A stretch of DNA of 64,000 nucleotides from Hoeflea ulvae (GTDB lineage: Bacteria > Pseudomonadota > Alphaproteobacteria > Rhizobiales > Rhizobiaceae): contig NZ_JAOVZQ010000001.1 of NCBI RefSeq assembly GCF_026619435.1, forward strand, positions 937,501 through 1,001,500, written 5' to 3'. Under the pieces are notes generated by a model. The model ran no database searches, was not told the origin of the DNA, and saw nothing but the letters and a program-made list of their open reading frames with translations. Shown here in pieces: positions 1 to 64,000 of this stretch (position 1 is the stretch's first letter; each line of letters begins with the position of its first letter). The position numbers and the translations under genes are program-made.

Positions 1-611
1 GTCATCGATGCAGTCGACCAGGGCGCCGACACAGCCGGCTGGACCTATACGGTCGCCGACAATGCGCTTGATTTCCTCGCAAACGGCGAGACGCTGATCG
101 TCACCTACGACGTGACGGTTGAAGACGACAGCCTGACCGGCAATGCCGCTTCGGCCACGCGTCAGATCGTCGTCACCATCACCGGCACCAATGACCAGCC
201 GGTGATCGAGACAAGCTCCGTTCTTGCCGATGACATCACCGAGCAGGACGACACCACCGGTGCGTCCACGCCGCTGACGGCCTCCGGCCAGATCGACTTC
301 TCCGACGTCGATGTGACCGACGAGCACTCCACCAGCAAGGATTTCGTCTCGGCCGTGTGGAGCAATGGCGACACCGCGATTGCCGATCCGGGCACGCTGG
401 TCATCGATGCTGTCGACCAGGGCGCCGACACAGCCGGCTGGACCTATACGGTCGCCGACAATGCGCTTGATTTCCTCGCAAACGGCGAGACGCTGATCGT
501 CACCTACGACGTGACGGTTGAAGACGACAGCCTGACCGGCAATGCCGCTTCGGCCACGCGCCAGATCGTCGTCACCATCACCGGCACCAATGACCAGCCG
601 GTGATCGAGAC
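1..611 (+). repeat. 399-bp VCBS-type tandem repeat (two copies, first cut by window edge)
   Basis: Bases 1-212 match 400-611 almost exactly, giving a period of 399 bp (133 residues). The unit encodes a VCBS-like beta-sandwich ending in a TGTNDQPVIE linker. The first copy is incomplete at the window edge, so more copies may lie upstream. Confidence 0.9.
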
Positions 612-3600
612 CATCGTCGCGGATGGCAGCCTGACGGAAGTGGCGGGCACCGGCACGGGCACAGCGGAGCTGTCCGATAGCGGCACAATCACGATCTCCG
701 ATGTTGACGACACAGACGAGGTGACGATTTCGTACATCTCGAACAACGATATGGTCTGGTCGGGCGGCGTGACCGGTGCAGTCACCGACGACCAGCTGAG
801 CGCGACGCAGATCCAGAATCTGGTCGACGGCTTCGAGCTCAATGACAGGTCGGCGCTGGCGATCGACGACGTGACCAACACGGTGTCGAGCGGCTGGACC
901 TATTCGACGTCGGAAGACCTCAACTTCCTGGCTGCCGGAGAGACGCTCAAATTCAGCTATGACGTGACGGCGACCGACGACAGCACCCGCCCCAATGCGG
1001 CCTCAGCTGTCCGGACGGTGACGATCACCATCACCGGCACCAATGACCAGCCCGTGATCGATACGATCACGACGGGCGCAGCATTGACCGAAGATGCCTT
1101 TGGCGGAGAACTGTCCACTCCACGCATCAATGAGATTCACTACGACAATACCGGAACCGATGCCGGCGAGTTCATTGAGATTCGGGTGGCTGCCGGTGAA
1201 GACGTCTCCGGCATGCTCATCGAGCTCTACACCGGCGCTCCGACCATGCGCTCGGTCTATGCTTCGACGTCCGTCGCCGGCTTGACCAAGACAAGCGACG
1301 GCACTTTTGATTATTACGTGTGGGAGCATGCAGGCATTCAGAATGGTTCGCCAGACGGACTTGCACTGTCAGACAGCGGCACCGTTATCGAATTCATCAG
1401 CTATGAGGGCAGCTTCACCGCTGCCAATGGCACCGCTGCCGGTCTGGTTTCCACCGATATCGGCGTCCGTGAAACCGGGTCAACACCCCTGGGTGCGTCG
1501 CTGCAGCGTGTCGGCGATGCGCTGACCGAATGGGTTCGCTCGACATCCGAGACACCGGGTGCCGCCAATGAGAGCGACGGGATCCTGTCCGCCCTCGGCA
1601 CGATCACGATCTCCGATCTTGACGACACCGACGAGGTGACGCTGTCCGAAACTTCGAACAATGACCTCGTCTGGTCGGGCGGAACCATCACCGATGCCGA
1701 GCTGGATGCAACGCAGATTCAGAACCTGATCAATGGCTTCGTGCTTGATGATGACCTGACAGCCCTGGCGATCGACGATGCAACCAATACGGTGTCGAGC
1801 GGCTGGAGCTATTCGACGTCTGAAGACCTCAACTTCCTGGCTGCCGGCGAAACGCTGACATTCAGCTACCAGGTGATAGCGACCGACAACAGCACTTCCC
1901 TCGATGCGGCTTCGGCGGCCCGGACGGTGACCATCACCATCACCGGCACCAATGATGATCCTGTCATTTCCGGTGGACCTGTCCTTGTCGAATTCAATGA
2001 AGCGGTCGACGTGGCCGGCGCCGCCTCTAAGGGGGACCTGACCGGCGGCTCGTTTATCGGCAGCCTGGCCTTCAATGATGTCGATGTGACCGATATCCCG
2101 AAGATTTCGCTGCTGTCAGTCACGGCAAGCGGCAAGACCGGCACCCACACCACAGCGGAATTCGAGGCGCTGATGAGCCTGCTCGGATCGGTTTCCTCGA
2201 CCGGCACGACGACCGGCGGCAGCATCAACTGGTCCTTCAATGCCGGCAGCACCAACGATGATTTCTTCGATTACCTCAAGACGGGTGAATTTGTTGAAAT
2301 CGCCTATGTGGTTCAGGTTGATGACGAAAAGGGCGGCGTCGCGCAGGAGACCATCACGGTCAGGGTCAACGGCGCCGATGACGTATTGTTCACCACCAGT
2401 GGCGAGACCGTCGACCTCAGGATTCTGACCGCGGCTGACGCGCAGGACGAAAATTACCTCAACGCCCTGGGCGGCCGTGATGTCGTCTACCTGCCTGATT
2501 CGGACGATGTCCTGGCTTCAGAATACGGACCCGGCAACGTCTTCAACGCCGGAGGTGGCCGCGACACGGTTTACGGCGGCAACATGAATGACACCGTCCG
2601 GGGCGGCGGCGGCCGGGATCTGATCTATGGTGGCGCCGGAGACGATGACCTGGGCGGCAACGCCAATGCCGATGAGCTGCACGGCGGCACCGGTGACGAC
2701 AAGCTGTCCGGTGGTGCCGGCGCCGACCGGTTGTTTGGCGACGAGGACAATGACGAACTGACCGGCGGCAGGGGCAGCGATCTGCTCGACGGCGGCACCG
2801 GAACCGACACTGCGGTCTACAATCGGGCGGTCACGCCGGACATGGTCACCTTTGTCGACGATGCCGATGCGGCGACCGCCGGCAATCAGGTCGGCTGGAC
2901 GGTCACGACCGGCAGTCGGGAGGGCACCGACGGACTGATCGAGATCGAAATCATCCAGCATGCCGATGGCAATATTCTGCTGGTCGGCAATGGCGGATTT
3001 GACAGCCTGCAGGCCGCGGTTGACGCGGCCCGGGACGGCGACATCATCATGATCGCGCCCGGCACCTATGTCGGCGATACCAATGTCGACAAGGCAGTCA
3101 CCATCCTGGGCCCCAATGCGGGCATTGCCGGCAATGGCACGCGCTCCGGCGAAGCGGTGATCGAGGGTCAGATCACGGTCTCGGCTGCGGCCGGCAAGGT
3201 CGTCATCGACGGCATCGAGGTCTCCAACACCAGCGACCGGGCCACCGAATTCGATGGCGTGACCGTCACCGGCGGTGCCGATGTCACGGTGCAGAACAGC
3301 GTCTTCGCCTCCACCAGCGGCGAGAAGGCAAACAACGACCAGGCGATCTATCTTGCTTCGACCGCCACCGGCGCCATCACCATTGACGGCAATGATTTCG
3401 GCGGCATCATCCACGGTCACTACAACGAGAGCTGGAACCCGGCGATCCAGTCGGCTGCGCCCGGCACCCATCTGTCCATCACCAACAACAGCTTCACCTC
3501 CGTCGGCGCTGCGATCAAGCTCGTCGCCTATGACGATGCGACCGGTTCGATCTCCGGCAATGTCATGACCACGGTGGCCTATGGCCTGCAGATCGACGCG

Positions 3601-6600
3601 ATCAGCGGCGGTCCGGACGTGACCAGCATCACCGGCAACGAATTCTACAATGTCATCACCGACATCGCCTTCGGCAATGTCGCCGCCGACATCACCATCG
3701 ATCTGGGCGCAACGGGCAATTTCTCGGTCACCGGCACCGGCAATTCCGACCTGAAGATCACCACCGGCAGCGGCAATGATACGGTCACCGGCACCAGCGG
3801 CGTCGACACCATCCGGGGCAATGGCGGCGACGACACCTTTGTTGCCACCGGCGGCAATGACAGCTTCACCGGCGGCGAGACCGGCGAGACCGCGGGTATC
3901 GGCGATACCGTGGTCTATGCCGGCAACCGCGAGGGCTACGATCTGACGCTGGTCACCGATGCCAATGGCTTTGTCATCGACATCAGCCAGGTCAGGGATA
4001 TCGCGCCGCTTGCCGATGGCGACACCGGCACCGACAGCCTGTCGGAAATCGAGATCCTGTCCTTTGGCGATGCGACCATCAATCTTGCTCACACCGTGCA
4101 GCTGTTTGATGGCGCCGGCGTCCTGATTGCCTCCTTCGAGACCATCCAGGAAGCCGTCGATGCCTCCGCTTTCCGCGGCACCACCGATGATCTCATCCGG
4201 CTTGCGGAAGGAACCTATTCCGATGCTGTGCTCATCGGGCATTCCGTCACCATCGTCGGTCCCAATGATGGCGACCCGGCGTCCCTCGGCCGCACCGGCG
4301 AAGCTGTCATCAGCGGTGAGATCACCGTCAATTCGCTCGCAGCAATCGATGTGGTGCTGGATGGCGTGCGTCTTGAAAAGCCCGCGGGCCAGCCATCCCT
4401 GACTGTCCAGGGAAATGCCAGCGTCAGCGTTGAAAACAGCGTTGTCTACCACCCGAACAACCCCAATGGCGGCGTCGGCATCCAGGTCGACGCGGCGGCA
4501 ACCGGCGCAATCAGGATCGTCGACAATGCCTTTGGCGGTGCCGGCGGCGGCGCGGGCGGCGCGCATTACGGCGTCAACTGGTCCTGGGCCATCCAGTCGG
4601 ATGCAACCGGCCTGGCTGATCTGACCATTGCCGGCAATGACTTTACCAGCGGACATAACGGCATTCATCTTGCGGTCTTCGATGCCGGCAACGCGCCCGA
4701 CAACACTCCGTGGACTGTCTCCGACAACACCTTCTTCAAGGTGGTCAACGCCATCAGGATCGACGCGATTGTCAACGGCCCCGAGCTGACAACACTCGAA
4801 GACAACAGCTTCACCAACGTGCTGACCGAGTTCAACTTCGCCGCGGTTACGACCGACATCGTGTTCAATGCCGGCGGCAATCCGGATGGTGATGGTCAGA
4901 CCAATGTGGCCATCGGCAAGCCGATGAACATTCTTGGCGGCAGCGGCGATGACCAACTGACCGGAACCGCAGGGCGCGACACCATCAGTGGCAATGCCGG
5001 CAATGACGTTCTGTCCGGCGGTGCCGGCGATGACGAGTTGTTCGGCGGTTCCGACGATGACACGCTCACCGGCGGATCGGGCAAGAACCTGCTCGACGGC
5101 GGTGCAGGCACCGACACGGCGGATTACTCCTCCGAGGACGAGGGCACCTATGTGCGCCTCGATGCCGGCTGGAAGACCGATCTTTCGACCAAGCCCCTCT
5201 ACAACTGGGTCGATCTGAACGCTGCGATCGCGGCGAACGCGGTCGATCATGACAAGTTGGTCAGCATCGAGAACGTCACCGGTTCCGACCATGTCGACCT
5301 GATCGTCGGCAATTCGGGCGACAACGTCATTGACGGCGGCGCCGGCAATGACCGGCTGTCCGGCCTGGCCGGCGCAGACACGCTGATTGGCGGCACCGGC
5401 AATGATTTCCTCGATGGCGGCACCGGCGATGACAGATTGTTCGGCGGCACCGACAATGACACGCTCACCGGCGGATCGGGCAAGAACCTGCTCGACGGCG
5501 GTGCAGGCACCGACACGGCGGATTACTCATCCGAGGACGAGGGCACCTATGTGCGCCTCGATGCCGGCTGGAAGACCGATCTTTCGACCAAGCCCCTCTA
5601 CAACTGGGTCGATCTGAACGCGGCGATCGCGGCGAACGCGGTCGATCATGACAAGTTGATCAGTATCGAGAACGTCACCGGTTCCGACCATGTCGACCTG
5701 ATCGTCGGCAATTCGGGCGACAACGTCATTGACGGCGGCGCCGGCAATGACCGGCTGTCCGGCCTGGCCGGCGCAGACACGCTGATTGGCGGTACGGGCA
5801 ATGATTTCCTCGATGGCGGCACCGGCGATGACAGATTGTTCGGCGGCGCCGACAATGACACGCTGGTCGGCGGCACCGGCAGCGACCTGCTCGATGGCGG
5901 CGACGGCATCGACACGGCCAACTACGCTGCCGACAGCGGCGGCGTCTATGTGCAACTGGGTCAGGGCTGGGCCACATCCCGCCTGGTGCAGCAGTCCTAC
6001 GGCACCTTTGCAGCGCTGAAGAATGCGGTCGACAACGATCTGGCCGAACATGACGATCTGGTCAGCATCGAGAACGTGACCGGAACGGCTTACGCCGACA
6101 TCATCAATGGCAGCAGCGGCGACAATGTCCTCAAGGGCGGCGCCGGTGGCGACTGGATCCAGGCCGGAGACGGCAACGACAAGCTCTATGGTGAGGATGG
6201 CAACGACACGCTGGTCGGCGGCACCGGCAGCGACCTGCTCGATGGCGGCGACGGCATCGACACGGCCAACTACGCTGCCGACAGCGGCGGCGTCTATGTG
6301 CAACTGGGTCAGGGCTGGGCCACATCCCGCCTGGTGCAGCAGTCCTACGGCACCTTTGCGGCGCTGAAGAATGCGGTCGACAATGATCTGGCCGAACATA
6401 ACGATCTGGTCAGCATCGAGAACGTGACCGGCACGGCTTACGCCGACATCATCAATGGCAGCAGCGGCGACAATGTCCTCAAGGGCGGCGCCGGTGGCGA
6501 CTGGATCCAGGCAGGTGCGGGCAACGACAAGCTCTATGGCGAAGACGGCAATGACACGCTGGTCGGCGGCACCGGCAGCGATCTGCTCGATGGCGGCGAC

Positions 6601-9600
6601 GGCATCGACACCGCCAACTACGCTGCCGACAGCGGCGGCGTCTATGTGCAACTGGGTCAGGGCTGGGCAACGTCCCGCCTGGTGCAGCAGTCCTACGGCA
6701 CCTTTGCAGCGCTGAAGAATGCGGTCGACAACGATCTGGCCGAACATGACGATCTGGTCAGCATCGAGAACGTGACCGGAACGGCTTACGCCGACATCAT
6801 CAATGGCAGCAGCGGCGACAATGTCCTCAAGGGCGGCGCCGGTGGCGACTGGATCCAGGCCGGAGACGGCAACGACAAGCTCTATGGTGAGGATGGCAAT
6901 GACACGCTGGTCGGCGGCACCGGCAGCGACCTGCTCGATGGCGGCGACGGCATCGACACCGCCAACTACGCTGCCGACAGCGGCGGCGTCTATGTGCAAC
7001 TGGGTCAGGGCTGGGCAACATCCCGCCTGGTGCAGCAGTTCTACGGCACCTTTGCGGCGCTGAAGAATGCGGTCGACAATGATCTGGCCGAACATGACGA
7101 TCTGGTCAGCATCGAGAATGTGACCGGCACGGCCTATGCCGACATCATCAATGGCAGCAGCGGCGACAATGTGCTCAAGGGCGGAGCCGGCGGCGACTGG
7201 ATCCAGGCCGGAGACGGCAATGATGAGCTTCATGGCGAGGACGGCAACGACACGCTGGTCGGCGGCACTGGCGATGACAAATTGTTCGGCGGCGCTGACA
7301 ATGACAGGCTCATGGCAGGGTCGGGCAAGAACCTGGTCGACGGCGGCGCAGGCACCGACACGGCGGATTACTCTTCCGAGGACGAGGGCACCTATGTGCG
7401 TCTCGACGCCGGCTGGAAGACCGATCTTTCGACCAAGCCTCTCTATAACTGGGTCGATCTGAACGCGGCGATCGCGGCGAACGCGGTCGATCATGACAAG
7501 TTGATCAGCGTCGAGAACATCACCGGCTCCGATTATGTCGACCTGATTGTCGGCAATTCCGGCGACAACGTCATTGACGGCGGCGACGGCAATGACCGGC
7601 TGTCCGGCCTGGCCGGCGCCGACATGCTGATTGGCGGTCTGGGCAATGATTTCCTCGAAGGCGGCGCCGGCATCGACAGCGTCCATGGTGGCGCGGGCAA
7701 TGACCGCATCTCCTGGAAAGTGGGAGAAGGCTCCGACACGGTTGATGGCGGTGCGGACGAAGACACTCTCGAACTGGCATCGACGGCAGCGGGCCAGACC
7801 ATCACGCTGAATGCGGTTTCCGGCACTCCGGGTTTCACCGCCACATCCGGCGCCGATACGGTCTCGGTCGAAAATGTCGAAGAGGTCAAGGTCGACTTCA
7901 CGGCCGGCAGCGGAACGCTGAACATCACGGGCGACTTCGCAACCTCCGGCGTCAACACCTCGACCATTGAATTTGAAGGCGGATCGGGCAACGACACGGT
8001 CGACGGCTCAACCATGGTCCACTCGGCGGGCGGATCCGACGTGCGCATTGTTGCCCATGGCAATGACGGCAATGACGAATTGCGCGGCGGCACCGGCAAC
8101 GACCAGCTTTTCGGTGGCGAGGGCAATGATGTTCTCAACGGCGGCGATGGCGACGACTTCCTTTCAGGCGGCGCAGGCAATGATCGCATGGGTGGCGGCG
8201 GCGACGCCGGCAGTGACGTCATCGTCGGCGGAACAGGCAATGACACAATCTATCTGACCAAGGGTGTCGACACGATCTATGGCAATGAACAGGATCTCGG
8301 CACGCCCTCGAATGTTCACGCCGTCGACACTGAAAACGACATTGCGATCATTCAGGGATCAGCATCCGGCTTCTCTGTCACAAGAGGCAGCGATGGCAGC
8401 TGGGTCGTTCAGCAGAACGGCACCACCAACGTGTCGACGCTGTATGGCATCGAAACCATCCAGTATTCCGGCACCGGAGCCGATCTTGACCTGACTGCCG
8501 ATGTGTTCGTGTTCAATACCGCCAATGAACTGGTCGGTACCTACTCGACGATTTCGGCCGGTATCATCGCGGCAGCAACCGGTTACACCGTGGAAGTGCA
8601 TGCCGGCACCTATAATGAGAACCTGACGATCGACAAATCGATCAACCTGGTCTCGACCGATGGCCGCGATGTGACGATCATCGACGGCATCAATGCCGGC
8701 TCCGAGCTCGGAACGATCGAGATCGACCCGAATGTCGACAATGTCACCATCGGCGGAACCGGTCAGGGCTTCACAATCCGCGGGATCAACGGAAATGGCG
8801 CCGTCGAAAAGGCGGCGATCTATCTCCAGGGAGGTCATGACGGCATCGTCATCAAGGGCAACGACATCGTTGCACGCGGCGATTCCGGCATCACGTCGGA
8901 AACTGCTTATGCGGTGACCAACACGCTGATCGATGGCAACATCATCTCTGGGCAGACCTTCGAGGGGACAAATCCGTCCGGAATTGGCTTTGGGACCCAG
9001 TTCGATGTCGGCAACAATGTGCCGCGCCAGCTTGTCGTCATGGGCAATGGCAACAATGCGGCGCCTTCCAGCCACAACATCACCTTCTCCAACAACCAGG
9101 TGACCGGCACGGCCGGTGGTGTCAGCTCGGATGACGGCGTTTCAGCCCAGGGCAATGCGCTCGTCACCATTGATGCGGCGGACTCGTTCATCACCGGCAA
9201 CATTTTCACCGGCTTTACCGATCGCTACGGCGTGGCCGTGCGGGCACGTGGTCCGAATACGGATGTCGAAAACAACACGCTCGATCACACCGGCAACGGC
9301 AACAGCCGTGGCATGGAGATCGTCAACCACGGTGCACCGGGCGCCTATGGCGGCAATGTGTTGACCGGCGGTGCTGATGGCGAACTGATTTACACCATGA
9401 CCCCGGGTTCCGATCTGCTCAATGGCAATGGCGGCAACGACATCCTCAATGGCGGTGGCGGCAACGACATCATCAACGGCGGCGAAGGCGATGACACCAT
9501 CATCGGCGGGACCGGCAATGATGATCTGCATGGCGGTGACGGCACCGACACGGTGGTCTTCACCGGCTCGGTGAGGGACTACAATTTCCAGCATTATCCG

Positions 9601-11031
9601 GGCTTCACGCTGGTCACCGACAGCCGCGTCAACGGCGATGGCCAGACAAAGGTGTTCAAGGATGTCGAAAAGTTCGAGTTCAGCGAAGGCACCTTCACCC
9701 TGGACCGTGGCCACAACGCGGTGGACGCACTCGTTGCTCCGGATGGACAGCGGACCCTGCTGCTCGGCTTCAACAACAACGATGCACTGACAGGCGGCAA
9801 CAGCGATGATGCGCTTGTCGGCGGCAATGGCGTGGATGTGCTCAACGGCGGCGGCGGCAATGATCTGCTTATTGGCGGCGCCGATGATGACAGGCTGATC
9901 GGCGGGACCGGCAATGATGATCTGCATGGCGGTGACGGCACCGACACGGCGGTCTTCACCGGCTCGGTGCGGGACTACAATTTCCAGCATTATCCGGGCT
10001 TCACGCTGGTCACCGACAGCCGCGTCAACGGCGATGGCCAGACCAAGGTGTTCAAGGATGTCGAAAAGTTCGAGTTCAGCGAAGGCACCTTCACCCTGGA
10101 CCGTGGCCACAACGCCGTGGACACACTCGTTGCTCCGGATGGACAACGGACCCTGCTGCTCGGCTTCAACGACAACGATGCACTGACAGGCGGCAACAGC
10201 GATGATGCGCTTGTTGGCGGCAATGGCGTGGATGTGCTCAACGGCGGCGGCGGCAATGATCTGCTTATTGGCGGCGCCGATGATGACAGGCTGATCGGCG
10301 GGACCGGCAATGATGATCTTCATGGCGGTGACGGCACCGACACGGCGGTCTTCACCGGCTCGGTGGGAGATTATAATTTCCAGCACTATGGAAGCTTCAC
10401 GCAGGTCACCGACAGCCGCGTGAATAGCGATGGTCTGACCAAGGTGTTCACGGATGTCGAAAAGTTCGAGTTCAGCGAAGGCACCTTCACCCTGGACCGT
10501 GGCCATAACGCCGTGGACGCACTCGTTGCTCCGGATGGACAACGGACCCTGCTGCTCGGCTTCAACGACGACGATGCACTGACAGGCGGCAACAGCGATG
10601 ATGCGCTTGTCGGCGGCAATGGCGTGGATGTGCTCAACGGCGGCGGCGGAGATGACTCGCTGTTTGGCAGTCTTGGCGAGGACATCCTCAACGGCGGTGC
10701 GGGCTTCGATATCCTGTCCGGTGGCGGCGGGGCTGATACCTTTGTCTTCGATGCCGATGCGCTGGCCGATGTCGATCTGAGCATTCTCGACCTGATCGCC
10801 GACTACAATTTCGATGATGGCGATGTCGTCGATCTGTCGGAGCTTCTCGGCGCGGAGGACGTTCCCGCCGACGGAGCCGGATATGTCCAAATGAACGGCG
10901 ACGTTCTGGAAGTCGATGTCGATGGGTCCGGTCCGGCCGGTTTCGTGCAGATCGCCGAATTCGTTCCGGGCACGGATGCACTGCGCATCCTGGTTGATGA
11001 TGACGCAGCCTCGACACCCGTGATCATCTGA
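1..11031 (+). CDS. Giant RTX/VCBS-repeat secreted protein, 5' end outside window
   Basis: The reading frame is open from base 1, and the first 212 bases repeat again at 400-611, so the start lies upstream. About 3676 residues are visible. Order of domains: VCBS/cadherin-like repeats (residues 1-770) ending in TGTNDQPVI; a lamin-tail domain (about 370-525) inserted in one repeat; RTX nonapeptides (GGXGXDXXX) from about 840; right-handed beta-helix segments at about 1000-1240, 1370-1620 and 2840-3120, each opening with a 'GTY' turn; long blocks of RTX repeats between them; and a serralysin-type C-terminus (GGGGADTFVFDADAL) of the kind used as a type I secretion signal. RTX repeats of this kind fold on calcium outside the cell. 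No ABC exporter, membrane-fusion gene or catalytic motif is visible in the window. A large adhesin or surface/matrix protein is the best guess; a polysaccharide-active enzyme cannot be excluded because of the beta-helices. Confidence 0.93.
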   Translation, partial: VIDAVDQGADTAGWTYTVADNALDFLANGETLIVTYDVTVEDDSLTGNAASATRQIVVTITGTNDQPVIETSSVLADDITEQDDTTGASTPLTASGQIDFSDVDVTDEHSTSKDFVSAVWSNGDTAIADPGTLVIDAVDQGADTAGWTYTVADNALDFLANGETLIVTYDVTVEDDSLTGNAASATRQIVVTITGTNDQPVIETIVADGSLTEVAGTGTGTAELSDSGTITISDVDDTDEVTISYISNNDMVWSGGVTGAVTDDQLSATQIQNLVDGFELNDRSALAIDDVTNTVSSGWTYSTSEDLNFLAAGETLKFSYDVTATDDSTRPNAASAVRTVTITITGTNDQPVIDTITTGAALTEDAFGGELSTPRINEIHYDNTGTDAGEFIEIRVAAGEDVSGMLIELYTGAPTMRSVYASTSVAGLTKTSDGTFDYYVWEHAGIQNGSPDGLALSDSGTVIEFISYEGSFTAANGTAAGLVSTDIGVRETGSTPLGASLQRVGDALTEWVRSTSETPGAANESDGILSALGTITISDLDDTDEVTLSETSNNDLVWSGGTITDAELDATQIQNLINGFVLDDDLTALAIDDATNTVSSGWSYSTSEDLNFLAAGETLTFSYQVIATDNSTSLDAASAARTVTITITGTNDDPVISGGPVLVEFNEAVDVAGAASKGDLTGGSFIGSLAFNDVDVTDIPKISLLSVTASGKTGTHTTAEFEALMSLLGSVSSTGTTTGGSINWSFNAGSTNDDFFDYLKTGEFVEIAYVVQVDDEKGGVAQETITVRVNGADDVLFTTSGETVDLRILTAADAQDENYLNALGGRDVVYLPDSDDVLASEYGPGNVFNAGGGRDTVYGGNMNDTVRGGGGRDLIYGGAGDDDLGGNANADELHGGTGDDKLSGGAGADRLFGDEDNDELTGGRGSDLLDGGTGTDTAVYNRAVTPDMVTFVDDADAATAGNQVGWTVTTGSREGTDGLIEIEIIQHADGNILLVGNGGFDSLQAAVDAARDGDIIMIAPGTYVGDTNVDKAVTILGPNAGIAGNGTRSGEAVIEGQITVSAAAGKVVIDGIEVSNTSDRATEFDGVTVTGGADVTVQNSVFASTSGEKANNDQAIYLASTATGAITIDGNDFGGIIHGHYNESWNPAIQSAAPGTHLSITNNSFTSVGAAIKLVAYDDATGSISGNVMTTVAYGLQIDAISGGPDVTSITGNEFYNVITDIAFGNVAADITIDLGATGNFSVTGTGNSDLKITTGSGNDTVTGTSGVDTIRGNGGDDTFVATGGNDSFTGGETGETAGIGDTVVYAGNREGYDLTLVTDANGFVIDISQVRDIAPLADGDTGTDSLSEIEILSFGDATINLAHTVQLFDGAGVLIASFETIQEAVDASAFRGTTDDLIRLAEGTYSDAVLIGHSVTIVGPNDGDPASLGRTGEAVISGEITVNSLAAIDVVLDGVRLEKPAGQPSLTVQGNASVSVENSVVYHPNNPNGGVGIQVDAAATGAIRIVDNAFGGAGGGAGGAHYGVNWSWAIQSDATGLADLTIAGNDFTSGHNGIHLAVFDAGNAPDNTPWTVSDNTFFKVVNAIRIDAIVNGPELTTLEDNSFTNVLTEFNFAAVTTDIVFNAGGNPDGDGQTNVAIGKPMNILGGSGDDQLTGTAGRDTISGNAGNDVLSGGAGDDELFGGSDDDTLTGGSGKNLLDGGAGTDTADYSSEDEGTYVRLDAGWKTDLSTKPLYNWVDLNAAIAANAVDHDKLVSIENVTGSDHVDLIVGNSGDNVIDGGAGNDRLSGLAGADTLIGGTGNDFLDGGTGDDRLFGGTDNDTLTGGSGKNLLDGGAGTDTADYSSEDEGTYVRLDAGWKTDLSTKPLYNWVDLNAAIAANAVDHDKLISIENVTGSDHVDLIVGNSGDNVIDGGAGNDRLSGLAGADTLIGGTGNDFLDGGTGDDRLFGGADNDTLVGGTGSDLLDGGDGIDTANYAADSGGVYVQLGQGWATSRLVQQSYGTFAALKNAVDNDLAEHDDLVSIENVTGTAYADIINGSSGDNVLKGGAGGDWIQAGDGNDKLYGEDGNDTLVGGTGSDLLDGGDGIDTANYAADSGGVYVQLGQGWATSRLVQQSYGTFAALKNAVDNDLAEHNDLVSIENVTGTAYADIINGSSGDNVLKGGAGGDWIQAGAGNDKLYGEDGNDTLVGGTGSDLLDGGDGIDTANYAADSGGVYVQLGQGWATSRLVQQSYGTFAALKNAVDNDLAEHDDLVSIENVTGTAYADIINGSSGDNVLKGGAGGDWIQAGDGNDKLYGEDGNDTLVGGTGSDLLDGGDGIDTANYAADSGGVYVQLGQGWATSRLVQQFYGTFAALKNAVDNDLAEHDDLVSIENVTGTAYADIINGSSGDNVLKGGAGGDWIQAGDGNDELHGEDGNDTLVGGTGDDKLFGGADNDRLMAGSGKNLVDGGAGTDTADYSSEDEGTYVRLDAGWKTDLSTKPLYNWVDLNAAIAANAVDHDKLISVENITGSDYVDLIVGNSGDNVIDGGDGNDRLSGLAGADMLIGGLGNDFLEGGAGIDSVHGGAGNDRISWKVGEGSDTVDGGADEDTLELASTAAGQTITLNAVSGTPGFTATSGADTVSVENVEEVKVDFTAGSGTLNITGDFATSGVNTSTIEFEGGSGNDTVDGSTMVHSAGGSDVRIVAHGNDGNDELRGGTGNDQLFGGEGNDVLNGGDGDDFLSGGAGNDRMGGGGDAGSDVIVGGTGNDTIYLTKGVDTIYGNEQDLGTPSNVHAVDTENDIAIIQGSASGFSVTRGSDGSWVVQQNGTTNVSTLYGIETIQYSGTGADLDLTADVFVFNTANELVGTYSTISAGIIAAATGYTVEVHAGTYNENLTIDKSINLVSTDGRDVTIIDGINAGSELGTIEIDPNVDNVTIGGTGQGFTIRGINGNGAVEKAAIYLQGGHDGIVIKGNDIVARGDSGITSETAYAVTNTLIDGNIISGQTFEGTNPSGIGFGTQFDVGNNVPRQLVVMGNGNNAAPSSHNITFSNNQVTGTAGGVSSDDGVSAQGNALVTIDAADSFITGNIFTGFTDRYGVAVRARGPNTDVENNTLDHTGNGNSRGMEIVNHGAPGAYGGNVLTGGADGELIYTMTPGSDLLNGNGGNDILNGGGGNDIINGGEGDDTIIGGTGNDDLHGGDGTDTVVFTGSVRDYNFQHYPGFTLVTDSRVNGDGQTKVFKDVEKFEFSEGTFTLDRGHNAVDALVAPDGQRTLLLGFNNNDALTGGNSDDALVGGNGVDVLNGGGGNDLLIGGADDDRLIGGTGNDDLHGGDGTDTAVFTGSVRDYNFQHYPGFTLVTDSRVNGDGQTKVFKDVEKFEFSEGTFTLDRGHNAVDTLVAPDGQRTLLLGFNDNDALTGGNSDDALVGGNGVDVLNGGGGNDLLIGGADDDRLIGGTGNDDLHGGDGTDTAVFTGSVGDYNFQHYGSFTQVTDSRVNSDGLTKVFTDVEKFEFSEGTFTLDRGHNAVDALVAPDGQRTLLLGFNDDDALTGGNSDDALVGGNGVDVLNGGGGDDSLFGSLGEDILNGGAGFDILSGGGGADTFVFDADALADVDLSILDLIADYNFDDGDVVDLSELLGAEDVPADGAGYVQMNGDVLEVDVDGSGPAGFVQIAEFVPGTDALRILVDDDAASTPVII
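5061..5859 (+). repeat. 399-bp RTX tandem repeat, two copies, with a diverged third at about 7305
   Basis: Two adjacent 399-bp units start at 5061 and 5460 and are nearly identical. Each encodes an RTX hairpin plus a spacer starting GTDTADYSSEDEGTYVRL. A third, more diverged copy starts near 7305, on the far side of the 348-bp repeat block, which suggests that block expanded inside this older repeat array. Confidence 0.88.
5863..7254 (+). repeat. 348-bp RTX tandem repeat, four copies
   Basis: Four head-to-tail units of exactly 348 bp begin at 5863, 6211, 6559 and 6907. Each encodes 116 residues: an RTX turn, then a spacer starting GIDTANYAADSGGVYVQLGQ. The copies differ mostly at single, often synonymous, bases. 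Such low divergence indicates recent duplication or continuing gene conversion, and the array is prone to copy-number change or assembly collapse. Confidence 0.93.
9502..10689 (+). repeat. 396-bp RTX tandem repeat, three copies
   Basis: Three 396-bp units begin at 9502, 9898 and 10294 (132 residues each). Each contains DLHGGDGTDT, a 'DYNFQHY' strand and a KVF-DVEKFEFSEGTF segment before the RTX turns. The third copy is the most diverged, in its 5' part and in the last 40-50 bases, where it runs into the C-terminal secretion domain. Confidence 0.9.
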
Positions 11032-11041
11032 TAAGATGTGT

Positions 11042-11073
11042 CGGTCCCCGAACCCTGACCGGTTCGGGGACCG
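11042..11073 (+). terminator. Strong hairpin after the RTX gene
   Basis: A perfect 13-bp stem (11042-11054 with 11061-11073, arm CGGTCCCCGAACC) encloses a 6-base loop, 10 bases after the RTX stop codon. No long T-run follows, so this is either an intrinsic terminator without a clear U-tract or an mRNA-stabilising hairpin. Confidence 0.7.
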
Positions 11074-11166
11074 TATCGTGTCACGGAATGGAAGTGCGGC
11101 GGCAGGTGTCAGGTTTGACGCAAGGCACGCTGTAGGGCATTTGTACGGTTTGTTCGGAGTATTGCA

Positions 11167-12354
11167 GTGCAGGACCATGTGTGTGACGGGGTGGCAAGGC
11201 CGGGCCGGGTGTCGTTGAAAGGCGTAGCCCGCGCGTTTTTGCTGATGGCGTGCGTCGGCCTTGCCGGCTGCCAGGCTTCAAATCTCGGTGACGGACTGGG
11301 CGAAGGTTCCGCACCATCGCCGGTGAGCAATTCGACCTATGGCAACGGCCCGGTGAAGATCGCCGTGCTGCTGCCGAGCGATCCCGACATGCGGGTCAAG
11401 GCCGCCGACATCGCCGACGGCGCCCGAATGGCGCTGGATGATCTCGGCGACGGCCAGCTCATGCTGGACATTCGCGCCTTCCGGTCCGGTTCCACCCAGG
11501 CCGTGGCGGAAGTCCGGGCCGCATCGGCTGCCGGCGTCAAGATGATCATCGGCCCTGCGACCAACGCCGAAGTGTCACGCATCATTTCGGGCACCACCCC
11601 ACCGCGGCCGCCGATCCTGGCGCTGATCGCCAACAATTCAGCCGGCGGCAGCAATATCTGGCCGCTCTATGGCGATGCCATCGACAGCGCGCTCGAGGGG
11701 GTCGGCGTCGCCGTCGCCGCCAAGCAGAAAAACATCGTCGTGGTCCATGAGGCGGGTTTCCCGGCGGAAAATCTTCTCAGGCTGCGTGAAGGCATCCGGA
11801 TCAAGGGCGGTACCACGGTCGGCTTCGTGCCCTATCCGGCCAATGGCAAGAATTTGAGCGCGGCCTTTGCCAATGCAACGCCGGTTTTCTCCAAGGCCAA
11901 CACCATCGTGCTGCTCGGCGGCGGCGAGGCGATCGGCCAGGTGATCGACATTCTGGCGGCAGGCGAATTCGGCAAGTCCATCGCCACGGCGATCGCCACA
12001 TCGCTGATCCCGGAAGAAATCTACAAGCGGCCCTCGGCGCAGGGCCTGATGGTGGCGATCCCGTCAACCGCCAGTGTCCGCGTCATCTCCGAGCGTTTCA
12101 AGGCCAAGTTTGGCCGCACGCCGAGCTATGATGCAGCAATTGGCTATGATGCGGTGGCGGTTGCCGCCGGTCTGGTGCGCACCGGCGGGCCGGACTCCAT
12201 CACCGTTGCCAATCTGACATCGACGCAAGGATTTCGTGCTGCGACCGGCCTGTTCCGGTTCCGGCCCGATGGCCGAATCGAGCGGCGCATGATCGTTCAC
12301 CGCATCGAAGACGGTTCCCTGAAGGTCATTCAGGAAGAAGGCAGCGGCTTCTGA
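11167..12354 (+). CDS. Periplasmic-binding-fold lipoprotein, PBP-activator (LppC/LpoA)-like
   Basis: A 395-residue protein with a lipoprotein signal (AFLLMACVGLAGC, lipobox LAGC) followed by a type 1 periplasmic-binding-protein fold: VKIAVLLPSDPDMR, then GARMALDDLGDG, then MIIGPATNAEV. This is the layout of rhizobial proteins annotated as penicillin-binding protein activators or Leu/Ile/Val-binding-like lipoproteins. The GTG at 11167 is the longest start; GTG at 11209 gives a more typical short lipoprotein signal peptide and is an equally good choice. It stands alone, with a hairpin upstream (11042) and another downstream (12379). The role in peptidoglycan synthase activation is inferred from the family; ligand binding is the alternative. 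Confidence 0.75.
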   Translation: MQDHVCDGVARPGRVSLKGVARAFLLMACVGLAGCQASNLGDGLGEGSAPSPVSNSTYGNGPVKIAVLLPSDPDMRVKAADIADGARMALDDLGDGQLMLDIRAFRSGSTQAVAEVRAASAAGVKMIIGPATNAEVSRIISGTTPPRPPILALIANNSAGGSNIWPLYGDAIDSALEGVGVAVAAKQKNIVVVHEAGFPAENLLRLREGIRIKGGTTVGFVPYPANGKNLSAAFANATPVFSKANTIVLLGGGEAIGQVIDILAAGEFGKSIATAIATSLIPEEIYKRPSAQGLMVAIPSTASVRVISERFKAKFGRTPSYDAAIGYDAVAVAAGLVRTGGPDSITVANLTSTQGFRAATGLFRFRPDGRIERRMIVHRIEDGSLKVIQEEGSGF

Positions 12355-12378
12355 TTGGGGCTTTGCCTTGCGGACGAC

Positions 12379-12435
12379 ACATCCGGTCGCCAGAACACAA
12401 GATCCGGTCCGGCACTGTCGCCGGCGACCGGATGT
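12379..12435 (+). terminator. Hairpin between the lipoprotein and the GT25 gene
   Basis: A perfect 13-bp inverted repeat (ACATCCGGTCGCC at 12379-12391, complement at 12423-12435) with a loop of about 31 bases lies 25 bases after the lipoprotein stop. The long loop and lack of a T-run make it a weaker terminator candidate. Confidence 0.45.
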
Positions 12436-12456
12436 GAAACGACACGCGGACGCAGC

Positions 12457-13205
12457 ATGAACACACCGGTCGAGGCCTTCATCATTCATCTGGCGCGTGC
12501 TGACGCACGGCGGCCACAGGTCGATCGCCTGCTCGCAGCCTGCCCGGTGCCGGCGGGCATTGTCGATGCGGTGGACGGCCGCGACATGTCGGGCGCGGAA
12601 ATCGACGCGGTCTATTCATCCGCCCCCTGCATGCCCCGCGCTATCCGTTCCGGTTGAGCGCCGGCGAGGTCGGCTGTTTTCTCAGCCATCGCAAGGCCTG
12701 GCAGGCCATTGCCGATGCAGGCCTCGAGGCCGGCCTGGTGATCGAGGACGATGTCGAGATCGACACCGCCACCTTCGCCCCGGCGCTGGAACTGGCGCAG
12801 GCCTATATCGCCACCCATGGCATCATCCAGTTTCAGGTCCGCGACATTGCCAGGCCGGGAGCGGTCGTGGCGTCGGCCGGCAATGTCCGGTTGACCCGAC
12901 CGGTGCAGATCCCGCTGCGAGCCTCCTGCACGCTCTATTCGCGGTCCGCCGCACACCAGTTGCTCGCGCAGACCGCGCGTTTTGACCGCCCCGTCGACAC
13001 CTATATGCAGATGCACTGGCTCACCGGCCTGCGCGCCTGCCTGGTCCTGCCTTCCGGTGTCAGCGACAAGGGCAGCGAGATTGGCGGCACCACCATCCAG
13101 GCCCGCAACCTTGCGCTGCCCCAACGCCTCCGCCGCGAGATCCTGCGCCCGCTCTACCGCGCCCGCATCGCCGCACTTTCGCGGGTTCATGCCGGTCCGG
13201 CTTGA
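12457..13205 (+). pseudogene. Glycosyltransferase family 25 (LOS-type), one-base frameshift
   Basis: The N-terminal part starts at ATG 12457 (VEAFIIHLARADARRPQVDR, typical GT25) and hits a stop at 12655-12657. The rest of the protein continues in another frame with RYPFRLSAGEVGCFLSHRKA, then the GT25 acidic motif VIEDDVEI. Adding one C to the CCCCC run at 12623-12627 joins the two into a normal 249-residue protein reading SSAPLHAPRYPFRL. So the gene is either inactivated by a one-base deletion, switched by slippage, or carries a sequencing error. GT25 enzymes transfer sugars, often galactose, to lipooligosaccharide or surface glycans, which fits the sugar genes downstream. Confidence 0.85.
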
Positions 13206-13298
13206 CACGTGCAGCCATTCTTGCGAGAGCCGGGCGATCAAGGAGATCAGCATGTTCAATCAGCTTGTATGGGCATCCGGCGCGACGGAAGCATGGCT

Positions 13299-14162
13299 AT
13301 GACCCGCGTGATCTCGCGCCTGCATGGCGGACTTGGCAATCAGCTGTTTCAATATGCCGTTGGCCGCGCTGTAGCTCTGCGCACCGGCGCCGAGTTGCTG
13401 CTCGACACCCGCCACTACACAGCCGAAAATCCGTTCAAATATGATTTGGAACACTTTGCCATTCAGGCCCGGGTGGCCAGTAATGATGAATTGCCGCCGG
13501 CAAAGAACCGGCCGCTCAGCTATGCCTGGTGGCGCAAGTTCGGCCGTTCGCCGCGCTTTGTCCGCGAGCAGGGCCTGGGCTACAACGAGCGGATCGCTTC
13601 AATCGATGCCGATTGCTATCTGCACGGCTATTTTCAGTCCCAGCGTTACTTTGACGACATCGCCCCAACGCTGTGGAACGATCTGAGCTTCAGGGAACCG
13701 ATCAGCGGCGAAAATGCCCGCATGAGCGAGCGCATCCAGAGCGGGCCGTCGGTTTCCCTGCACATTCGCCGCGGCGATTACATCACCAATGCCAAGGCAC
13801 AGGCGGCCCATGGCTCGACCGACCTGGCCTATTACCAGCAGGCGCTCGAAGAGGTCAGGACGCGCTCGGGGCAGGATCCGGTGGTCTATCTGTTTTCCAA
13901 TGATCCCGATTGGGTGCGCGACAATATCAAGCTCGATGCCGAACTGGTGCCCGTCGCCATCAATGACGGCGCAACCGCGCACGAAGATCTGCGGCTGATG
14001 AGCCTGTGTGATCACAACATCATCGCCAACTCCACCTTCTCCTGGTGGGGCGCCTGGCTCAACCCGTCGCACAACAAGATCGTGGCAGCACCAGTGCAAT
14101 GGTTCGCTGACCCGAAACTCTCCAATCCCGATATCACCCCGCCGGGATGGCTCAGGCTGTAG
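13299..14162 (+). CDS. Glycosyltransferase family 11 (alpha-1,2-fucosyl/colitosyltransferase-like)
   Basis: A 287-residue protein starting VISRLHGGLGNQLFQYA, the classic N-terminus of GT11 alpha-1,2-fucosyltransferases, with the nucleotide-sugar-binding motif HIRRGDY at residues 155-161 and the C-terminal 'NSTFSWWGAWL' motif. ATG 13299 is chosen because GGAAG lies 7-8 bases upstream; ATG 13293 is too close to that site. GT11 enzymes use GDP-L-fucose or similar GDP-6-deoxy sugars. It ends 6 bases from the convergent ColD-like gene, beside genes that make such donors, so the likely substrate is the product of that cluster. If that product is GDP-colitose, this would be a colitosyltransferase (inference). 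Confidence 0.85.
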   Translation: MTRVISRLHGGLGNQLFQYAVGRAVALRTGAELLLDTRHYTAENPFKYDLEHFAIQARVASNDELPPAKNRPLSYAWWRKFGRSPRFVREQGLGYNERIASIDADCYLHGYFQSQRYFDDIAPTLWNDLSFREPISGENARMSERIQSGPSVSLHIRRGDYITNAKAQAAHGSTDLAYYQQALEEVRTRSGQDPVVYLFSNDPDWVRDNIKLDAELVPVAINDGATAHEDLRLMSLCDHNIIANSTFSWWGAWLNPSHNKIVAAPVQWFADPKLSNPDITPPGWLRL

Positions 14163-14168
14163 ATCCGT

Positions 14169-15353
14169 TTACGCGAAAGCGGCCTTGAGCGCCGCGGCCA
14201 GTTGCTGCATCGGCGCATCAAGCGGGTAGTGATGGTTGCCGATGAACAGGCCGTGTGTGTCGGCCAGTTCGGCATTCTTGAGCCCGCCGTGGATTTCATG
14301 ATCCATGTAACGCGTCACCACCTCGTTCTTGGCAAAATTGCCGGCCACGATCGGCCGCGCCTCGATGCCGTGGCTGAAAAGACAGGCGACAAGCTCCTTG
14401 CGGGCCACGCCGCACTCGGGATCGATGATCATCGAAAAACCGAACCAGCTGCTTTCGCCGGTCTCGCGCTGGGTGCGGATCTGCGGGAAGTCAGCCATCA
14501 CCTGCTTGAACAGGACGGCGTTCGTGCGGCGGTTTTCCACGATCATCGGCAGCTTGGCCATCTGCTCGATACCGATGGCGCCGCTCATTTCCAGCGGTCG
14601 CAGATTGTAACCGGGCAGCACGAAGCGGAAGGCCTCCTCGAAGGGATCATCGCCCTTGGCGCCGGTAACGTGGTTCGGGTTGGGCAGGTTGCGGGTCCAG
14701 CCATGCGCCCGGAGGCTGAGCATGATGTGATAGAGCTCCTCGTCATGGGTGACGGTGACGCCGCCTTCCATGGTCGAGATATGGTGCGAGAAGAACGCCG
14801 AATAGCTGCCTGCCAGGCCGAAGGTGCCTGCCTGCTGGCCGTTATAGGTCGCGCCGAGGGATTCGCAATTGTCCTCGAGCAGCACGATGTCGCGGCCGCC
14901 GATGATCGCCTTGATGCGATCGAACGCGTTCGGATTGCCAAGCAGGTTGACCGCCAGAATGGCCTTCGTCTTGTCCGTGATGGCCGCTTCGAGCTGGCCA
15001 AGATCGAAGTTCAGTGTGTCGAGATCGATGTCGACAAATTTGAGCCGCAGGCCATATTGATAGAGCGGATAATAGGTGGTGCTCCACGACACTGCCGGCA
15101 CGATCACCTCGTCGCCGGGCGCGAGCGTGTGGCGCGAGTGATAGCGTAGGGCTGCCACGAACAGCAGATTGGCCGAGGAGCCGGAATTCGACATCACTGC
15201 ATAGGGCGCGCCGATCTGGTCCGCGAACAGTTTCTCGAAAGCGGCGACTTCCTTGCCCATCGAAAAGAAGCCGGATTTCACCACGCGGTCGATCGCCGCA
15301 TATTCCTTCTCGTCCCAGGAGCTGGTGGCCAGCGGAAAGGCTTTGTCTGTCAC
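14169..15353 (-). CDS. colD: ColD-like GDP-4-keto-6-deoxy-mannose 3-dehydratase (DegT/AHBA fold)
   Basis: A 394-residue DegT/DnrJ/EryC1 family protein. The PLP-lysine motif of ordinary sugar aminotransferases is replaced: the segment reads FFSHHISTMEGG, placing His190 where the Schiff-base Lys belongs. His at this site is the mark of ColD and the E1-type 3-dehydrases, which remove the C3 hydroxyl of 4-keto sugars. The pyridine-binding acid (LLEDNCES, Asp161) and the N-terminal 'NSGSSANLL' are kept. The start is GTG 15353, overlapping the stop of the fcl-like gene by 4 bases, so the two are translationally coupled. With gmd and an epimerase/reductase upstream, the set matches GDP-colitose (3,6-dideoxy-L-galactose) synthesis. 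Perosamine synthase is the alternative name by overall similarity but is contradicted by the missing lysine. Confidence 0.82.
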   Translation of the reverse strand: MTDKAFPLATSSWDEKEYAAIDRVVKSGFFSMGKEVAAFEKLFADQIGAPYAVMSNSGSSANLLFVAALRYHSRHTLAPGDEVIVPAVSWSTTYYPLYQYGLRLKFVDIDLDTLNFDLGQLEAAITDKTKAILAVNLLGNPNAFDRIKAIIGGRDIVLLEDNCESLGATYNGQQAGTFGLAGSYSAFFSHHISTMEGGVTVTHDEELYHIMLSLRAHGWTRNLPNPNHVTGAKGDDPFEEAFRFVLPGYNLRPLEMSGAIGIEQMAKLPMIVENRRTNAVLFKQVMADFPQIRTQRETGESSWFGFSMIIDPECGVARKELVACLFSHGIEARPIVAGNFAKNEVVTRYMDHEIHGGLKNAELADTHGLFIGNHHYPLDAPMQQLAAALKAAFA

Positions 15354-16291
15354 GGGTGATTCTCCTCAGCCGCTGCCGGGAGCGCGCGGAAATGGGCGTA
15401 GGTTTTTGCAATCGCATCATCGAGCGAGGTCGACGGCAGCCAGCCGAACTCACGCTGCATGGCAACCGAGACAAGCTTCTGCTTCATGCCGACCGGCTTG
15501 CTCAGATCATGGGTGAAGCTGCCCTGCCATCCGATTACCCGGGCCACGGCGGCATAGTAATCATTGATCGAGTGATCATGACCGACGCCCATGTTCATCA
15601 TGCCGGGCAGATCGTCGAACCGCTCGACCGCGGTCCAGATGCCGTCGGCGAGGTCGGAGGCGAACATGAATTCGCGCCGCGCCTCGCCGCTGCCCCAGAT
15701 CTCGACGCTCTCCGCACCGGTGCGCGCGGCCTCGTCAACCTTGCGGATGATGGCGGGCAGGAGATGGGAAACTGCGGGATCGAACTTGTCGTGAATGCCG
15801 AAAATATTGCACGGGATCAGCGTCTTGTAGTCAAGCCCGGGGTTTGACAGGCTGACATAATCGCACAGCCGCGCCGTCATCACCTTTGCCAGCGCATAGC
15901 CCTCATTGGTGGGTTCGAGCTCACCGGTCAGCACCATGCTCTCTTCCAGCGGATTGGGGGCTGCGCGCGGATACATGCAGGAGCTGCCGATATTGATGAG
16001 TTTCGGCGTCCCCGACGCGCGCGCGGCCATGACGATGTTGCGCCCCATGTCGAGATTTTCGACCAGGAACTCGACCGGATGCGCCATGTTGGCCTGGATG
16101 CCGCCGACCCGGCCCGCAGCATGAATGATCAAGTCCGGCTTGACCCGCGCGATATAGGCTTCGGTCGCCGGTCCGTCGGTGAGATCGAGCTCGCGGCTGC
16201 GCGGCGCGATCAGCTCGTGTTGGCTGGCCGTCGCGTGGTCGCGGATATTGCGCCCCACCATGCCGTTGCCGCCTGTCAGCACTATCTTCAT
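15350..16291 (-). CDS. fcl: GDP-L-fucose synthase / ColC-like epimerase-reductase
   Basis: A 313-residue extended SDR starting MKIVLTGGNGMVG (NADP-binding GxxGxxG at residues 7-13). Catalytic residues line up with E. coli Fcl: Ser103/Ser104 and Cys105 in SSCMYP, Tyr132 and Lys136 in YALAK, and His176 in the SHLLPA segment, so both the epimerase acid/base pair and the reductase triad are present. The start at 16291 is preferred over an upstream ATG (16387) because the Rossmann motif begins right there. In fucose synthesis the enzyme converts GDP-4-keto-6-deoxy-mannose to GDP-L-fucose; the homologous ColC does the matching step for colitose. Sequence alone does not separate the two, but the ColD-like neighbour favours ColC. 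Confidence 0.9.
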   Translation of the reverse strand: MKIVLTGGNGMVGRNIRDHATASQHELIAPRSRELDLTDGPATEAYIARVKPDLIIHAAGRVGGIQANMAHPVEFLVENLDMGRNIVMAARASGTPKLINIGSSCMYPRAAPNPLEESMVLTGELEPTNEGYALAKVMTARLCDYVSLSNPGLDYKTLIPCNIFGIHDKFDPAVSHLLPAIIRKVDEAARTGAESVEIWGSGEARREFMFASDLADGIWTAVERFDDLPGMMNMGVGHDHSINDYYAAVARVIGWQGSFTHDLSKPVGMKQKLVSVAMQREFGWLPSTSLDDAIAKTYAHFRALPAAAEENHP

Positions 16292-16322
16292 CGAAGCCTG
16301 TCTCCCTGCCGCCGGCAAGCCG

Positions 16323-17381
16323 TCACTTTCCGTCCCGCGTCGCTTCGGCGAGGTCGGATTGAGCCATTTCGGCGACCAGATCGGCAAACGAGGTCTGCGG
16401 CGTCCATCCGAGCTTCTGCTTGGCCTTGGAAGCGTCGCCCAGCAGCGTCTCGACTTCGGTCGGGCGGAAGTAGCGTGGATCGACCTTGACGATCACCTTG
16501 CCGGATGGATCGCGGCCGACTTCGTCGACGCCTTCGCCTTCGAAATGGATCACCATGCCAAGCGCGTCCGCGGCCGCGAGCACGAAGTCGCGCACCGAAT
16601 ATTGCACGCCGGTGGCGATGACGAAATCATCCGGGGCGTCCTGCTGCAGCATCAGCCACTGCATCTCGACATAGTCGCGCGCATGGCCCCAGTCGCGCAG
16701 TGCATTGAGATTGCCAAGCCGGAGGTCTTCCTGCATGCCAAGCTTGATGCGGGCCAGCGCGCGGGTGATCTTGCGGGTGACGAAGGTCTCGCCGCGCAGC
16801 GGGCTTTCGTGATTGAACAGGATTCCGTTGCAGGCATAGAGCCCGTAGGCCTCGCGGTAGTTGATGGTGATCCAGTAGGCGTAAAGCTTGGCCACGGCAT
16901 AGGGCGAACGCGGATAGAACGGAGTGCGCTCCGTCTGCGGGGTTTCCTGGACCAGGCCGTAAAGCTCCGAGGTCGAGGCCTGGTAGAACTTGCTCTTGTC
17001 TTTCAGGCCGAGGATGCGGATGGCTTCGAGCAGGCGAAGCGTGCCGAGCGCATCGGAATTGGCGGTGTATTCCGGCTCTTCGAACGACACCGCGACATGG
17101 CTCTGGGCCGCAAGATTGTAAACCTCGTCCGGCTTGGTCTGCTGCAGGACATGGGTGAGCGACGAGGAATCGGTCATGTCGCCATGGTGCAGCACGAACT
17201 GGCCCGAGCGGCCATATTCACCCTCGAAGAGATGATCGATGCGCGCGGTGTTGAACAGCGAGGTCCGCCGCTTGATGCCGTGCACCTCGTAGCCCTTTTT
17301 GAGCAGGAACTCGGACAGATAGGCGCCGTCCTGTCCGGTGACGCCGGTGATCAGGGCGGTCTTGCGCGAAGTCTCGGTCAT
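16323..17381 (-). CDS. gmd: GDP-mannose 4,6-dehydratase
   Basis: A 352-residue extended SDR, normal length for Gmd. It shows [15 protein letters not shown] (NADP site), [15 protein letters not shown] (NADP phosphate/tetramer segment typical of Gmd) and [15 protein letters not shown] with the Tyr-x3-Lys pair. It makes GDP-4-keto-6-deoxy-D-mannose, the shared precursor of GDP-fucose, GDP-colitose and GDP-perosamine. It is the first gene of a minus-strand operon gmd, fcl-like, ColD-like, with 31 bases to the next gene. No manA/manC gene for GDP-mannose supply is in the window. Confidence 0.96.
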
Positions 17382-17754
17382 GGCTGGGCTATATCCCTTC
17401 GGGCAACGGTCTTGATGGTGTCGGGTCGCCGCCGGTCATGGTCAGCATGGTGCGTGGCTTTTTCCGTGTTCTTGGCGACAAATTCAAGTCGAGTCTGATT
17501 CTCGGCCCCAGATAGTGTGGCAAACATGGGTTTGATCCGGTCCGGCGGCCGGCCGGCCGGTATTGCAATGCCGGCATCAATGACGGGCGAACAGGGTCGA
17601 TCCGGATCTTGCGAAGACAGGCCTTGCGGCGATCAAACAGGCGCAACTGCGCTCCGGCGAGGATGGGCAGCGAAAATCTGATCGGCGGGGTGCATCCAGG
17701 GGATGCGATTTCGTTCAAGATGGATTAGCTTGCCAGTCAAGCGGGGAGGCGCGG
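17382..17754. other. 373-bp divergent intergenic region, no gene seen
   Basis: This lies between the starts of gmd (minus) and the aldo-keto reductase (plus), so it should hold promoters for both. A 109-codon minus-strand frame inside it lacks recognisable motifs and looks like chance. A GC-rich run of CCGG repeats sits near 17543-17562. No clear operator or -35/-10 pair was found. Confidence 0.5.
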
Positions 17755-18801
17755 ATGCAATTGAAGACACGACATTGGGACCGGATCGGCAATGGTGGGC
17801 TGACGTTTACCGAACTGGGCTTTGGCACGGCACCTCTGGGCAATCTGTACCGGGCGATCACTGATGATGATGCCCATGCGGTTCTGAGCAGGGCATGGGA
17901 TCTGGGCGTGCGCTATTTCGACACCGCGCCGCTCTATGGGCTGGGGCTCTCGGAGACCCGACTCAACCGGTTCCTGCGCGGCAAGCCGCGCGGCGACTAT
18001 GTGCTGTCGACCAAGATCGGGCGGCTGATGCGGCGCTGCGAGCCGGGCGAGGAGCGCACCGGCGAGGGCAAGTTCTTCGATGTGCCGGCGCGCTGCGAAG
18101 TCTACGATTACAGCTATGACGGCGTGATGCGGTCGCTCGAATTCTCGTTCGAACGGCTCGGCGTCGACAGCATCGATATTCTTTACGCCCACGACCTTGA
18201 TGTGTTCACCCATGGCAGCGAGGCAGCGCGCGACGCCCGGCTGGCGGAGCTGATGGCGGGCGGCTACAAGGCGCTTTTGTCGTTGCGCGAGCAGGGCGTG
18301 ATCAAGGCCTTTGGCGCCGGCCTGAATGAATGGCAGGCCTGCCAATGGCTGACCGAACGCGGCGATTTCGACCTGTTCCTGCTGGCCGGGCGCTACACGC
18401 TCCTGGAGCAGGAGGCGCTCGACAGTTTCCTGCCGCTGGCCGAGCAACGCGGCATCGGCATAGTCATCGGCGGCCCCTACAATTCGGGCATTCTGGCCAC
18501 CGGGCCGAAGCCGGGCGCATTCTACAATTACGACATCGCGTCGCAGCCCATCCTTGACCGGGTGACGAAGATCGAGGCCGTCTGCCAAAGCCACGGCGTG
18601 CGAATGGTGGATGCTGCCTTCCAGTTCCCGCTCAGGCATTCTGCCATCGTCTCGGTCATTCCCGGCGGCCAGGGCGTTGCCGAGATGGAAGCCAATTGTG
18701 TTGCCGCAAGGGCCGAGATTCCGCCGGCGCTGTGGGCGGAGCTGAAGGCGCAAGGCCTGATGCGCGAAGACGCACCTGTTGGAGACCTGTCCGCATCATG
18801 A
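17755..18801 (+). CDS. Aldo/keto reductase, L-fucose/D-threo-aldose dehydrogenase-like
   Basis: A 348-residue AKR-fold protein: ELGFGTAPLGNLYR, then the catalytic Asp/Tyr segment YFDTAPLYGLGLSE, a Lys in STKIGR, and DILYAHDLD in place of the usual HDPD-type motif. These features match bacterial L-fucose / D-threo-aldose 1-dehydrogenases and pyridoxal 4-dehydrogenase relatives, which oxidise aldoses at C1 with NAD(P). It overlaps the start of the UxaA-family gene by 4 bases (ATGA), so the pair is an operon, consistent with sugar to lactone/aldonate to dehydrated acid. Lactonase, kinase and aldolase genes are not in view, so the substrate remains open; fucose or a related 6-deoxy sugar is a reasonable guess given the neighbours. 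Confidence 0.82.
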   Translation: MQLKTRHWDRIGNGGLTFTELGFGTAPLGNLYRAITDDDAHAVLSRAWDLGVRYFDTAPLYGLGLSETRLNRFLRGKPRGDYVLSTKIGRLMRRCEPGEERTGEGKFFDVPARCEVYDYSYDGVMRSLEFSFERLGVDSIDILYAHDLDVFTHGSEAARDARLAELMAGGYKALLSLREQGVIKAFGAGLNEWQACQWLTERGDFDLFLLAGRYTLLEQEALDSFLPLAEQRGIGIVIGGPYNSGILATGPKPGAFYNYDIASQPILDRVTKIEAVCQSHGVRMVDAAFQFPLRHSAIVSVIPGGQGVAEMEANCVAARAEIPPALWAELKAQGLMREDAPVGDLSAS

Positions 18802-20324
18802 CAACCGATTTCAACCAGACCATTCGCCTCAATCCGCAAGACAATGTCATCATCGCCCTGAAAGACCTGGCGCCGGGTGCTGCCGTGCCGGGCCTCGATG
18901 TGCCGCTCTTGGACGGCGTGGCGCGCGGCCACAAGATCGCCTCGCGCCCGATTGCCGAGGGCGAGAAAGTCATCCGCTACGGCCAGACCATCGGTGTGGC
19001 CACCTGCGCCATTGCGCCCGGCGCGCATGTGCATGTCCACAATCTCGGCATGGGCGGCCATGCCGAGGCGCAGGAATTTTCCACCGAAGTCCGGCCGCTT
19101 CCCGCGCCTTCCGAGAAGCGCCATTTCATGGGCTATCACCGCGCCGATGGCGGCGTCGGCACCCGCAATTATCTCGGCATTCTCACCTCGGTGAATTGTT
19201 CGGGATCGGTGGCCCGCTTCATTGCCGAGGCATCCGAGAAGCAGGGCTGGCTCGACGCGTTCGAAAATGTCGACGGCATCGTGCCGATCGTGCATGGCAC
19301 CGGCTGCGGCATGTCGGGCAAGGACGAGGGCTACGACACCCTGTTCCGCACCCTGCAGGGCTATGCCCGCAATCCCAATTTCGGCGGCATCCTGTTGCTC
19401 GGGCTCGGCTGCGAGGTCATGCAGGTGCCGGATCTGGTCGGCCGCGGCCGCATGCGCGCCGATGGCAATATCCGCTACATGACCATCCAGCAGTCCGGCG
19501 GCACCCGCAAGACCATCGAACGCGGAATCGAGCAGCTCAAGGAAATGGCGCAAGTCGCCAACAGCATCACCCGTGCGCCGGCCGGGCTCGAGCATCTGAT
19601 GATCGGCATGCAGTGCGGCGGCTCGGATGGCTATTCCGGCATCACTGCCAACCCGGCGCTCGGCGCGGCGTCCGATATGCTGGTCGCCCATGGCGGCACC
19701 ACCATCCTGTCGGAGACCTCGGAAATCTACGGCGCCGAGCATCTGCTGACCCGCCGTGCAGTGACACCCGAGGTTGGCGCCAAGATCGTCGAGCGGATCC
19801 ACTGGTGGGAGGACTATGCCGCGCGCAATGGCGGCGAGATGGACAACAATCCCTCGCCCGGCAACAAGAAGGGCGGGCTGACCACCATTTTGGAAAAATC
19901 GCTGGGCGCCGTGGCCAAGGGCGGCACCGCGCCGCTGACCCAGGTCTACAAATTTGCCGAGCCGATCCCCGAGCGCGGCTTCGTGTTCATGGATTCTCCG
20001 GGCTATGATCCCTGTTCGGTGACCGGGCAGATTGCCTCGGGCGCCAATCTGATCGCGTTTACCACCGGCCGCGGCTCGGTCTCTGGCTACAAGCCGACGC
20101 CCTGCATCAAGCTGGCGACAAATTCTGAAATGTATGGCCGCATGTCCGAAGACATGGACGTCAATTGCGGCGACATCATCACTGACGGCGTCAGCCTCGA
20201 GGCCAAGGGCCGCGAGATTTTCGAGCTGTTCCTGCGCGTCGCCTCCGGCGAGGAAACCAAGAGCGAGCAACTCGGCTTCGGCGGCGCCGAATTCGTCCCC
20301 TGGCAAATGGGCGCGGTGATGTAG
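18798..20324 (+). CDS. UxaA-family (altronate dehydratase-type) sugar acid dehydratase
   Basis: A 508-residue protein with an N-terminal SAF-like domain (VIIALKDLAPGAAVPG) and the long UxaA/GarD domain: GVGTRNYLGILTSVNCSG, IVHGTGCGMSGKDEGYD, and FMDSPGYDPCSVTGQIASG near the C-terminus. The start at 18798 overlaps the upstream stop as ATGA; the longer upstream frame lies inside the AKR gene. UxaA enzymes are iron-dependent and convert D-altronate to 2-keto-3-deoxy-gluconate; related members act on galactarate, sulfolactate and other sugar acids. Coupling with the aldose dehydrogenase suggests it dehydrates the aldonate that enzyme forms. The name 'altronate dehydratase' should be read as the family, not the proven substrate. 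Confidence 0.86.
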   Translation: MTTDFNQTIRLNPQDNVIIALKDLAPGAAVPGLDVPLLDGVARGHKIASRPIAEGEKVIRYGQTIGVATCAIAPGAHVHVHNLGMGGHAEAQEFSTEVRPLPAPSEKRHFMGYHRADGGVGTRNYLGILTSVNCSGSVARFIAEASEKQGWLDAFENVDGIVPIVHGTGCGMSGKDEGYDTLFRTLQGYARNPNFGGILLLGLGCEVMQVPDLVGRGRMRADGNIRYMTIQQSGGTRKTIERGIEQLKEMAQVANSITRAPAGLEHLMIGMQCGGSDGYSGITANPALGAASDMLVAHGGTTILSETSEIYGAEHLLTRRAVTPEVGAKIVERIHWWEDYAARNGGEMDNNPSPGNKKGGLTTILEKSLGAVAKGGTAPLTQVYKFAEPIPERGFVFMDSPGYDPCSVTGQIASGANLIAFTTGRGSVSGYKPTPCIKLATNSEMYGRMSEDMDVNCGDIITDGVSLEAKGREIFELFLRVASGEETKSEQLGFGGAEFVPWQMGAVM

Positions 20325-20351
20325 TGCGGTTCATTCGGCTGGACTTGTGAA

Positions 20352-20374
20352 AACGGCGCCCGAAAGGCGCCGTT
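20352..20374. terminator. Bidirectional hairpin between convergent genes
   Basis: A perfect 9-bp stem (AACGGCGCC / GGCGCCGTT) with a 5-base loop (CGAAA) sits between the UxaA-family stop (20324) and the stop of the minus-strand GMC gene (20398). Its place suits termination from both sides. Confidence 0.65.
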
Positions 20375-20397
20375 GACCGAACTCAAAATTGGGTGCG

Positions 20398-21969
20398 TCA
20401 GAGGTTTCCGGCGCTCATTTCACTGGCGATATGATCGGCTTGCCGGATTGCCAGTGCAACGATGGTCAGCGTCGGGTTTTCCGACGCACCGGTGGTAAAC
20501 TGCGATCCGTCGGACACGAACAAATTGGCGATGTCATGGGTCTGACCCCATTTGTTGACAACGCCGTCACGCGGGTTCTCCGACATCCGGTTTGTCCCCA
20601 GATTGTGGGTCGACGGGTAGGGCGGGGTTGGAAAGGCCCGCGTTGCACCGACTGCGTCATAGATTGCCATGCCCTGCTTGTAGGCGTGTGCGCGCATCGC
20701 CCGGTCATTGGGATGATCATCGAAATGAACATTTGGCGCAGACAGACCGTGCTGGTCCTTCAGCTCATGGTTGAGCGTTATCCGGTTGGTTTCCTGCGGC
20801 ATGTCTTCGCCGACAATCCACATGCCGGCCATGTTCTCGTAGGAATCGAGCGCCGTCGTGAACTCCCGTCCCCATCCGCCCGGATCGAGGAAAGCGGCCA
20901 TGAACGGCAGGCCAAGGCTCAGGGTTTCGAGTTCATAGCCACCGACAAAGCCGCGTGACGGATCATGCCGTGCTTCGTCCTGGATGATCCCGGCCATGGT
21001 CGTGCCGCGCCACATCTTTACCGGCTTGTCGAACACCGCATAGACCGACCCGGTCATGTGGCGCATGTAGTTGCGGCCGACCTGTCCGGAGGAATTGGCA
21101 AGCCCGTCGGGATACATGGCGGAGGCGGAGTTGAGCAGCAGCCGCGGGCTTTCGATCGAATTGCCGGCAACGCAGACGATCCGCGCCTTTTGCAGATGCT
21201 GATTGCCGTCCTGGTCGGCATAGAGCACGCCGCTCACCTTGCCGCTGTCGTCATGCTCGATCTTCAGTACATGCGCGCGCTCGCGGACTTCCAGATTGCC
21301 TGTGGCTTCGCCGCGCGGGATGTCGGTATAGGCCGCCGACCATTTGGCGCCCCATTTGCAGCCCTGGAAGCAGAACCCGGTTTGCTGGCAGGCCATGCGG
21401 TCATCATAATCGGCAGAGTTGATCGCCATGCGGCCGGTGTGGACTTCCTTGTAGCCCAAGGCCTTGGCTCCGGCTTCGAACACCATGAAGTTGTTGTTGC
21501 CGGGCAGGCCAGTACGGTCACCGGTGCGGGTCACGCCGAGCTTGGTCTCGGCCTTTTCATACCAGGGTTCCATTTCCGCGAGATCAATCGGCCAGTCGAG
21601 CAGATTCGCGCCCTGAACATCGCCATAGGTTGTCCTGGCCTTGAACTCATGCGGCTGGAAGCGCAACGACGCACCGGCCCAGTGGGTCGTGGTCCCTCCG
21701 ACCGCCTTGACGATCCAGGCCGGCAATCCGGAAAAATCCTTGGCGACGCGCCAGTCGCCGGAGGTCGAACGGGCGTCCAGCCATGCCAGTTGGCCAAAGC
21801 TTTCCCACTCGTCATTGATATAGTCATCCGGCAGATAGCGTCCGCCGGCTTCCAGAGCCACCACCTTGATGCCCTTCTGGGCCAATTCATTGGCCAGCAC
21901 GCCGCCTCCGGCGCCGGTGCCGACAATCACGACGACCGAGTCGTCATTCAGTTCAAACTTCGCAACCAT
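20398..21969 (-). CDS. GMC-family FAD dehydrogenase, gluconate 2-dehydrogenase large-subunit-like
   Basis: A 523-residue flavoprotein. The N-terminus has the dinucleotide fold VIVGTGAGGGVLANELAQKG ending in a Glu (ALEAGG); next come GGTTTHWAG and, near the end, HNLGTNRMSENP with the GMC His, then VSDGSQFTTGASENPTLT. ATG 21969 is chosen because GGGAGG lies 8 bases upstream; a start at 21993 would overlap the upstream gene. The neighbour encodes the small Tat-exported subunit, as in membrane sugar dehydrogenases of the gluconate 2-dehydrogenase type, where the large subunit is co-exported. The cytochrome c subunit of classic three-part complexes is not adjacent. The substrate (gluconate or another sugar or polyol) is not resolved. 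Confidence 0.88.
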   Translation of the reverse strand: MVAKFELNDDSVVVIVGTGAGGGVLANELAQKGIKVVALEAGGRYLPDDYINDEWESFGQLAWLDARSTSGDWRVAKDFSGLPAWIVKAVGGTTTHWAGASLRFQPHEFKARTTYGDVQGANLLDWPIDLAEMEPWYEKAETKLGVTRTGDRTGLPGNNNFMVFEAGAKALGYKEVHTGRMAINSADYDDRMACQQTGFCFQGCKWGAKWSAAYTDIPRGEATGNLEVRERAHVLKIEHDDSGKVSGVLYADQDGNQHLQKARIVCVAGNSIESPRLLLNSASAMYPDGLANSSGQVGRNYMRHMTGSVYAVFDKPVKMWRGTTMAGIIQDEARHDPSRGFVGGYELETLSLGLPFMAAFLDPGGWGREFTTALDSYENMAGMWIVGEDMPQETNRITLNHELKDQHGLSAPNVHFDDHPNDRAMRAHAYKQGMAIYDAVGATRAFPTPPYPSTHNLGTNRMSENPRDGVVNKWGQTHDIANLFVSDGSQFTTGASENPTLTIVALAIRQADHIASEMSAGNL

Positions 21970-21983
21970 GTCCGACGCCTCCC

Positions 21984-22508
21984 TCAAAGCCAATTGATGT
22001 CGTTGAAGCCACGGTCGATGTAACCACCCTGGCTGTAGCTCTCGCCTTCGTACCCGAACAGCGGCCAGACCTCTTTCTGGTTGTAAAGACCTGTGACCAG
22101 ACCGCCGCGGATGCGCTGGAAGAAGGCGCTGTCTTCCATGTTGCGAAGGATGTCGACACGGTCGCGTTCCCAGCCGGTGTCGAGATAGGAGGCGTGCCCC
22201 TTGCCGCGCGCCGCGGCATCGAGGGCTGCGATGCCGGCTTCGATGTCGGGTGCAACCTCGGCTGTGTCGTAGCCCTTGACCGCGATGGCATAGAATTCAT
22301 CGGCGACATGGTCATGCGGATAGATATCGCGTGCCATCTGGATCAGCGTCGCCATCGATGATGGCTTGAGCGCCGTGGTTTCCATCGCCCAGGCGGCGTC
22401 AGGTCCGGCGATGAATCCCGGACCGATGAGGAATGCGGTGCCTGCCGCGATTGAACGTGAAAGCAATTGGCGGCGGCTCATGCCTTGCTGTCTGGCTTGG
22501 GTTGTCAT
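21984..22508 (-). CDS. Gluconate 2-dehydrogenase subunit 3 family, Tat-exported small subunit
   Basis: A 174-residue protein with a clear twin-arginine signal, MSRRQLLSRSIAAGTAFLIG, ending near DAAWA, followed by a helical domain with MARDIYPHDHVADEFY. This is the pattern of the gamma subunit of membrane-bound gluconate/fructose/sorbitol dehydrogenases, which carries the folded large subunit through the Tat pore. It precedes the large-subunit gene by 14 bases and is the first gene of the pair. Confidence 0.85.
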   Translation of the reverse strand: MTTQARQQGMSRRQLLSRSIAAGTAFLIGPGFIAGPDAAWAMETTALKPSSMATLIQMARDIYPHDHVADEFYAIAVKGYDTAEVAPDIEAGIAALDAAARGKGHASYLDTGWERDRVDILRNMEDSAFFQRIRGGLVTGLYNQKEVWPLFGYEGESYSQGGYIDRGFNDINWL

Positions 22509-22580
22509 GGTAATCCTCCCTTGATGTGTCTGTCTTACCGCGCTTGCCGAAACCTCCTCCCGGCAAGCTTGTTTCCCTGG

Positions 22581-22976
22581 CTAGATGTAACGTCCGGCGC
22601 GCTGTAGAACCTCGATCTGGTATCCATCCGGATCTGCGATAAAGAAGAAGCGGGCAATCACCTCACCACCGGGGGCGAAGTCGACAAGTTTGCGTGGGGT
22701 CAGGCCGAGCTTGGTCAGGCGCGCATGTTCGCTGTCGACATCAGCAACCGAGAATGCCAGATGCCCGTAGCCGTCGCCCAGGTCATAGGGCTCGCTCCGG
22801 TCCTTGTTGACAGTCAGCTCAAGCTCGAATCCGGTCTCGGCATTGCTGAGATAGACGAGGGTAAAGCTGTCGAAGTCGAGCCGGTCGGCGACGTCCAGGC
22901 CGAAAGCGGTCTTGTAGAAATCGACAGAGCGTGCTTCGTCCAGCACGCGGATCATGGTGTGAATGGCCTTGGCCAT
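22581..22976 (-). CDS. gloA: Glyoxalase I / VOC-family lyase
   Basis: A 131-residue vicinal-oxygen-chelate protein with the two beta-alpha-beta repeats of lactoylglutathione lyase. Metal ligands can be placed at His6 (AIHTMIRV), the Glu of FELELT, His of YGHLAFSV and Glu of YQIEVLQR. It converts the methylglyoxal-glutathione hemithioacetal to S-lactoylglutathione. The first strand is slightly unusual (VLDEARSVDFYKTAFGL), so another VOC substrate is possible. It lies between the dehydrogenase pair and an RHH protein on the same strand, with 72 bases to the dehydrogenase subunit gene. Confidence 0.85.
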   Translation of the reverse strand: MAKAIHTMIRVLDEARSVDFYKTAFGLDVADRLDFDSFTLVYLSNAETGFELELTVNKDRSEPYDLGDGYGHLAFSVADVDSEHARLTKLGLTPRKLVDFAPGGEVIARFFFIADPDGYQIEVLQRAGRYI

Positions 22977-23064
22977 GGTCGCTCCCGTATGGTTTCAAAC
23001 TTGCACACAAGTCTGGAACCGGTCGAGGCGCTGCGGGTAGTAGTTGTATACTACGGGTGTTTTT

Positions 23065-23358
23065 TCATTCGGCAGCAATCAGATGATCGCTGTCTGCACC
23101 GTTGTTCTCGAGGTAAACCAGACAGCAGCAGCGCAGCAGCGACGCAAAGTTCTTCGGTTCGCCATGCAGCTCCAGCACCTCGGAATGCAGCTTCGACATG
23201 AACACCGGGGTCGTCATGCCCTGGGACTCTGCAAGTTCGTCCATGATGCCCCAGAACGTCCGTTCAAGGCGAATCGATGTGCTTTGGCCATTCAATCGGA
23301 GTCGGCGAGTGACCTGCTCGTAACGTGTCGGGTCCTGGCCTGCGAACATCTTGCACAT
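23065..23358 (-). CDS. Ribbon-helix-helix domain protein
   Basis: A 97-residue protein. The region STSIRLERTFWGIMDELAES followed by MTTPVFMSKLHSEVLE is the RHH fold of the rhizobial family often mislabelled 'aryl-sulfate sulfotransferase'. ATG 23358 is preferred because AAGGAGGAG lies 6-7 bases upstream; the longer frame to 23412 has no ribosome site. It ends with a Cys cluster (RCCCLVYLENN). RHH proteins usually bind DNA as dimers. Whether it controls the neighbouring glyoxalase is unknown. Confidence 0.75.
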   Translation of the reverse strand: MCKMFAGQDPTRYEQVTRRLRLNGQSTSIRLERTFWGIMDELAESQGMTTPVFMSKLHSEVLELHGEPKNFASLLRCCCLVYLENNGADSDHLIAAE

Positions 23359-23518
23359 GGTTTGCTCCTCCTTCGTGGTTCGATCACTCAAACATGTCTC
23401 CCCGGTCGTCAATTGTGCAGCACTGGAAGCATATTTGCCAAGTGCTGTTGGCCGAAAGTGATAAGCCGGGACTGCGAAATCTGCGGATTGACTCTCGCCG
23501 CGACTCTGGCGTTAAATG

Positions 23519-23533
23519 GAACATAACAGGAAC
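23519..23533 (+). promoter_or_regulatory. LexA (SOS) box, GAAC-N7-GAAC
   Basis: The sequence GAAC-ATAACAG-GAAC is a perfect match to the alphaproteobacterial LexA direct repeat GAACN7GAAC. It ends 14 bases before the ATG of imuA, where a repressor would block transcription or initiation. It predicts DNA-damage induction of the whole imuA-imuB-dnaE2 operon. Confidence 0.88.
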
Positions 23534-23547
23534 AATATGGATTGATC

Positions 23548-24462
23548 ATGAGTCTCTCGAGGCTGCAGACCGCGACGGATATTCTCAAGGCGCGCACCCG
23601 GGCTTATGAGGCCGAGGCGCATCGGGGCATGGGGCTGGGGGACGCTGCGGTGTCGCCGCCCTTGGCGCTTGGCGCCAGCGTTGTCGACCTCTGTCTTGAC
23701 GGCGGACTTGCCTGCGGCGGCTTGCATGAGGTGCGGGTCGGGCTGGCGCGTGACATTGCCGCCGGATCGGGATTTGCGCTCGGACTGGCCGCGCGCGCCA
23801 TCCATGCTGGCAGGGAGGGGGCGGGCCGCGGCAGGCAGGGCATTGTCTGGGTCACAGATCCCGCCACACGTGTCGATGGCGGCGGGCTTTTCCCCGCCGG
23901 ACTTGCCCAGTACGGGCTGGATCCGTCCCGTGTGACATGTGTCGAACCGGGTGATCTGCAGGGCGCCATGTGGGCGGCGGATGAGGCGGCGGGCTGCGCC
24001 GGGCTGGCGGCGCTGGTGTTCCAGATCAAGGGCAATCCGGCGCGATTCGACATCACCGCAACACGGCGTCTGATGCTGCGGGCGCGGCAGAGCGGTGTGC
24101 TCGCCCTGGTCTTGCGGCAGAGCGGCGAGGAGGAGGCCAGCGCTGCGGTGACGCGCTGGTGTGTGAACACTGAAATGTCCGGGGCGGACGAGACCTTTGA
24201 ACGCGGCGTCGGGGCAATGCGGCTGTCCCTGACGCTTGAACGCAACCGCGCCGGACGGACCGGCCAATGGCTTTTAGCCTGGAACCCCAAAGCAAGAAGT
24301 TTCGACCATGCCGCTCCCCACACAACAGACCAGCGCATTTCCGGCGCCACCCCGCCAGCGCATTCTCTCGATCGCATTCCCGCATCTGCCGACCGACGCG
24401 ATTCTGCGGGCAAGATGGGGCAGGTCCTGGATCACAGACAGGATTTTGGACGCGCATCCTGA
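23548..24462 (+). CDS. imuA: ImuA, SOS mutagenesis accessory protein
   Basis: A 304-residue RecA/SulA-like protein: CGGLHEVRVG, IVWVTDPATRVDGGGLFPAG, CVEPGDLQGAMWAADEAAGC, ALVFQIKGNPARFDITATRR and GQWLLAWNPKA match ImuA proteins that work with ImuB and DnaE2 in translesion synthesis. ATG 23548 is taken as start; a TTG two codons earlier is possible. The frame continues about 45 residues beyond the usual end (after LLAWNPKARSF) and so overlaps imuB by 155 bases, which is unusual; the tail has no conserved motif. Confidence 0.88.
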   Translation: MSLSRLQTATDILKARTRAYEAEAHRGMGLGDAAVSPPLALGASVVDLCLDGGLACGGLHEVRVGLARDIAAGSGFALGLAARAIHAGREGAGRGRQGIVWVTDPATRVDGGGLFPAGLAQYGLDPSRVTCVEPGDLQGAMWAADEAAGCAGLAALVFQIKGNPARFDITATRRLMLRARQSGVLALVLRQSGEEEASAAVTRWCVNTEMSGADETFERGVGAMRLSLTLERNRAGRTGQWLLAWNPKARSFDHAAPHTTDQRISGATPPAHSLDRIPASADRRDSAGKMGQVLDHRQDFGRAS

Positions 24463-25951
24463 AACGCCGCCTGTCGTTGTCACCGACACGCTCAAGAACG
24501 CCATTCGCATAGTAGCGTTCGACCAGCGCGCCCATGCCCGGGGCGTGCGGCTCAACCAGACGCTCAGCGATGCCCGCGCACTGGTGCCCGATCTCGATTG
24601 CCATCCGGCCAATGTGGAGGCGAACCGGGCGCTGCTTTTGACCATCGCCGGCTGGTGCGAGCGTTACACCCCGCTGGTTGCGCTGGGCTCGGCCCCGGAG
24701 ATCGCCCGCGATCACGGACTGTTCATGGACATCACCGGCTGCGCCCACCTGCTTGGCGGCGAGACGGCGCTGATGGCTGACCTGGAAGCCCGGCTGCGCG
24801 CCCAGGGCCTGTCCGTCCGGCTCTGTCTGGCCGACACGCCCGGCGCCGCCTGGGCCATGGCGCGCTATGGCCAGACCCGGATCATTGCCGAGGGTGGCCA
24901 TGGCGCGGCGCTTCTGCCCCTGAGTCTGAGCGCCCTGCGTCTGCCTGCCGCCATGGTTGCCTCGCTCGACCGGGTCGGGCTCAAGACCATCGGCTGCATC
25001 GCCAACCTGCCGCGAGCGCCGCTGGCGGCCCGCTTCGGCGCGCGCCTGTTGCAGCGGCTTGATCAGGCGCTGGGCCGCGAGGCCGAGGCGATTTCGCCGA
25101 TCCTGCCGGTGGCGGAGCTGTCCACCGAGCGGCGCTACGCCGAGCCGGTGACACATCAGGACGAGATCAGCCATGCCATTGCCGGACTGGCCGCAGGCAT
25201 CCTCGAGCCGCTGGAGCGCCGTGGCCTGGGCCTGCGCCATTGCCGGCTCAGGCTGTTCCGGGTCGACGGCCAGGTCAGTCATCTCACCGTGCAGACGGCC
25301 CGGCCCTTGCGGGATGCGAAGATGATCGCCCGGCTGTTTGAGGAACGTATCGCCGGCCTGCATGACGATCTCGATGCCGGCTTCGGCTTCGATCTGATCC
25401 GGCTTGATGTGGTTCATGCCGATCCGTTCGAGGCCGCGCAGGCGGACATGATGGCGGGGCAGGCCGCCGGACAGGGCCATGATGCGCTGGTCGACCGGCT
25501 CGGCGCCCGGCTTGGCCTCGAGCGGGTCCAGCGTTTCGTGCTCGCCGACACTCATATTCCCGAGCGCAGTTTTGGCCGCCAACCGGTTGCAAGCTTCGGT
25601 GCTCGCAAGCCAACCATGGGCGATATGGCGCTGGAGCTGGAAGCCTTCAGTGAGACCACCACTCGTCCGCTGATCCTGTTTGACCGGCCCGAACGGATGC
25701 AGACCATCGCCGAGGTGCCCGATGGCCCGCCGTTTCGCTTCCGCTGGCGCGGTGTCTCCTATGAGGTCGCCCGCTCCGAAGGCCCCGAGCGCATTGCCTG
25801 CGAATGGTGGCGCGATGGCCGCGGCGCCCGCACGCGCGATTATTTCCGCGTCGAGGACCGCCAGGGCTACCGCTTCTGGCTGTTCCGTCATGGCCTTTAC
25901 GGACGCGAGACCGATGACCCGAGCTGGTACATGCACGGGCTGTTTGCATGA
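24308..25951 (+). CDS. imuB: ImuB, Y-family-like polymerase homologue
   Basis: A 547-residue DinB/UmuC-like protein starting RILSIAFPHLPTDAI. The Y-family fold is visible (VVVTDTLKNAIRIVAFDQRA, GVRLNQTLSDARAL, LFMDITGCAHLLGGE), but the catalytic Asp/Glu residues of true polymerases are not evident, as is usual for ImuB, which serves as a bridge to the beta clamp and DnaE2. A hydrophobic clamp-binding motif is likely in the middle, though I could not fix it. The C-terminus has WYMHGLFA, typical of the family. It overlaps dnaE2 by ATGA. Confidence 0.93.
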   Translation: MPLPTQQTSAFPAPPRQRILSIAFPHLPTDAILRARWGRSWITDRILDAHPETPPVVVTDTLKNAIRIVAFDQRAHARGVRLNQTLSDARALVPDLDCHPANVEANRALLLTIAGWCERYTPLVALGSAPEIARDHGLFMDITGCAHLLGGETALMADLEARLRAQGLSVRLCLADTPGAAWAMARYGQTRIIAEGGHGAALLPLSLSALRLPAAMVASLDRVGLKTIGCIANLPRAPLAARFGARLLQRLDQALGREAEAISPILPVAELSTERRYAEPVTHQDEISHAIAGLAAGILEPLERRGLGLRHCRLRLFRVDGQVSHLTVQTARPLRDAKMIARLFEERIAGLHDDLDAGFGFDLIRLDVVHADPFEAAQADMMAGQAAGQGHDALVDRLGARLGLERVQRFVLADTHIPERSFGRQPVASFGARKPTMGDMALELEAFSETTTRPLILFDRPERMQTIAEVPDGPPFRFRWRGVSYEVARSEGPERIACEWWRDGRGARTRDYFRVEDRQGYRFWLFRHGLYGRETDDPSWYMHGLFA

Positions 25952-28900
25952 CCTCGCCTCTATCGAAGCCAGCCTATGCCGAACTTGCCGCCGCCAGCAA
26001 TTTTTCCTTCCTGCGCGGCGCCTCGCATGCCGAAGAACTGGTGGTGCAGGCCTCGAGGCTCGGCCTTGGCGGCATTGCGATAACCGACCGCAATTCACTG
26101 GCAGGCGTCGTCCGCGGACACATGGCGGCGAAAGAGGCAGGGCTGGCCTACGCGCCGGGTTGCCGGCTGGTGTTCCGGGACACCACGCCGGATATTCTGG
26201 TCTGGCCCGAGGACCGTGCGGCCTATGCCCATCTGTGCGAACTTTTGACCACCGGCAAGCGCCGCGCGCCGAAGGGCGAGTGCCACCTGACGCTGGAGGA
26301 TCTGCTGGCCCATGGCCAAGGCCTGCTGATGGCCGTTGTCGCCCCTGCCGCGATGGCCGGGCTGCAGCTTCTCGATCCCGTGCTTGAGCGGTTGCGCGCG
26401 GCCTTTCCCGATCATCTTCATTTGGCCCTTTCGCGGAGCTATGGCAGCACGGACCAGCGCCGCATGGCGAGGCTTGCCCGGCTGGCGCAGGCCCATGATC
26501 TGCCGCTGGTGGCGATTGGCGACGTGCTCTATCACGCGCCCGAGCGCCGCCCGCTGCAGGATGTGCTGACCTGCATCCGCGAGGGCAAGACGCTGGCCAC
26601 GATCGGCACAGGGCTTGCCGCCAATGCCGAACGCCATCTGCGCCCGCATGCCGAGATGCTGCGCCTGTTCAAGGGGTTTGAGGCAGCCGTTGCGCAAGCC
26701 GCGGTACTGTTTAACCGCATCCGCTTTTCGCTCGATGAATTGCGCTATCAATATCCCGACGCGCCGATGTTCGAGGAACTCGGGCCCGAACCGCTGCCCG
26801 CGCAGGAGGCGCTCGAAAAGCTCACCGTCCTCGGGTTGAAAAAGCGCTATCCCGCAGGCGCGCCGGACAAGGTTCTCAAGGCTATCGCCCACGAGACCCG
26901 GCTGATCAGGAAGCTTGATTACGCACCTTATTTCCTCACCGTCTATGACATTGTCCGCTTTGCCCGCTCGCAGGGCATCCTGTGCCAGGGGCGCGGCTCG
27001 GCCGCCAATTCCGCTGTCTGCTATTGCCTCGAGGTCACCGAGGTCGATCCCGGCAAGGTCGATCTCCTGTTCGAGCGCTTCATTTCCGAGGAACGCAACG
27101 AGCCGCCCGACATCGATGTCGATTTCGAGCATGAGCGGCGCGAGGAGGTCATCCAGTACATCTACGCCAAATACGGGCGCGAGCGGGCAGGGCTCGCCGC
27201 CACCGTGATCACCTATCGTGCCCGCTCGGCGATTCGCGAGGTCGGCAAGGTTTTTGGCCTCTCCGATGATGCGATCAGCGCCATTTCCGGCACCAAATGG
27301 GGTGGCTGGTCGCGCGAGGTCGATGCCGAGGATGCCCGCCGCGCAGGCCTTGATCCGGCCGACAAGCACCTGGCGCAGATGCTGGATCTGGCCTCGCAGA
27401 TCGTCGGCTTTCCGCGCCATCTCTCCCAGCATGTCGGCGGCTTCGTCATCACCCGTGACAAGCTGTCTTCGCTGATTCCGATCGAGAATGCGGCGATGGA
27501 GGACCGCACCATTGTCGAGTGGGACAAGGACGATCTCGAAAGCCTCGGCATGCTCAAGATCGATGTGCTGGCGCTCGGCATGCTGACCTGCATCCGCAAG
27601 GCCTTTGGCCTGCTGGACAGCCATTATGACCGCCACGAAACGCTCGCCTCGCTGCCGGACAACGATGTTCCGACCTATGACATGATCTGCCGCGCCGACA
27701 CCATCGGCGTGTTCCAGATCGAAAGCCGGGCGCAGATGTCGATGCTGCCGCGGCTCAAGCCACGCTGCTATTATGATCTGGTGATCGAGGTGGCGATTGT
27801 CCGCCCCGGCCCGATCCAGGGCGACATGGTCCATCCATATTTGCGCCGCCGCCAGGGCAAGGAGGAGGTGTCGTTTCCCAAGGAGGAATTGCGCGCCGTG
27901 CTCGGCAAGACGCTGGGCGTGCCGTTGTTCCAGGAGCAGGCGATGAACATCGCCATCGTCGCCGGCGGTTTTTCGCCGGGGGAGGCGGACAAATTGCGCC
28001 GCGCCATGGCCACCTTCCGCCGTGTCGGCACCATCGGCTCGTTTCAGACCAAGATGGTCGAGGGCATGGTCAGGAACGGCTATGAACGCGATTTCGCCCA
28101 GCACTGCTTCCGCCAGATCGAGGGCTTTGGCGAATATGGCTTTCCCGAAAGCCACGCCGCCAGTTTCGCGCTGCTGGTCTATGTCTCCTGCTGGCTCAAA
28201 TGCCATTATCCGGACGTCTTTTGCGCCGCCATCCTTAACTCCCAGCCGATGGGGTTTTATGCCTCCGCCCAGCTGATCCGCGATGCGCGTGAGCATGGCG
28301 TCGAGATCCGCCCCGTCGATATCAATTGCTCAGATCAGGACTGCACGCTGGAGCCGGATGCCGATCCTCAGCCGCTATCCTCCCGGCATCGCGAGATGAG
28401 GGGCGTGATGAAACACAGCCACGCGGTGCGGCTGGGGCTGCGCCACGTCAAGGGATTTGGCGAGGCCGAGGCCGAACAACTGATGGTCCGGCGCGGACGC
28501 GGCTATGACAGTGTCCGCGATCTGTGGATGCGCTCCGGCCTGCCGCGCCGGGCCATCGAGCAACTGGCCGAGGCCGATTGCTTCCGTTCCATCGGGCTGG
28601 ACCGCCGCGATGCGCTGTGGGCGGTCAAGGCGCTCGATCCGCTCTCAAGTGCCGAACGGCTGCCGCTGTTCGCGCTTGCCGACAGCCATGATTTGCAAAA
28701 GGAGCCCGATGTCGACCTGCCGCCGATGCCGCTGGGCGAGCAGGTGATCAATGACTACCAGTCGCTGTCGTTTTCTCTCAAAGCCCACCCGATGTCGTTC
28801 CTGCGCGAGCGCCTGACCCGCTCCGGCTGCCGGCCCAATGCGGATTTGCAGAACATCCGCTCCGGCAGGGTGGTCAAGGTCTCGGGGCTTGTGCTGGTCA

Positions 28901-29325
28901 GGCAGCGGCCGGGCTCGGCCAAGGGCGTGGTGTTCGAGACCATCGAGGACGAGAGCGGCGTCGCCAACATCATCGTCTGGCCCAAGGTGTTCGAGAAATT
29001 CCGCGCCATCGTGCTCGGAAGCCGCTGCGTCGGCGTGCGCGGCAAGTTGCAGAACGAGGACGGCGTCATCCATGTCGTGGCCGAATATCTCGAGGACCTG
29101 ACGCCGATGATGGCGCAGATCTCGGACATGGCGAGCGAGATGGGCGGGCTTGCCAATGCCGACGAAGTGCGCCGCCCGATCGAGGACATGCGTCCGCGCA
29201 CCAAGCCGGCAGCGCAGATCATCAGGCTGATCCGTGATGCGCCGGAACTGCGCCAGGATTACGAAGAGCTGGCAACCGCCAGGGCGGCGGGGCGGGCCTT
29301 GCCGAAGGGGCGGAATTTCCACTGA
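25948..29325 (+). CDS. dnaE2: Error-prone DNA polymerase DnaE2
   Basis: A 1125-residue C-family polymerase. The N-terminal PHP domain (YAELAAASNFSFLRGASHAEE, then ITDRNSL) is followed by the palm with the catalytic triad region PPDIDVDFEHERREEVIQYI, a finger region (ESRAQMSMLPRLKPR), and a C-terminal OB domain (GLVLVRQRPGSAKGVVF). It lacks the extended C-terminus of DnaE1. It performs SOS-induced mutagenic repair synthesis with ImuA and ImuB, and its start overlaps imuB by 4 bases. Confidence 0.95.
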   Translation: MTSPLSKPAYAELAAASNFSFLRGASHAEELVVQASRLGLGGIAITDRNSLAGVVRGHMAAKEAGLAYAPGCRLVFRDTTPDILVWPEDRAAYAHLCELLTTGKRRAPKGECHLTLEDLLAHGQGLLMAVVAPAAMAGLQLLDPVLERLRAAFPDHLHLALSRSYGSTDQRRMARLARLAQAHDLPLVAIGDVLYHAPERRPLQDVLTCIREGKTLATIGTGLAANAERHLRPHAEMLRLFKGFEAAVAQAAVLFNRIRFSLDELRYQYPDAPMFEELGPEPLPAQEALEKLTVLGLKKRYPAGAPDKVLKAIAHETRLIRKLDYAPYFLTVYDIVRFARSQGILCQGRGSAANSAVCYCLEVTEVDPGKVDLLFERFISEERNEPPDIDVDFEHERREEVIQYIYAKYGRERAGLAATVITYRARSAIREVGKVFGLSDDAISAISGTKWGGWSREVDAEDARRAGLDPADKHLAQMLDLASQIVGFPRHLSQHVGGFVITRDKLSSLIPIENAAMEDRTIVEWDKDDLESLGMLKIDVLALGMLTCIRKAFGLLDSHYDRHETLASLPDNDVPTYDMICRADTIGVFQIESRAQMSMLPRLKPRCYYDLVIEVAIVRPGPIQGDMVHPYLRRRQGKEEVSFPKEELRAVLGKTLGVPLFQEQAMNIAIVAGGFSPGEADKLRRAMATFRRVGTIGSFQTKMVEGMVRNGYERDFAQHCFRQIEGFGEYGFPESHAASFALLVYVSCWLKCHYPDVFCAAILNSQPMGFYASAQLIRDAREHGVEIRPVDINCSDQDCTLEPDADPQPLSSRHREMRGVMKHSHAVRLGLRHVKGFGEAEAEQLMVRRGRGYDSVRDLWMRSGLPRRAIEQLAEADCFRSIGLDRRDALWAVKALDPLSSAERLPLFALADSHDLQKEPDVDLPPMPLGEQVINDYQSLSFSLKAHPMSFLRERLTRSGCRPNADLQNIRSGRVVKVSGLVLVRQRPGSAKGVVFETIEDESGVANIIVWPKVFEKFRAIVLGSRCVGVRGKLQNEDGVIHVVAEYLEDLTPMMAQISDMASEMGGLANADEVRRPIEDMRPRTKPAAQIIRLIRDAPELRQDYEELATARAAGRALPKGRNFH

Positions 29326-29421
29326 GCACGAGCCGAATTGATTCCTTCGTCCGCGCCGTCTATCAAGCCCGGGCCACGCGGATTGTTTTTCCGCACATTG
29401 AGGTGGCGGGGGAATGTAATA

Positions 29422-30192
29422 ATGACCAGTGACACGAACCAGAAAAATCTGTTCAGCCTGAAGGGCCGCGTAGCACTTGTAACAGGTGCGAGCTCCGGGC
29501 TTGGACGCGCGGCGGCAACCTTCCTTGTTCGCGCCGGCGCGCAAGTTGTCGGCCTTGCCCGCCGCGCAGACGCGCTCGAGCAATGGCGCGGCGAGGCCGG
29601 CGGCGAAACCGCCGCCCTGGTTGCCGACCTTGCCGCCGATTCAGATATCGCAGCAATTGCCGCAAAGGCGGCAGCACCCTTCGGTGCGCCCGATATTCTG
29701 GTCAATGCGGCCGGGCTCAATTTGCGCCAGTCGGCCTCCGACGTGACGCCGGAGAGCTGGGACCGCACCATCGCACTCAACATGACCGTGCCGTTCTTTC
29801 TGGCGCAGGCCTTGGTGCCGGCGATGCGCGCCAAAGGCTGGGGCAGGATCGTCAACATCGCCTCGCTGCAATCGCGCCGGGCCTTCCCAAACGGCATTGC
29901 CTATGGCGCCTCCAAGGGCGGCGTCGAACAGCTCACCCGTGCCATGGCGGAAGCCTGGTCGGCCGATGGCATCAACGCCAATGCGCTGGCGCCCGGCTTC
30001 TTCCCGACGGAACTGACCGGCCCGGTCTTTGCCGATCCCGAGCTGGCAAGCGCGCATGCCAGGGCCACCTGTATCGGCCGCAATGGCGAGCTGGGCGATA
30101 TCGAAGGCCCGCTGCTGCTGCTTGCCTCCGACGCCTCGGCCTATGTGACCGGGCAGCTTTTATTTGTCGACGGCGGCTACACCGCCAAATGA
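29422..30192 (+). CDS. SDR-family oxidoreductase
   Basis: A 256-residue classical short-chain dehydrogenase: ALVTGASSGLGRAAATFLVR (cofactor motif TGxxxGxG), NAAGLN, the catalytic Ser in VNIASLQS, YGASKGGVEQLT (Tyr-x3-Lys), and a C-terminal 'VTGQLLFVDGGYTAK'. ATG 29422 is preferred: GGGGGA lies about 9 bases upstream. The Arg pair after the second strand (GLARRADAL) suggests NADP use. The family includes gluconate 5-dehydrogenases and 3-ketoacyl-ACP reductase-like enzymes; the substrate cannot be assigned. It stands alone after dnaE2. Confidence 0.82.
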   Translation: MTSDTNQKNLFSLKGRVALVTGASSGLGRAAATFLVRAGAQVVGLARRADALEQWRGEAGGETAALVADLAADSDIAAIAAKAAAPFGAPDILVNAAGLNLRQSASDVTPESWDRTIALNMTVPFFLAQALVPAMRAKGWGRIVNIASLQSRRAFPNGIAYGASKGGVEQLTRAMAEAWSADGINANALAPGFFPTELTGPVFADPELASAHARATCIGRNGELGDIEGPLLLLASDASAYVTGQLLFVDGGYTAK

Positions 30193-30307
30193 AACTCGGC
30201 TCCCGGCGCGCGTTCCTCACGCCGCCGCGGACACATGACCGCAGCAGCGGTTTGACCAGGCGCCACCGTCGCGACGGCTGCGCAGCAACTTGCAGGGATG
30301 CCCACAC

Positions 30308-31312
30308 ATGTCTTCACTGTCCGATCTGAAGGTGCGGGTGCGCAGCCTGTTTCCCGGTCTGCTGCTGGCAATCACCATTGCCGTGGCGGCAAGGTTTTTG
30401 TCCGATCATTATGCCGCGCCGGTCATGCTGTTCGCCCTGCTGATCGGCATGGCCTTCAATTTCATGGCGGATCAGGAGCGCACCTCCGAAGGCGTAGTGT
30501 TTGCCTCCAAATCGCTGCTGCGGCTCGGCATCGTGCTGCTCGGCGCGCGCATCACCCTGGGCGACATCACCAGCATCGGAACCTCCGGGCTGATCACCGT
30601 TGCCGGGTTGATGGCGCTGACCATCGGCTTCGGCTTCATTTGCGCAAAACTGTTTTCGCGCGGCTGGCGTTTTGCAATCCTCACCGGCGGCGCCGTGGCA
30701 ATCTGCGGCGCCTCGGCGGCGCTGGCGCTGGCGGCGGTGATTCCGGCCAATGACAAGACCGAGCGCAACGTGCTGTTCACCGTCGTCGCCGTCACCACGC
30801 TGTCGACCATTGCCATGATCATCTATCCGGTGCTTTTCGGTCTCGCCGGACTGAACGACGCGCAAAGCGGCTTTCTGATCGGCGCCACCGTGCATGACGT
30901 GGCCCAGGTGGTGGGTGCGGGCTATTCGATCTCGACCGAAGCCGGCGACATGGCAACAATCGTCAAATTGCTGCGCGTCACCCTGTTGCCGGTTGTGCTG
31001 ATCATCGTGGCGCTCTCGACCATGCAGCGTGGCAGCGGGTTTTCGCAGGTGCGCCTGCCGCTTTTCGTGGTCGGCTTCGGCGTGGTGACGATCGCCAACA
31101 GCATGGCCTTCATTCCCGCCACCGTCGCAGCCGCCGCGGTCAACGGCTCATCCTGGCTGCTGGTGATCGCGATTTCCGCTCTCGGCGTGCGGACCAACAT
31201 GAAAGCCATGCTCGATCTCGGCTGGCGGCATGTGGCGGTGGTTGTCGTGGAAACCCTCTTCCTGCTGGGGCTTGCCTGGGCAGCAATTTCGACTGGAATT
31301 GCCGGAGTGTAA
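30308..31312 (+). CDS. YeiH/UPF0324-family putative sulfate exporter
   Basis: A 334-residue membrane protein of about 10 helices with family motifs LLRLGIVLLGARITLGDI, TGGAVAICGASAALALAAVI and IGATVHDVAQVVGAGYSIS. The family (YeiH in E. coli) is proposed to export sulfate or related ions, partly from its link to taurine/sulfonate genes. CAGGGA is well spaced from ATG 30308. It precedes the dipeptide transporter by 278 bases, where a TTGACA (31478-31483) may mark the transporter promoter's -35 box. Confidence 0.85.
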   Translation: MSSLSDLKVRVRSLFPGLLLAITIAVAARFLSDHYAAPVMLFALLIGMAFNFMADQERTSEGVVFASKSLLRLGIVLLGARITLGDITSIGTSGLITVAGLMALTIGFGFICAKLFSRGWRFAILTGGAVAICGASAALALAAVIPANDKTERNVLFTVVAVTTLSTIAMIIYPVLFGLAGLNDAQSGFLIGATVHDVAQVVGAGYSISTEAGDMATIVKLLRVTLLPVVLIIVALSTMQRGSGFSQVRLPLFVVGFGVVTIANSMAFIPATVAAAAVNGSSWLLVIAISALGVRTNMKAMLDLGWRHVAVVVVETLFLLGLAWAAISTGIAGV

Positions 31313-31590
31313 CAACCTGTACGCGAAACTCCTTGAGACAGGATTCATTTTAGACACGAAATTATTCTGGGCCGCGATGCGGGTGAATTCCTGCGCCGGC
31401 CCGCAACTGCGCGGTTTCACAAGCCGGCCGGGGCCATGCCCGAATACGATCCCCGGTCGAGCCGGTGCCGGCCCTGCTTGACAGGTCCATGGGGCTGTGG
31501 CCTCAATGCATCTTACGTTAGGTGACAAGGGACAATTATCCCCGCGCTAACGGACCTGTACTCGGGAATAAATCAACTGGGAGTTGTATC

Positions 31591-33186
31591 GTGAAGCACG
31601 TTCAAAAATTCGTGGCTGTAGCGCTGATGTGCACAGCCGTGGCCTTTGCGCCTGGACCGGTCAAGGCCGAGACGCCCGCAGACACCCTCATCCAGGCCTG
31701 GGCGATCGATGACATCATCACGCTGGATCCGGCCGAAGTGTTCGAGTTCAGCGCCTCCGAGGTGCTTGGCAACTCCTATCAGGGCCTGATCGGCTACAAC
31801 GTCAATGATGTCTCCGAGATCTTCGGTGTCGTCGCCGAAAAATGGGACGTGTCAGAAGACGGCAAGACCTTCACCTTCACCATCCGCGACGGCATGAAAT
31901 TCGCCTCCGGCAACCCGATCACCGCGGATGATGCGGTCTACACCCTGCAGCGCGTCATCAAGCTGGACAAGTCTCCGGCGTTCATTCTGACCCAGTTCGG
32001 CTTCAATGCCGACAATGTCGACGCGATGATCCGCAAGACCGGCGACATGACCTTCGAATTCGAGATGGACAAGCCCTATGCGCCGACGCTGGTGCTGTAT
32101 TGCCTGACCGCAACGGTCGGCTTCATCGTCGACAGTGAACTGGTCAAGAGCAACGAGGTCGACGGTGATTTCGGCTACAACTGGCTCAAGACCAATTATG
32201 CCGGATCCGGCGCCTTCACCATCCGCGACTGGCGCGCCAACGAAGCCATCGTGCTTGAGCGCAATGACAATTACTCGGGCGAAGCTCCGCCGATGGCCCG
32301 CGCCATCTACCGTCACATTCCCGAAACCGCGACCCAGCGCCTGCTGCTCGAGCAGGGCGACATCGATATTGCCCGCAATGTCGGCGCAGAGGAAATCGCC
32401 GCGCTGTCGACCAATGCCGACATCGTCGTCGAAAGCGGCGTCAAGGGATCGATCTACTATCTCGGTCTGAACCAGAAGAACGAATACCTGTCCAAGCCGC
32501 AGGTGCGTCAGGCGATGAAATACCTCGTCGATTACGCGATCATCGCCGACACCATCATGAAGGGCAAGGTGATCCCGCATCAGGCCTTCCTGCCGCGCGG
32601 CTTCCTCGGCGCGCTTGAGGAGACCCCGTTCTCGCTCAATGTCGACAAGGCCAAGGAACTGCTGGCCGAAGCCGGCCTGCCCGACGGTTTCACCGTCACC
32701 ATGGACACGCGCAACACCAATGAAATCACCGCCATGGCCCAGGCCATCCAGCAGACCATGGCGCTGGCCGGCATCAACATGGAGCTGATTCCAGGCGACG
32801 GACAGCAGACGCTGACCAAATATCGCGCCCGCAATCACGACATCTATATCGGCCGCTGGGGTCCGGATTATCAGGATCCGCACACCAATGCCGATACCTT
32901 TGCGCGCAACCCGGACAATTCGGACGATGCTGCCTCCAAGCCGCTGGCCTGGCGCAATGCCTGGGACATCCCGGAAATGACGCTCAAGGCTGACGCAGCG
33001 ATCCTGGAAGGCGACGCCAAGAAGCGCGCCCAGATCTATATCGATCTCCAGACCGAACATCAGCAGACATCCCCGTTTGTCATCATGTTCCAGGAGATCG
33101 AGGTTCTGGCCCGCCGCAAGAATGTCGAGGGCTTCATCGTCGGCCCGTCGTTCAACGACAACTCCTTCAAGGCAGTGACCAAGTAA
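31591..33186 (+). CDS. Dipeptide/oligopeptide ABC transporter substrate-binding protein
   Basis: A 531-residue SBP family 5 protein. It has a Sec signal (VALMCTAVAFAPGPVKA) and the family motifs TLDPAEVFEFSASEV, KWDVSEDGKTFTFTIRDG and FNAGSGAF-like YAGSGAFTIRDWRANE. GTG 31591 is the start: GGGAG lies 9 bases upstream and the signal peptide begins immediately. It is the first of six genes in one direction (binding protein, two permeases, two ATPases, dipeptidase). Peptides are the likely cargo, supported by the dipeptidase; a nickel or sugar role is less likely. Confidence 0.92.
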   Translation: MKHVQKFVAVALMCTAVAFAPGPVKAETPADTLIQAWAIDDIITLDPAEVFEFSASEVLGNSYQGLIGYNVNDVSEIFGVVAEKWDVSEDGKTFTFTIRDGMKFASGNPITADDAVYTLQRVIKLDKSPAFILTQFGFNADNVDAMIRKTGDMTFEFEMDKPYAPTLVLYCLTATVGFIVDSELVKSNEVDGDFGYNWLKTNYAGSGAFTIRDWRANEAIVLERNDNYSGEAPPMARAIYRHIPETATQRLLLEQGDIDIARNVGAEEIAALSTNADIVVESGVKGSIYYLGLNQKNEYLSKPQVRQAMKYLVDYAIIADTIMKGKVIPHQAFLPRGFLGALEETPFSLNVDKAKELLAEAGLPDGFTVTMDTRNTNEITAMAQAIQQTMALAGINMELIPGDGQQTLTKYRARNHDIYIGRWGPDYQDPHTNADTFARNPDNSDDAASKPLAWRNAWDIPEMTLKADAAILEGDAKKRAQIYIDLQTEHQQTSPFVIMFQEIEVLARRKNVEGFIVGPSFNDNSFKAVTK

Positions 33187-34251
33187 TTGTCCGATCTGTC
33201 TCGCTCTGCGGAAGGGCGTGCCAACGCCCTTCCTGCTCTGTTCGGCAAGGCCCTGCGGCTCAGCGCAACGGTCGCCGTCACCATCATCGGTCTGCTGGTC
33301 GTCACCTTCCTGATCGGCCGTGTGGTTCCGGTGGACCCGGTGCTGGCGGTGGTCGGTGACCGGGCCTCGCAATCGACCTATGACAAGGCCTTTGTCGAAC
33401 TCGGGCTCGACCGCCCGCTCTATGTGCAATTCGGCCTCTATGTCGAAAAGGCGCTGACCGGTGATTTCGGCGAGAGCCTGCTTACCAAGAAACCCATCAT
33501 TGACGACCTCATCCGGGTTTTCCCCGCCACGCTGGAACTGGCCACGGTGGGAATCGCCATCGGCACCCTGTTCGGCATCCCGATCGGGGTCTGGGCCGCG
33601 GTCCGGCAAGGCAAGCTGGTCGACCAGGTGGTGCGCATCCTCGGGCTTGTTGGCTATTCCGCGCCGATCTTCTGGCTCGGGCTGCTCGGGCTTTTGCTGT
33701 TTTACGCCAAATGGGGACTGGTCTCCGGCCCGGGCCGGATCGACATTTCCTATGAATATTCCTTCACGCCGACCACCGGGCTGTTTCTGATCGACACCGC
33801 GATGCAGGGGCAATGGGCGGCATTCCGCAACACCGTTTCCCACATCGCCCTGCCGGCGGCGCTGCTGGGCTATTTTTCCATGGCCTATATCGCGCGCATG
33901 ACCCGCAGTTTCATGCTCAACGAGCTGGCGCAGGAATATGTCGTCACAGCTAGGGTCAAGGGCGTCGCCGAATGGCGCATCATCTGGGTGCATGCGCTTC
34001 GCAATGCCGCCGTGCCGCTGGTCACGGTGATCGCGCTGTCCTATGCGGGGCTGCTCGAAGGCTCGGTTCTGACCGAAACCGTCTTTGCCTGGCCCGGCCT
34101 CGGGCAATATCTGACCAATTCGTTGCAGAACGCTGACATGAATGCCGTTCTCGGCGGCACATTGCTGATCGGCATCATCTTTGTCGGCCTCAACCTGTTG
34201 TCGGACTTTCTCTACACCCTGCTTGACCCGCGGGTCAGGAGACGCTCATGA
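33187..34251 (+). CDS. Peptide ABC transporter permease, DppB-like
   Basis: A 354-residue permease with about six helices: an N-terminal helix ending in GRVVPVDPVLAVVGD, and the EAA loop YVVTARVKGVAEWRIIWVHA. TTG 33187 directly abuts the stop of the binding-protein gene; other in-frame starts would cut the first helix. The C-terminus (LNLLSDFLYTLLDPRVR) is typical of DppB. It overlaps the next permease by ATGA. Confidence 0.9.
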   Translation: MSDLSRSAEGRANALPALFGKALRLSATVAVTIIGLLVVTFLIGRVVPVDPVLAVVGDRASQSTYDKAFVELGLDRPLYVQFGLYVEKALTGDFGESLLTKKPIIDDLIRVFPATLELATVGIAIGTLFGIPIGVWAAVRQGKLVDQVVRILGLVGYSAPIFWLGLLGLLLFYAKWGLVSGPGRIDISYEYSFTPTTGLFLIDTAMQGQWAAFRNTVSHIALPAALLGYFSMAYIARMTRSFMLNELAQEYVVTARVKGVAEWRIIWVHALRNAAVPLVTVIALSYAGLLEGSVLTETVFAWPGLGQYLTNSLQNADMNAVLGGTLLIGIIFVGLNLLSDFLYTLLDPRVRRRS

Positions 34252-35171
34252 CGACCGGCACCAAACCCTCCGGACTCAGTGAATGGCTGCTCACCGAGCA
34301 GCCGGTCTCGCGCAATCAGGCGCGCCTGGGACAGGCCTGGCGCATCTGGCTGGCCTTTACCCGCAACCGGCTCGGCATGGTCGGGCTCGGCATTGTCGTG
34401 CTGCTGATCATCGTCGCCATCTTTGCCGATGTGATTGCCCCCTATGACCCGCTGCTCGGTGGCGATCTGCGCACCGCGCGGCTGCTGCCGCCGTCGATGG
34501 ACCACTGGATGGGCACCGATGACCTTGCCCGCGATATCTTCAGCCGTGTCGTTCACGGCGCAAGGCTGACGCTGATGGTGGTGGCGCTGGTGGCGATCAT
34601 CGCCACGCCGATCGGGCTGCTGGTCGGCACCGTGTCGGGCTATTTCGGCGGCTGGGTCGATGTCGTGCTGATGCGGATCACCGACATATTCCTGGCCTTT
34701 CCCCGGCTGATCCTGGCGCTGGCCTTTGTCGCCGCCCTCGGGCCGGGCATCGAGAACGCCATCATCGCCATCGCCATCACCTCCTGGCCGCCCTATGCCC
34801 GCCTGGCCCGCGCCGAGACGTTGACCATCCGCAATGCCGAGCATATCGACGCCATCCGCCTGCAGGGCGCTTCGTCATCGCGAATCATCTGGGGCCATGT
34901 CACGCCGCTGTGCCTGTCCTCGGTGATCATAAGGGTGACGCTCGACATGGCCGGCATCATCCTCACTGCCGCTGGTCTTGGCTTTCTTGGTCTGGGCGCG
35001 CAGCCGCCGCAGCCCGAATGGGGCGCGATGATTGCCGGCGGGCGCCGCTTCATCATCGATTACTGGTGGGTCGCCACCATGCCGGGTGCTGCAATTTTCC
35101 TGGTCTCGCTGGGCTTCAACCTGCTTGGTGATGGCTTGCGCGACGTGCTCGACCCGAAGGCCGTGAAATGA
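34248..35171 (+). CDS. Peptide ABC transporter permease, DppC-like
   Basis: A 307-residue permease: a cytosolic tail, a first helix (MVGLGIVVLLIIVAIFADVI), the DppC signature 'HWMGTDDLARDIFSRVVHGA', and the EAA loop IDAIRLQGASSSRIIWGHV. The end reads LGFNLLGDGLRDVLDPK, standard for the family. It pairs with the upstream DppB-like subunit and overlaps the following ATPase by 4 bases. Confidence 0.92.
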   Translation: MTTGTKPSGLSEWLLTEQPVSRNQARLGQAWRIWLAFTRNRLGMVGLGIVVLLIIVAIFADVIAPYDPLLGGDLRTARLLPPSMDHWMGTDDLARDIFSRVVHGARLTLMVVALVAIIATPIGLLVGTVSGYFGGWVDVVLMRITDIFLAFPRLILALAFVAALGPGIENAIIAIAITSWPPYARLARAETLTIRNAEHIDAIRLQGASSSRIIWGHVTPLCLSSVIIRVTLDMAGIILTAAGLGFLGLGAQPPQPEWGAMIAGGRRFIIDYWWVATMPGAAIFLVSLGFNLLGDGLRDVLDPKAVK

Positions 35172-35995
35172 ACCCGCTGTTGTCGGTCGAGAATCTGCGC
35201 ATCTCCTTCCCCTCCCGGCAGGGACCGGTGGAAGTGGTGCGCGGTGTCAGTTTCAGCCTCGGCCGCGAGCGGCTGGGGATCGTCGGCGAGAGCGGCTCGG
35301 GCAAATCCCAGACCGGCCGCGCCATACTCGGCCTGACGCCGGTAACCGGCACGGCCACGGCCGACAGGCTGGAATTTGACGGCATCGATCTGCGCAATGC
35401 AACGCCGAAGAAATGGCGGACCCTGCGCGGCGCACGCATGTCGATGGTGATGCAGGATCCGAAATTCTCGCTCAACCCGGTCATGACCATCGGCAGGCAG
35501 CTGATGGAGGCGGTCAAGCTGCACGGCGGCAAGTCCGAGGCCCGCGACAAATCCATCGCCATGCTGGAGGCGGTGCAGATCCGCGATCCGGAACGGGTGA
35601 TGGGCGCCTATCCGCATGAATTGTCCGGCGGCATGGGCCAGCGGGCGATGATCGCCATGATGCTGGTGACCGAACCTGACCTGCTGATTGCCGATGAACC
35701 GACCTCGGCGCTGGACGTGACCGTGCAGATCGAAGTTCTGCGCATTCTCGACAATCTCGTGTCCCGGCGCGGCATGGGCCTGATCTTCATCAGCCATGAT
35801 CTCAAGCTGGTCTCGACCTTCTGCGACCGTGTGCTGGTGATGTATGCCGGGCAGGTGGTGGAAGAGCTCGATGCCGGCAAGATGAACGAGGCACAGCATC
35901 CCTATACACGCGGCTTGCTCAACTGCTTGCCAAAGATAGCCAGCAATGTCCGCCCCTTGCCGGTCCTGGCGCGGGAGGACGCATGGCTGGAGTAA
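35168..35995 (+). CDS. Peptide ABC transporter ATPase, DppD-like
   Basis: A 275-residue ABC ATPase: Walker A GESGSGKSQTG, signature LSGGMGQRAMIAMML, Walker B DLLIADEPTSALD, switch His in FISHDLK. The C-terminal peptide-transporter extension is short (EAQHPYTRGLLNCLPKI), ending soon after 'VRPLPVLARED', without the zinc/cysteine tail seen in many DppD proteins. It works with the DppF-like subunit next door. Confidence 0.9.
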   Translation: MNPLLSVENLRISFPSRQGPVEVVRGVSFSLGRERLGIVGESGSGKSQTGRAILGLTPVTGTATADRLEFDGIDLRNATPKKWRTLRGARMSMVMQDPKFSLNPVMTIGRQLMEAVKLHGGKSEARDKSIAMLEAVQIRDPERVMGAYPHELSGGMGQRAMIAMMLVTEPDLLIADEPTSALDVTVQIEVLRILDNLVSRRGMGLIFISHDLKLVSTFCDRVLVMYAGQVVEELDAGKMNEAQHPYTRGLLNCLPKIASNVRPLPVLAREDAWLE

Positions 35996-36003
35996 GGACA
36001 CGG

Positions 36004-36774
36004 ATGCCGTTCATCGACATTGAAAACCTAGAGGTCACCTTCGGAAGCAGCGACCGTCTGGTGCATGCGCTCAGGGGCGTGTCGCTCGCTGTCGAGGAAG
36101 AGGAAAGCTTCGGCATTGTCGGGGAAAGCGGATCCGGCAAATCCACGGTGCTGCGTGCGATCTGCGGCCTGGCCCCGGTCACCGGCGGCACCATCGCAAT
36201 CGATGGAGACCCGGTGTCGACGCCGCGCGACGCGGCCTTCTACCGCCGTGTCCAGATGGTGTTTCAGGACCCCTATGCCTCGCTGCACCCGCGTCACACG
36301 GTGGACAGGGTGTTGTCCGAGCCGCTCGCCATTCACGGCTTCGACCAGCGCGAGAAGCGTGTTGCCCGGGCGCTCGACGAGGTCGGGCTCGGATCGGGAT
36401 TCCGGTTTCGCTACCCGCATCAATTGTCGGGCGGGCAGCGCCAGCGTGTCGCCATCGCGCGCGCCCTGATTCTCGAGCCGAAAATCATCCTGCTCGACGA
36501 GCCGACCTCGGCGCTCGACGCCTCGATCCAGGCTGAAGTGCTCAATCTGCTCGACCGGCTGCGCGATGAGCTCGGCCTGACCTATGTGCTCGTCAGCCAT
36601 GATCTCGCGGTGGTGTCGCACATGTGCGACCGGCTGGTGGTGATGCAGAACGGCCAGGTGGTGGAGCAATTGACCCGCACCGATCTGCAGAATCATGCCA
36701 CACGGGAAGACTACACACGCAACCTGCTGACAGCGAGCGAGGGTTTCACCCGCGATCCTGCCTTTCAGCGCTGA
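36004..36774 (+). CDS. Peptide ABC transporter ATPase, DppF-like
   Basis: A 256-residue ABC ATPase: Walker A GESGSGKSTVLRAIC, Q-loop MVFQDPYASLHPRHT, signature LSGGQRQRVAIARAL, Walker B IILLDEPTSALD, switch His in LVSHDLA. A start at 36004 follows TAAGGA at good spacing; an alternative ATG at 35983 overlaps the previous gene. This completes the five subunits of a Dpp/Opp importer. Confidence 0.9.
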   Translation: MPFIDIENLEVTFGSSDRLVHALRGVSLAVEEEESFGIVGESGSGKSTVLRAICGLAPVTGGTIAIDGDPVSTPRDAAFYRRVQMVFQDPYASLHPRHTVDRVLSEPLAIHGFDQREKRVARALDEVGLGSGFRFRYPHQLSGGQRQRVAIARALILEPKIILLDEPTSALDASIQAEVLNLLDRLRDELGLTYVLVSHDLAVVSHMCDRLVVMQNGQVVEQLTRTDLQNHATREDYTRNLLTASEGFTRDPAFQR

Positions 36775-36785
36775 TGGAGCCAGCC

Positions 36786-37850
36786 ATGGCAGACATGCCA
36801 TTTTTCGACGGCCACAATGATTTCCTGCTGCGCCTGTTGCGGGCGCCCGAGCGCCGCGAGGCGATGTGGCTTGAAGCCGGCGAGGAGGGGCATCTCGATC
36901 TGCCGCGGATGCAGAAGGCCGGTTTCGCCGGCGGGTTCTTCGCCATCTACATTCCCTCGCCGCATACGGATGATGAACCCGACTACCAGGCGATGATGGA
37001 CGCGCCGCCCTATGATCTGCCGCTGCCGGACCTGATGAGTGCCGACCAGACCCAGGCCACCGCCCTGCAGATGGCTGCCCATTTGATGTGGATGGAACGG
37101 GCCTCGAAAGGCGCGCTCATGATCTGCCGCAGCGCAGCCGACCTGCGCGCCTGCATGGCAGACGGCACCATCGCCGCGATCATGCATATGGAGGGTGCTG
37201 AAGCCATCGGTCCCGATCTCGATGCACTCTACGCCTTCCACGCCATGGGCCTGCGCTCGCTCGGCCCGGTCTGGAGCCGCCCGACCGTGTTCGGCCACGG
37301 TGTACCGTTCCGCTTCCCGGGCGATCCCGACACCGGTCCGGGCCTCACCGACGCCGGCAAGGATCTGGTCAAGGCCTGCAACGAGCTCAGGATCATGATC
37401 GACCTGTCGCATCTCAACGAGAAAGGCTTCAATGATGTTGCCAACCTCTCGGATGCACCGCTGGTCGCCACCCATTCCAACGCCCATGCGGTCACCCCCT
37501 CGACCCGCAACCTGACCGGCCGGCAACTGGCCATGATCAAGGAAACCGGCGGCATGGTCGGCCTCAACTACGCCACCGTGTTCCTGCGCGACGACGGTCG
37601 CAAGGCCACCGATTGCGGCTGGGATCCAGTCATGCGCCACCTCGATCACCTGGTCGAAAAGCTCGGCGAAGACCATGTCGGCTTCGGCTCCGATTTCGAC
37701 GGCGCCGAACTGCCGGATGTCATCGGCGATGTCACCGGGGTGCAGGCTTTGATCGAGCAGATGCGCGAGCGGCAGTATGGCGAGGCGCTGATTGAGAAGA
37801 TTGCCCGTAAGAACTGGGTGGCGCTGCTGGAGCGGACCTGGGGTCACTGA
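36786..37850 (+). CDS. Membrane dipeptidase, peptidase family M19
   Basis: A 354-residue M19 metallopeptidase. The first metal motif is FFDGHNDFLL (His-x-Asp), with the bridging Glu in HMEGAEAIG and later His residues in DLSHLNEKGF and ATHSNAHAV, then VGFGSDFDGAE. ATG 36786 has GGAG 8 bases upstream; an ATG at 36774 overlaps the ATPase stop by one base. M19 enzymes cleave dipeptides, including ones with a D-amino acid at the C-terminal side. Being last in the Dpp-type operon, it likely digests the imported dipeptides in the cytoplasm; no signal peptide is seen. Confidence 0.93.
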   Translation: MADMPFFDGHNDFLLRLLRAPERREAMWLEAGEEGHLDLPRMQKAGFAGGFFAIYIPSPHTDDEPDYQAMMDAPPYDLPLPDLMSADQTQATALQMAAHLMWMERASKGALMICRSAADLRACMADGTIAAIMHMEGAEAIGPDLDALYAFHAMGLRSLGPVWSRPTVFGHGVPFRFPGDPDTGPGLTDAGKDLVKACNELRIMIDLSHLNEKGFNDVANLSDAPLVATHSNAHAVTPSTRNLTGRQLAMIKETGGMVGLNYATVFLRDDGRKATDCGWDPVMRHLDHLVEKLGEDHVGFGSDFDGAELPDVIGDVTGVQALIEQMRERQYGEALIEKIARKNWVALLERTWGH

Positions 37851-37868
37851 ATCAGCCTTTGCGTCCGT

Positions 37869-37958
37869 CCCCTCATCCGTCTCCGGTCGTTCACGGAACG
37901 CCCGTTGTCCCTTCTCCCCTGGTGGGACAAGGTGTCAGCGAAGCTGACGGATGAGGGG
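37869..37958. repeat. Rhizobial-type intergenic palindrome (CCCCTCATCCGTC family)
   Basis: The arms CCCCTCATCCGTC (37869-37881) and GACGGATGAGGGG (37946-37958) are perfect complements. Between them is the CCCTTCTCCCC-type core common to Rhizobiales intergenic repeats. It lies between convergent genes (dipeptidase and mutase) and may act as a terminator for both. Confidence 0.7.
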
Positions 37959-37972
37959 GCGCTTGCGGGGGC

Positions 37973-40111
37973 TCACACGTTCCGTCTCACGCCCGAAATC
38001 CGTGCCAGCACCGCATTCGCTGCATCCAGCACATTCGAGCCCGGGCCAAAAATCTCGGCCACGCCGGCTTCGCGCAGAAACGCGTAATCCTGTTCCGGGA
38101 TGACGCCGCCGACGACGACCTGGATGTCGGCGCGGTCCTTGTCTTTCAGGCGGTTGATCAGTTCCGGCACCAGCGATTTGTGGCCCGCCGCCAGCGATGA
38201 GACACCGACCACGTCGACGCCGAGCGCAATCGCCTTGTCGGTGACTTCCGCCGGTGTCTCGAACATGTCGGTGAGATCGACCTTGAAGCCCATATCGGCG
38301 AATGCCGTGGCAATCACCTTGGCGCCGCGGTCGTGGCCGTCCTGTCCCATCTTGGCCACCAGCACATGCGGTGCCCGGCCCTTGTCTGTTGTGTAGTCGG
38401 TAATGCGCGACCGGATGGCCTGATATTCCGGATCGTCGTGATAGACGTCCTCGTAGACTCCGCCGATCACCTTGGTCACCGCATGGTGGCGGCCGCCGAA
38501 GCCGCGCTCCATCGCGTCGGAAATCTCGCCCAGCGAAGCCCGCGCCCGGGCCGCATCGACGGCGGCAGACAGCAGATTGCCCTTGCCCGATTTTGCCACC
38601 TGCTCCAGCGCTGCAATGGCGGCTTCGTGGGCCTTGGGATCGCGGCTGGCGCGCATCTTGTTCAGTCGCGCCACCTGGCCGGCGCGCACCTTGTCGGTGT
38701 CGATATTGAGAATGTCCACCTGCGGCTCGTCGGCCAGCCGGAAGCGATTGACCCCGACGATGACGTCCTCGCCCCGGTCGATCCGCGCCTGCCGCCGGGC
38801 TGCGGCTTCCTCGATGCGCATTTTCGGCAGGCCCTGTTCCACCGCCTTGGTCATGCCGCCAAGCGCCTCGACCTCGGCAATCAGCTCCCAGGCCTTTTCG
38901 GCCAGATCGGCGGTGAGTTTTTCAACGTAGTAAGAACCGCCAAGCGGATCGACGACATTGGTGATACCGGTCTCATGCGCCAGAATGAGCTGGGTGTTGC
39001 GCGCAATGCGGGCCGAGAATTCCGTCGGCAACGCGATTGCCTCATCAAACGAATTTGTGTGCAGCGACTGGGTGCCGCCAAGTACCGCGGCCATGGCTTC
39101 AAATGCGGTGCGGACCACATTGTTGTAGGGATCCTGCTCTGTCAGCGACACGCCCGATGTCTGGCAATGGGTGCGCAGCATCTTCGAGCGGTCCGACTTG
39201 GCGCCGAAGTCGGTCATGATTTTCGACCACATCGCCCGCGCCGCGCGCAGCTTCGCCGCTTCCATGAACACATTCATGCCGATGCAGAAGAAGAACGACA
39301 ACCTGCCCGCAAAGGCATCGACATCGAGCCCCTTGCTCTGCGCTGCGCGGACATATTCCATGCCGTCAGCGAGCGTATAGGCCAGCTCCTGCGCCAGCGT
39401 CGCGCCGGCTTCCTGCATGTGGTAGCCGGAAATCGAGATCGAGTTGAACTTCGGCATTTCCTGCGAGGTGAACTCGATGATGTCGGCAACGATCCGCATC
39501 GAGGGTTCGGGCGAATAGATATAGGTGTTGCGGACCATGAACTCCTTGAGGATGTCGTTCTGCACCGTGCCGGTGAGTGCGGACCGCTCGACACCCTGTT
39601 CTTCGCCGGCGACGATGAACATCGCCAGCACCGGGATGATGGCGCCATTCATGGTCATCGACACGCTCATTTCGCCGAGCGGTATGCCGTCGAACAGGAT
39701 CTTCATGTCCTCGACCGAATCGATCGCCACACCGGCCTTGCCGACATCGCCGGTGACCCGCGGATGATCGGAATCATAGCCCCGGTGGGTGGCGAGATCG
39801 AAGGCGACCGACAGGCCTTTCTGCCCGGCGGCGAGGTTCTTGCGGTAAAACGCGTTGGAGTCCTCGGCCGTCGAGAAACCCGCATATTGCCGGATCGTCC
39901 AGGGCTGGCCGGTATACATCGTGGCCCGCACACCGCGGGTGAACGGAGCGAAGCCCGGCAACTCGGACGCCGCGTGCTCGGGCAGGTCCTCTGCCGTGTA
40001 GAGCGGCTTCAGCGTGATGCCTTCCGGCGTCTCGGTGTTGAGGCTCTCGATCGGCTTGCCCTTGAGGTCCCCGGTGGCGAGATCGAGCCAGTCGCGGGTG
40101 GTCTTGGTCAT
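37973..40111 (-). CDS. scpA: Methylmalonyl-CoA mutase
   Basis: A 712-residue single-chain mutase, full length. The N-terminal TIM barrel shows [20 protein letters not shown] and [20 protein letters not shown]; the C-terminal cobalamin domain shows [20 protein letters not shown] (the DxHxxG motif with the cobalt-ligand His) and [12 protein letters not shown]. It uses adenosylcobalamin to turn (R)-methylmalonyl-CoA into succinyl-CoA, the last step of propionyl-CoA use. ATG 40111 is the true start; the longer frame runs into the repeat element upstream. The propionyl-CoA carboxylase genes lie upstream on the same strand. A MeaB-type chaperone and epimerase are not in view. Confidence 0.97.
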
Positions 40112-40125
40112 TGTCCTGATCCTTT

Positions 40126-40288
40126 CACCTCCCCCTCGAGGGGAGGTCGGCGACTGGTGCGCGCAGCGCGACAGAGCCGGGTGGGGGTGGAAGAAATCTT
40201 GATCCGTGAACGACCCCCACCCGGATCGCCCGCGCTGTCGCCTTGCTGCCAGCTTGCCTCTCCGAACTCCCCTCAAGGGGGAGGTTCG
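40126..40288. repeat. Palindromic intergenic element, copy 1
   Basis: A roughly 163-bp element with terminal inverted repeats (CACCTCCCCCTCGAGGGGAG at the left; AACTCCCCTCAAGGGGGAGG near the right) and an inner inverted pair (AGCCGGGTGGGGGT / ACCCCCACCCGGAT). A clearly related copy lies at 43855-44023. The ends are themselves near-palindromes, as in small non-autonomous (MITE- or REP-like) elements. It fills the gap between pccA and the mutase gene and encodes nothing. Confidence 0.85.
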
Positions 40289-40302
40289 AGATCAAGCAGC
40301 CG

Positions 40303-42312
40303 TCACTTGGCAAACTCCATGATGATCTCGTCGACGGCGAGGCTGTCGCCGGCTTTGACCGGGATGCGCGAGACCACGCCCTTGCGCTCGGCCTTGAGCA
40401 CATTTTCCATCTTCATCGCCTCGACAATCGCCAGGGTCTGGCCTTCCTGCACCTCGTCGCCTTCATTGACGGCAATCGAGACGATCAGGCCGGGCATCGG
40501 GCAAAGCAGCAGGCTCGACGTATCGGGCGCGATCTTTTCCTTCATCAACCGGGCAAGCTCCGCCACTCGGGGAGAATACACCTGCACCCGGACATCGACG
40601 CCCAGTTGCCGCAAGCGCCATCCGGCGTCCGCCGGTTCGACCTTGATCGCGTGGCGGTCGCCGTCGATCTCGAAGATCGCCAGCCTGGCGCCCGGCGTCC
40701 AGTCGGTGGTCACCGCCAGCGGCTCGCGGCCGGGCAGGCGCACCAGGAAGACATCGTCGGTGTCGTCGATATGGCCGGTGATCTCCTGGCCGGCGATGCG
40801 GACCACCTTGTCCTCATGCGCCCGCTTTTCCGCCTGGCTGAAACGCGCGCCGGAAATCTGCGCATTGCGCGCGCCATGAATATGGCTGAGCAGCAGGGCT
40901 GCGATGGCGATGCGCTCGACAGTCGCATCATTCGGCGGTACCGGCCCGAAGCCGTCGGGATACTCCTCGGCGATAAAGCCGGTCGACAGCCGGCCCTCGC
41001 GCCAGCGCGGGTGCTGCATCAGCGCCGACAGGAACGGCAGATTGTGGCCGATGCCTTCGACCTCGAACCGGTCCAGCGCGTCGGCCATGGCGTCCACCGC
41101 CTCGAGCCGCGTCGGCGCGTGGGTGCAGAGCTTGGCCACCATCGGGTCGTAGAACATCGAGATCTCGGAGCCTTCGGTGACACCGGTGTCGTTGCGGATG
41201 GTGATGCCTTCCTCGCTGGTGCCTTCCTGCGGCGGCCGGTAGCGCGTCAGCCGGCCGATCGAGGGCAGAAAATTGCGGTAGGGGTCTTCAGCATAGAGAC
41301 GGCTTTCGACCGCCCAGCCTGTGAGCTTCACATCGGCTTGCGAGAAGGCGAGCTTTTCGCCGGCAGCAACGCGGATCATCTGTTCGACCAGATCAACGCC
41401 AGTGATCAGCTCGGTCACCGGATGCTCGACCTGCAGCCGTGTGTTCATCTCGAGGAAATAGAATTTCCGGTTCTTGTCGACGATGAATTCCACCGTGCCG
41501 GCCGACTGGTAATCCACCGCCTTGGCCAGCGCCACTGATTGTTCGCCCATGGCCTTGCGGGTTTCGGCGTCGAGGAAAGGCGATGGCGCCTCTTCCACCA
41601 CCTTCTGGTTCCGCCGCTGGATCGAGCATTCGCGTTCGCCCAGATAGATGACATTGCCGTGGCTGTCGCCGATCAGCTGGATCTCGATATGGCGGGGTTC
41701 CTCGATGAATTTCTCGATGAAGATGCGGTCGTCGCCAAACGAGCTCGCCGCTTCGGATTTCGAGCGGGAAAACCCTTCGCGCGCTTCGGCATCGTTCCAG
41801 GCAATCCGCATGCCCTTGCCGCCGCCGCCGGCCGACGCCTTGATCATCACCGGATAGCCGATTTCGGCGGCGATCTCGGCCGCGTGCGCCTCGTCGTCGA
41901 TCAGGCCCATATGTCCGGGCACCGTCGACACGCCGGCTTCGGCGGCAATCTTCTTCGAGGTGATCTTGTCGCCCATCGCCTCGATGGCCTTGACCTTCGG
42001 GCCGATGAAGGCGATGCCCTCGGCTTCCAGCGCCTCGCAGAACGAGGCCCGCTCGGACAAGAACCCGTAGCCCGGATGCACGGCCTGCGCCCCGGTCTGT
42101 TTGCAGGCTGCAATGATTTTTTTCGGGATCAGATAGGACTGGTTGGCTGGCGGGGGGCCGATGTGCACGGCCTCGTCGGCCATCGCCACATGCACCGCAT
42201 CGCGGTCGGCGTCGGAATAGACGGCCACCGTCGCAATGCCCATGGCGCGCGCCGACTTGATCACCCGGCAGGCAATTTCACCGCGATTGGCGATCAGGAT
42301 CTTGGAAAACAT
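40303..42312 (-). CDS. pccA: Propionyl-CoA carboxylase biotin-containing alpha subunit
   Basis: A 669-residue protein: biotin carboxylase N-domain (FSKILIANRGEIACRVIKSA), ATP-grasp (KASAGGGGKGMRIAWN), the catalytic region MNTRLQVEHPVTELITGVDL, a linker (BT) domain, and a biotinyl domain with EAMKMEN carrying the biotin Lys at residue 634. This is the length of PccA rather than of plain AccC. It carboxylates biotin with ATP and bicarbonate for PccB, whose gene lies 2.3 kb upstream on the same strand. Methylcrotonyl-CoA carboxylase alpha is the closest alternative; the mutase next door favours propionyl-CoA. Confidence 0.94.
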   Translation of the reverse strand: MFSKILIANRGEIACRVIKSARAMGIATVAVYSDADRDAVHVAMADEAVHIGPPPANQSYLIPKKIIAACKQTGAQAVHPGYGFLSERASFCEALEAEGIAFIGPKVKAIEAMGDKITSKKIAAEAGVSTVPGHMGLIDDEAHAAEIAAEIGYPVMIKASAGGGGKGMRIAWNDAEAREGFSRSKSEAASSFGDDRIFIEKFIEEPRHIEIQLIGDSHGNVIYLGERECSIQRRNQKVVEEAPSPFLDAETRKAMGEQSVALAKAVDYQSAGTVEFIVDKNRKFYFLEMNTRLQVEHPVTELITGVDLVEQMIRVAAGEKLAFSQADVKLTGWAVESRLYAEDPYRNFLPSIGRLTRYRPPQEGTSEEGITIRNDTGVTEGSEISMFYDPMVAKLCTHAPTRLEAVDAMADALDRFEVEGIGHNLPFLSALMQHPRWREGRLSTGFIAEEYPDGFGPVPPNDATVERIAIAALLLSHIHGARNAQISGARFSQAEKRAHEDKVVRIAGQEITGHIDDTDDVFLVRLPGREPLAVTTDWTPGARLAIFEIDGDRHAIKVEPADAGWRLRQLGVDVRVQVYSPRVAELARLMKEKIAPDTSSLLLCPMPGLIVSIAVNEGDEVQEGQTLAIVEAMKMENVLKAERKGVVSRIPVKAGDSLAVDEIIMEFAK

Positions 42313-42356
42313 GCACTTCTACCCCCGCTGATGGGCCTGCGGCCCATTGCTAACCG

Positions 42357-42466
42357 TCGTCATCCTTGGGCTTGACCCGAGGACCCATTGTTATGGTACC
42401 GAGAGGTACCTAATGCCTGCATCCCCGTCCGGCTCTGGATCCTCGGGTCAAGCCCGAGGATGACGA
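42357..42466. repeat. Alphaproteobacterial palindromic repeat (CGTCATCCTNGGGCTTGACC type)
   Basis: Two 27-base arms, 42357-42383 and 42440-42466, are complements with one mismatch; each holds CTTGACCCGAGGA or its complement. This motif family is widespread between genes in alphaproteobacteria. Between the arms is a small GGTACC-centred palindrome. It separates pccA from the hypothetical gene upstream. Confidence 0.8.
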
Positions 42467-42483
42467 GGTGATTGAGGCTTTAC

Positions 42484-42861
42484 TCACACCACCAGCACGT
42501 CTTCGAAGGCGGCCGGGTAATTTGCACGTCCGACGCGCTCGTCGATCTGCAGCATCGCCGTGTAGGACTGCGCATCGAACGGGTCCTCTGCGGCGACGAT
42601 CTCGCGTCCGAACAGCCAGCTGATCCGGCCCGCATCAAGATTGCCGCGCTCGAACGGTTCGTCGCCGAACTTGTGCCACAGCGCGTGCAGAAACGCGGTA
42701 TCGGCCAGCTTTTCCGTGGGTGTCCGGTCGGCCATGCGGCGCCGGCTGATGATCGCCGTCACGCCGCGCGGATTGGCGCGGCGGATGGTGAACTGGAACC
42801 CCGTGCCGGGCAGGCCGGACGGGATTCCGCGATGTTTTGTCATTTCCGGCAGTTTTGCCAT
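42484..42861 (-). CDS. Conserved-looking hypothetical protein, 125 aa
   Basis: I do not recognise the family. The protein is basic at the N-terminus (FQFTIRRANPRGVTAIISRR) and acidic at the C-terminus, with no signal peptide or membrane segment. ATG 42861 overlaps the stop of the yghU-like gene by one base, so it is coupled to it. Codon usage resembles the neighbours and the frame is intact, which supports a real gene. It lies upstream of pccA but the palindromic repeat between them argues against shared transcription. Confidence 0.6.
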   Translation of the reverse strand: MAKLPEMTKHRGIPSGLPGTGFQFTIRRANPRGVTAIISRRRMADRTPTEKLADTAFLHALWHKFGDEPFERGNLDAGRISWLFGREIVAAEDPFDAQSYTAMLQIDERVGRANYPAAFEDVLVV

Positions 42862-43781
42862 CAGCTCTTGCCTTCCTGGGCATCGAGCTTGTCCTGGGTC
42901 CTGAGCTCGAAATCGCTGGCGTCATGGCGCTCGCGCAATTGCTCCGACGGATCACCGAAGCTGCGATTGACCATGCGGCCGCGCTTGACCGCGGGACGGG
43001 CGGCAATCTGGTCGGTCCAGCGCTTCAGATTGGTATAGCTCTCGGTTTCGAGATAGGTTGCGGCATCGCCATAGACATTGCCCTGCAGCAGCGTGCCGTA
43101 CCAGGGCCAGATCGCCATGTCGGCAATCGAATACTCGCTTCCTGCCATGAATTCATTGTCGGCCAGCCGCTTGTCGAGCACGTCGAGCTGGCGCTTGACC
43201 TCCATGGCGAAGCGGTCGATGGCATATTCGATCTTCATCGGCGCATAGGCATAGAAATGCCCGAAGCCGCCACCCAGGAACGGGCCCGATCCCATCTGCC
43301 AGAACAGCCAGTTCAGCGCCTCGGTGCGGGCATGATGCTCCTTGGGCAGGAAGGCGCCGAATTTTTCGGCGAGATATAAGAGGATCGAGCCGCTTTCGAA
43401 CAGGCGCGTCGGTTCCGGCGTCGAATGATCGACCATCGCCGGGATCTTCGAGTTGGGATTGACCTCGACAAAGCCGGAGCCGAACTGGTCGCCTTCGCCG
43501 ATATTGATCAGCCAGGCATCATATTCCGCGCCCTTGTGTCCGGCAGCGAGCAGCTCCTCAAGCATCACCGTCACCTTGACACCATTCGGTGTCGCCAGCG
43601 AGTAGAGCTGCAGCGGATGCTTGCCCACCTGCAGCTCCTTGTCATGGGTGGGACCCGAGATCGGCCGGTTGATATTGGCAAACTGTCCACCATTGCCCTT
43701 TTTCCATTCCCAGACCCGGGCAGGCTGATATCCGGCGGGCAGGTTGTTTTCGGGCGGGAACTTGTTTTCGTCAGTCATCAA
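42861..43781 (-). CDS. yghU: YghU-type glutathione disulfide-bond oxidoreductase
   Basis: A 306-residue GST-fold protein of nu class: PARVWEWKKGNGGQFANINR, RPISGPTHDKELQVGKHPLQ, LYSLATPNGVKVTVMLEEL, and NPNSKIPAMVDHS with the cis-Pro. These are the hallmarks of YghU/YfcG, which bind two glutathione molecules and reduce disulfides. Two adjacent ATG codons (43781, 43778) are possible starts. It stands between the two propionyl-CoA carboxylase genes and is probably not related to that pathway. Confidence 0.93.
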   Translation of the reverse strand: MMTDENKFPPENNLPAGYQPARVWEWKKGNGGQFANINRPISGPTHDKELQVGKHPLQLYSLATPNGVKVTVMLEELLAAGHKGAEYDAWLINIGEGDQFGSGFVEVNPNSKIPAMVDHSTPEPTRLFESGSILLYLAEKFGAFLPKEHHARTEALNWLFWQMGSGPFLGGGFGHFYAYAPMKIEYAIDRFAMEVKRQLDVLDKRLADNEFMAGSEYSIADMAIWPWYGTLLQGNVYGDAATYLETESYTNLKRWTDQIAARPAVKRGRMVNRSFGDPSEQLRERHDASDFELRTQDKLDAQEGKS

Positions 43782-43854
43782 ATCTGATCCTTGTTGGCGA
43801 GAATTGTCTCACCGGGGATATAGTCCCAAAGTCGGAAAATTGCAGTAGCTGATT

Positions 43855-44023
43855 GCCCACCTCCCCCTTGAGGGGAGGTCGGCGATTGGCGAGCAAAGCG
43901 CGACAGAGCCGGGTGGGGGTACCTTGGGATGCCACCTCATTCGCGACCCCCACCCGGATCAGCTGCGCCGTCCGCTTCGCTACCGCCTTGCTTCTCCGAC
44001 CTCCCCTCAAGGGGGAGGTGGGC
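43855..44023. repeat. Palindromic intergenic element, copy 2
   Basis: A 169-bp relative of the element at 40126-40288: ends GCCCACCTCCCCCTTGAGGG and its complement, inner pair GCCGGGTGGGGGT / ACCCCCACCCGGAT, with shared segments such as GCGCGACAGAGCCGGGTGGG. The two copies flank the pccA/yghU block. The middle differs between copies, so the conserved parts are the paired arms. Confidence 0.85.
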
Positions 44024-44072
44024 AGGCAGCCGAAACGGCCGGACAAAATCCACTTATGTTTGGCCGAATTCG

Positions 44073-44351
44073 TCACTCTGCGGCTTCCGCGGGCGGAGTT
44101 GCGCCGGGGGCTTTTCGGCCCTCGATCAGGCCGGTGATGCTGAGATCTTCGTCGATGGTTGGCCAATGGATGCCGAAGGGAGACAGCTCCACCTGGGCCA
44201 GATCTTCAGGTGTGGCTGCCAGCAGCCGAGGATACCACCACAGCGGCGTTGTGATGATGACGCCGTCGCCGAGGGTCACATGCAGATAGGATGCATCACA
44301 CCGCACGCTCACCGGCTCCAGCCGCTCCAGATCAATTTCCAAAGTGTTCAT
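44073..44351 (-). CDS. DUF2442 family small protein
   Basis: A 92-residue protein. VSVRCDASYLHVTLGDGVII, then TPLWWYPRLLAATPEDLAQV, then GIHWPTIDEDLSITGLI is the pattern of DUF2442, a small fold found beside DUF4160 proteins. The start overlaps the DUF4160 gene by 20 bases. Such pairs behave like two-gene modules and have been suggested to be toxin-antitoxin-like; no activity can be read from this sequence. Confidence 0.82.
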   Translation of the reverse strand: MNTLEIDLERLEPVSVRCDASYLHVTLGDGVIITTPLWWYPRLLAATPEDLAQVELSPFGIHWPTIDEDLSITGLIEGRKAPGATPPAEAAE

Positions 44352-44568
44352 GCCATTTCTCCAGAAACGCCATCCTGTTGTCTTCGGTCACCCGCAGCAA
44401 GGCCGCCAGTTCCTGATCGGTGCAGCGACGGTTGCGGGCGACCTCTACGCGATTGAGCCATATCTTAGCTTCTTTCCGGTCTTTTCGCACATGCACATGC
44501 GGCGGTTCGGCGTAATCGAGGCTGTAAAACAGAAATTTCCAGCCTTTCCACTCGAACACGGTCGGCAC
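44332..44568 (-). CDS. DUF4160 family small protein
   Basis: A 78-residue protein with the DUF4160 signature: a short first strand (MPTVFEWKGWKFLFYS), then EPPHVHVRKDRKEAKIWL with HVHV, and a C-terminal ALLRVTEDNRMAFLEKWHEH. It begins 12 bases after the stop of pccB and overlaps the DUF2442 gene. Its presence at the tail of pccB suggests insertion of a small mobile module into the pcc locus. Confidence 0.85.
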   Translation of the reverse strand: MPTVFEWKGWKFLFYSLDYAEPPHVHVRKDRKEAKIWLNRVEVARNRRCTDQELAALLRVTEDNRMAFLEKWHEHFGN

Positions 44569-44580
44569 CGACTTGGCTCC

Positions 44581-46113
44581 TCACAACGGAATGTTGTCGT
44601 GCTTGCGCAAAGGCTGCGTCACCTTCTTGGTCTTTAGCATTTCAAACGCCCGCACCACGCGGCGGCGCGTCGAATGCGGCATGATCACCTCGTCGATGAA
44701 GCCGCGCTGGGCGGCAACGAAGGGGTTGGCGAAGCGGTCTTCGTAATCCGCCGTGCGCCGCGCGATCTTGTCGGGGTCGCCGAGTTCGGAGCGGTAGAGG
44801 ATCTCGGTTGCGCCCTTGGCGCCCATCACCGCGATCTGCGCCGTCGGCCAGGCATAATTGACGTCGGCGCGGATGTGCTTGGATGCCATCACGTCATAGG
44901 CGCCGCCATAGGCCTTGCGGGTGATCACGGTCACCTTCGGCACGGTGGCCTCTGCATAGGCGAACAGCAGCTTGGCGCCATGCTTGATGATGCCGTTATA
45001 TTCCTGGCTGACGCCCGGCAAGAAGCCCGGCACGTCGACCAGCGTCAGGATAGGAATGTTGAAGGCGTCGCAGAAACGCACGAAACGCGCGGCCTTCTTC
45101 GACGAATCGATGTCGAGGCAACCCGCCAGCACAATCGGCTGGTTGGCGACCACGCCGACGGTCGAGCCGTTGAGACGGATGAAACCGCACAAAATGTTCT
45201 TGGCGTGGTTACCCTGGATTTCGAAGAAGTCACCTTCGTCGCCGACCCGTGCAATGACTTCGCGCATGTCGTAAGGCTTGTTCGGATTGTCCGGGATCAG
45301 CGTATCGAGCGCATTCTCGATCCGGTCGGGCGCATCCGCCGTCGGGATCACCGGCGGGGTCTCGCGGCTCGACAGCGGCAGGAAATCAAACATCCGGCGG
45401 ATCTCGATCAGCGCTTCGACATCATTGTCGTAGGCGCCATCGGCAACCGAGGATTTCTTGGTGTGGGTCGAGGCTCCACCGAGTTCTTCCGCGGTGACGA
45501 TCTCGTTGGTCACGGTTTTCACCACGTCCGGGCCGGTCACGAACATGTAGCTCGTGTCTTTCACCATGAAGATGAAGTCGGTCATCGCCGGCGAATAGAC
45601 AGCGCCGCCCGCGCAGGGTCCCATGATCACCGAGATCTGCGGGATCACGCCCGAGGCCTGCACGTTGCGCCAGAACACTTCGGCATAGCCGCCGAGCGAG
45701 GCCACGCCTTCCTGAATGCGGGCGCCGCCGGAATCATTCAATCCGATCAGCGGTGCGCCGTTCTGCACCGCCAGATCCATCACCTTGCAGATCTTCTCCG
45801 CGTGCGTCTCCGACAGCGATCCGCCGAACACGGTGAAATCCTGGGAAAACACATAGACCGGGCGGCCATTGATGGTGCCCCAGCCGGTGATAACCCCGTC
45901 GCCGGGAAACACCTGGGCTTCCATGCCGAAATCGGTACAGCGGTGGGTCTTGTACATGTCGTATTCTTCGAACGATCCCTCGTCGAGAAGCACGTCGAGC
46001 CGTTCGCGCGCCGTCAGCTTGCCCTTGGCGTGCTGCGCATCGATCCGGTGCTGGCCGCCGCCAAGCCGGGCCTGTTCGCGCCGGTGTTCGACCTCTTCGA
46101 TAATTTCCCGCAT
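44581..46113 (-). CDS. pccB: Propionyl-CoA carboxylase beta subunit
   Basis: A 510-residue carboxyltransferase with [20 protein letters not shown], the acyl-CoA site [20 protein letters not shown], and biotin-site residues in [23 protein letters not shown] 46113 is the start because AGGAGG lies 5-6 bases upstream; the frame extending to 46137 lacks such a site. It transfers carboxylate from biotin (PccA) to propionyl-CoA. It is divergent from scfR, the expected regulator of propionyl-CoA use, with 216 bases between start codons. Expression of pccA is likely separate because about 2.3 kb and two repeat elements intervene. Confidence 0.95.
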
Positions 46114-46280
46114 CACAGGCCTCCTTTGTCGCACCACTTGCCCATGTTGCCGGAAACACGGCCACTGCCAATGCTGCTTTGGTCACATCGCACGCAGTGA
46201 ACTCTGTTGGTCCCCGGGCGTTGAATGCATGGTGATAGCGCTTAAGACCGGATGGCAACAGGGTTGAAAAGGTAAGCATG

Positions 46281-46325
46281 TTGCACTAGCAATGTTTGCA
46301 ACTGCATATTTGCAAAGTTGCGAAC
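46281..46325. promoter_or_regulatory. Candidate ScfR/PccR operator with repeated TTTGCAA motifs
   Basis: Between pccB and scfR there are TTTGCAAC (46295-46302) and TTTGCAAA (46309-46316), with centres 14 bases apart, flanked by TTGCACTAGCAA (46281-46292) and GTTGCGAAC (46317-46325). TTTGCAAA repeats are the reported binding element of the Rhodobacter PccR/ScfR family (from memory), though the spacing there is tighter. The site lies just before the scfR start codon, so autoregulation and control of pccB are both plausible. Confidence 0.6.
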
Positions 46326-46329
46326 GCCC

Positions 46330-47771
46330 ATGCGAGCACGGAAACTCTTTGTAGGCGGAAAGATCCGAGCCATCCGAGGCGAACACGGGCTGACCCAGGC
46401 CGGCTTTGCCCAGAAACTTGGCATCTCGACCAGCTATCTTAACCAGATCGAGAACAACCAGCGCCATGTCAGCGCATCGGTGCTCTTGGCGCTTGCCGAA
46501 GCCTTCTCGGTCGACATCACCACGCTGTCGGATCAGGACACCGACCGGCTGCTTGCCGATGTCGCCGAAGCACTTGCCGATCCGGTCTCGGGCGGGGCGC
46601 AGCCATCGCTCACCGACGTCAAGCTGGTGGTCCAGAACGCTCCGTCTTTTGCCCGCGCCTTCCTCTCGCTGCATCAGGCGATGCGCCGTTCCGGTGATCA
46701 GCTGGCCGAGCTCGACGAGACGCTGGAACGCTCCGGCGCGCTCACCGACCCCACGCCCTATGAAGAGGTCCGCGATTTCTTTCATTATGTCGACAACTAC
46801 ATCCACGAGCTCGATCTCGCCGGCGAGGCGCTGAGCCGGGATTTGGCCAAGAGCCGCGGCGTCAGCCTCAAGGCGCTGGCCGACCACATCGAGCGCCGCC
46901 ATAGGGTGCGGGTGGTGATCGGTTCGGGCGGGGAGCCGGGGGAGGGGCGAAGGACGCCGACGCCGGCGGCCTGCGCCGTTTCGATCCGGTCTCCCGCGTG
47001 CTCTGGCTCAACCCACGCACGCCCGCCTCGACCCAGGCCTTCCAGGTGGCCTGCCAGATTGCGCTGATTGAGCACGATGCAGCGATGACCCGGATCATCG
47101 AGGAAGCCCGCTTCCGCTCAGCTGACGCCGCCGGTATCTGCCGCATCGGACTGGCCAATTATTTCGCAGGTGCAGCACTCCTGCCCTATGGCGCCTTCAG
47201 CGCCGCCGCGCGTGAATTGCGCCATGATCTGGTGCTCCTGGCTGACCGGTTCTCGACCAGCCTCGAGCAGGTGGCGCACCGGCTCTCGACCCTGCAGCGC
47301 CCCGGCCACAAGGGTGTGCCGTTCTTCTTTGCCCGCGTCGACAAGGCCGGCAACATCACCAAGCGTCACTCCGCCACCAAGCTGCAATTTGCCCGCTTCG
47401 GCTCGGCCTGTCCCTTGTGGAACGCCCACAGTGCCTTCGAGACGCCCAACCGCATCATCAGGCAATTGGCTGAAACACCCGACGGCGTGCGCTATCTCTG
47501 CCTTGCCACCGCCGTCTCCAAACCGTCGGGCGGCTGGCGCGATCCGGTGCAGTCCTATGCCCTGGCGCTTGGCTGCGAAGTGGCGCACGCCGGCGAGCTG
47601 GTCTATGCCGATGATCTCGATGTCGGCCGCGCCGAGGCTTTTGAGCCGATTGGCGTCTCCTGCCGGATCTGCGAACGCCGCAACTGCCACCAGCGCGCCG
47701 TGCCGCCGCTCAAGCGCCGGCTGATTGTCGATCCCAATACCCGCAGAACCGTGCCCTACGGTCTGGAGTGA
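46330..47771 (+). pseudogene. scfR: ScfR-type short-chain acyl-CoA regulator, one-base frameshift
   Basis: The N-terminal part has an XRE helix-turn-helix (IRAIRGEHGLTQAGFAQKLG, then STSYLNQIENNQRHVS) and part of the middle domain. The frame fails near 46940; the remainder continues one base out of step as FDPVSRVLWLNPRTP with the GVSCRICERRNCHQRAVPPL cysteine motif of the ScfR/DUF2083 family. Adding one G to the GGGGG run at 46938-46942 restores a 480-residue protein of normal length. ATG 46330 is used. Family members sense short-chain acyl-CoAs and control propionyl-CoA genes; position next to pccB fits. Either the regulator is lost, the run slips, or the base is a sequencing error. Confidence 0.88.
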
Positions 47772-47876
47772 TCCGCGCCGCTGCGGCAGGGCAATGCGGC
47801 AAGACTTGCCGCAGGCATCGTCTCAGGCTAGGAATTTGCACCACCCGAAATGGGCGTCAATCGAAAGGCAGACCCG

Positions 47877-48323
47877 GTGACAGGCACGATCTATGTCCTC
47901 AACGGACCGAATCTCAATCTCCTGGGCAAGCGCCAGCCGGAAATCTACGGCAGCGAGACCCTCGCCGATGTCGAAGCCGCAGCCAAAGCCCAGGCCGGAG
48001 CCCATGGTCTGACGATCCGTTTTCTGCAGTCCAATGCCGAGCATCAGCTGATCGACTGGATCCATGAAGCCCGCGACAACGCCGCAGCCATCGTCATCAA
48101 CCCTGCCGCCTATACCCATACCTCGGTGGCGATCCTCGATGCGCTCAACACCTTCGACGGCCCGGTGATCGAGGTGCATATCTCCAACGTGCACAAGCGC
48201 GAGGAATTCCGTCACCACTCCTTTGTCTCGCTGCGCGCCGATGGCGTCATCGCCGGTTGCGGAACCCAAGGCTACCTGCTGGCGATCGACCGCGTCGCCC
48301 GACTGATTGCCGCCGCCGACTGA
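47877..48323 (+). CDS. aroQ: Type II 3-dehydroquinate dehydratase
   Basis: A 148-residue type II dehydroquinase with the flavodoxin-like fold: [19 protein letters not shown] (catalytic Arg and flexible-loop Tyr), [35 protein letters not shown] (catalytic His region) and [13 protein letters not shown]. It makes 3-dehydroshikimate in aromatic amino acid synthesis. GTG 47877 is chosen because AAAGG lies upstream and the protein then starts as usual; ATG 47850 lacks a ribosome site. In many relatives aroQ precedes accB/accC; here it is followed by a BenE-like transporter instead. Confidence 0.96.
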
Positions 48324-48385
48324 TCAGACTGGTACCGCAGCGCGAGCCTGAAGTAAGAATTCGTCTCTTTTTCTGGAGCACTCAC

Positions 48386-49531
48386 TTGCGAATTTCGATG
48401 ATCTCCGCGGCGCTGGTTGCCGCTCTGGTCGGATACGGCTCGACCATCGCGCTGGTGCTTGCCGCGGCTGCCGCCGTGGGGGCTGACGCCGGCCAGACCG
48501 CCTCCTGGGTGGCGGCGATCTGCTTTTCCAAGGCCATAGGCTCGGCGCTGCTGAGCAGCTGGAAGAGGGTACCGATCGTTCTGGCCTGGTCAACGCCGGG
48601 CGCGGCGCTGATTGCCGCATCCACCGGGGTCGATATCCACCAGGCGGTGGGCGCCTTCGTGTTTGCCGGCTTGCTGATTGCGCTCACCGCCGCCATCCGT
48701 CCGCTCAACCGTGCCGTCAACGCCATTCCCACCGGCGTTGCCTCCGGCATGCTGGCGGGTGTGCTCTTGCCCTTTGCCATGGCGGTGGCTCTCCACGCGG
48801 CCAGTGAGGCACTGCTGGTGCTCCCCTTGATTGCGGTGTTCCTGCTGGTCCGCCTGTTCAATCCGCTGCTGGCGGTGCTCGCTGCGCTGCTTGTCGGTTT
48901 TGTTCTGGCCTTCACCCTTGGCGGCGCCGTGCTTCCCCTGGAAACAGCAAGCTGGACCCTGCTCGGCTTCATCATGCCGGAATTCGATCCCGCCGTGCTG
49001 TTGGGTCTCGGCCTGCCGCTCTATCTGGTCACCATGGCATCGCAGAACCTGCCGGGCTTTGCCGTGCTGCGCGCCAATGGCTACGAGCCGCCGGTGACCG
49101 AAGCGCTTGGAGTGACAGGAATCCTGTCTGCATTCTTTGCGCTGTTTGGCGCTCACACCATCTCGATGGCGGCGATCACCGCAGCCATCTGCATCGGCGA
49201 CGACGTCCATCCCGACCGCAATCAGCGCTGGAAAGTCGGGCTGGTCTATTCGGCCGTCTGGGTCGCGCTTGGCCTCTCCGGACCGGTCATTGTTCCGGCC
49301 ATTCTGGCCATGCCGCCCGCCATCATCGCCGTGGTGGCCGGCCTGGCGCTGATCTCGCCGCTGATCGGCGCCATCGTTTCCGCTTTCGATGTGCCCGCGT
49401 CCCGCTTTGCCGCCGCGGCCACTTTCGCCGTCACCGCTTCGGGCGTTGCAGCCTTCGGCATCGGAGCCGCCTTCTGGGGATTGATGGCCGGTCTTGCCGT
49501 GCATTTGCTCGATCACTTGAAGCGTCCCTGA
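48386..49531 (+). CDS. BenE-family transporter
   Basis: A 381-residue, 10-12-helix membrane protein with BenE motifs VLAWSTPGAALIAAST, IPTGVASGMLAGVLLPF and LPLYLVTMASQNLPGFAVL. BenE proteins import benzoate or related aromatic acids with protons. TTG 48386 is preferred: GGAG lies 7 bases upstream, which fits better than ATG 48398. No benzoate-degrading genes are present, so another aromatic or organic acid may be the cargo. It follows aroQ by 62 bases on the same strand, so the two may be cotranscribed. Confidence 0.85.
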   Translation: MRISMISAALVAALVGYGSTIALVLAAAAAVGADAGQTASWVAAICFSKAIGSALLSSWKRVPIVLAWSTPGAALIAASTGVDIHQAVGAFVFAGLLIALTAAIRPLNRAVNAIPTGVASGMLAGVLLPFAMAVALHAASEALLVLPLIAVFLLVRLFNPLLAVLAALLVGFVLAFTLGGAVLPLETASWTLLGFIMPEFDPAVLLGLGLPLYLVTMASQNLPGFAVLRANGYEPPVTEALGVTGILSAFFALFGAHTISMAAITAAICIGDDVHPDRNQRWKVGLVYSAVWVALGLSGPVIVPAILAMPPAIIAVVAGLALISPLIGAIVSAFDVPASRFAAAATFAVTASGVAAFGIGAAFWGLMAGLAVHLLDHLKRP

Positions 49532-49642
49532 CAAAGTCCGTTTGCGCCCAGCCATGCACTCCAAATTTGCGGGGTTTGACACGAGTCAAGGCGAGCGCGC
49601 CGGTTTGGGTGCATTCTGCCCTTTCAAATGAAGGGGAGCAGA

Positions 49643-50665
49643 ATGATCAAAAGCAACACTGCACAGACTGCAAAGCCCAATGGCAAGACCGATATGGCAA
49701 GCGATGAACCGATGCCCGACAAGGCAGGTCTTGAGGACACGGCTACGACCGAGGTCGCGCCCGAAACGCCGCGCAAACTGACCGCCGCGGAAATCCGCAA
49801 GGACAAGGCGGCCATCGCGCAATTGTTCGAGCAGGGGGTGTATCCCTACAAGACCAGGATGCGCCGTCTGGCCTATGAGCACGAAAAATCGCTGCTGCAG
49901 GTGGAGCTGCTCAAGGCCCAGCGCTGGATCGAGGACACCGGCCAGAAGGTGGTGGTGTTGTTTGAAGGCCGTGATGCGGCTGGCAAGGGCGGCACCATCA
50001 AGCGCTTCATGGAACATCTCAACCCGCGCATGGCCCGTGTGGTCGCGCTGTCCAAGCCGACCGATCGCGAGCGCTCGCAATGGTATTTCCAGCGCTATGT
50101 CGAGCATCTGCCGGCATCGGGCGAAATGGTGCTGTTTGATCGCTCCTGGTACAACAGGGCCGGTGTCGAGCGGGTGATGGGATTTTGTTCCCCGGGCGAA
50201 TATCTCGAATTCATGCGCGAGGCGCCGGAAATCGAGCGGATGCTGACCCGGTCGGGGATCCTGCTGTTCAAATACTGGTTCTCGGTCACGCAAGGCGAGC
50301 AGCTACGCCGCTTCGGCCAGCGCGAAAAAGATCCGCTCAAGCAGTGGAAGCTGTCGCCGATCGACAAGGCCTCGCTCGACAAGTGGGATGAATATACCGA
50401 AGCCAAGGAGGCGATGTTCTTCTACACCGACACCGCCGACGCGCCCTGGACCATTGTCAAATCCGACTGCAAGAAGCGCGCCCGGCTCAATTGCATGCGC
50501 CATTTCCTCTCCAGCCTGCCCTATCCCAACAAGGACAATCTGGTGGTGCATCATCCCGACCGGCTGATTGTCGGCACCAGCAGCCATGTGATTTCCAGCG
50601 ATGATCATATCCTGGGCAAGGCGCTGCACCCCGATATCCGCAAGCTCAGGCCGGAGGGGGCATGA
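49643..50665 (+). CDS. ppk2: Polyphosphate kinase 2
   Basis: A 340-residue PPK2 protein: Walker A region VVVLFEGRDAAGKGGTIKRF, lid-type residues in SKPTDRERSQWYFQRYVEHL, and Walker B-type FDRSWYNRAGVERVMGF. These match class I PPK2 enzymes that phosphorylate nucleoside diphosphates with polyphosphate. The first 55 residues are a low-complexity acidic tail. ATG 49643 has AAGGGGAG just upstream; an ATG at 49628 is less likely. The gene appears monocistronic. Confidence 0.93.
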   Translation: MIKSNTAQTAKPNGKTDMASDEPMPDKAGLEDTATTEVAPETPRKLTAAEIRKDKAAIAQLFEQGVYPYKTRMRRLAYEHEKSLLQVELLKAQRWIEDTGQKVVVLFEGRDAAGKGGTIKRFMEHLNPRMARVVALSKPTDRERSQWYFQRYVEHLPASGEMVLFDRSWYNRAGVERVMGFCSPGEYLEFMREAPEIERMLTRSGILLFKYWFSVTQGEQLRRFGQREKDPLKQWKLSPIDKASLDKWDEYTEAKEAMFFYTDTADAPWTIVKSDCKKRARLNCMRHFLSSLPYPNKDNLVVHHPDRLIVGTSSHVISSDDHILGKALHPDIRKLRPEGA

Positions 50666-50706
50666 GCGGAAATCCGACCGGACGCGCATTCAATACATGT
50701 AATCTC

Positions 50707-50735
50707 TTGAATATAGAGCTTCGCTTATATATATG
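50707..50735 (+). promoter_or_regulatory. Candidate promoter of the sulfur operon in an AT-rich stretch
   Basis: TTGAAT (50707-50712) and TATATG (50730-50735) are 17 bases apart inside a short AT-rich region that contrasts with the GC-rich surroundings. ATTC (50688-50691) and GAAT (50709-50712) form an ATTC-N17-GAAT dyad that could be part of a repressor site. It lies about 70 bases before the first yeeE-type gene. No ArsR-type regulator gene is adjacent. Confidence 0.42.
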
Positions 50736-50805
50736 AGGGGAACAGGACGGGGAGGCGCGGTGCACCGCCGCAGCCTGCCCGCCAAAGCTTGTTCAAGAGG
50801 GACGC

Positions 50806-51234
50806 ATGATGGAGACAGAATTCACGCCATGGATGTCGCTGGGCGGCGGAATCCTGATCGGCATCTCCGCGGTCTTGCTGATGGCATTCAATGGCCGTAT
50901 CGCCGGAATGACCGGAATCATCTCCGGCATCGTTCCGCCGGTCTCGTCCGATTGGGCATGGCGTGTTGCCTTTCTGGCCGGCGCGATCCTCGCTCCGGTG
51001 CTGTTTCTGACCGCCGGCGGTGCGATCGATTATGCCGTTCCGGTGTCGCTGCCCCTGCTGGCGCTGGGCGGACTGATCGTCGGCGTCGGTGTCTATTATG
51101 GCGCCGGCTGCACGTCGGGCCATGGGGTCTGCGGCATGGCACGGCTGTCGCCGCGGTCCATCGTGGCCACCATCACCTTCATGATAGCGACCGGAGTGAC
51201 GGTCTATGTCATTCGCCACATTGTGGAGATCTGA
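50806..51234 (+). CDS. YeeE/YedE-family membrane protein, first half
   Basis: A 142-residue protein of about four helices. [13 protein letters not shown] and [19 protein letters not shown] contain the GCTSGHG cysteine motif of YeeE-type sulfur transporters. Two ATG codons (50806, 50809) follow AGAGGG. With the next gene (147-residue partner) it probably makes a two-part thiosulfate/sulfur transport unit. Both sit just before the persulfide dioxygenase-like gene, as in bacterial sulfide-detoxification operons. Confidence 0.87.
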
Positions 51235-51237
51235 GAA

Positions 51238-51678
51238 ATGCAGAAACTGATTTTTTCCGCTCTGGCCGGTGCCATTTTCGGTCTCGGCATCGCCATTTCC
51301 GGCATGGCCAATCCGGCCAAGGTGCTCAATTTCTTCGATGTCGCCGGCAGCTGGGATCCGAGCCTGATCTTTGTCATGGGTGGCGCGCTGATCACCACAG
51401 CGATCGGCTACCTGGTGGTGTTTGGCGCCCGCAAGACGCCGGTGTTTGACGCCGAATTCCATCTTCCGGTCAACAGGACCATCGATGCGCGGCTGGTCGG
51501 CGGATCCGCTTTGTTCGGAATAGGCTGGGGCATAGCCGGCTTCTGCCCGGGCGGCGCCATCCCGGCGCTCGGCTTTGGCGGAGCCTCCGTGATCGCCTTT
51601 ACCGGCGCCATGGTCATCGGCATCGTGCTGGCCCGGTCTGTGGACGGGCTGCGCCACAAACCCGCCAGGGCGTTCTGA
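51238..51678 (+). CDS. YeeE/DUF6691-family membrane protein, second half
   Basis: A 146-residue protein of about four helices: ISGMANPAKVLNFFDVAG and GIGWGIAGFCPGGAIPALGF, with the GFCPGGA cysteine motif. It begins 3 bases after the stop of the first half. The conserved Cys in each half is the likely sulfur-handling residue by family analogy; substrate not proven. Confidence 0.87.
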   Translation: MQKLIFSALAGAIFGLGIAISGMANPAKVLNFFDVAGSWDPSLIFVMGGALITTAIGYLVVFGARKTPVFDAEFHLPVNRTIDARLVGGSALFGIGWGIAGFCPGGAIPALGFGGASVIAFTGAMVIGIVLARSVDGLRHKPARAF

Positions 51679-51747
51679 ACGCTGCTTGCAATTGCGCCGC
51701 GTCACGCGGCAAGACAGACGGACGATAAGAACCAAGGAGAAGCTGCA

Positions 51748-52632
51748 ATGTCGAATTATCCAGTGGACATGACGGTCACGCCCGACGTGAAAGCCTTTTT
51801 CGACCCCGACACCAACACCATCAGCTATGTGGTCAAGGATCCGGCGTCGACCTCCTGTGCGGTCGTCGATTCCGTGATGGACATCGACTATGCGGCGGGC
51901 CGGATCACCTATGGTCATGCCGACAAGATGATCAATTACATCAAGGACAACGGCCTCAAGCTCGAATGGATCATCGAGACCCATGTCCATGCCGACCATC
52001 TCTCCGCGGCACCCTATATCCAGCAGCAACTCGGCGGCAAGATCGGCATCGGTGACAAGATCATGGTGGTGCAGGACACCTTCGGCAAGATCTTCAATGA
52101 GGGCACCGAGTTTCAGCGCGACGGCTCGCAATTCGATGCCCTGTTCAAGGATGGCGACACCTACCAGATCGGTACGATGCAGGCATTCGCCATGTACACG
52201 CCGGGCCATACGCCCGCTTGCATGGTGCATGTGACGGGCAATGCAGCGTTTACCGGCGACACGCTGTTCATGCCCGATGGCGGTTCGGCCCGCGCCGATT
52301 TCCCCGGCGGTGACGCCGGCGTGCTCTATGATTCGATCCAGAAGGTATTGTCGCTGCCCGACGACATGCGCCTGTTCATGTGTCACGATTACGGCCCCAA
52401 TGGTCGCGACATCCAGTGGGAAACCACGGTCGGCGACGAGAAGGCCCACAACATCCATGTTGGCGGCGGCAAGAGCCGTGAGGATTTCATCAAGTTCCGC
52501 ACCGAGCGCGATGCGCAACTGGCGATGCCAAGGCTGATCATCCCGTCGCTGCAGGTCAATATGCGTGCCGGCGACATCCCGACCGACAAGGACGGGCGTG
52601 CGATGCTCAAGGTGCCTGTCAACGGACTTTGA
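51748..52632 (+). CDS. Persulfide-dioxygenase-like MBL-fold protein (Blh type)
   Basis: A 294-residue metallo-beta-lactamase-fold protein. It has THVHADHLSAAPYIQQQLGG (HxHxDH) and GDTLFMPDGGSARADFPGGD, the pattern of Blh/ETHE1-type enzymes that oxidise glutathione persulfide with iron. Start ATG 51748 has AAGGAG 8 bases upstream. The rhodanese domain of fused members is absent. Its operon partners (YeeE-type pair, SulP, peroxiredoxin) point to handling of reactive sulfur: sulfide to persulfide to sulfite/sulfate and export. No sulfide:quinone reductase gene is nearby. Confidence 0.9.
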   Translation: MSNYPVDMTVTPDVKAFFDPDTNTISYVVKDPASTSCAVVDSVMDIDYAAGRITYGHADKMINYIKDNGLKLEWIIETHVHADHLSAAPYIQQQLGGKIGIGDKIMVVQDTFGKIFNEGTEFQRDGSQFDALFKDGDTYQIGTMQAFAMYTPGHTPACMVHVTGNAAFTGDTLFMPDGGSARADFPGGDAGVLYDSIQKVLSLPDDMRLFMCHDYGPNGRDIQWETTVGDEKAHNIHVGGGKSREDFIKFRTERDAQLAMPRLIIPSLQVNMRAGDIPTDKDGRAMLKVPVNGL

Positions 52633-52739
52633 GCGAAGCCGGTCCAGACCGGCAACCCTGACACCGTTCTGTTTCGGGGCCGCCCTGCGGCGGTCCCTGT
52701 TCGAACCGCGACCGCTGGCTGCCAGCAAGGAAATTCATC

Positions 52740-54524
52740 GTGGACAAGACCGTCATATTCGATCGCCTGGCGCGCTTCATGCCGGTCTTCGACTGGGGCC
52801 GAAGCTACAATAGGGATGCGCTGGGCAACGATCTTGTCGCCGCAGTGATCGTCACCATAATGCTGATCCCGCAGTCGCTGGCCTATGCGCTGCTTGCCGG
52901 TCTGCCGGCCGAGACCGGGATCTATGCCTCGATCGCCCCGATCGTCCTCTATGCCATCTTCGGTACAAGCCGGGCATTGGCGGTCGGGCCGGTGGCGGTG
53001 GTGTCATTGATGACGGCGGCGGCAATCGGCAATCTGGCCGAACCCGGTTCGGCTGAACTGCTTGTTGCTGCGGTCACGCTCGCCTTCCTGTCCGGCGTGT
53101 TCCTGATCCTGCTCGGCATCTTCCGGCTCGGCTTTCTCGCCAATTTCCTGTCGCATCCGGTCATTGCCGGTTTCATCACCGCGTCGGGCATTCTCATCGC
53201 CACCAGCCAGTTGCGCCACATCCTCGGGATTTCCTCCGGTGGCGCAAATCTGCCGGAACTGCTGCGGTCTCTGTATGAGCATCTGGGCGAGGTCAACTGG
53301 ACCACCTTCGCCATCGGCGCCAGCGCCACCGCATTTCTGTTCTGGGTGCGCAAGGGGCTGAAGCCGGCATTGCTGGCGGCCGGGGTGAAGCCGAAACTGG
53401 CCGGCGTTTTGGCCAAGGCCGGGCCGGTGGCAGCCGTGGCCGTCACCATCTTTGTCACCTGGGTCTTCAACCTCAGCGAAACCGCAGGGGTGCGGGTTGT
53501 CGGCGACGTGCCGCAGGGCCTGCCGCCACTGACCATGCCGTCCTTCTCGCCCGATCTGTGGGGCACGCTGATCGGCTCGGCCGTGCTGATCTCGATCATC
53601 GGCTTTGTTGAATCGGTGTCGGTCGCCCAGACCCTGGCCGCGCGCAAACGCCAGCGCATTGTGCCCGACCAGGAGCTGATCGGTCTGGGCGCTGCCAATG
53701 TCGGCGCAGCCTTTACCGGCGGCTACCCGGTCACCGGCGGTTTTGCCCGTTCGGTGGTCAATTTTGATGCCGGCGCGGAAACCCCGGCCGCAGGCGCCTA
53801 CACCGCAGTCGGCCTGATGCTAGCGGCGATGTTGCTGACGCCGTTGATCTACCATCTGCCCCAGGCCACTCTTGCTGCCACCATCATTGTCGCGGTGCTG
53901 TCGCTGGTGGATTTCTCGATCCTGAAAAAGACCTGGGTCTATTCCCGCGCCGATTTCATCGCCGTCAGCACCACCATTGTGCTGACGCTGGTCTTCGGCG
54001 TCGAGGTCGGTGTCACCGCCGGTGTGCTGATCTCGATCCTGATCCATCTCTACAAATCCTCCCGCCCGCACATGGCGGTGGTCGGTCGGGTGCCGGGCAC
54101 CGAGCATTTCCGCAACGTCAAACGCCACAAGGTCGAGATCGACGAAACGGTGCTGACCCTGCGTGTCGACGAGAGCCTCTATTTCGCCAATGCGCGCTAT
54201 CTTGAGGACAGCCTCTACGACATGGTTGCCGCCCGGCCGCAGCTCAGACACGTGATTTTGATGTGTCCGGCGGTCAACGAGATCGACATGAGCGCGCTGG
54301 AATCGCTCGAGGCGATCAATGAGCGGCTCAAGGCGCTCGGCGTCACATTCAACCTCAGCGAGGTCAAGGGTCCGGTAATGGACAGGCTTCGCCGCGGCGA
54401 TTTTCTCAGCCATCTCAGCGGCAAGGTTTTTCTCAGCCAGCACCAGGCCGCCGTTGAACTCAACGGAGAAAATCCACAGCTGAAAGTTTCAAGTTCACAA
54501 CCCCAAGAAAGGACGTCCCCATGA
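52740..54524 (+). CDS. SulP-family sulfate/anion permease with STAS domain
   Basis: A 594-residue protein. The membrane part holds the SulP signature region LIPQSLAYALLAGLPAETGI and GGYPVTGGFARSVVNFDAG; the C-terminal STAS domain runs from about residue 450 (VDESLYFANARYLEDSL, then VNEIDMSALESLEAINERL). GTG 52740 is the start after AAGGAAA. In this operon it may move sulfate or sulfite out or in; the ion and direction are inferred. It overlaps the peroxiredoxin gene by ATGA, so translation is coupled. Confidence 0.93.
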   Translation: MDKTVIFDRLARFMPVFDWGRSYNRDALGNDLVAAVIVTIMLIPQSLAYALLAGLPAETGIYASIAPIVLYAIFGTSRALAVGPVAVVSLMTAAAIGNLAEPGSAELLVAAVTLAFLSGVFLILLGIFRLGFLANFLSHPVIAGFITASGILIATSQLRHILGISSGGANLPELLRSLYEHLGEVNWTTFAIGASATAFLFWVRKGLKPALLAAGVKPKLAGVLAKAGPVAAVAVTIFVTWVFNLSETAGVRVVGDVPQGLPPLTMPSFSPDLWGTLIGSAVLISIIGFVESVSVAQTLAARKRQRIVPDQELIGLGAANVGAAFTGGYPVTGGFARSVVNFDAGAETPAAGAYTAVGLMLAAMLLTPLIYHLPQATLAATIIVAVLSLVDFSILKKTWVYSRADFIAVSTTIVLTLVFGVEVGVTAGVLISILIHLYKSSRPHMAVVGRVPGTEHFRNVKRHKVEIDETVLTLRVDESLYFANARYLEDSLYDMVAARPQLRHVILMCPAVNEIDMSALESLEAINERLKALGVTFNLSEVKGPVMDRLRRGDFLSHLSGKVFLSQHQAAVELNGENPQLKVSSSQPQERTSP

Positions 54525-55150
54525 GCGTACGCATCGGCGATACCGCCCCGAATTTCAAAGCCGACACAACCAATGGACCGATCGATTTCCATGAGTGGAT
54601 CGGTTCGTCGTGGGCATTCTTCTTCAGCCACCCGGCCGATTTCACCCCGGTCTGCACCACCGAGATGGGCCGCACATCGCAGCTCTCCGAACAGTTTGCC
54701 GCCCGCAACGTCAAGCCGATCGGCCTGTCGACCGACGGCGTCGAGGAGCACATGGCCTGGATCAAGGATGTCAACGACACCCAGCACACCACGCTGACCT
54801 TCCCGATCGTCGCCGACAAGGGCCTCAAGGTGGCTCAGCTTTATGACATGATCCATCCCAATGAGAGCACCACTGCTGCGGTGCGCTCGGTGTTCATCAT
54901 TGATCCCGACAAGAAGGTCCGGCTGACGCTGACCTACCCGATGAATGTGGGTCGGAATTTTGACGAGATCCTGCGCGTCATCGATGCCTTGCAGCTGGCC
55001 GATGCCAAGAAGGTCGCGACCCCGGCTGACTGGCGTCCGGGCGGCAAGGTGATCATCCCGCCGTCGATCTCCAATGAGGATGCCAAGGGCATCTTCCCGC
55101 AGGGCTGGGAAGAAATCCGGCCCTATTTGCGCGTCACCGACGTCAACTGA
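54521..55150 (+). CDS. 1-Cys peroxiredoxin (Prx6-type)
   Basis: A 209-residue Prx6-class protein with the peroxidatic Cys45 in FTPVCTTEMG and the conserved Thr42. The C-terminal dimer extension (PADWRPGGKVIIPPSISNED) is typical of 1-Cys Prx; no resolving Cys is seen. It reduces peroxides and could also act on per- or polysulfide species. The translational overlap with SulP and the hairpin at 55167 mark it as the last gene of the sulfur operon. Confidence 0.94.
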   Translation: MSVRIGDTAPNFKADTTNGPIDFHEWIGSSWAFFFSHPADFTPVCTTEMGRTSQLSEQFAARNVKPIGLSTDGVEEHMAWIKDVNDTQHTTLTFPIVADKGLKVAQLYDMIHPNESTTAAVRSVFIIDPDKKVRLTLTYPMNVGRNFDEILRVIDALQLADAKKVATPADWRPGGKVIIPPSISNEDAKGIFPQGWEEIRPYLRVTDVN

Positions 55151-55166
55151 CGGATCTGACCTTGAG

Positions 55167-55197
55167 AAGCCGCCCGCTACCTTGCGGGCGGCTTTTC
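55167..55197 (+). terminator. Intrinsic terminator of the sulfur operon
   Basis: A perfect 11-bp GC-rich stem (AAGCCGCCCGC, 55167-55177 with 55184-55194) with a 6-base loop runs into TTTT, 16 bases after the peroxiredoxin stop. Convergent M23 gene lies beyond, so it may serve mainly the plus strand. Confidence 0.88.
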
Positions 55198-55236
55198 GCT
55201 GTCGGGGCGCCCTGAAGGCGGCTCATCCGCGATCGT

Positions 55237-55941
55237 TCAAAGCTGAACCGCGGCAATTTCCGCGTCGGCCTGTTGCGTTGCGATCTCGCCGGTTGCGGGT
55301 TCTGGCTCTTGCGATTGGCGGTATCCGCGGCACCGCACCGGATAGGTCATCTTGAAGACGGCAAAGTCATAGACGCCGGAGGGATCAAAACAGGTCACCC
55401 GGCCGACGCCGTCCGCCCAGAACAAATGCGGATCGGCCGAGACCGCGCCCTGTCCTGCAGCCCCGTGGAAGAGCTCGAAATGCAGATGCGGAATGCCGCC
55501 GCCAAGCAGACCGGTGGTGCCGAGGGTGCCGATCTGCTGACCGCGCGCCACAATCGTGCCCTCGGAGACAAGGCGATCGTCGAGATGCTTGTAAATGCTG
55601 ATGGCGCGTTTGCCATTGGCGTCGGGCCCGTGATCGATCACCACGCGATCGCCATACATCGGCTCCGAATAGGAGCCCGTCACCAGCCCGCCGGCGACGG
55701 CGATGACCGGATCCCCGACCTTGCCGATGACATCGATGCCGATGTGCTTGGCCTCATGGGTGGTGAACAGGAATTCCTGCGAGATCGAGGGCGCATCCGC
55801 CGGCATCGCGACCCTGATCTTGGGATGCTGGGAAGGCTTGTAGACTGAGGCCCATCCATGCGTCTGCGGCACGCAGCCCGAGGCCAGCAGAGCTGAGATC
55901 AGCAATGCGAAAAACGCCAGATTGCGTTCGGGATGGTTCAT
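55237..55941 (-). CDS. M23-family peptidase lipoprotein
   Basis: A 234-residue protein with a lipoprotein signal (LAFFALLISALLASGC) and a LytM/M23 core: HIGIDVIGKVGDPVIAVAGG (His-x3-Asp), then GIPHLHFELFHG (HxH). These are the zinc ligands of endopeptidases that cut peptidoglycan cross-links. ATG 55941 is preferred over 55974. It sits next to an L,D-transpeptidase gene on the same strand, suggesting a small cell-wall pair. The C-terminal region (about 60 residues) has Cys residues and no known motif. Confidence 0.88.
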   Translation of the reverse strand: MNHPERNLAFFALLISALLASGCVPQTHGWASVYKPSQHPKIRVAMPADAPSISQEFLFTTHEAKHIGIDVIGKVGDPVIAVAGGLVTGSYSEPMYGDRVVIDHGPDANGKRAISIYKHLDDRLVSEGTIVARGQQIGTLGTTGLLGGGIPHLHFELFHGAAGQGAVSADPHLFWADGVGRVTCFDPSGVYDFAVFKMTYPVRCRGYRQSQEPEPATGEIATQQADAEIAAVQL

Positions 55942-56078
55942 GCGCGCGCCCGTGCCCCTGCACCGGCGCCGCAATACAGGCGCCGGCCACGATTCGCTCG
56001 TAGCATGAAGCGGGGCACCGTCTCAAGTTGGCATCGAGTTCTGCAGCTGTGTGTCCGACCCGATCCTGCCGGCGCCGG

Positions 56079-56846
56079 TTACACCACCAGGATCGGGGTG
56101 CGTGTCGGCACGCGGTCGTAAAGGTCGCAGATATCCTGGTTGAGCAGCCGCACGCAGCCCGATGACACGGCCTTGCCGATCGACAGATATTCGGGGCTGC
56201 CGTGCAGGCGGTACAATGTGTCCTCGCCGTTCTGGAAAATATAAAGGGCACGCGCGCCGAGCGGGTTGTCCAGGCCCGGAGGCATGCCGCCATTGGCGGC
56301 GGAATAGCGCTCGAGCTCAGGCTGACGGGCGATCATCTCGGTCGGCGGTGTCCATTTCGGCCATTTCTGCTTCCATTGCACAACCGCGCGACCCGACCAG
56401 GAAAACCCGTCGCGGCCGATGCCGACGCCGTAGCGCATGGCCCGGCCGTTTTCACGAACCAGATAGAGGAACCGGTCGGCGGTATCGACAACCAGGGTTC
56501 CCGGCCGCTCGCCGGTCGGATCGGCAACTTCCTGGCGCAGAAATGTCGGGTCGATTTCCTGATAGGGGATGGCAGGCAGCGGGAACGGTTCGTCCAGCTT
56601 GGGGCCGTACATGGTGTCGTAATAGCTCGACCTTCCGGTCAGCCCCGACTGCGGCGCGCCCGTCGACCGGAATCTCGGCCTTGTCTCTTCGTTGAATCGC
56701 GTGGTCGTGGTCCCGGTGCAGCCGGCAAGTGCTGCGGTTGCGCCCAGGCCCAGTCCGAGAAATCCGCGGCGCGAGGTGGCACGGAGGATGACCTGCGTTC
56801 CGCTGCCGTCGGGCATCGTCGCATCTTTGGTGTTCGGTCCGGTCAT
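56079..56846 (-). CDS. L,D-transpeptidase (YkuD domain)
   Basis: A 255-residue protein. The N-terminus has a Tat-like and lipobox signal (SRRGFLGLGLGATAALAGC), and the YkuD domain contains the catalytic HGSPEYLSIGKAVSSGCVRL with nucleophilic Cys. These enzymes make 3-3 cross-links or attach proteins to peptidoglycan. It ends at TRTPILVV as in related rhizobial proteins. A start ten codons later (ATG 56816) is possible. Confidence 0.92.
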   Translation of the reverse strand: MTGPNTKDATMPDGSGTQVILRATSRRGFLGLGLGATAALAGCTGTTTTRFNEETRPRFRSTGAPQSGLTGRSSYYDTMYGPKLDEPFPLPAIPYQEIDPTFLRQEVADPTGERPGTLVVDTADRFLYLVRENGRAMRYGVGIGRDGFSWSGRAVVQWKQKWPKWTPPTEMIARQPELERYSAANGGMPPGLDNPLGARALYIFQNGEDTLYRLHGSPEYLSIGKAVSSGCVRLLNQDICDLYDRVPTRTPILVV

Positions 56847-57041
56847 GTCGCGGATAGTCCTTCGGTGTCAGAGTATGGGTTGGTCATCAAAATCCGGCAG
56901 GAGGCAAGCCTCAGCCATCTTAACGCGCTCGAACACATTTGAGTTCCAATTGTGACCATCCAACGCCAGGCTTGTGGCGAACTTGCCACAGCGCGCTATG
57001 TTGGACTGACAATCCCGTGATGGCGCCCCGCCGATTGGGGA

Positions 57042-58451
57042 TCAACCGACCTGTGCCCACGGTTCCAGCCCCGGAAAACGCGCCACGCCATCCACATCGA
57101 GACGCTCGACGGAAACCAGCCGCTTCAGGAAGGCGGCGCACCAGTGATCGACGTCATGATCCTGCAGGTGACTGTAGAGCGCGTCATGACGTTCGATGCG
57201 TTCGCCCAGCGGCATTTCTAGAGCCGTGCTGATTGCCTGAGCGATGTCCTGCGGGTCGTGCGGATTGACGATCAGCGCCTCGGGCATTTCCTCTGCGGCA
57301 CCTGCAAATTGAGACAGCACCAGCACCCCGGGATCGGCGGCATCCTGGGCGGCGACATATTCCTTGGCGACAAGGTTCATGCCGTCAAACAACGGTGTGA
57401 CCAGGCCGACCCGGGACAGGCGGAACAGCACCGCCAGCTCGTCGCGCGGCAGGGCCCGGTGGATATATTGCACCGGCGTCCAGTCGACCGTGCCGAAGCG
57501 TCCGTTGATATGGCCGGCAAGATGCTCCAGTTCGGTCCGGATCGCCTTGTAGGCATCGACATCGTCCCGCGTCGGCGGCGCGATCTGCAACAGCGACACC
57601 TTGCCGTGAAACGCGGCATGGGATTCGAGGAATTTCTGATAGCCGACAAGCCGCTGCGGCAGGCCCTTGGAATAGTCCAGCCGGTCAACGCCGATCAGCC
57701 TCGGCAGGGACGGCGCCGGCGTGTTGACCGCGCCTTCTGCCGCCAGGCGCCGGAACCCGTCCACATTGATCGAGATCGGGAAACAGCCCAGCGCCACCTC
57801 GCGCCCGGCAATCCCCATATTGCCATTGCTGCGCAGTTCACCCCGCAGCGTGTGCCGGAAGATGTTGATCATGTGGCCGAGATCACGCCGGGTCTGAAAC
57901 CCGATCAGATCGTAATCGGCCAGCCATCGGGCCAGGTCGCGCCAGTCGGGAATGGCCTTGAAGGTCTGCAGGTCGGGAAGCGGGATATGCAGGAAGAAGC
58001 CGATCCGGCTCTTGACGCCGAGCGCCTTGAGTTCATGCGCCAGCGGGATCAGCTGGTAGTCGTGCACCCAGATCAGATCGTCGTCGCGCACGGTCTCCGC
58101 GATCAGCCGGGCCAGCCGCCCGGCAACCTCGCGATAGGCGGCGGCATAGCAGGGCTGAACGTCGATGAGATCGACCCGTCCATGCAGTGCCGGCCACAGC
58201 ACGGAATTGGAGTAACCGAGATAGTAATCGCGATAGAGCTTGGGCTCCAGTTCGAACAGGCCGATGTCGAAGTCCTGACGGTGGTGAAAGATCAGCGACG
58301 GTGAAGGGGCGTCGGTCTGCTTGGGTGCACCGCCGATCCAGAGCCCGCCGTCCTTGGCCAGCGCGTCCTTGAGCGCCACCACCAGCCCGCCCGAGTCTCC
58401 TGACCCGTCCACCGAAGGTGCCCGGTTAGATATGATGACCAGCCGCCCCAC
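57042..58451 (-). CDS. otsA: Trehalose-6-phosphate synthase
   Basis: A 469-residue GT20 enzyme: start MGRLVIISNRAPSVDG, then LVVALKDALAKDGGLWIGGA, WVHDYQLIPLAHEL, VDRLDYSKGLPQRL and a final SQFAGAAEEMPEALIVNPHD. It joins UDP-glucose and glucose-6-phosphate to trehalose-6-phosphate. It lies 2 bases after the otsB stop, giving an operon otsB-otsA under the putative stress promoter upstream of otsB. Confidence 0.96.
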   Translation of the reverse strand: MGRLVIISNRAPSVDGSGDSGGLVVALKDALAKDGGLWIGGAPKQTDAPSPSLIFHHRQDFDIGLFELEPKLYRDYYLGYSNSVLWPALHGRVDLIDVQPCYAAAYREVAGRLARLIAETVRDDDLIWVHDYQLIPLAHELKALGVKSRIGFFLHIPLPDLQTFKAIPDWRDLARWLADYDLIGFQTRRDLGHMINIFRHTLRGELRSNGNMGIAGREVALGCFPISINVDGFRRLAAEGAVNTPAPSLPRLIGVDRLDYSKGLPQRLVGYQKFLESHAAFHGKVSLLQIAPPTRDDVDAYKAIRTELEHLAGHINGRFGTVDWTPVQYIHRALPRDELAVLFRLSRVGLVTPLFDGMNLVAKEYVAAQDAADPGVLVLSQFAGAAEEMPEALIVNPHDPQDIAQAISTALEMPLGERIERHDALYSHLQDHDVDHWCAAFLKRLVSVERLDVDGVARFPGLEPWAQVG

Positions 58452-58453
58452 CG

Positions 58454-59257
58454 TCAGCTCCTGGCCGTGCCGGACTGTGCCTTCAGCCAGCTCTTGAAGC
58501 TGTCCGGGCTCTGGGTTCGGTACTGCGCGCGGGTGGGGCCTTCGCCGATCTTGATGGAAATCCCGCCCTGCTCGTTGACCCAGGAAAATGCGCTCTCATC
58601 GGTGGCGTCATCGCCTGCAAACAGGATGTCGCGTCCGTCGAACTCCTCGAACTGCATGATGCGTTCGATCGCTCCGGCCTTGGAGATGCCTTTCGGCTTG
58701 ACCTCGATTGCCATCTTGGCCGACTGGAGCTCGAATTCCTCGTCGCCATCGATCAGGCTCTTGAGAAAGTCGCGCACCTTGCATTCGAGCTCGGGGTGCT
58801 GGCGGTAATGCAGCACGATCCCGTATCTCTTGTCCTCGGCGAGCACCCGGGGATCGATGATGGCAAATTCCATCACTGCGTTCTTGATGTGCTCGAGCCG
58901 TGCCAGATCACAGCTCACGCCGGAGAGAAGCTGTGAGGCGTGGCGCATTTCAGCGCCGTGACCACCGGAGATGGTGCCGCAAAAACCTCCCAGATACTGG
59001 TCGAGATCAATGAGATTGCGTCCTGAAACGATTGCCACAGCGCCATTGTGACGCCGATGCAATTCATCAAGCAGAGATTTTTCGGGGGAGCCGACCCGAA
59101 TCGAGTCCGGGGTAGGGGCGATATCGACAAGGGTTCCGTCAAAATCCAGGAAGAGTGCGGTGTCATCTGCCGGGATCGCAAGCAGCCCCAGATCTTCCGG
59201 CGATGTGGTCTCGGGTGCAAACCCGACAAGACAATAATAATCCAATCGTTGTTCCAT
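58454..59257 (-). CDS. otsB: Trehalose-6-phosphate phosphatase
   Basis: A 267-residue HAD phosphatase: LFLDFDGTLVDIAPTPDSI (nucleophile Asp), IVSGRNLIDLDQYLGGF, GISKAGAIERIM (Lys), and LFAGDDATDESAFSWVN. It removes phosphate from trehalose-6-phosphate. It is the first gene of the otsBA operon. Its ATG lies 31 bases past an EcfG-type promoter. Confidence 0.95.
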   Translation of the reverse strand: MEQRLDYYCLVGFAPETTSPEDLGLLAIPADDTALFLDFDGTLVDIAPTPDSIRVGSPEKSLLDELHRRHNGAVAIVSGRNLIDLDQYLGGFCGTISGGHGAEMRHASQLLSGVSCDLARLEHIKNAVMEFAIIDPRVLAEDKRYGIVLHYRQHPELECKVRDFLKSLIDGDEEFELQSAKMAIEVKPKGISKAGAIERIMQFEEFDGRDILFAGDDATDESAFSWVNEQGGISIKIGEGPTRAQYRTQSPDSFKSWLKAQSGTARS

Positions 59258-59287
59258 GATCGAAAAGCTCGCGTTGACGTGCCTTTC

Positions 59288-59312
59288 AACTTTTTAGGGA
59301 TGAAAATGTTCC
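59288..59312 (-). promoter_or_regulatory. EcfG/RpoE2-type general-stress promoter of otsBA
   Basis: On the minus strand GGAAC (59312-59308) and AGTT (59291-59288) are spaced by 16 bases, matching GGAAC-N16/17-CGTT at 8 of 9 specified bases. The site is about 30 bases upstream of the otsB start codon, a reasonable leader length. EcfG/RpoE2 control of trehalose genes is known in rhizobia. Confidence 0.75.
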
Positions 59313-59381
59313 GAAATATGGCAATTTTTTGTAGCCCGGGCTGCAGCCGGAACTGGACCGCCGGCCGGTAGCCTTGAGCCG

Positions 59382-60035
59382 TCAGGCGACGCCGTTGAGA
59401 TCGGGCAGGATCAGCGATGGCGATAGGTCGCGATACTCATCGGGCATCCTGGCGCGGTTGATCCAGACAGTGCGAAATCCGAACTTCGTGGCCCCGGCCA
59501 CGTCCCACCGGTTGGATGACTGGAACGACACCGCGTCGGGGTAAAGCCGGTAGGCGGTGGTGACCATGTCATAGACCGCCGGAGCGGTCTTGAAGGTCTG
59601 AAGCGGATCGACCGAGAAGACATCGTCGATGACGGTGTCGAGGGCTGCGTTGCTGACGGCTGATTCAAGCATCGGCACCGAGCCGTTGGACAGGATCGCC
59701 ACTCGCGCGCCGGTAGCTTTCAGTGCCTTGAGGACGGCCGGGACTTCCGGATAGCAGTCGAGCTTGAAATAGGCGTCCATCAATTCCCCGCGCAGGCCCT
59801 TGTCGGCACTGGGAACTCGTTCGAAGGCGTGGTCGAGCGCTTCGCCGGTGAGCGTCCAGAAGTCACGCCATTCGCCCATCAGCGCGCGCGTCCAGGAATA
59901 TTCGAGCTGCTTGGCGCGCCAGATTTCCGACAGCAATTGCCCGTCGGGCCCGATGGCTTCGGCGTGGCGGCGAACCGCCGCGTGCACGTCGAACAGGGTT
60001 CCATAGGCGTCAAAGACATATGCGGCGTAAGCCAT
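59382..60035 (-). CDS. Haloacid dehalogenase type II
   Basis: A 217-residue HAD hydrolase: YVFDAYGTLFDVHAAV with nucleophile Asp, ARVAILSNGSVPMLESA, FKTAPAVYDMV (Lys), and SFQSSNRWDVAGATKFGFR, the SSNxWD signature of L-2-haloacid dehalogenases. ATG 60035 is used, with GAGGA upstream. The enzyme hydrolyses 2-haloacids, or another small substrate; marine settings make halogenated acids plausible (inference). It stands alone downstream of no obvious partner. Confidence 0.93.
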   Translation of the reverse strand: MAYAAYVFDAYGTLFDVHAAVRRHAEAIGPDGQLLSEIWRAKQLEYSWTRALMGEWRDFWTLTGEALDHAFERVPSADKGLRGELMDAYFKLDCYPEVPAVLKALKATGARVAILSNGSVPMLESAVSNAALDTVIDDVFSVDPLQTFKTAPAVYDMVTTAYRLYPDAVSFQSSNRWDVAGATKFGFRTVWINRARMPDEYRDLSPSLILPDLNGVA

Positions 60036-60314
60036 CGATCCATCCTCGTGTTGTGGCGTGACGATGCCCCTGTTGCACTGCAACAGTCAAGCTGCGCTGC
60101 GGGAACGGGCGGGGAAATCCCGGCCTAAATGCCCGGCACGCCGGAAAACCGGTCTCGCGATGCCGCGTCAAAATCTGTCCTGAACCGGAGCAATTGCGCA
60201 AGGATCATGCGATTGACCTGATTCTGCGGCGCCACCGGCGGTGCATGGCTTGACGGCGATGGCGGGGCCGTCCGATTGTCGGTTGGTGAAATTCGGTATC
60301 CGCAGGAGGACAGC

Positions 60315-61181
60315 ATGGCCGTCAATGCACAAGCCCGCACCAGGACCTGGACCTATGTCGACGGCGAATGGCTCGAAGGCAATCCGCCGCTGATCGGCCC
60401 TGTCAGCCACGCCATGTGGCTGGGCTCGACGGTGTTTGACGGCGCGCGCTGGTTTGACGGGGTGGCGCCGGATCTCGATCTGCATTGCCAGCGGGTCAAC
60501 CGCTCGGCCAACGCGCTCGGACTGCAGGCCACCATGGAGGCGACAGCCATCGAGGCGCTGGCGCAGGAGGGGCTGAAGAAATTCGACGGCAAGACCGCTG
60601 TCTATATCAAGCCGATGTACTGGGCCGAGCATGGCGGCTACATGTCGGTGCCGGCCGATCCGGAATCGACCCGGTTCTGCCTGTGCCTGTTTGAAAGCCC
60701 GATGATCGCCTCTTCCGGGTTTTCCGTCAGCGTTTCGCCGTTCCGCCGCCCGAGCTATGAAACTGCGCCGACCAATGCCAAGGCCGGCTGCCTCTATCCC
60801 AACAATGGCCGCGCGGTGATGGAAGCCAAGTCCCGCGGCTTCGACAATGCACTGGTGCTCGACATGCTCGGCAATGTCGCCGAAACCGCGACCTCCAACA
60901 TCTTCATGGTCAAGGACGGCGTGGTGTTCACGCCGGCGCCCAACGGCACCTTCCTCTCCGGCATCACCCGCTCACGGACGATGCGGCTATTGCGCGAATC
61001 CGGCACCGAGGTGATTGAGAAATCGCTCTCCGTCGCCGATTTCATGGATGCCGACGAGATTTTTTCGACCGGCAATCACTCCAAGGTGGTGCCGATCATC
61101 CGTATCGAGGACCGTGAATTGCAGGCCGGGCCAACCGCCCGCAATGCCCGCCAGCTCTACATGGACTGGGCCCACGGCTGA
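60315..61181 (+). CDS. ilvE: Branched-chain-amino-acid aminotransferase (class IV)
   Basis: A 288-residue fold-type IV PLP aminotransferase: GPVSHAMWLGSTVFDGARWF, a lysine in TNAKAGCLYPNNGRA and MLGNVAETATSNIFMVKDGV. ATG 60315 has AGGAGG 6-7 bases upstream. The lysine aligned with the PLP site appears in 'TNAKAG'. Family members transaminate Leu, Ile and Val, but some act on other amino acids; the neighbouring RidA gene fits an aminotransferase that makes reactive enamines. RidA starts 17 bases downstream. Confidence 0.87.
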   Translation: MAVNAQARTRTWTYVDGEWLEGNPPLIGPVSHAMWLGSTVFDGARWFDGVAPDLDLHCQRVNRSANALGLQATMEATAIEALAQEGLKKFDGKTAVYIKPMYWAEHGGYMSVPADPESTRFCLCLFESPMIASSGFSVSVSPFRRPSYETAPTNAKAGCLYPNNGRAVMEAKSRGFDNALVLDMLGNVAETATSNIFMVKDGVVFTPAPNGTFLSGITRSRTMRLLRESGTEVIEKSLSVADFMDADEIFSTGNHSKVVPIIRIEDRELQAGPTARNARQLYMDWAHG

Positions 61182-61198
61182 GCGACAGGACTGTTACG

Positions 61199-61582
61199 AT
61201 GAACGACAGACGCAAACATTCCACCGGCTCGCCGTTCGAGACGGCGGCGGCCTATTCCCGCGCGGTGCGCCAGGGGCCTTTCGTGCATGTGTCGGGCACC
61301 ACCGGCTATGACTACACGGCCATGGAAATGCCGACCCATGTTGCCGACCAGGCGCGCAATTGCTTCACCACGATCGCCGCCTCGCTGGCAGCCCTTGATG
61401 CCAGCCTGAGCGACATTGTCCGGGTGAGATATTACGTCACAAAGCCGGAATATTTCGAGACGGTCGCGCCGGTGTTGGCCGAGCATCTGGGCGGCATCGA
61501 CCCGGCGGCGACGATGATCGTCTGCCAGTTGATCCGCCCGGAAATGCTGATCGAGATCGAGGTCACCGCGCAGGTGGGGTAG
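61199..61582 (+). CDS. RidA-family protein
   Basis: A 127-residue YjgF/YER057c/UK114 protein: FVHVSGTTGYDY, MPTHVADQARNCFTTIAASL, RVRYYVTKPEYFETVAPVLA, and a final 'PEMLIEIEVTAQ' with the Glu of the active cleft. RidA-type proteins hydrolyse reactive enamine/imine products of PLP enzymes. It is coupled with the aminotransferase gene. This subclass lacks the canonical Arg in IRPxMLIEIE? The Arg is present in LIRPEML, so deaminase activity is plausible. Confidence 0.9.
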   Translation: MNDRRKHSTGSPFETAAAYSRAVRQGPFVHVSGTTGYDYTAMEMPTHVADQARNCFTTIAASLAALDASLSDIVRVRYYVTKPEYFETVAPVLAEHLGGIDPAATMIVCQLIRPEMLIEIEVTAQVG

Positions 61583-61598
61583 GGACCGCGGCGTTCGC

Positions 61599-62582
61599 TC
61601 AGAGCTTGCCGCCCATCTCGTCGTCGATGTGAATGCGGATGATCTCGTCAAACGAGCTCTCGGCCCTGAAGCCAAGCGCAAGTGCGCGCTCTGTGGCAAA
61701 GCCCCTGGGCCAGTTTGAAACGATGCGGATGATGTCCGGATCGGGTTCCTGCCGGATCAGCGCCACGGCCTTGTCCCCGGCGATCTGGCGAAGCGCCTCG
61801 ATCTGCTCGGCGACGGTGGCCAGAATGCCCGGCATGGTCAATGCCCGCCGATGCCCGACCGGGCCGGTGTCCATGGTCGCTGCATGGGTCAGAAACCCGA
61901 CCGCGGCGCGCGGGCTGGCATGCCAGTGGCTCACCGTGTCCGGCACAGGCAGGATTGCCTCCTTGCCGGCCAGCGGCTCCCGCAGGATGCCGGAGAAAAA
62001 TCCCGATGCCGCCTTGTTGGGCAGGCCGGGACGGATGCAGATCGTCGGCAGCCGGATCGCCATGCCGTCGAAAAAGCCGCGGCGGGTATAATCCTGCAGC
62101 AGCAATTCGCAAATGGCCTTCTGGGTGCCGTAGCTGGTCATCGGCGCCCTGACGAAAATGTCATCGATCTCGTCGGGCATCGGGGAGCCGAAGACCGCGA
62201 TCGAGGAGGCAAACACCAGGCGCGGACAATAGCCGTGCTGAAGGGAGATCTGCCGCACCGCATCGAACAGATAGCGGGTGCCGTCCAGGTTGATGCTGTA
62301 GCCCTTGTCGAAATCCTGCTCCGCCTCGCCCGACACGATGGCTGCCAGATGCACGATCACATCCGGCCGGTCAGCGAGCAGTTGCGGCGCCGTGCTCGGC
62401 TCCGAAATGTCCAGCGCCAGCCGGGTGACGGCGCCTTCGAACCCGGCAGGAACCTGCGGCTCGACGGCATCGACCAAGGTTAGCTTTTCGACCGACTGCG
62501 TGCCCAGCATGCCGCAACGTGAAATCGCACCAACAAATTTGCGTCCGACCATGCCGGCTGCCCCGATAATCAACACATGCAT
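61599..62582 (-). CDS. denD: D-erythronate dehydrogenase-like NAD-dependent epimerase
   Basis: A 327-residue extended SDR starting MHVLIIGAAGMVGRKFVGAI, with VFASSIAVFGSPMPDEID and the Tyr-x3-Lys in SYGTQKAICELLLQDY. These match DenD (D-erythronate dehydrogenase), which oxidises erythronate to 2-keto form. ATG 62582 has GGGAGGG 7-8 bases upstream. It is convergent with RidA (16-base gap). The partner kinase/decarboxylase genes of the erythronate route are not seen, so the assignment rests on sequence alone. Confidence 0.83.
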   Translation of the reverse strand: MHVLIIGAAGMVGRKFVGAISRCGMLGTQSVEKLTLVDAVEPQVPAGFEGAVTRLALDISEPSTAPQLLADRPDVIVHLAAIVSGEAEQDFDKGYSINLDGTRYLFDAVRQISLQHGYCPRLVFASSIAVFGSPMPDEIDDIFVRAPMTSYGTQKAICELLLQDYTRRGFFDGMAIRLPTICIRPGLPNKAASGFFSGILREPLAGKEAILPVPDTVSHWHASPRAAVGFLTHAATMDTGPVGHRRALTMPGILATVAEQIEALRQIAGDKAVALIRQEPDPDIIRIVSNWPRGFATERALALGFRAESSFDEIIRIHIDDEMGGKL

Positions 62583-63013
62583 TGCAAGTTCCCTCCCGGT
62601 TGGCGGCGATCCTAGATGCATGCCCGGTGGCGCGCAAACAAACAGTGCATGAATAGTGCGGATCCGGCATCCATGCCATCAGCGGGCCCGCGTCACTCGA
62701 ATGCTGATGCTCGGGTGACGGACGCAAAGGTCAGATCCAGGTTTTATGGCCATGTCTATCGTGTTCTCTTGAGGAAAATTCCCGTTATCCGCACACTTGT
62801 TCAGTGTAAATAAAATTTGAGACAGAAATATAAAATCTAATCTAAATAAAAATGCAATATTACTGTGAGTTTAGTTTGTATTGAATTGATAAACAAGGGA
62901 AATATGAAAGATGATACGTCATCAATTGTGAGATTTATTTTCCAGTGCGTGTTACAAATGCTTTCTCGCATGCGGTTCTGCATGCGGTGACACAACTTTG
63001 ATTGGACACAAAT
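62583..63013. other. 431-bp intergenic region with an AT-rich stretch
   Basis: It lies between the starts of denD (minus) and a small membrane-anchored protein (plus). Bases about 62800-62945 are strikingly AT-rich (runs such as AAATAAAATTTGAG and AATAAAAATGC) compared with flanking GC-rich DNA. The stretch then ends before TGCATGCGG-type repeats (GCATGCGGT twice, 62969-62994). No gene or clear promoter pair is assigned; promoters for both neighbours are expected here. Confidence 0.55.
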
Positions 63014-63361
63014 ATGCAGATTCCGAAATGGACACAGCCGGCCTTGTTGGGCGCATGCGCAGGCGCTGTTGCACTGGCTATCGTAGGATTCAACTGGGGC
63101 GGCTGGATGACCAGTACCTCTGCTGCAGACATGTCGAACGATGAATCCAAGGCTGCCGTCGCCATGGTCCTGACACCCTATTGCGTACAGAAATCTGAAA
63201 ACGACCCGCTCGCGGCCGGCGTGCTGGCGGAACTCAAGGATGCCAACGGCTACAAGCGGCGCGGCATTGTCGAAAAAGCCGGCTGGGCGACTCCGCTGGG
63301 TGCCGACAAGCCGGATCGTGACCTTGCCGAGGCGTGTCAGATCGCACTGGACGACGCCTAA
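63014..63361 (+). CDS. Small membrane-anchored or secreted protein of unknown function
   Basis: A 115-residue protein with a single N-terminal hydrophobic stretch (PALLGACAGAVALAIVGF) and a short hydrophilic domain of about 75 residues. Two Cys (Cys57 in LTPYCVQK, and one in AEACQIAL near the end) could form a disulfide. I do not recognise a family by name, although similar small proteins occur in Rhizobiales. ATG 63014 is used; the ribosome site is weak. A hairpin follows the stop codon, which supports a real transcript. Confidence 0.65.
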   Translation: MQIPKWTQPALLGACAGAVALAIVGFNWGGWMTSTSAADMSNDESKAAVAMVLTPYCVQKSENDPLAAGVLAELKDANGYKRRGIVEKAGWATPLGADKPDRDLAEACQIALDDA

Positions 63362-63369
63362 ACACCTCA

Positions 63370-63421
63370 CACCCCGACCGGATGCAAGTGGCATGCAACC
63401 TGTTGCAGCCCGGTCGGGGTG
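63370..63421 (+). terminator. Hairpin after the small membrane protein gene
   Basis: A 12-bp perfect stem (CACCCCGACCGG 63370-63381 with 63410-63421) with a 28-base loop that itself contains a small TGCAA/TTGCA pairing. It starts 9 bases after the stop codon. No T-run follows. The next 272 bases up to the EamA start hold no gene I can support. Confidence 0.55.
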
Positions 63422-63693
63422 ACTTCTGCCGCTACAAGGGCAGCGGCTGTCCGGCCTTGCAGCCCGGGCCGCGGATCTTGCCGCATCAGCAAATCCGCAG
63501 ATTCTTCCGTCTAAGCACGCCTGCAACCTGCGGAGGCAATGATCCGCAGGTGGACAATTGCTTTGTGGCCTCGAATCCAGTTGATTGGCATTTGGACAGA
63601 GCGTGATTCTGCGCAGGATGACGCCGTCCCCGATCGCCATCTGAAAACGCTTTATGCAGATCTCGTGCTGCGGAAGCCGTGGAGACTGCACTC

Positions 63694-64000
63694 ATGCCTC
63701 AAACCTTCCGGCCGGCCAGGGCGGCACTGTGGATGTGCGGATCGATCGTGTCGTTCTCGATGATGGCGGTGGCCGGTCGCTACGTGTCGGACATTCACAA
63801 CACCTTCGAGATCATGACATTCCGCTCGCTTGTCGGCCTTGTCATCGTGCTGTCTCTGGCCTTCGCCAATCGCAGGCTGGCCGAGATCCGCCGCGACCGG
63901 CTGAAGCAGCATTTCTTCAGGAACCTGTTTCATTTCACCGGGCAGAATCTCTGGTTCTTTGCCCTGGCGTCGATTCCGCTGGCACAGGTGTTCGCCCTGG
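63694..64000 (+). CDS. EamA/DMT-family transporter, 3' end outside window
   Basis: About 102 residues are visible before the window ends. After MPQTFRPARAALWMCGS come helix 1 (SIVSFSMMAVAGRYVSD), helix 2 (FRSLVGLVIVLSLAFA) and NLFHFTGQNLWFFALASIPL, the pattern of EamA (RhaT-like) drug/metabolite exporters. ATG 63694 follows GGAG at suitable spacing. The substrate cannot be told. Confidence 0.85.
   Translation, partial: MPQTFRPARAALWMCGSIVSFSMMAVAGRYVSDIHNTFEIMTFRSLVGLVIVLSLAFANRRLAEIRRDRLKQHFFRNLFHFTGQNLWFFALASIPLAQVFAL

What the first reader, a model, noticed from the sequence alone, without database searches (positions are those of the whole stretch)
14169..17381. GDP-sugar operon with a His-for-Lys ColD-like enzyme: probable GDP-colitose pathway
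The DegT-fold protein (14169-15353) has His190 where transaminating relatives keep the PLP-binding Lys. That change is the known mark of 3-dehydrases such as ColD. With gmd and a Fcl/ColC homologue that keeps both epimerase residues (Cys105, His176), the three enzymes match the route from GDP-mannose to GDP-colitose (3,6-dideoxy-L-galactose). Colitose is well known from enteric and marine gamma-proteobacterial O antigens; its presence in a rhizobial-type bacterium would be notable. An annotation pipeline would probably call this an aminotransferase.
Basis: partly seen in the sequence, partly recalled or inferred. Interest (0 to 1): 0.72.

Follow-up and report, generated by a model that had tools for sequence, protein, structure and literature searches.

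The report
GDP-colitose gene cassette in Hoeflea
A marine relative of rhizobia carries the three genes that turn GDP-mannose into GDP-colitose, a rare surface sugar best known from some E. coli and Vibrio; the reading is sound, but the same cassette is found in many related bacteria, so it is a correctly spotted known pathway.

Summary
On the minus strand, gmd (16323-17381), colC (15350-16291) and colD (14169-15353) form a tight, probable operon. ColD is 62% identical to E. coli ColD, with Ser189-His190 where the crystal structures have the mutated Ser187/His188; five of five aligned DegT paralogues of the same genome keep Lys. The Cys105/His176 argument does not separate ColC from fucose synthase, because both share these residues. 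Tests added here do: in a 97-row tree the window protein lies in the ColC clade with E. coli O55/O111 ColC, apart from Fcl (SH-aLRT 100), and it has the ColC letter at 11 of 11 columns that divide the clades. GDP-colitose is the best-supported product. A GT11 glycosyltransferase, the family of the O55 colitosyltransferase, lies next to colD and is the probable user. The host is Hoeflea-like. Rarity does not hold: 77 of 80 named loci fetched have gmd-colC-colD in a row, including Agrobacterium, Rhizobium, Mesorhizobium and roseobacters. NCBI annotation calls ColD an aminotransferase, as predicted; JGI names some of them CDP-sugar 3-dehydrases. New member of a known kind.

The parts
16323..17381 (-). 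gmd, GDP-mannose 4,6-dehydratase, first gene of the probable operon
   Evidence: NCBIfam TIGR01472 565 bits against a cut-off of 415; the only match in the genome at E<=1e-20
15350..16291 (-). colC, GDP-L-colitose synthase type epimerase/reductase
   Evidence: Below the Fcl equivalog cut-off (290 of 500 bits); ColC clade, SH-aLRT 100; 11 of 11 ColC/Fcl-dividing columns are ColC-type; Ser103, Cys105, Tyr132, Lys136, His176 present; the only match in the genome at E<=1e-10
14169..15353 (-). colD, GDP-4-keto-6-deoxymannose 3-dehydratase (PMP-dependent)
   Evidence: 62% identity to E. coli ColD, 528 bits to 2GMS; Ser189-His190-His191
13299..14162 (+). GT11 glycosyltransferase, convergent with colD; probable alpha-1,2-colitosyltransferase (start inferred from the L100 homologue)
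   Evidence: PF01531 123.9 bits; 34% identity to the GT11 protein of the E. coli O55 cluster; the only PF01531 match in the genome
12457..13205 (+). GT25-type glycosyltransferase, split between two frames here (12457-12657 and 12654-13205)
   Evidence: PF01755 42.7 bits in the second piece, none in the first; a single ORF in Hoeflea relatives L098, L099, L100

Best explanation
The operon makes GDP-L-colitose (GDP-3,6-dideoxy-L-galactose). Gmd converts GDP-mannose to GDP-4-keto-6-deoxymannose. ColD, with pyridoxamine phosphate and no Schiff-base lysine, uses His190 as base to expel the C3 hydroxyl; the intermediate is hydrolysed to GDP-4-keto-3,6-dideoxymannose without an iron-sulfur partner. 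ColC epimerises C5 and reduces C4 to give GDP-colitose. The neighbouring GT11 enzyme most likely transfers colitose, alpha-1,2 to galactose, onto a surface glycan. Shown by sequence: identity, order and active-site residues of the three enzymes. Inferred: the reactions, the product, the colitosyl transfer and the place of the sugar.
For: ColD: 528 bits to 2GMS against 188 for the CDP-sugar E1 and 119 for perosamine synthetase; 62% identity to E. coli ColD; Ser-His in 88 of 88 rows of the ColD group (three of these rows are the window's own locus). ColC: clade with E. coli O55 and O111 ColC, SH-aLRT 100, 97 rows; ColC letter at 11 of 11 dividing columns. Gmd: above its equivalog cut-off. Linkage: gmd-colC-colD in a row on one strand in 77 of 80 named loci, colC (or in L020 an Fcl-type gene) just before colD in 79 of 80. 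GDP-mannose supply: a mannose-1-phosphate guanylyltransferase domain fused to an N-acylglucosamine 2-epimerase domain at C1:599774 and phosphomannomutase-type genes. No second Gmd- or Fcl-type match in the genome at the limits used. The cysteine-rich stretch of E1 in the alignment has no counterpart here; E1 and SpnQ, not ColD, carry a [2Fe-2S] cluster bound by four cysteines (passages of PMC8987622).
Against: No enzyme or sugar was measured. One of 80 loci (L020, Litoreibacter MAG) pairs a ColD with an Fcl-type enzyme. Three of 80 lack the plain order: L022 begins at colC, L053 has no Gmd hit in the 4.9 kb held upstream, and L094 has gmd and colC on the other strand. The scan used SHHI[SA]TME as one of two patterns and kept the 80 best, so conservation of His190 and similarity among these hits are partly built in. 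The 11 dividing columns come from the same alignment as the tree, window included. The clade has moderate support (85) and very long outgroup branches. The GT25 neighbour is frame-shifted in this assembly.
Confidence: 0.91

Rival explanations
1. The cassette mainly makes GDP-L-fucose: ColC works as a fucose synthase on the Gmd product and ColD is minor or inactive.
For: ColC and Fcl share the catalytic Ser, Cys, Tyr, Lys and His; the O55 GT11 colitosyltransferase also uses GDP-fucose well (PMC12723683 passages).
Against: ColC branch separate from Fcl (SH-aLRT 100), 11 of 11 dividing columns ColC-type; colD overlaps colC by 4 bp and its checked active-site positions are those of ColD.
Confidence: 0.05
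2. The DegT protein is an aminotransferase making GDP-perosamine.
For: Pfam and NCBI names call it a DegT-family aminotransferase.
Against: Lys replaced by His; far closer to ColD than to perosamine synthetase (528 against 119 bits). That turning ColD into a transaminase needed changes at both Ser187 and His188 is recalled; chain 3gr9 carries both changes and 2r0t only the second. The window has the dehydratase residue at both.
Confidence: 0.01
3. GDP-4-keto-3,6-dideoxymannose is reduced without C5 epimerisation, giving a GDP-3,6-dideoxy-D-sugar.
For: Product stereochemistry cannot be read from sequence.
Against: Cys105 and His176, the epimerase pair (role recalled from Fcl), are kept and the protein groups with E. 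coli ColC.
Confidence: 0.03

Closest known systems
E. coli O55 and O111 colitose genes (colC-colD in the O-antigen clusters)
   Same: Homologous ColD (60-61% by tblastn) and ColC (49-53%), 4-bp colC/colD overlap; O55 also has a GT11 gene
   Different: In E. coli the genes lie in an O-antigen cluster with wzx and wzy; here none of the 16 proteins scanned between 11167 and 29325 matched a flippase or polymerase family, and the cassette lies between a giant RTX-like ORF and sugar-catabolism and DNA-repair genes
gmd-colC-colD cassettes of Roseovarius, Agrobacterium, Methylophilus and others
   Same: Same three genes; order gmd-colC-colD in 77 of 80 loci
   Different: Flanking glycosyltransferases vary; GT11 over 100 bits in 31 of 80 loci
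RfbH / E1 (CDP-6-deoxy-hexulose 3-dehydratase)
   Same: PMP-dependent 3-dehydratase with His for Lys
   Different: CDP pathway, iron-sulfur cluster and reductase partner (PMC8987622 passages); only 188 bits, and below the NCBIfam RfbH cut-off (247 of 423)

Membership tests
ColD (GDP-4-keto-6-deoxymannose 3-dehydratase) | His in place of the PLP lysine, preceded by Ser | tested here: met
   Ser189-His190 aligned gaplessly to ColD
ColD (GDP-4-keto-6-deoxymannose 3-dehydratase) | Closer to characterised ColD than to any other DegT-fold enzyme of known structure | tested here: met
   528 bits to 2GMS, next enzyme 188 bits
ColD (GDP-4-keto-6-deoxymannose 3-dehydratase) | Release of GDP-4-keto-3,6-dideoxymannose in vitro | not testable with these tools
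   needs enzyme assay
ColC (GDP-L-colitose synthase) | Epimerase Cys and His, reductase Ser/Tyr/Lys | tested here: met
   Ser103, Cys105, Tyr132, Lys136, His176; shared with Fcl, so not diagnostic
ColC (GDP-L-colitose synthase) | Groups with E. coli ColC rather than Fcl | tested here: met
   SH-aLRT 100; 11 of 11 dividing columns
Fcl (GDP-L-fucose synthase) | Reaches the NCBIfam equivalog cut-off | tested here: not met
   290 of 500 bits
Gmd (GDP-mannose 4,6-dehydratase) | Reaches the TIGR01472 equivalog cut-off | tested here: met
   565 bits, cut-off 415
RfbH / E1 | Reaches the NCBIfam RfbH cut-off | tested here: not met
   247 bits, cut-off 423
GT11 alpha-1,2-colitosyltransferase (WbgN type) | GT11 family | tested here: met
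   PF01531, as for the O55 GT11 protein
GT11 alpha-1,2-colitosyltransferase (WbgN type) | Transfer from GDP-colitose | not testable with these tools
   donor use cannot be read from 34% identity

The most novel reading that the evidence does not exclude
This marine Hoeflea, and relatives with GT25 (overlapped by galE in L098 and L099) and GT11 beside the cassette, cap a surface glycan with colitose alpha-1,2-linked to galactose, a 3-deoxy version of the blood-group H motif like that of E. coli O55, made by a stand-alone cassette rather than within an O-antigen polymerase cluster.
Probability: 0.35. Interest if true: 0.4.

Novelty: new member of a known kind. Interest (0 to 1): 0.24.

Why it matters
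It shows a gap in annotation: no NCBIfam model above its cut-off names ColD or ColC here, and RefSeq records the pair as aminotransferase plus fucose-synthase-family protein even in E. coli O55. A usable rule results: a ColD with Ser-His plus a ColC-type (not Fcl-type) partner, with 11 dividing columns, would flag GDP-colitose in genomes. If the rule holds, colitose is made by far more marine and soil Proteobacteria than the handful of sources named in the papers looked at here.

Tried and rejected
Aminotransferase and E1 readings were rejected on scores and residues. The Cys/His argument for ColC was dropped as non-diagnostic and replaced by the tree and dividing columns. A link between the cassette and the giant RTX-like ORF beside it was considered; its last 900 residues matched only 2 of the 86 loci examined (L070, L077), none of them Hoeflea, so it is not counted as part of the system. 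A census of 240 alphaproteobacterial genomes drawn from the class gave 19 matches at E<=1e-100, of which only 2 exceed 60% identity: this genome and G214, whose match has a stop inside. The other 17 are 46-51% identical; 12 of these 17 were fetched and fall in a separate clade, so must not be read as 19 colitose makers. Structure prediction was not run: 62% identity to a solved structure left little to learn. A PDB search with GT11 gave no match at E<=0.001.

Literature: colitose with Alphaproteobacteria (3 papers), Hoeflea (0), rhizob- at word start (2), rhizobi anywhere (2) and Agrobacterium (1). No listed title reports colitose in a rhizobial bacterium. I looked into passages of PMC3210612, PMC7725333 and PMC4052302 only; PMC3354558, PMC8614823 and PMC12731072 were seen as listings. 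One search asked for any two of six words and was too broad to inform. PMC7725333 (sections 19 and 24 and passages) surveys 55 monosaccharide pathways in genomes and says L-colitose is absent from the TACK group; its phylum figure and supplement were not available to me, so a prior in-silico prediction for Alphaproteobacteria may exist there.

Full report
What is there. The window lies at C1:937501-1001500 of a 5.12-Mb, two-contig genome. The closest named protein matches of ColD are from Hoeflea (91%; one unnamed JGI protein is 94%), so the host is Hoeflea-like. On the minus strand, gmd (16323-17381), colC (15350-16291) and colD (14169-15353) follow each other with a 31-bp gap and a 4-bp overlap. 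On the plus strand, pointing at colD, are a GT25-type gene and a GT11 glycosyltransferase that ends at 14162.

ColD. The protein aligns without gaps over residues 6-385 to E. coli ColD; the chains 3B8X, 2R0T and 3GR9 differ from 2GMS at the residue that aligns with His190. That this is His188 of the literature is recalled; K188/H188 of ColD appears in passages of PMC8987622. Identity to E. coli ColD is 62%. Of the 16 DegT-profile matches in the genome, one is colD; the five next best loci were aligned and all five have Lys at this column. No NCBIfam model named the protein above its cut-off. NCBI names call the relatives DegT-family aminotransferases, JGI names some of them CDP-sugar 3-dehydrases.

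ColC. I therefore built a tree of 97 proteins: 86 from loci with ColD (the window and E. coli O55 and O111 included) and 11 Fcl rows without it (E. coli K-12 and ten plasmid-borne alphaproteobacterial genes). Left out before it: repeat copies of the same locus, sequences under 240 residues and matches under 150 bits. The two clades are split by a long branch with SH-aLRT 100; 85 ColD-linked rows, the window among them, fall on one side, and all 11 Fcl rows plus one ColD-linked row (L020) on the other. With L020 counted as Fcl, eleven columns divide the clades at 90% or more in each, and the window has the ColC letter at all eleven; these columns come from the same data, window included, so they are not independent of the tree. 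Identities to the window are 48.5-88% for ColC-type and 36-40% for Fcl-type rows.

Supply and exclusivity. The genome has one Gmd match (E<=1e-20), one Fcl/ColC match (E<=1e-10) and one GT11 match (E<=0.001). A mannose-1-phosphate guanylyltransferase domain fused to an N-acylglucosamine 2-epimerase domain lies at C1:599774 (341.5 bits, below the GMP_PMI cut-off of 372.95), with a phosphomannomutase-type gene nearby that is split between two frames in this assembly, and two further members of that family elsewhere.

Distribution. Of the 61 loci with full 9-kb flanks, 61 have all three. Among the 80 are Hoeflea (3), Agrobacterium (4), Rhizobium (2), Gellertiella (1) and Mesorhizobium (1), many roseobacters and Betaproteobacteria, some Gammaproteobacteria and Bdellovibrionota (titles). 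Of 17 other genomes of the same genus, 5 carry ColD at 88-92% identity and 12 have no match; of 18 others of the same family or 24 of the same order in that call, one (G018, 64%) has a match above 60%. In E. coli, 86 of 5,426 genomes match a Photobacterium colD gene. In 240 genomes spread over the class, 2 have ColD above 60%. The cassette is thus patchy but far from unique among rhizobial bacteria.

Use of the sugar. GT11 homologues over 100 bits lie within the fetched flanks of 31 of 80 loci (27 of 61 full ones), and GT25 homologues in 10 of 80, all 10 of which also have GT11. How often GT11 lies near genes without ColD was not measured, so this is no enrichment test. WbgN of E. coli O55 is an alpha-1,2-colitosyltransferase that also accepts GDP-fucose and prefers Gal-beta-1,3-GlcNAc acceptors (passages of PMC12723683); the GT11 protein of the O55 cluster, which I take to be WbgN from memory, is 34% identical to the window's. 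In Hoeflea relatives L098 and L099 a galE gene (427 and 430 bits, TIGR01179 cut-off 262) overlaps GT25 by 4 bp. Together this suggests, without proving it, a colitose-alpha-1,2-galactose cap. None of the 16 proteins scanned between 11167 and 29325 belongs to a flippase or polymerase family.

Judgement. The pathway assignment is strong for sequence evidence; the surprise is small, since the enzymes, their order and their spread are of a known kind. What remains of interest is the annotation gap, the ColC/Fcl rule, and a neighbouring clade of ColD-like proteins with another gene context (see Noticed in passing).

Noticed in passing
L122-L133 and L119 (alphaproteobacterial genomes; Azospirillum lipoferum plasmid): A separate clade of ColD-like proteins (45-52% identity, Ser-His-His in 14 of 14 rows, SH-aLRT 92) lies near genes for a dehydrogenase E1 alpha, a transketolase-type subunit and an SDR enzyme in 11 of 12 loci fetched out of 17 (not L132, nor Azospirillum argentinense L120). 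None of the 12 has the gmd-colC-colD cassette, though 4 have an Fcl-type gene and 2 a weak Gmd match. A C4-branched 3,6-dideoxy sugar such as a yersiniose-like octose is a possible product; yersiniose of Gram-negatives is said to use the single enzyme YerE (PMC4753412 passages).
   Followed up: partly
window 12457-13205: The GT25 gene is split between two frames here but is one ORF in L098, L099 and L100. A phosphomannomutase-type gene (C1:602088-602470) and a DegT gene (C1:439515-440619) of the same genome are also matched in two frames, so assembly errors are as likely as real breaks.
   Followed up: partly
L020:266-2522: A Litoreibacter MAG has a ColD 73% identical to the window's but an Fcl-type, not ColC-type, gene before it: a natural swap, or an Fcl that accepts the 3-deoxy substrate.
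   Followed up: no
L100:2630-6208: In a Hoeflea isolate (YR204, same contig as L017) a second sugar set lies near GT25: nucleotidyltransferase, NDP-sugar dehydratase family, 3,5-epimerase and C-methyltransferase, suggesting a C-methylated sugar in the same glycan.
   Followed up: no
window 112-11031: A giant ORF of at least 3,639 aa with long near-identical repeats and glycine-aspartate-rich RTX-like units next to the cassette.
   Followed up: no
window 17755-20324: Aldo/keto reductase and galactarate/altronate-dehydratase-family genes beside gmd, a possible pair for L-fucose or related sugar catabolism; the second gene is matched near the cassette in four Hoeflea relatives, partly in one of them (L097, L098, L099, L101).
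   Followed up: no
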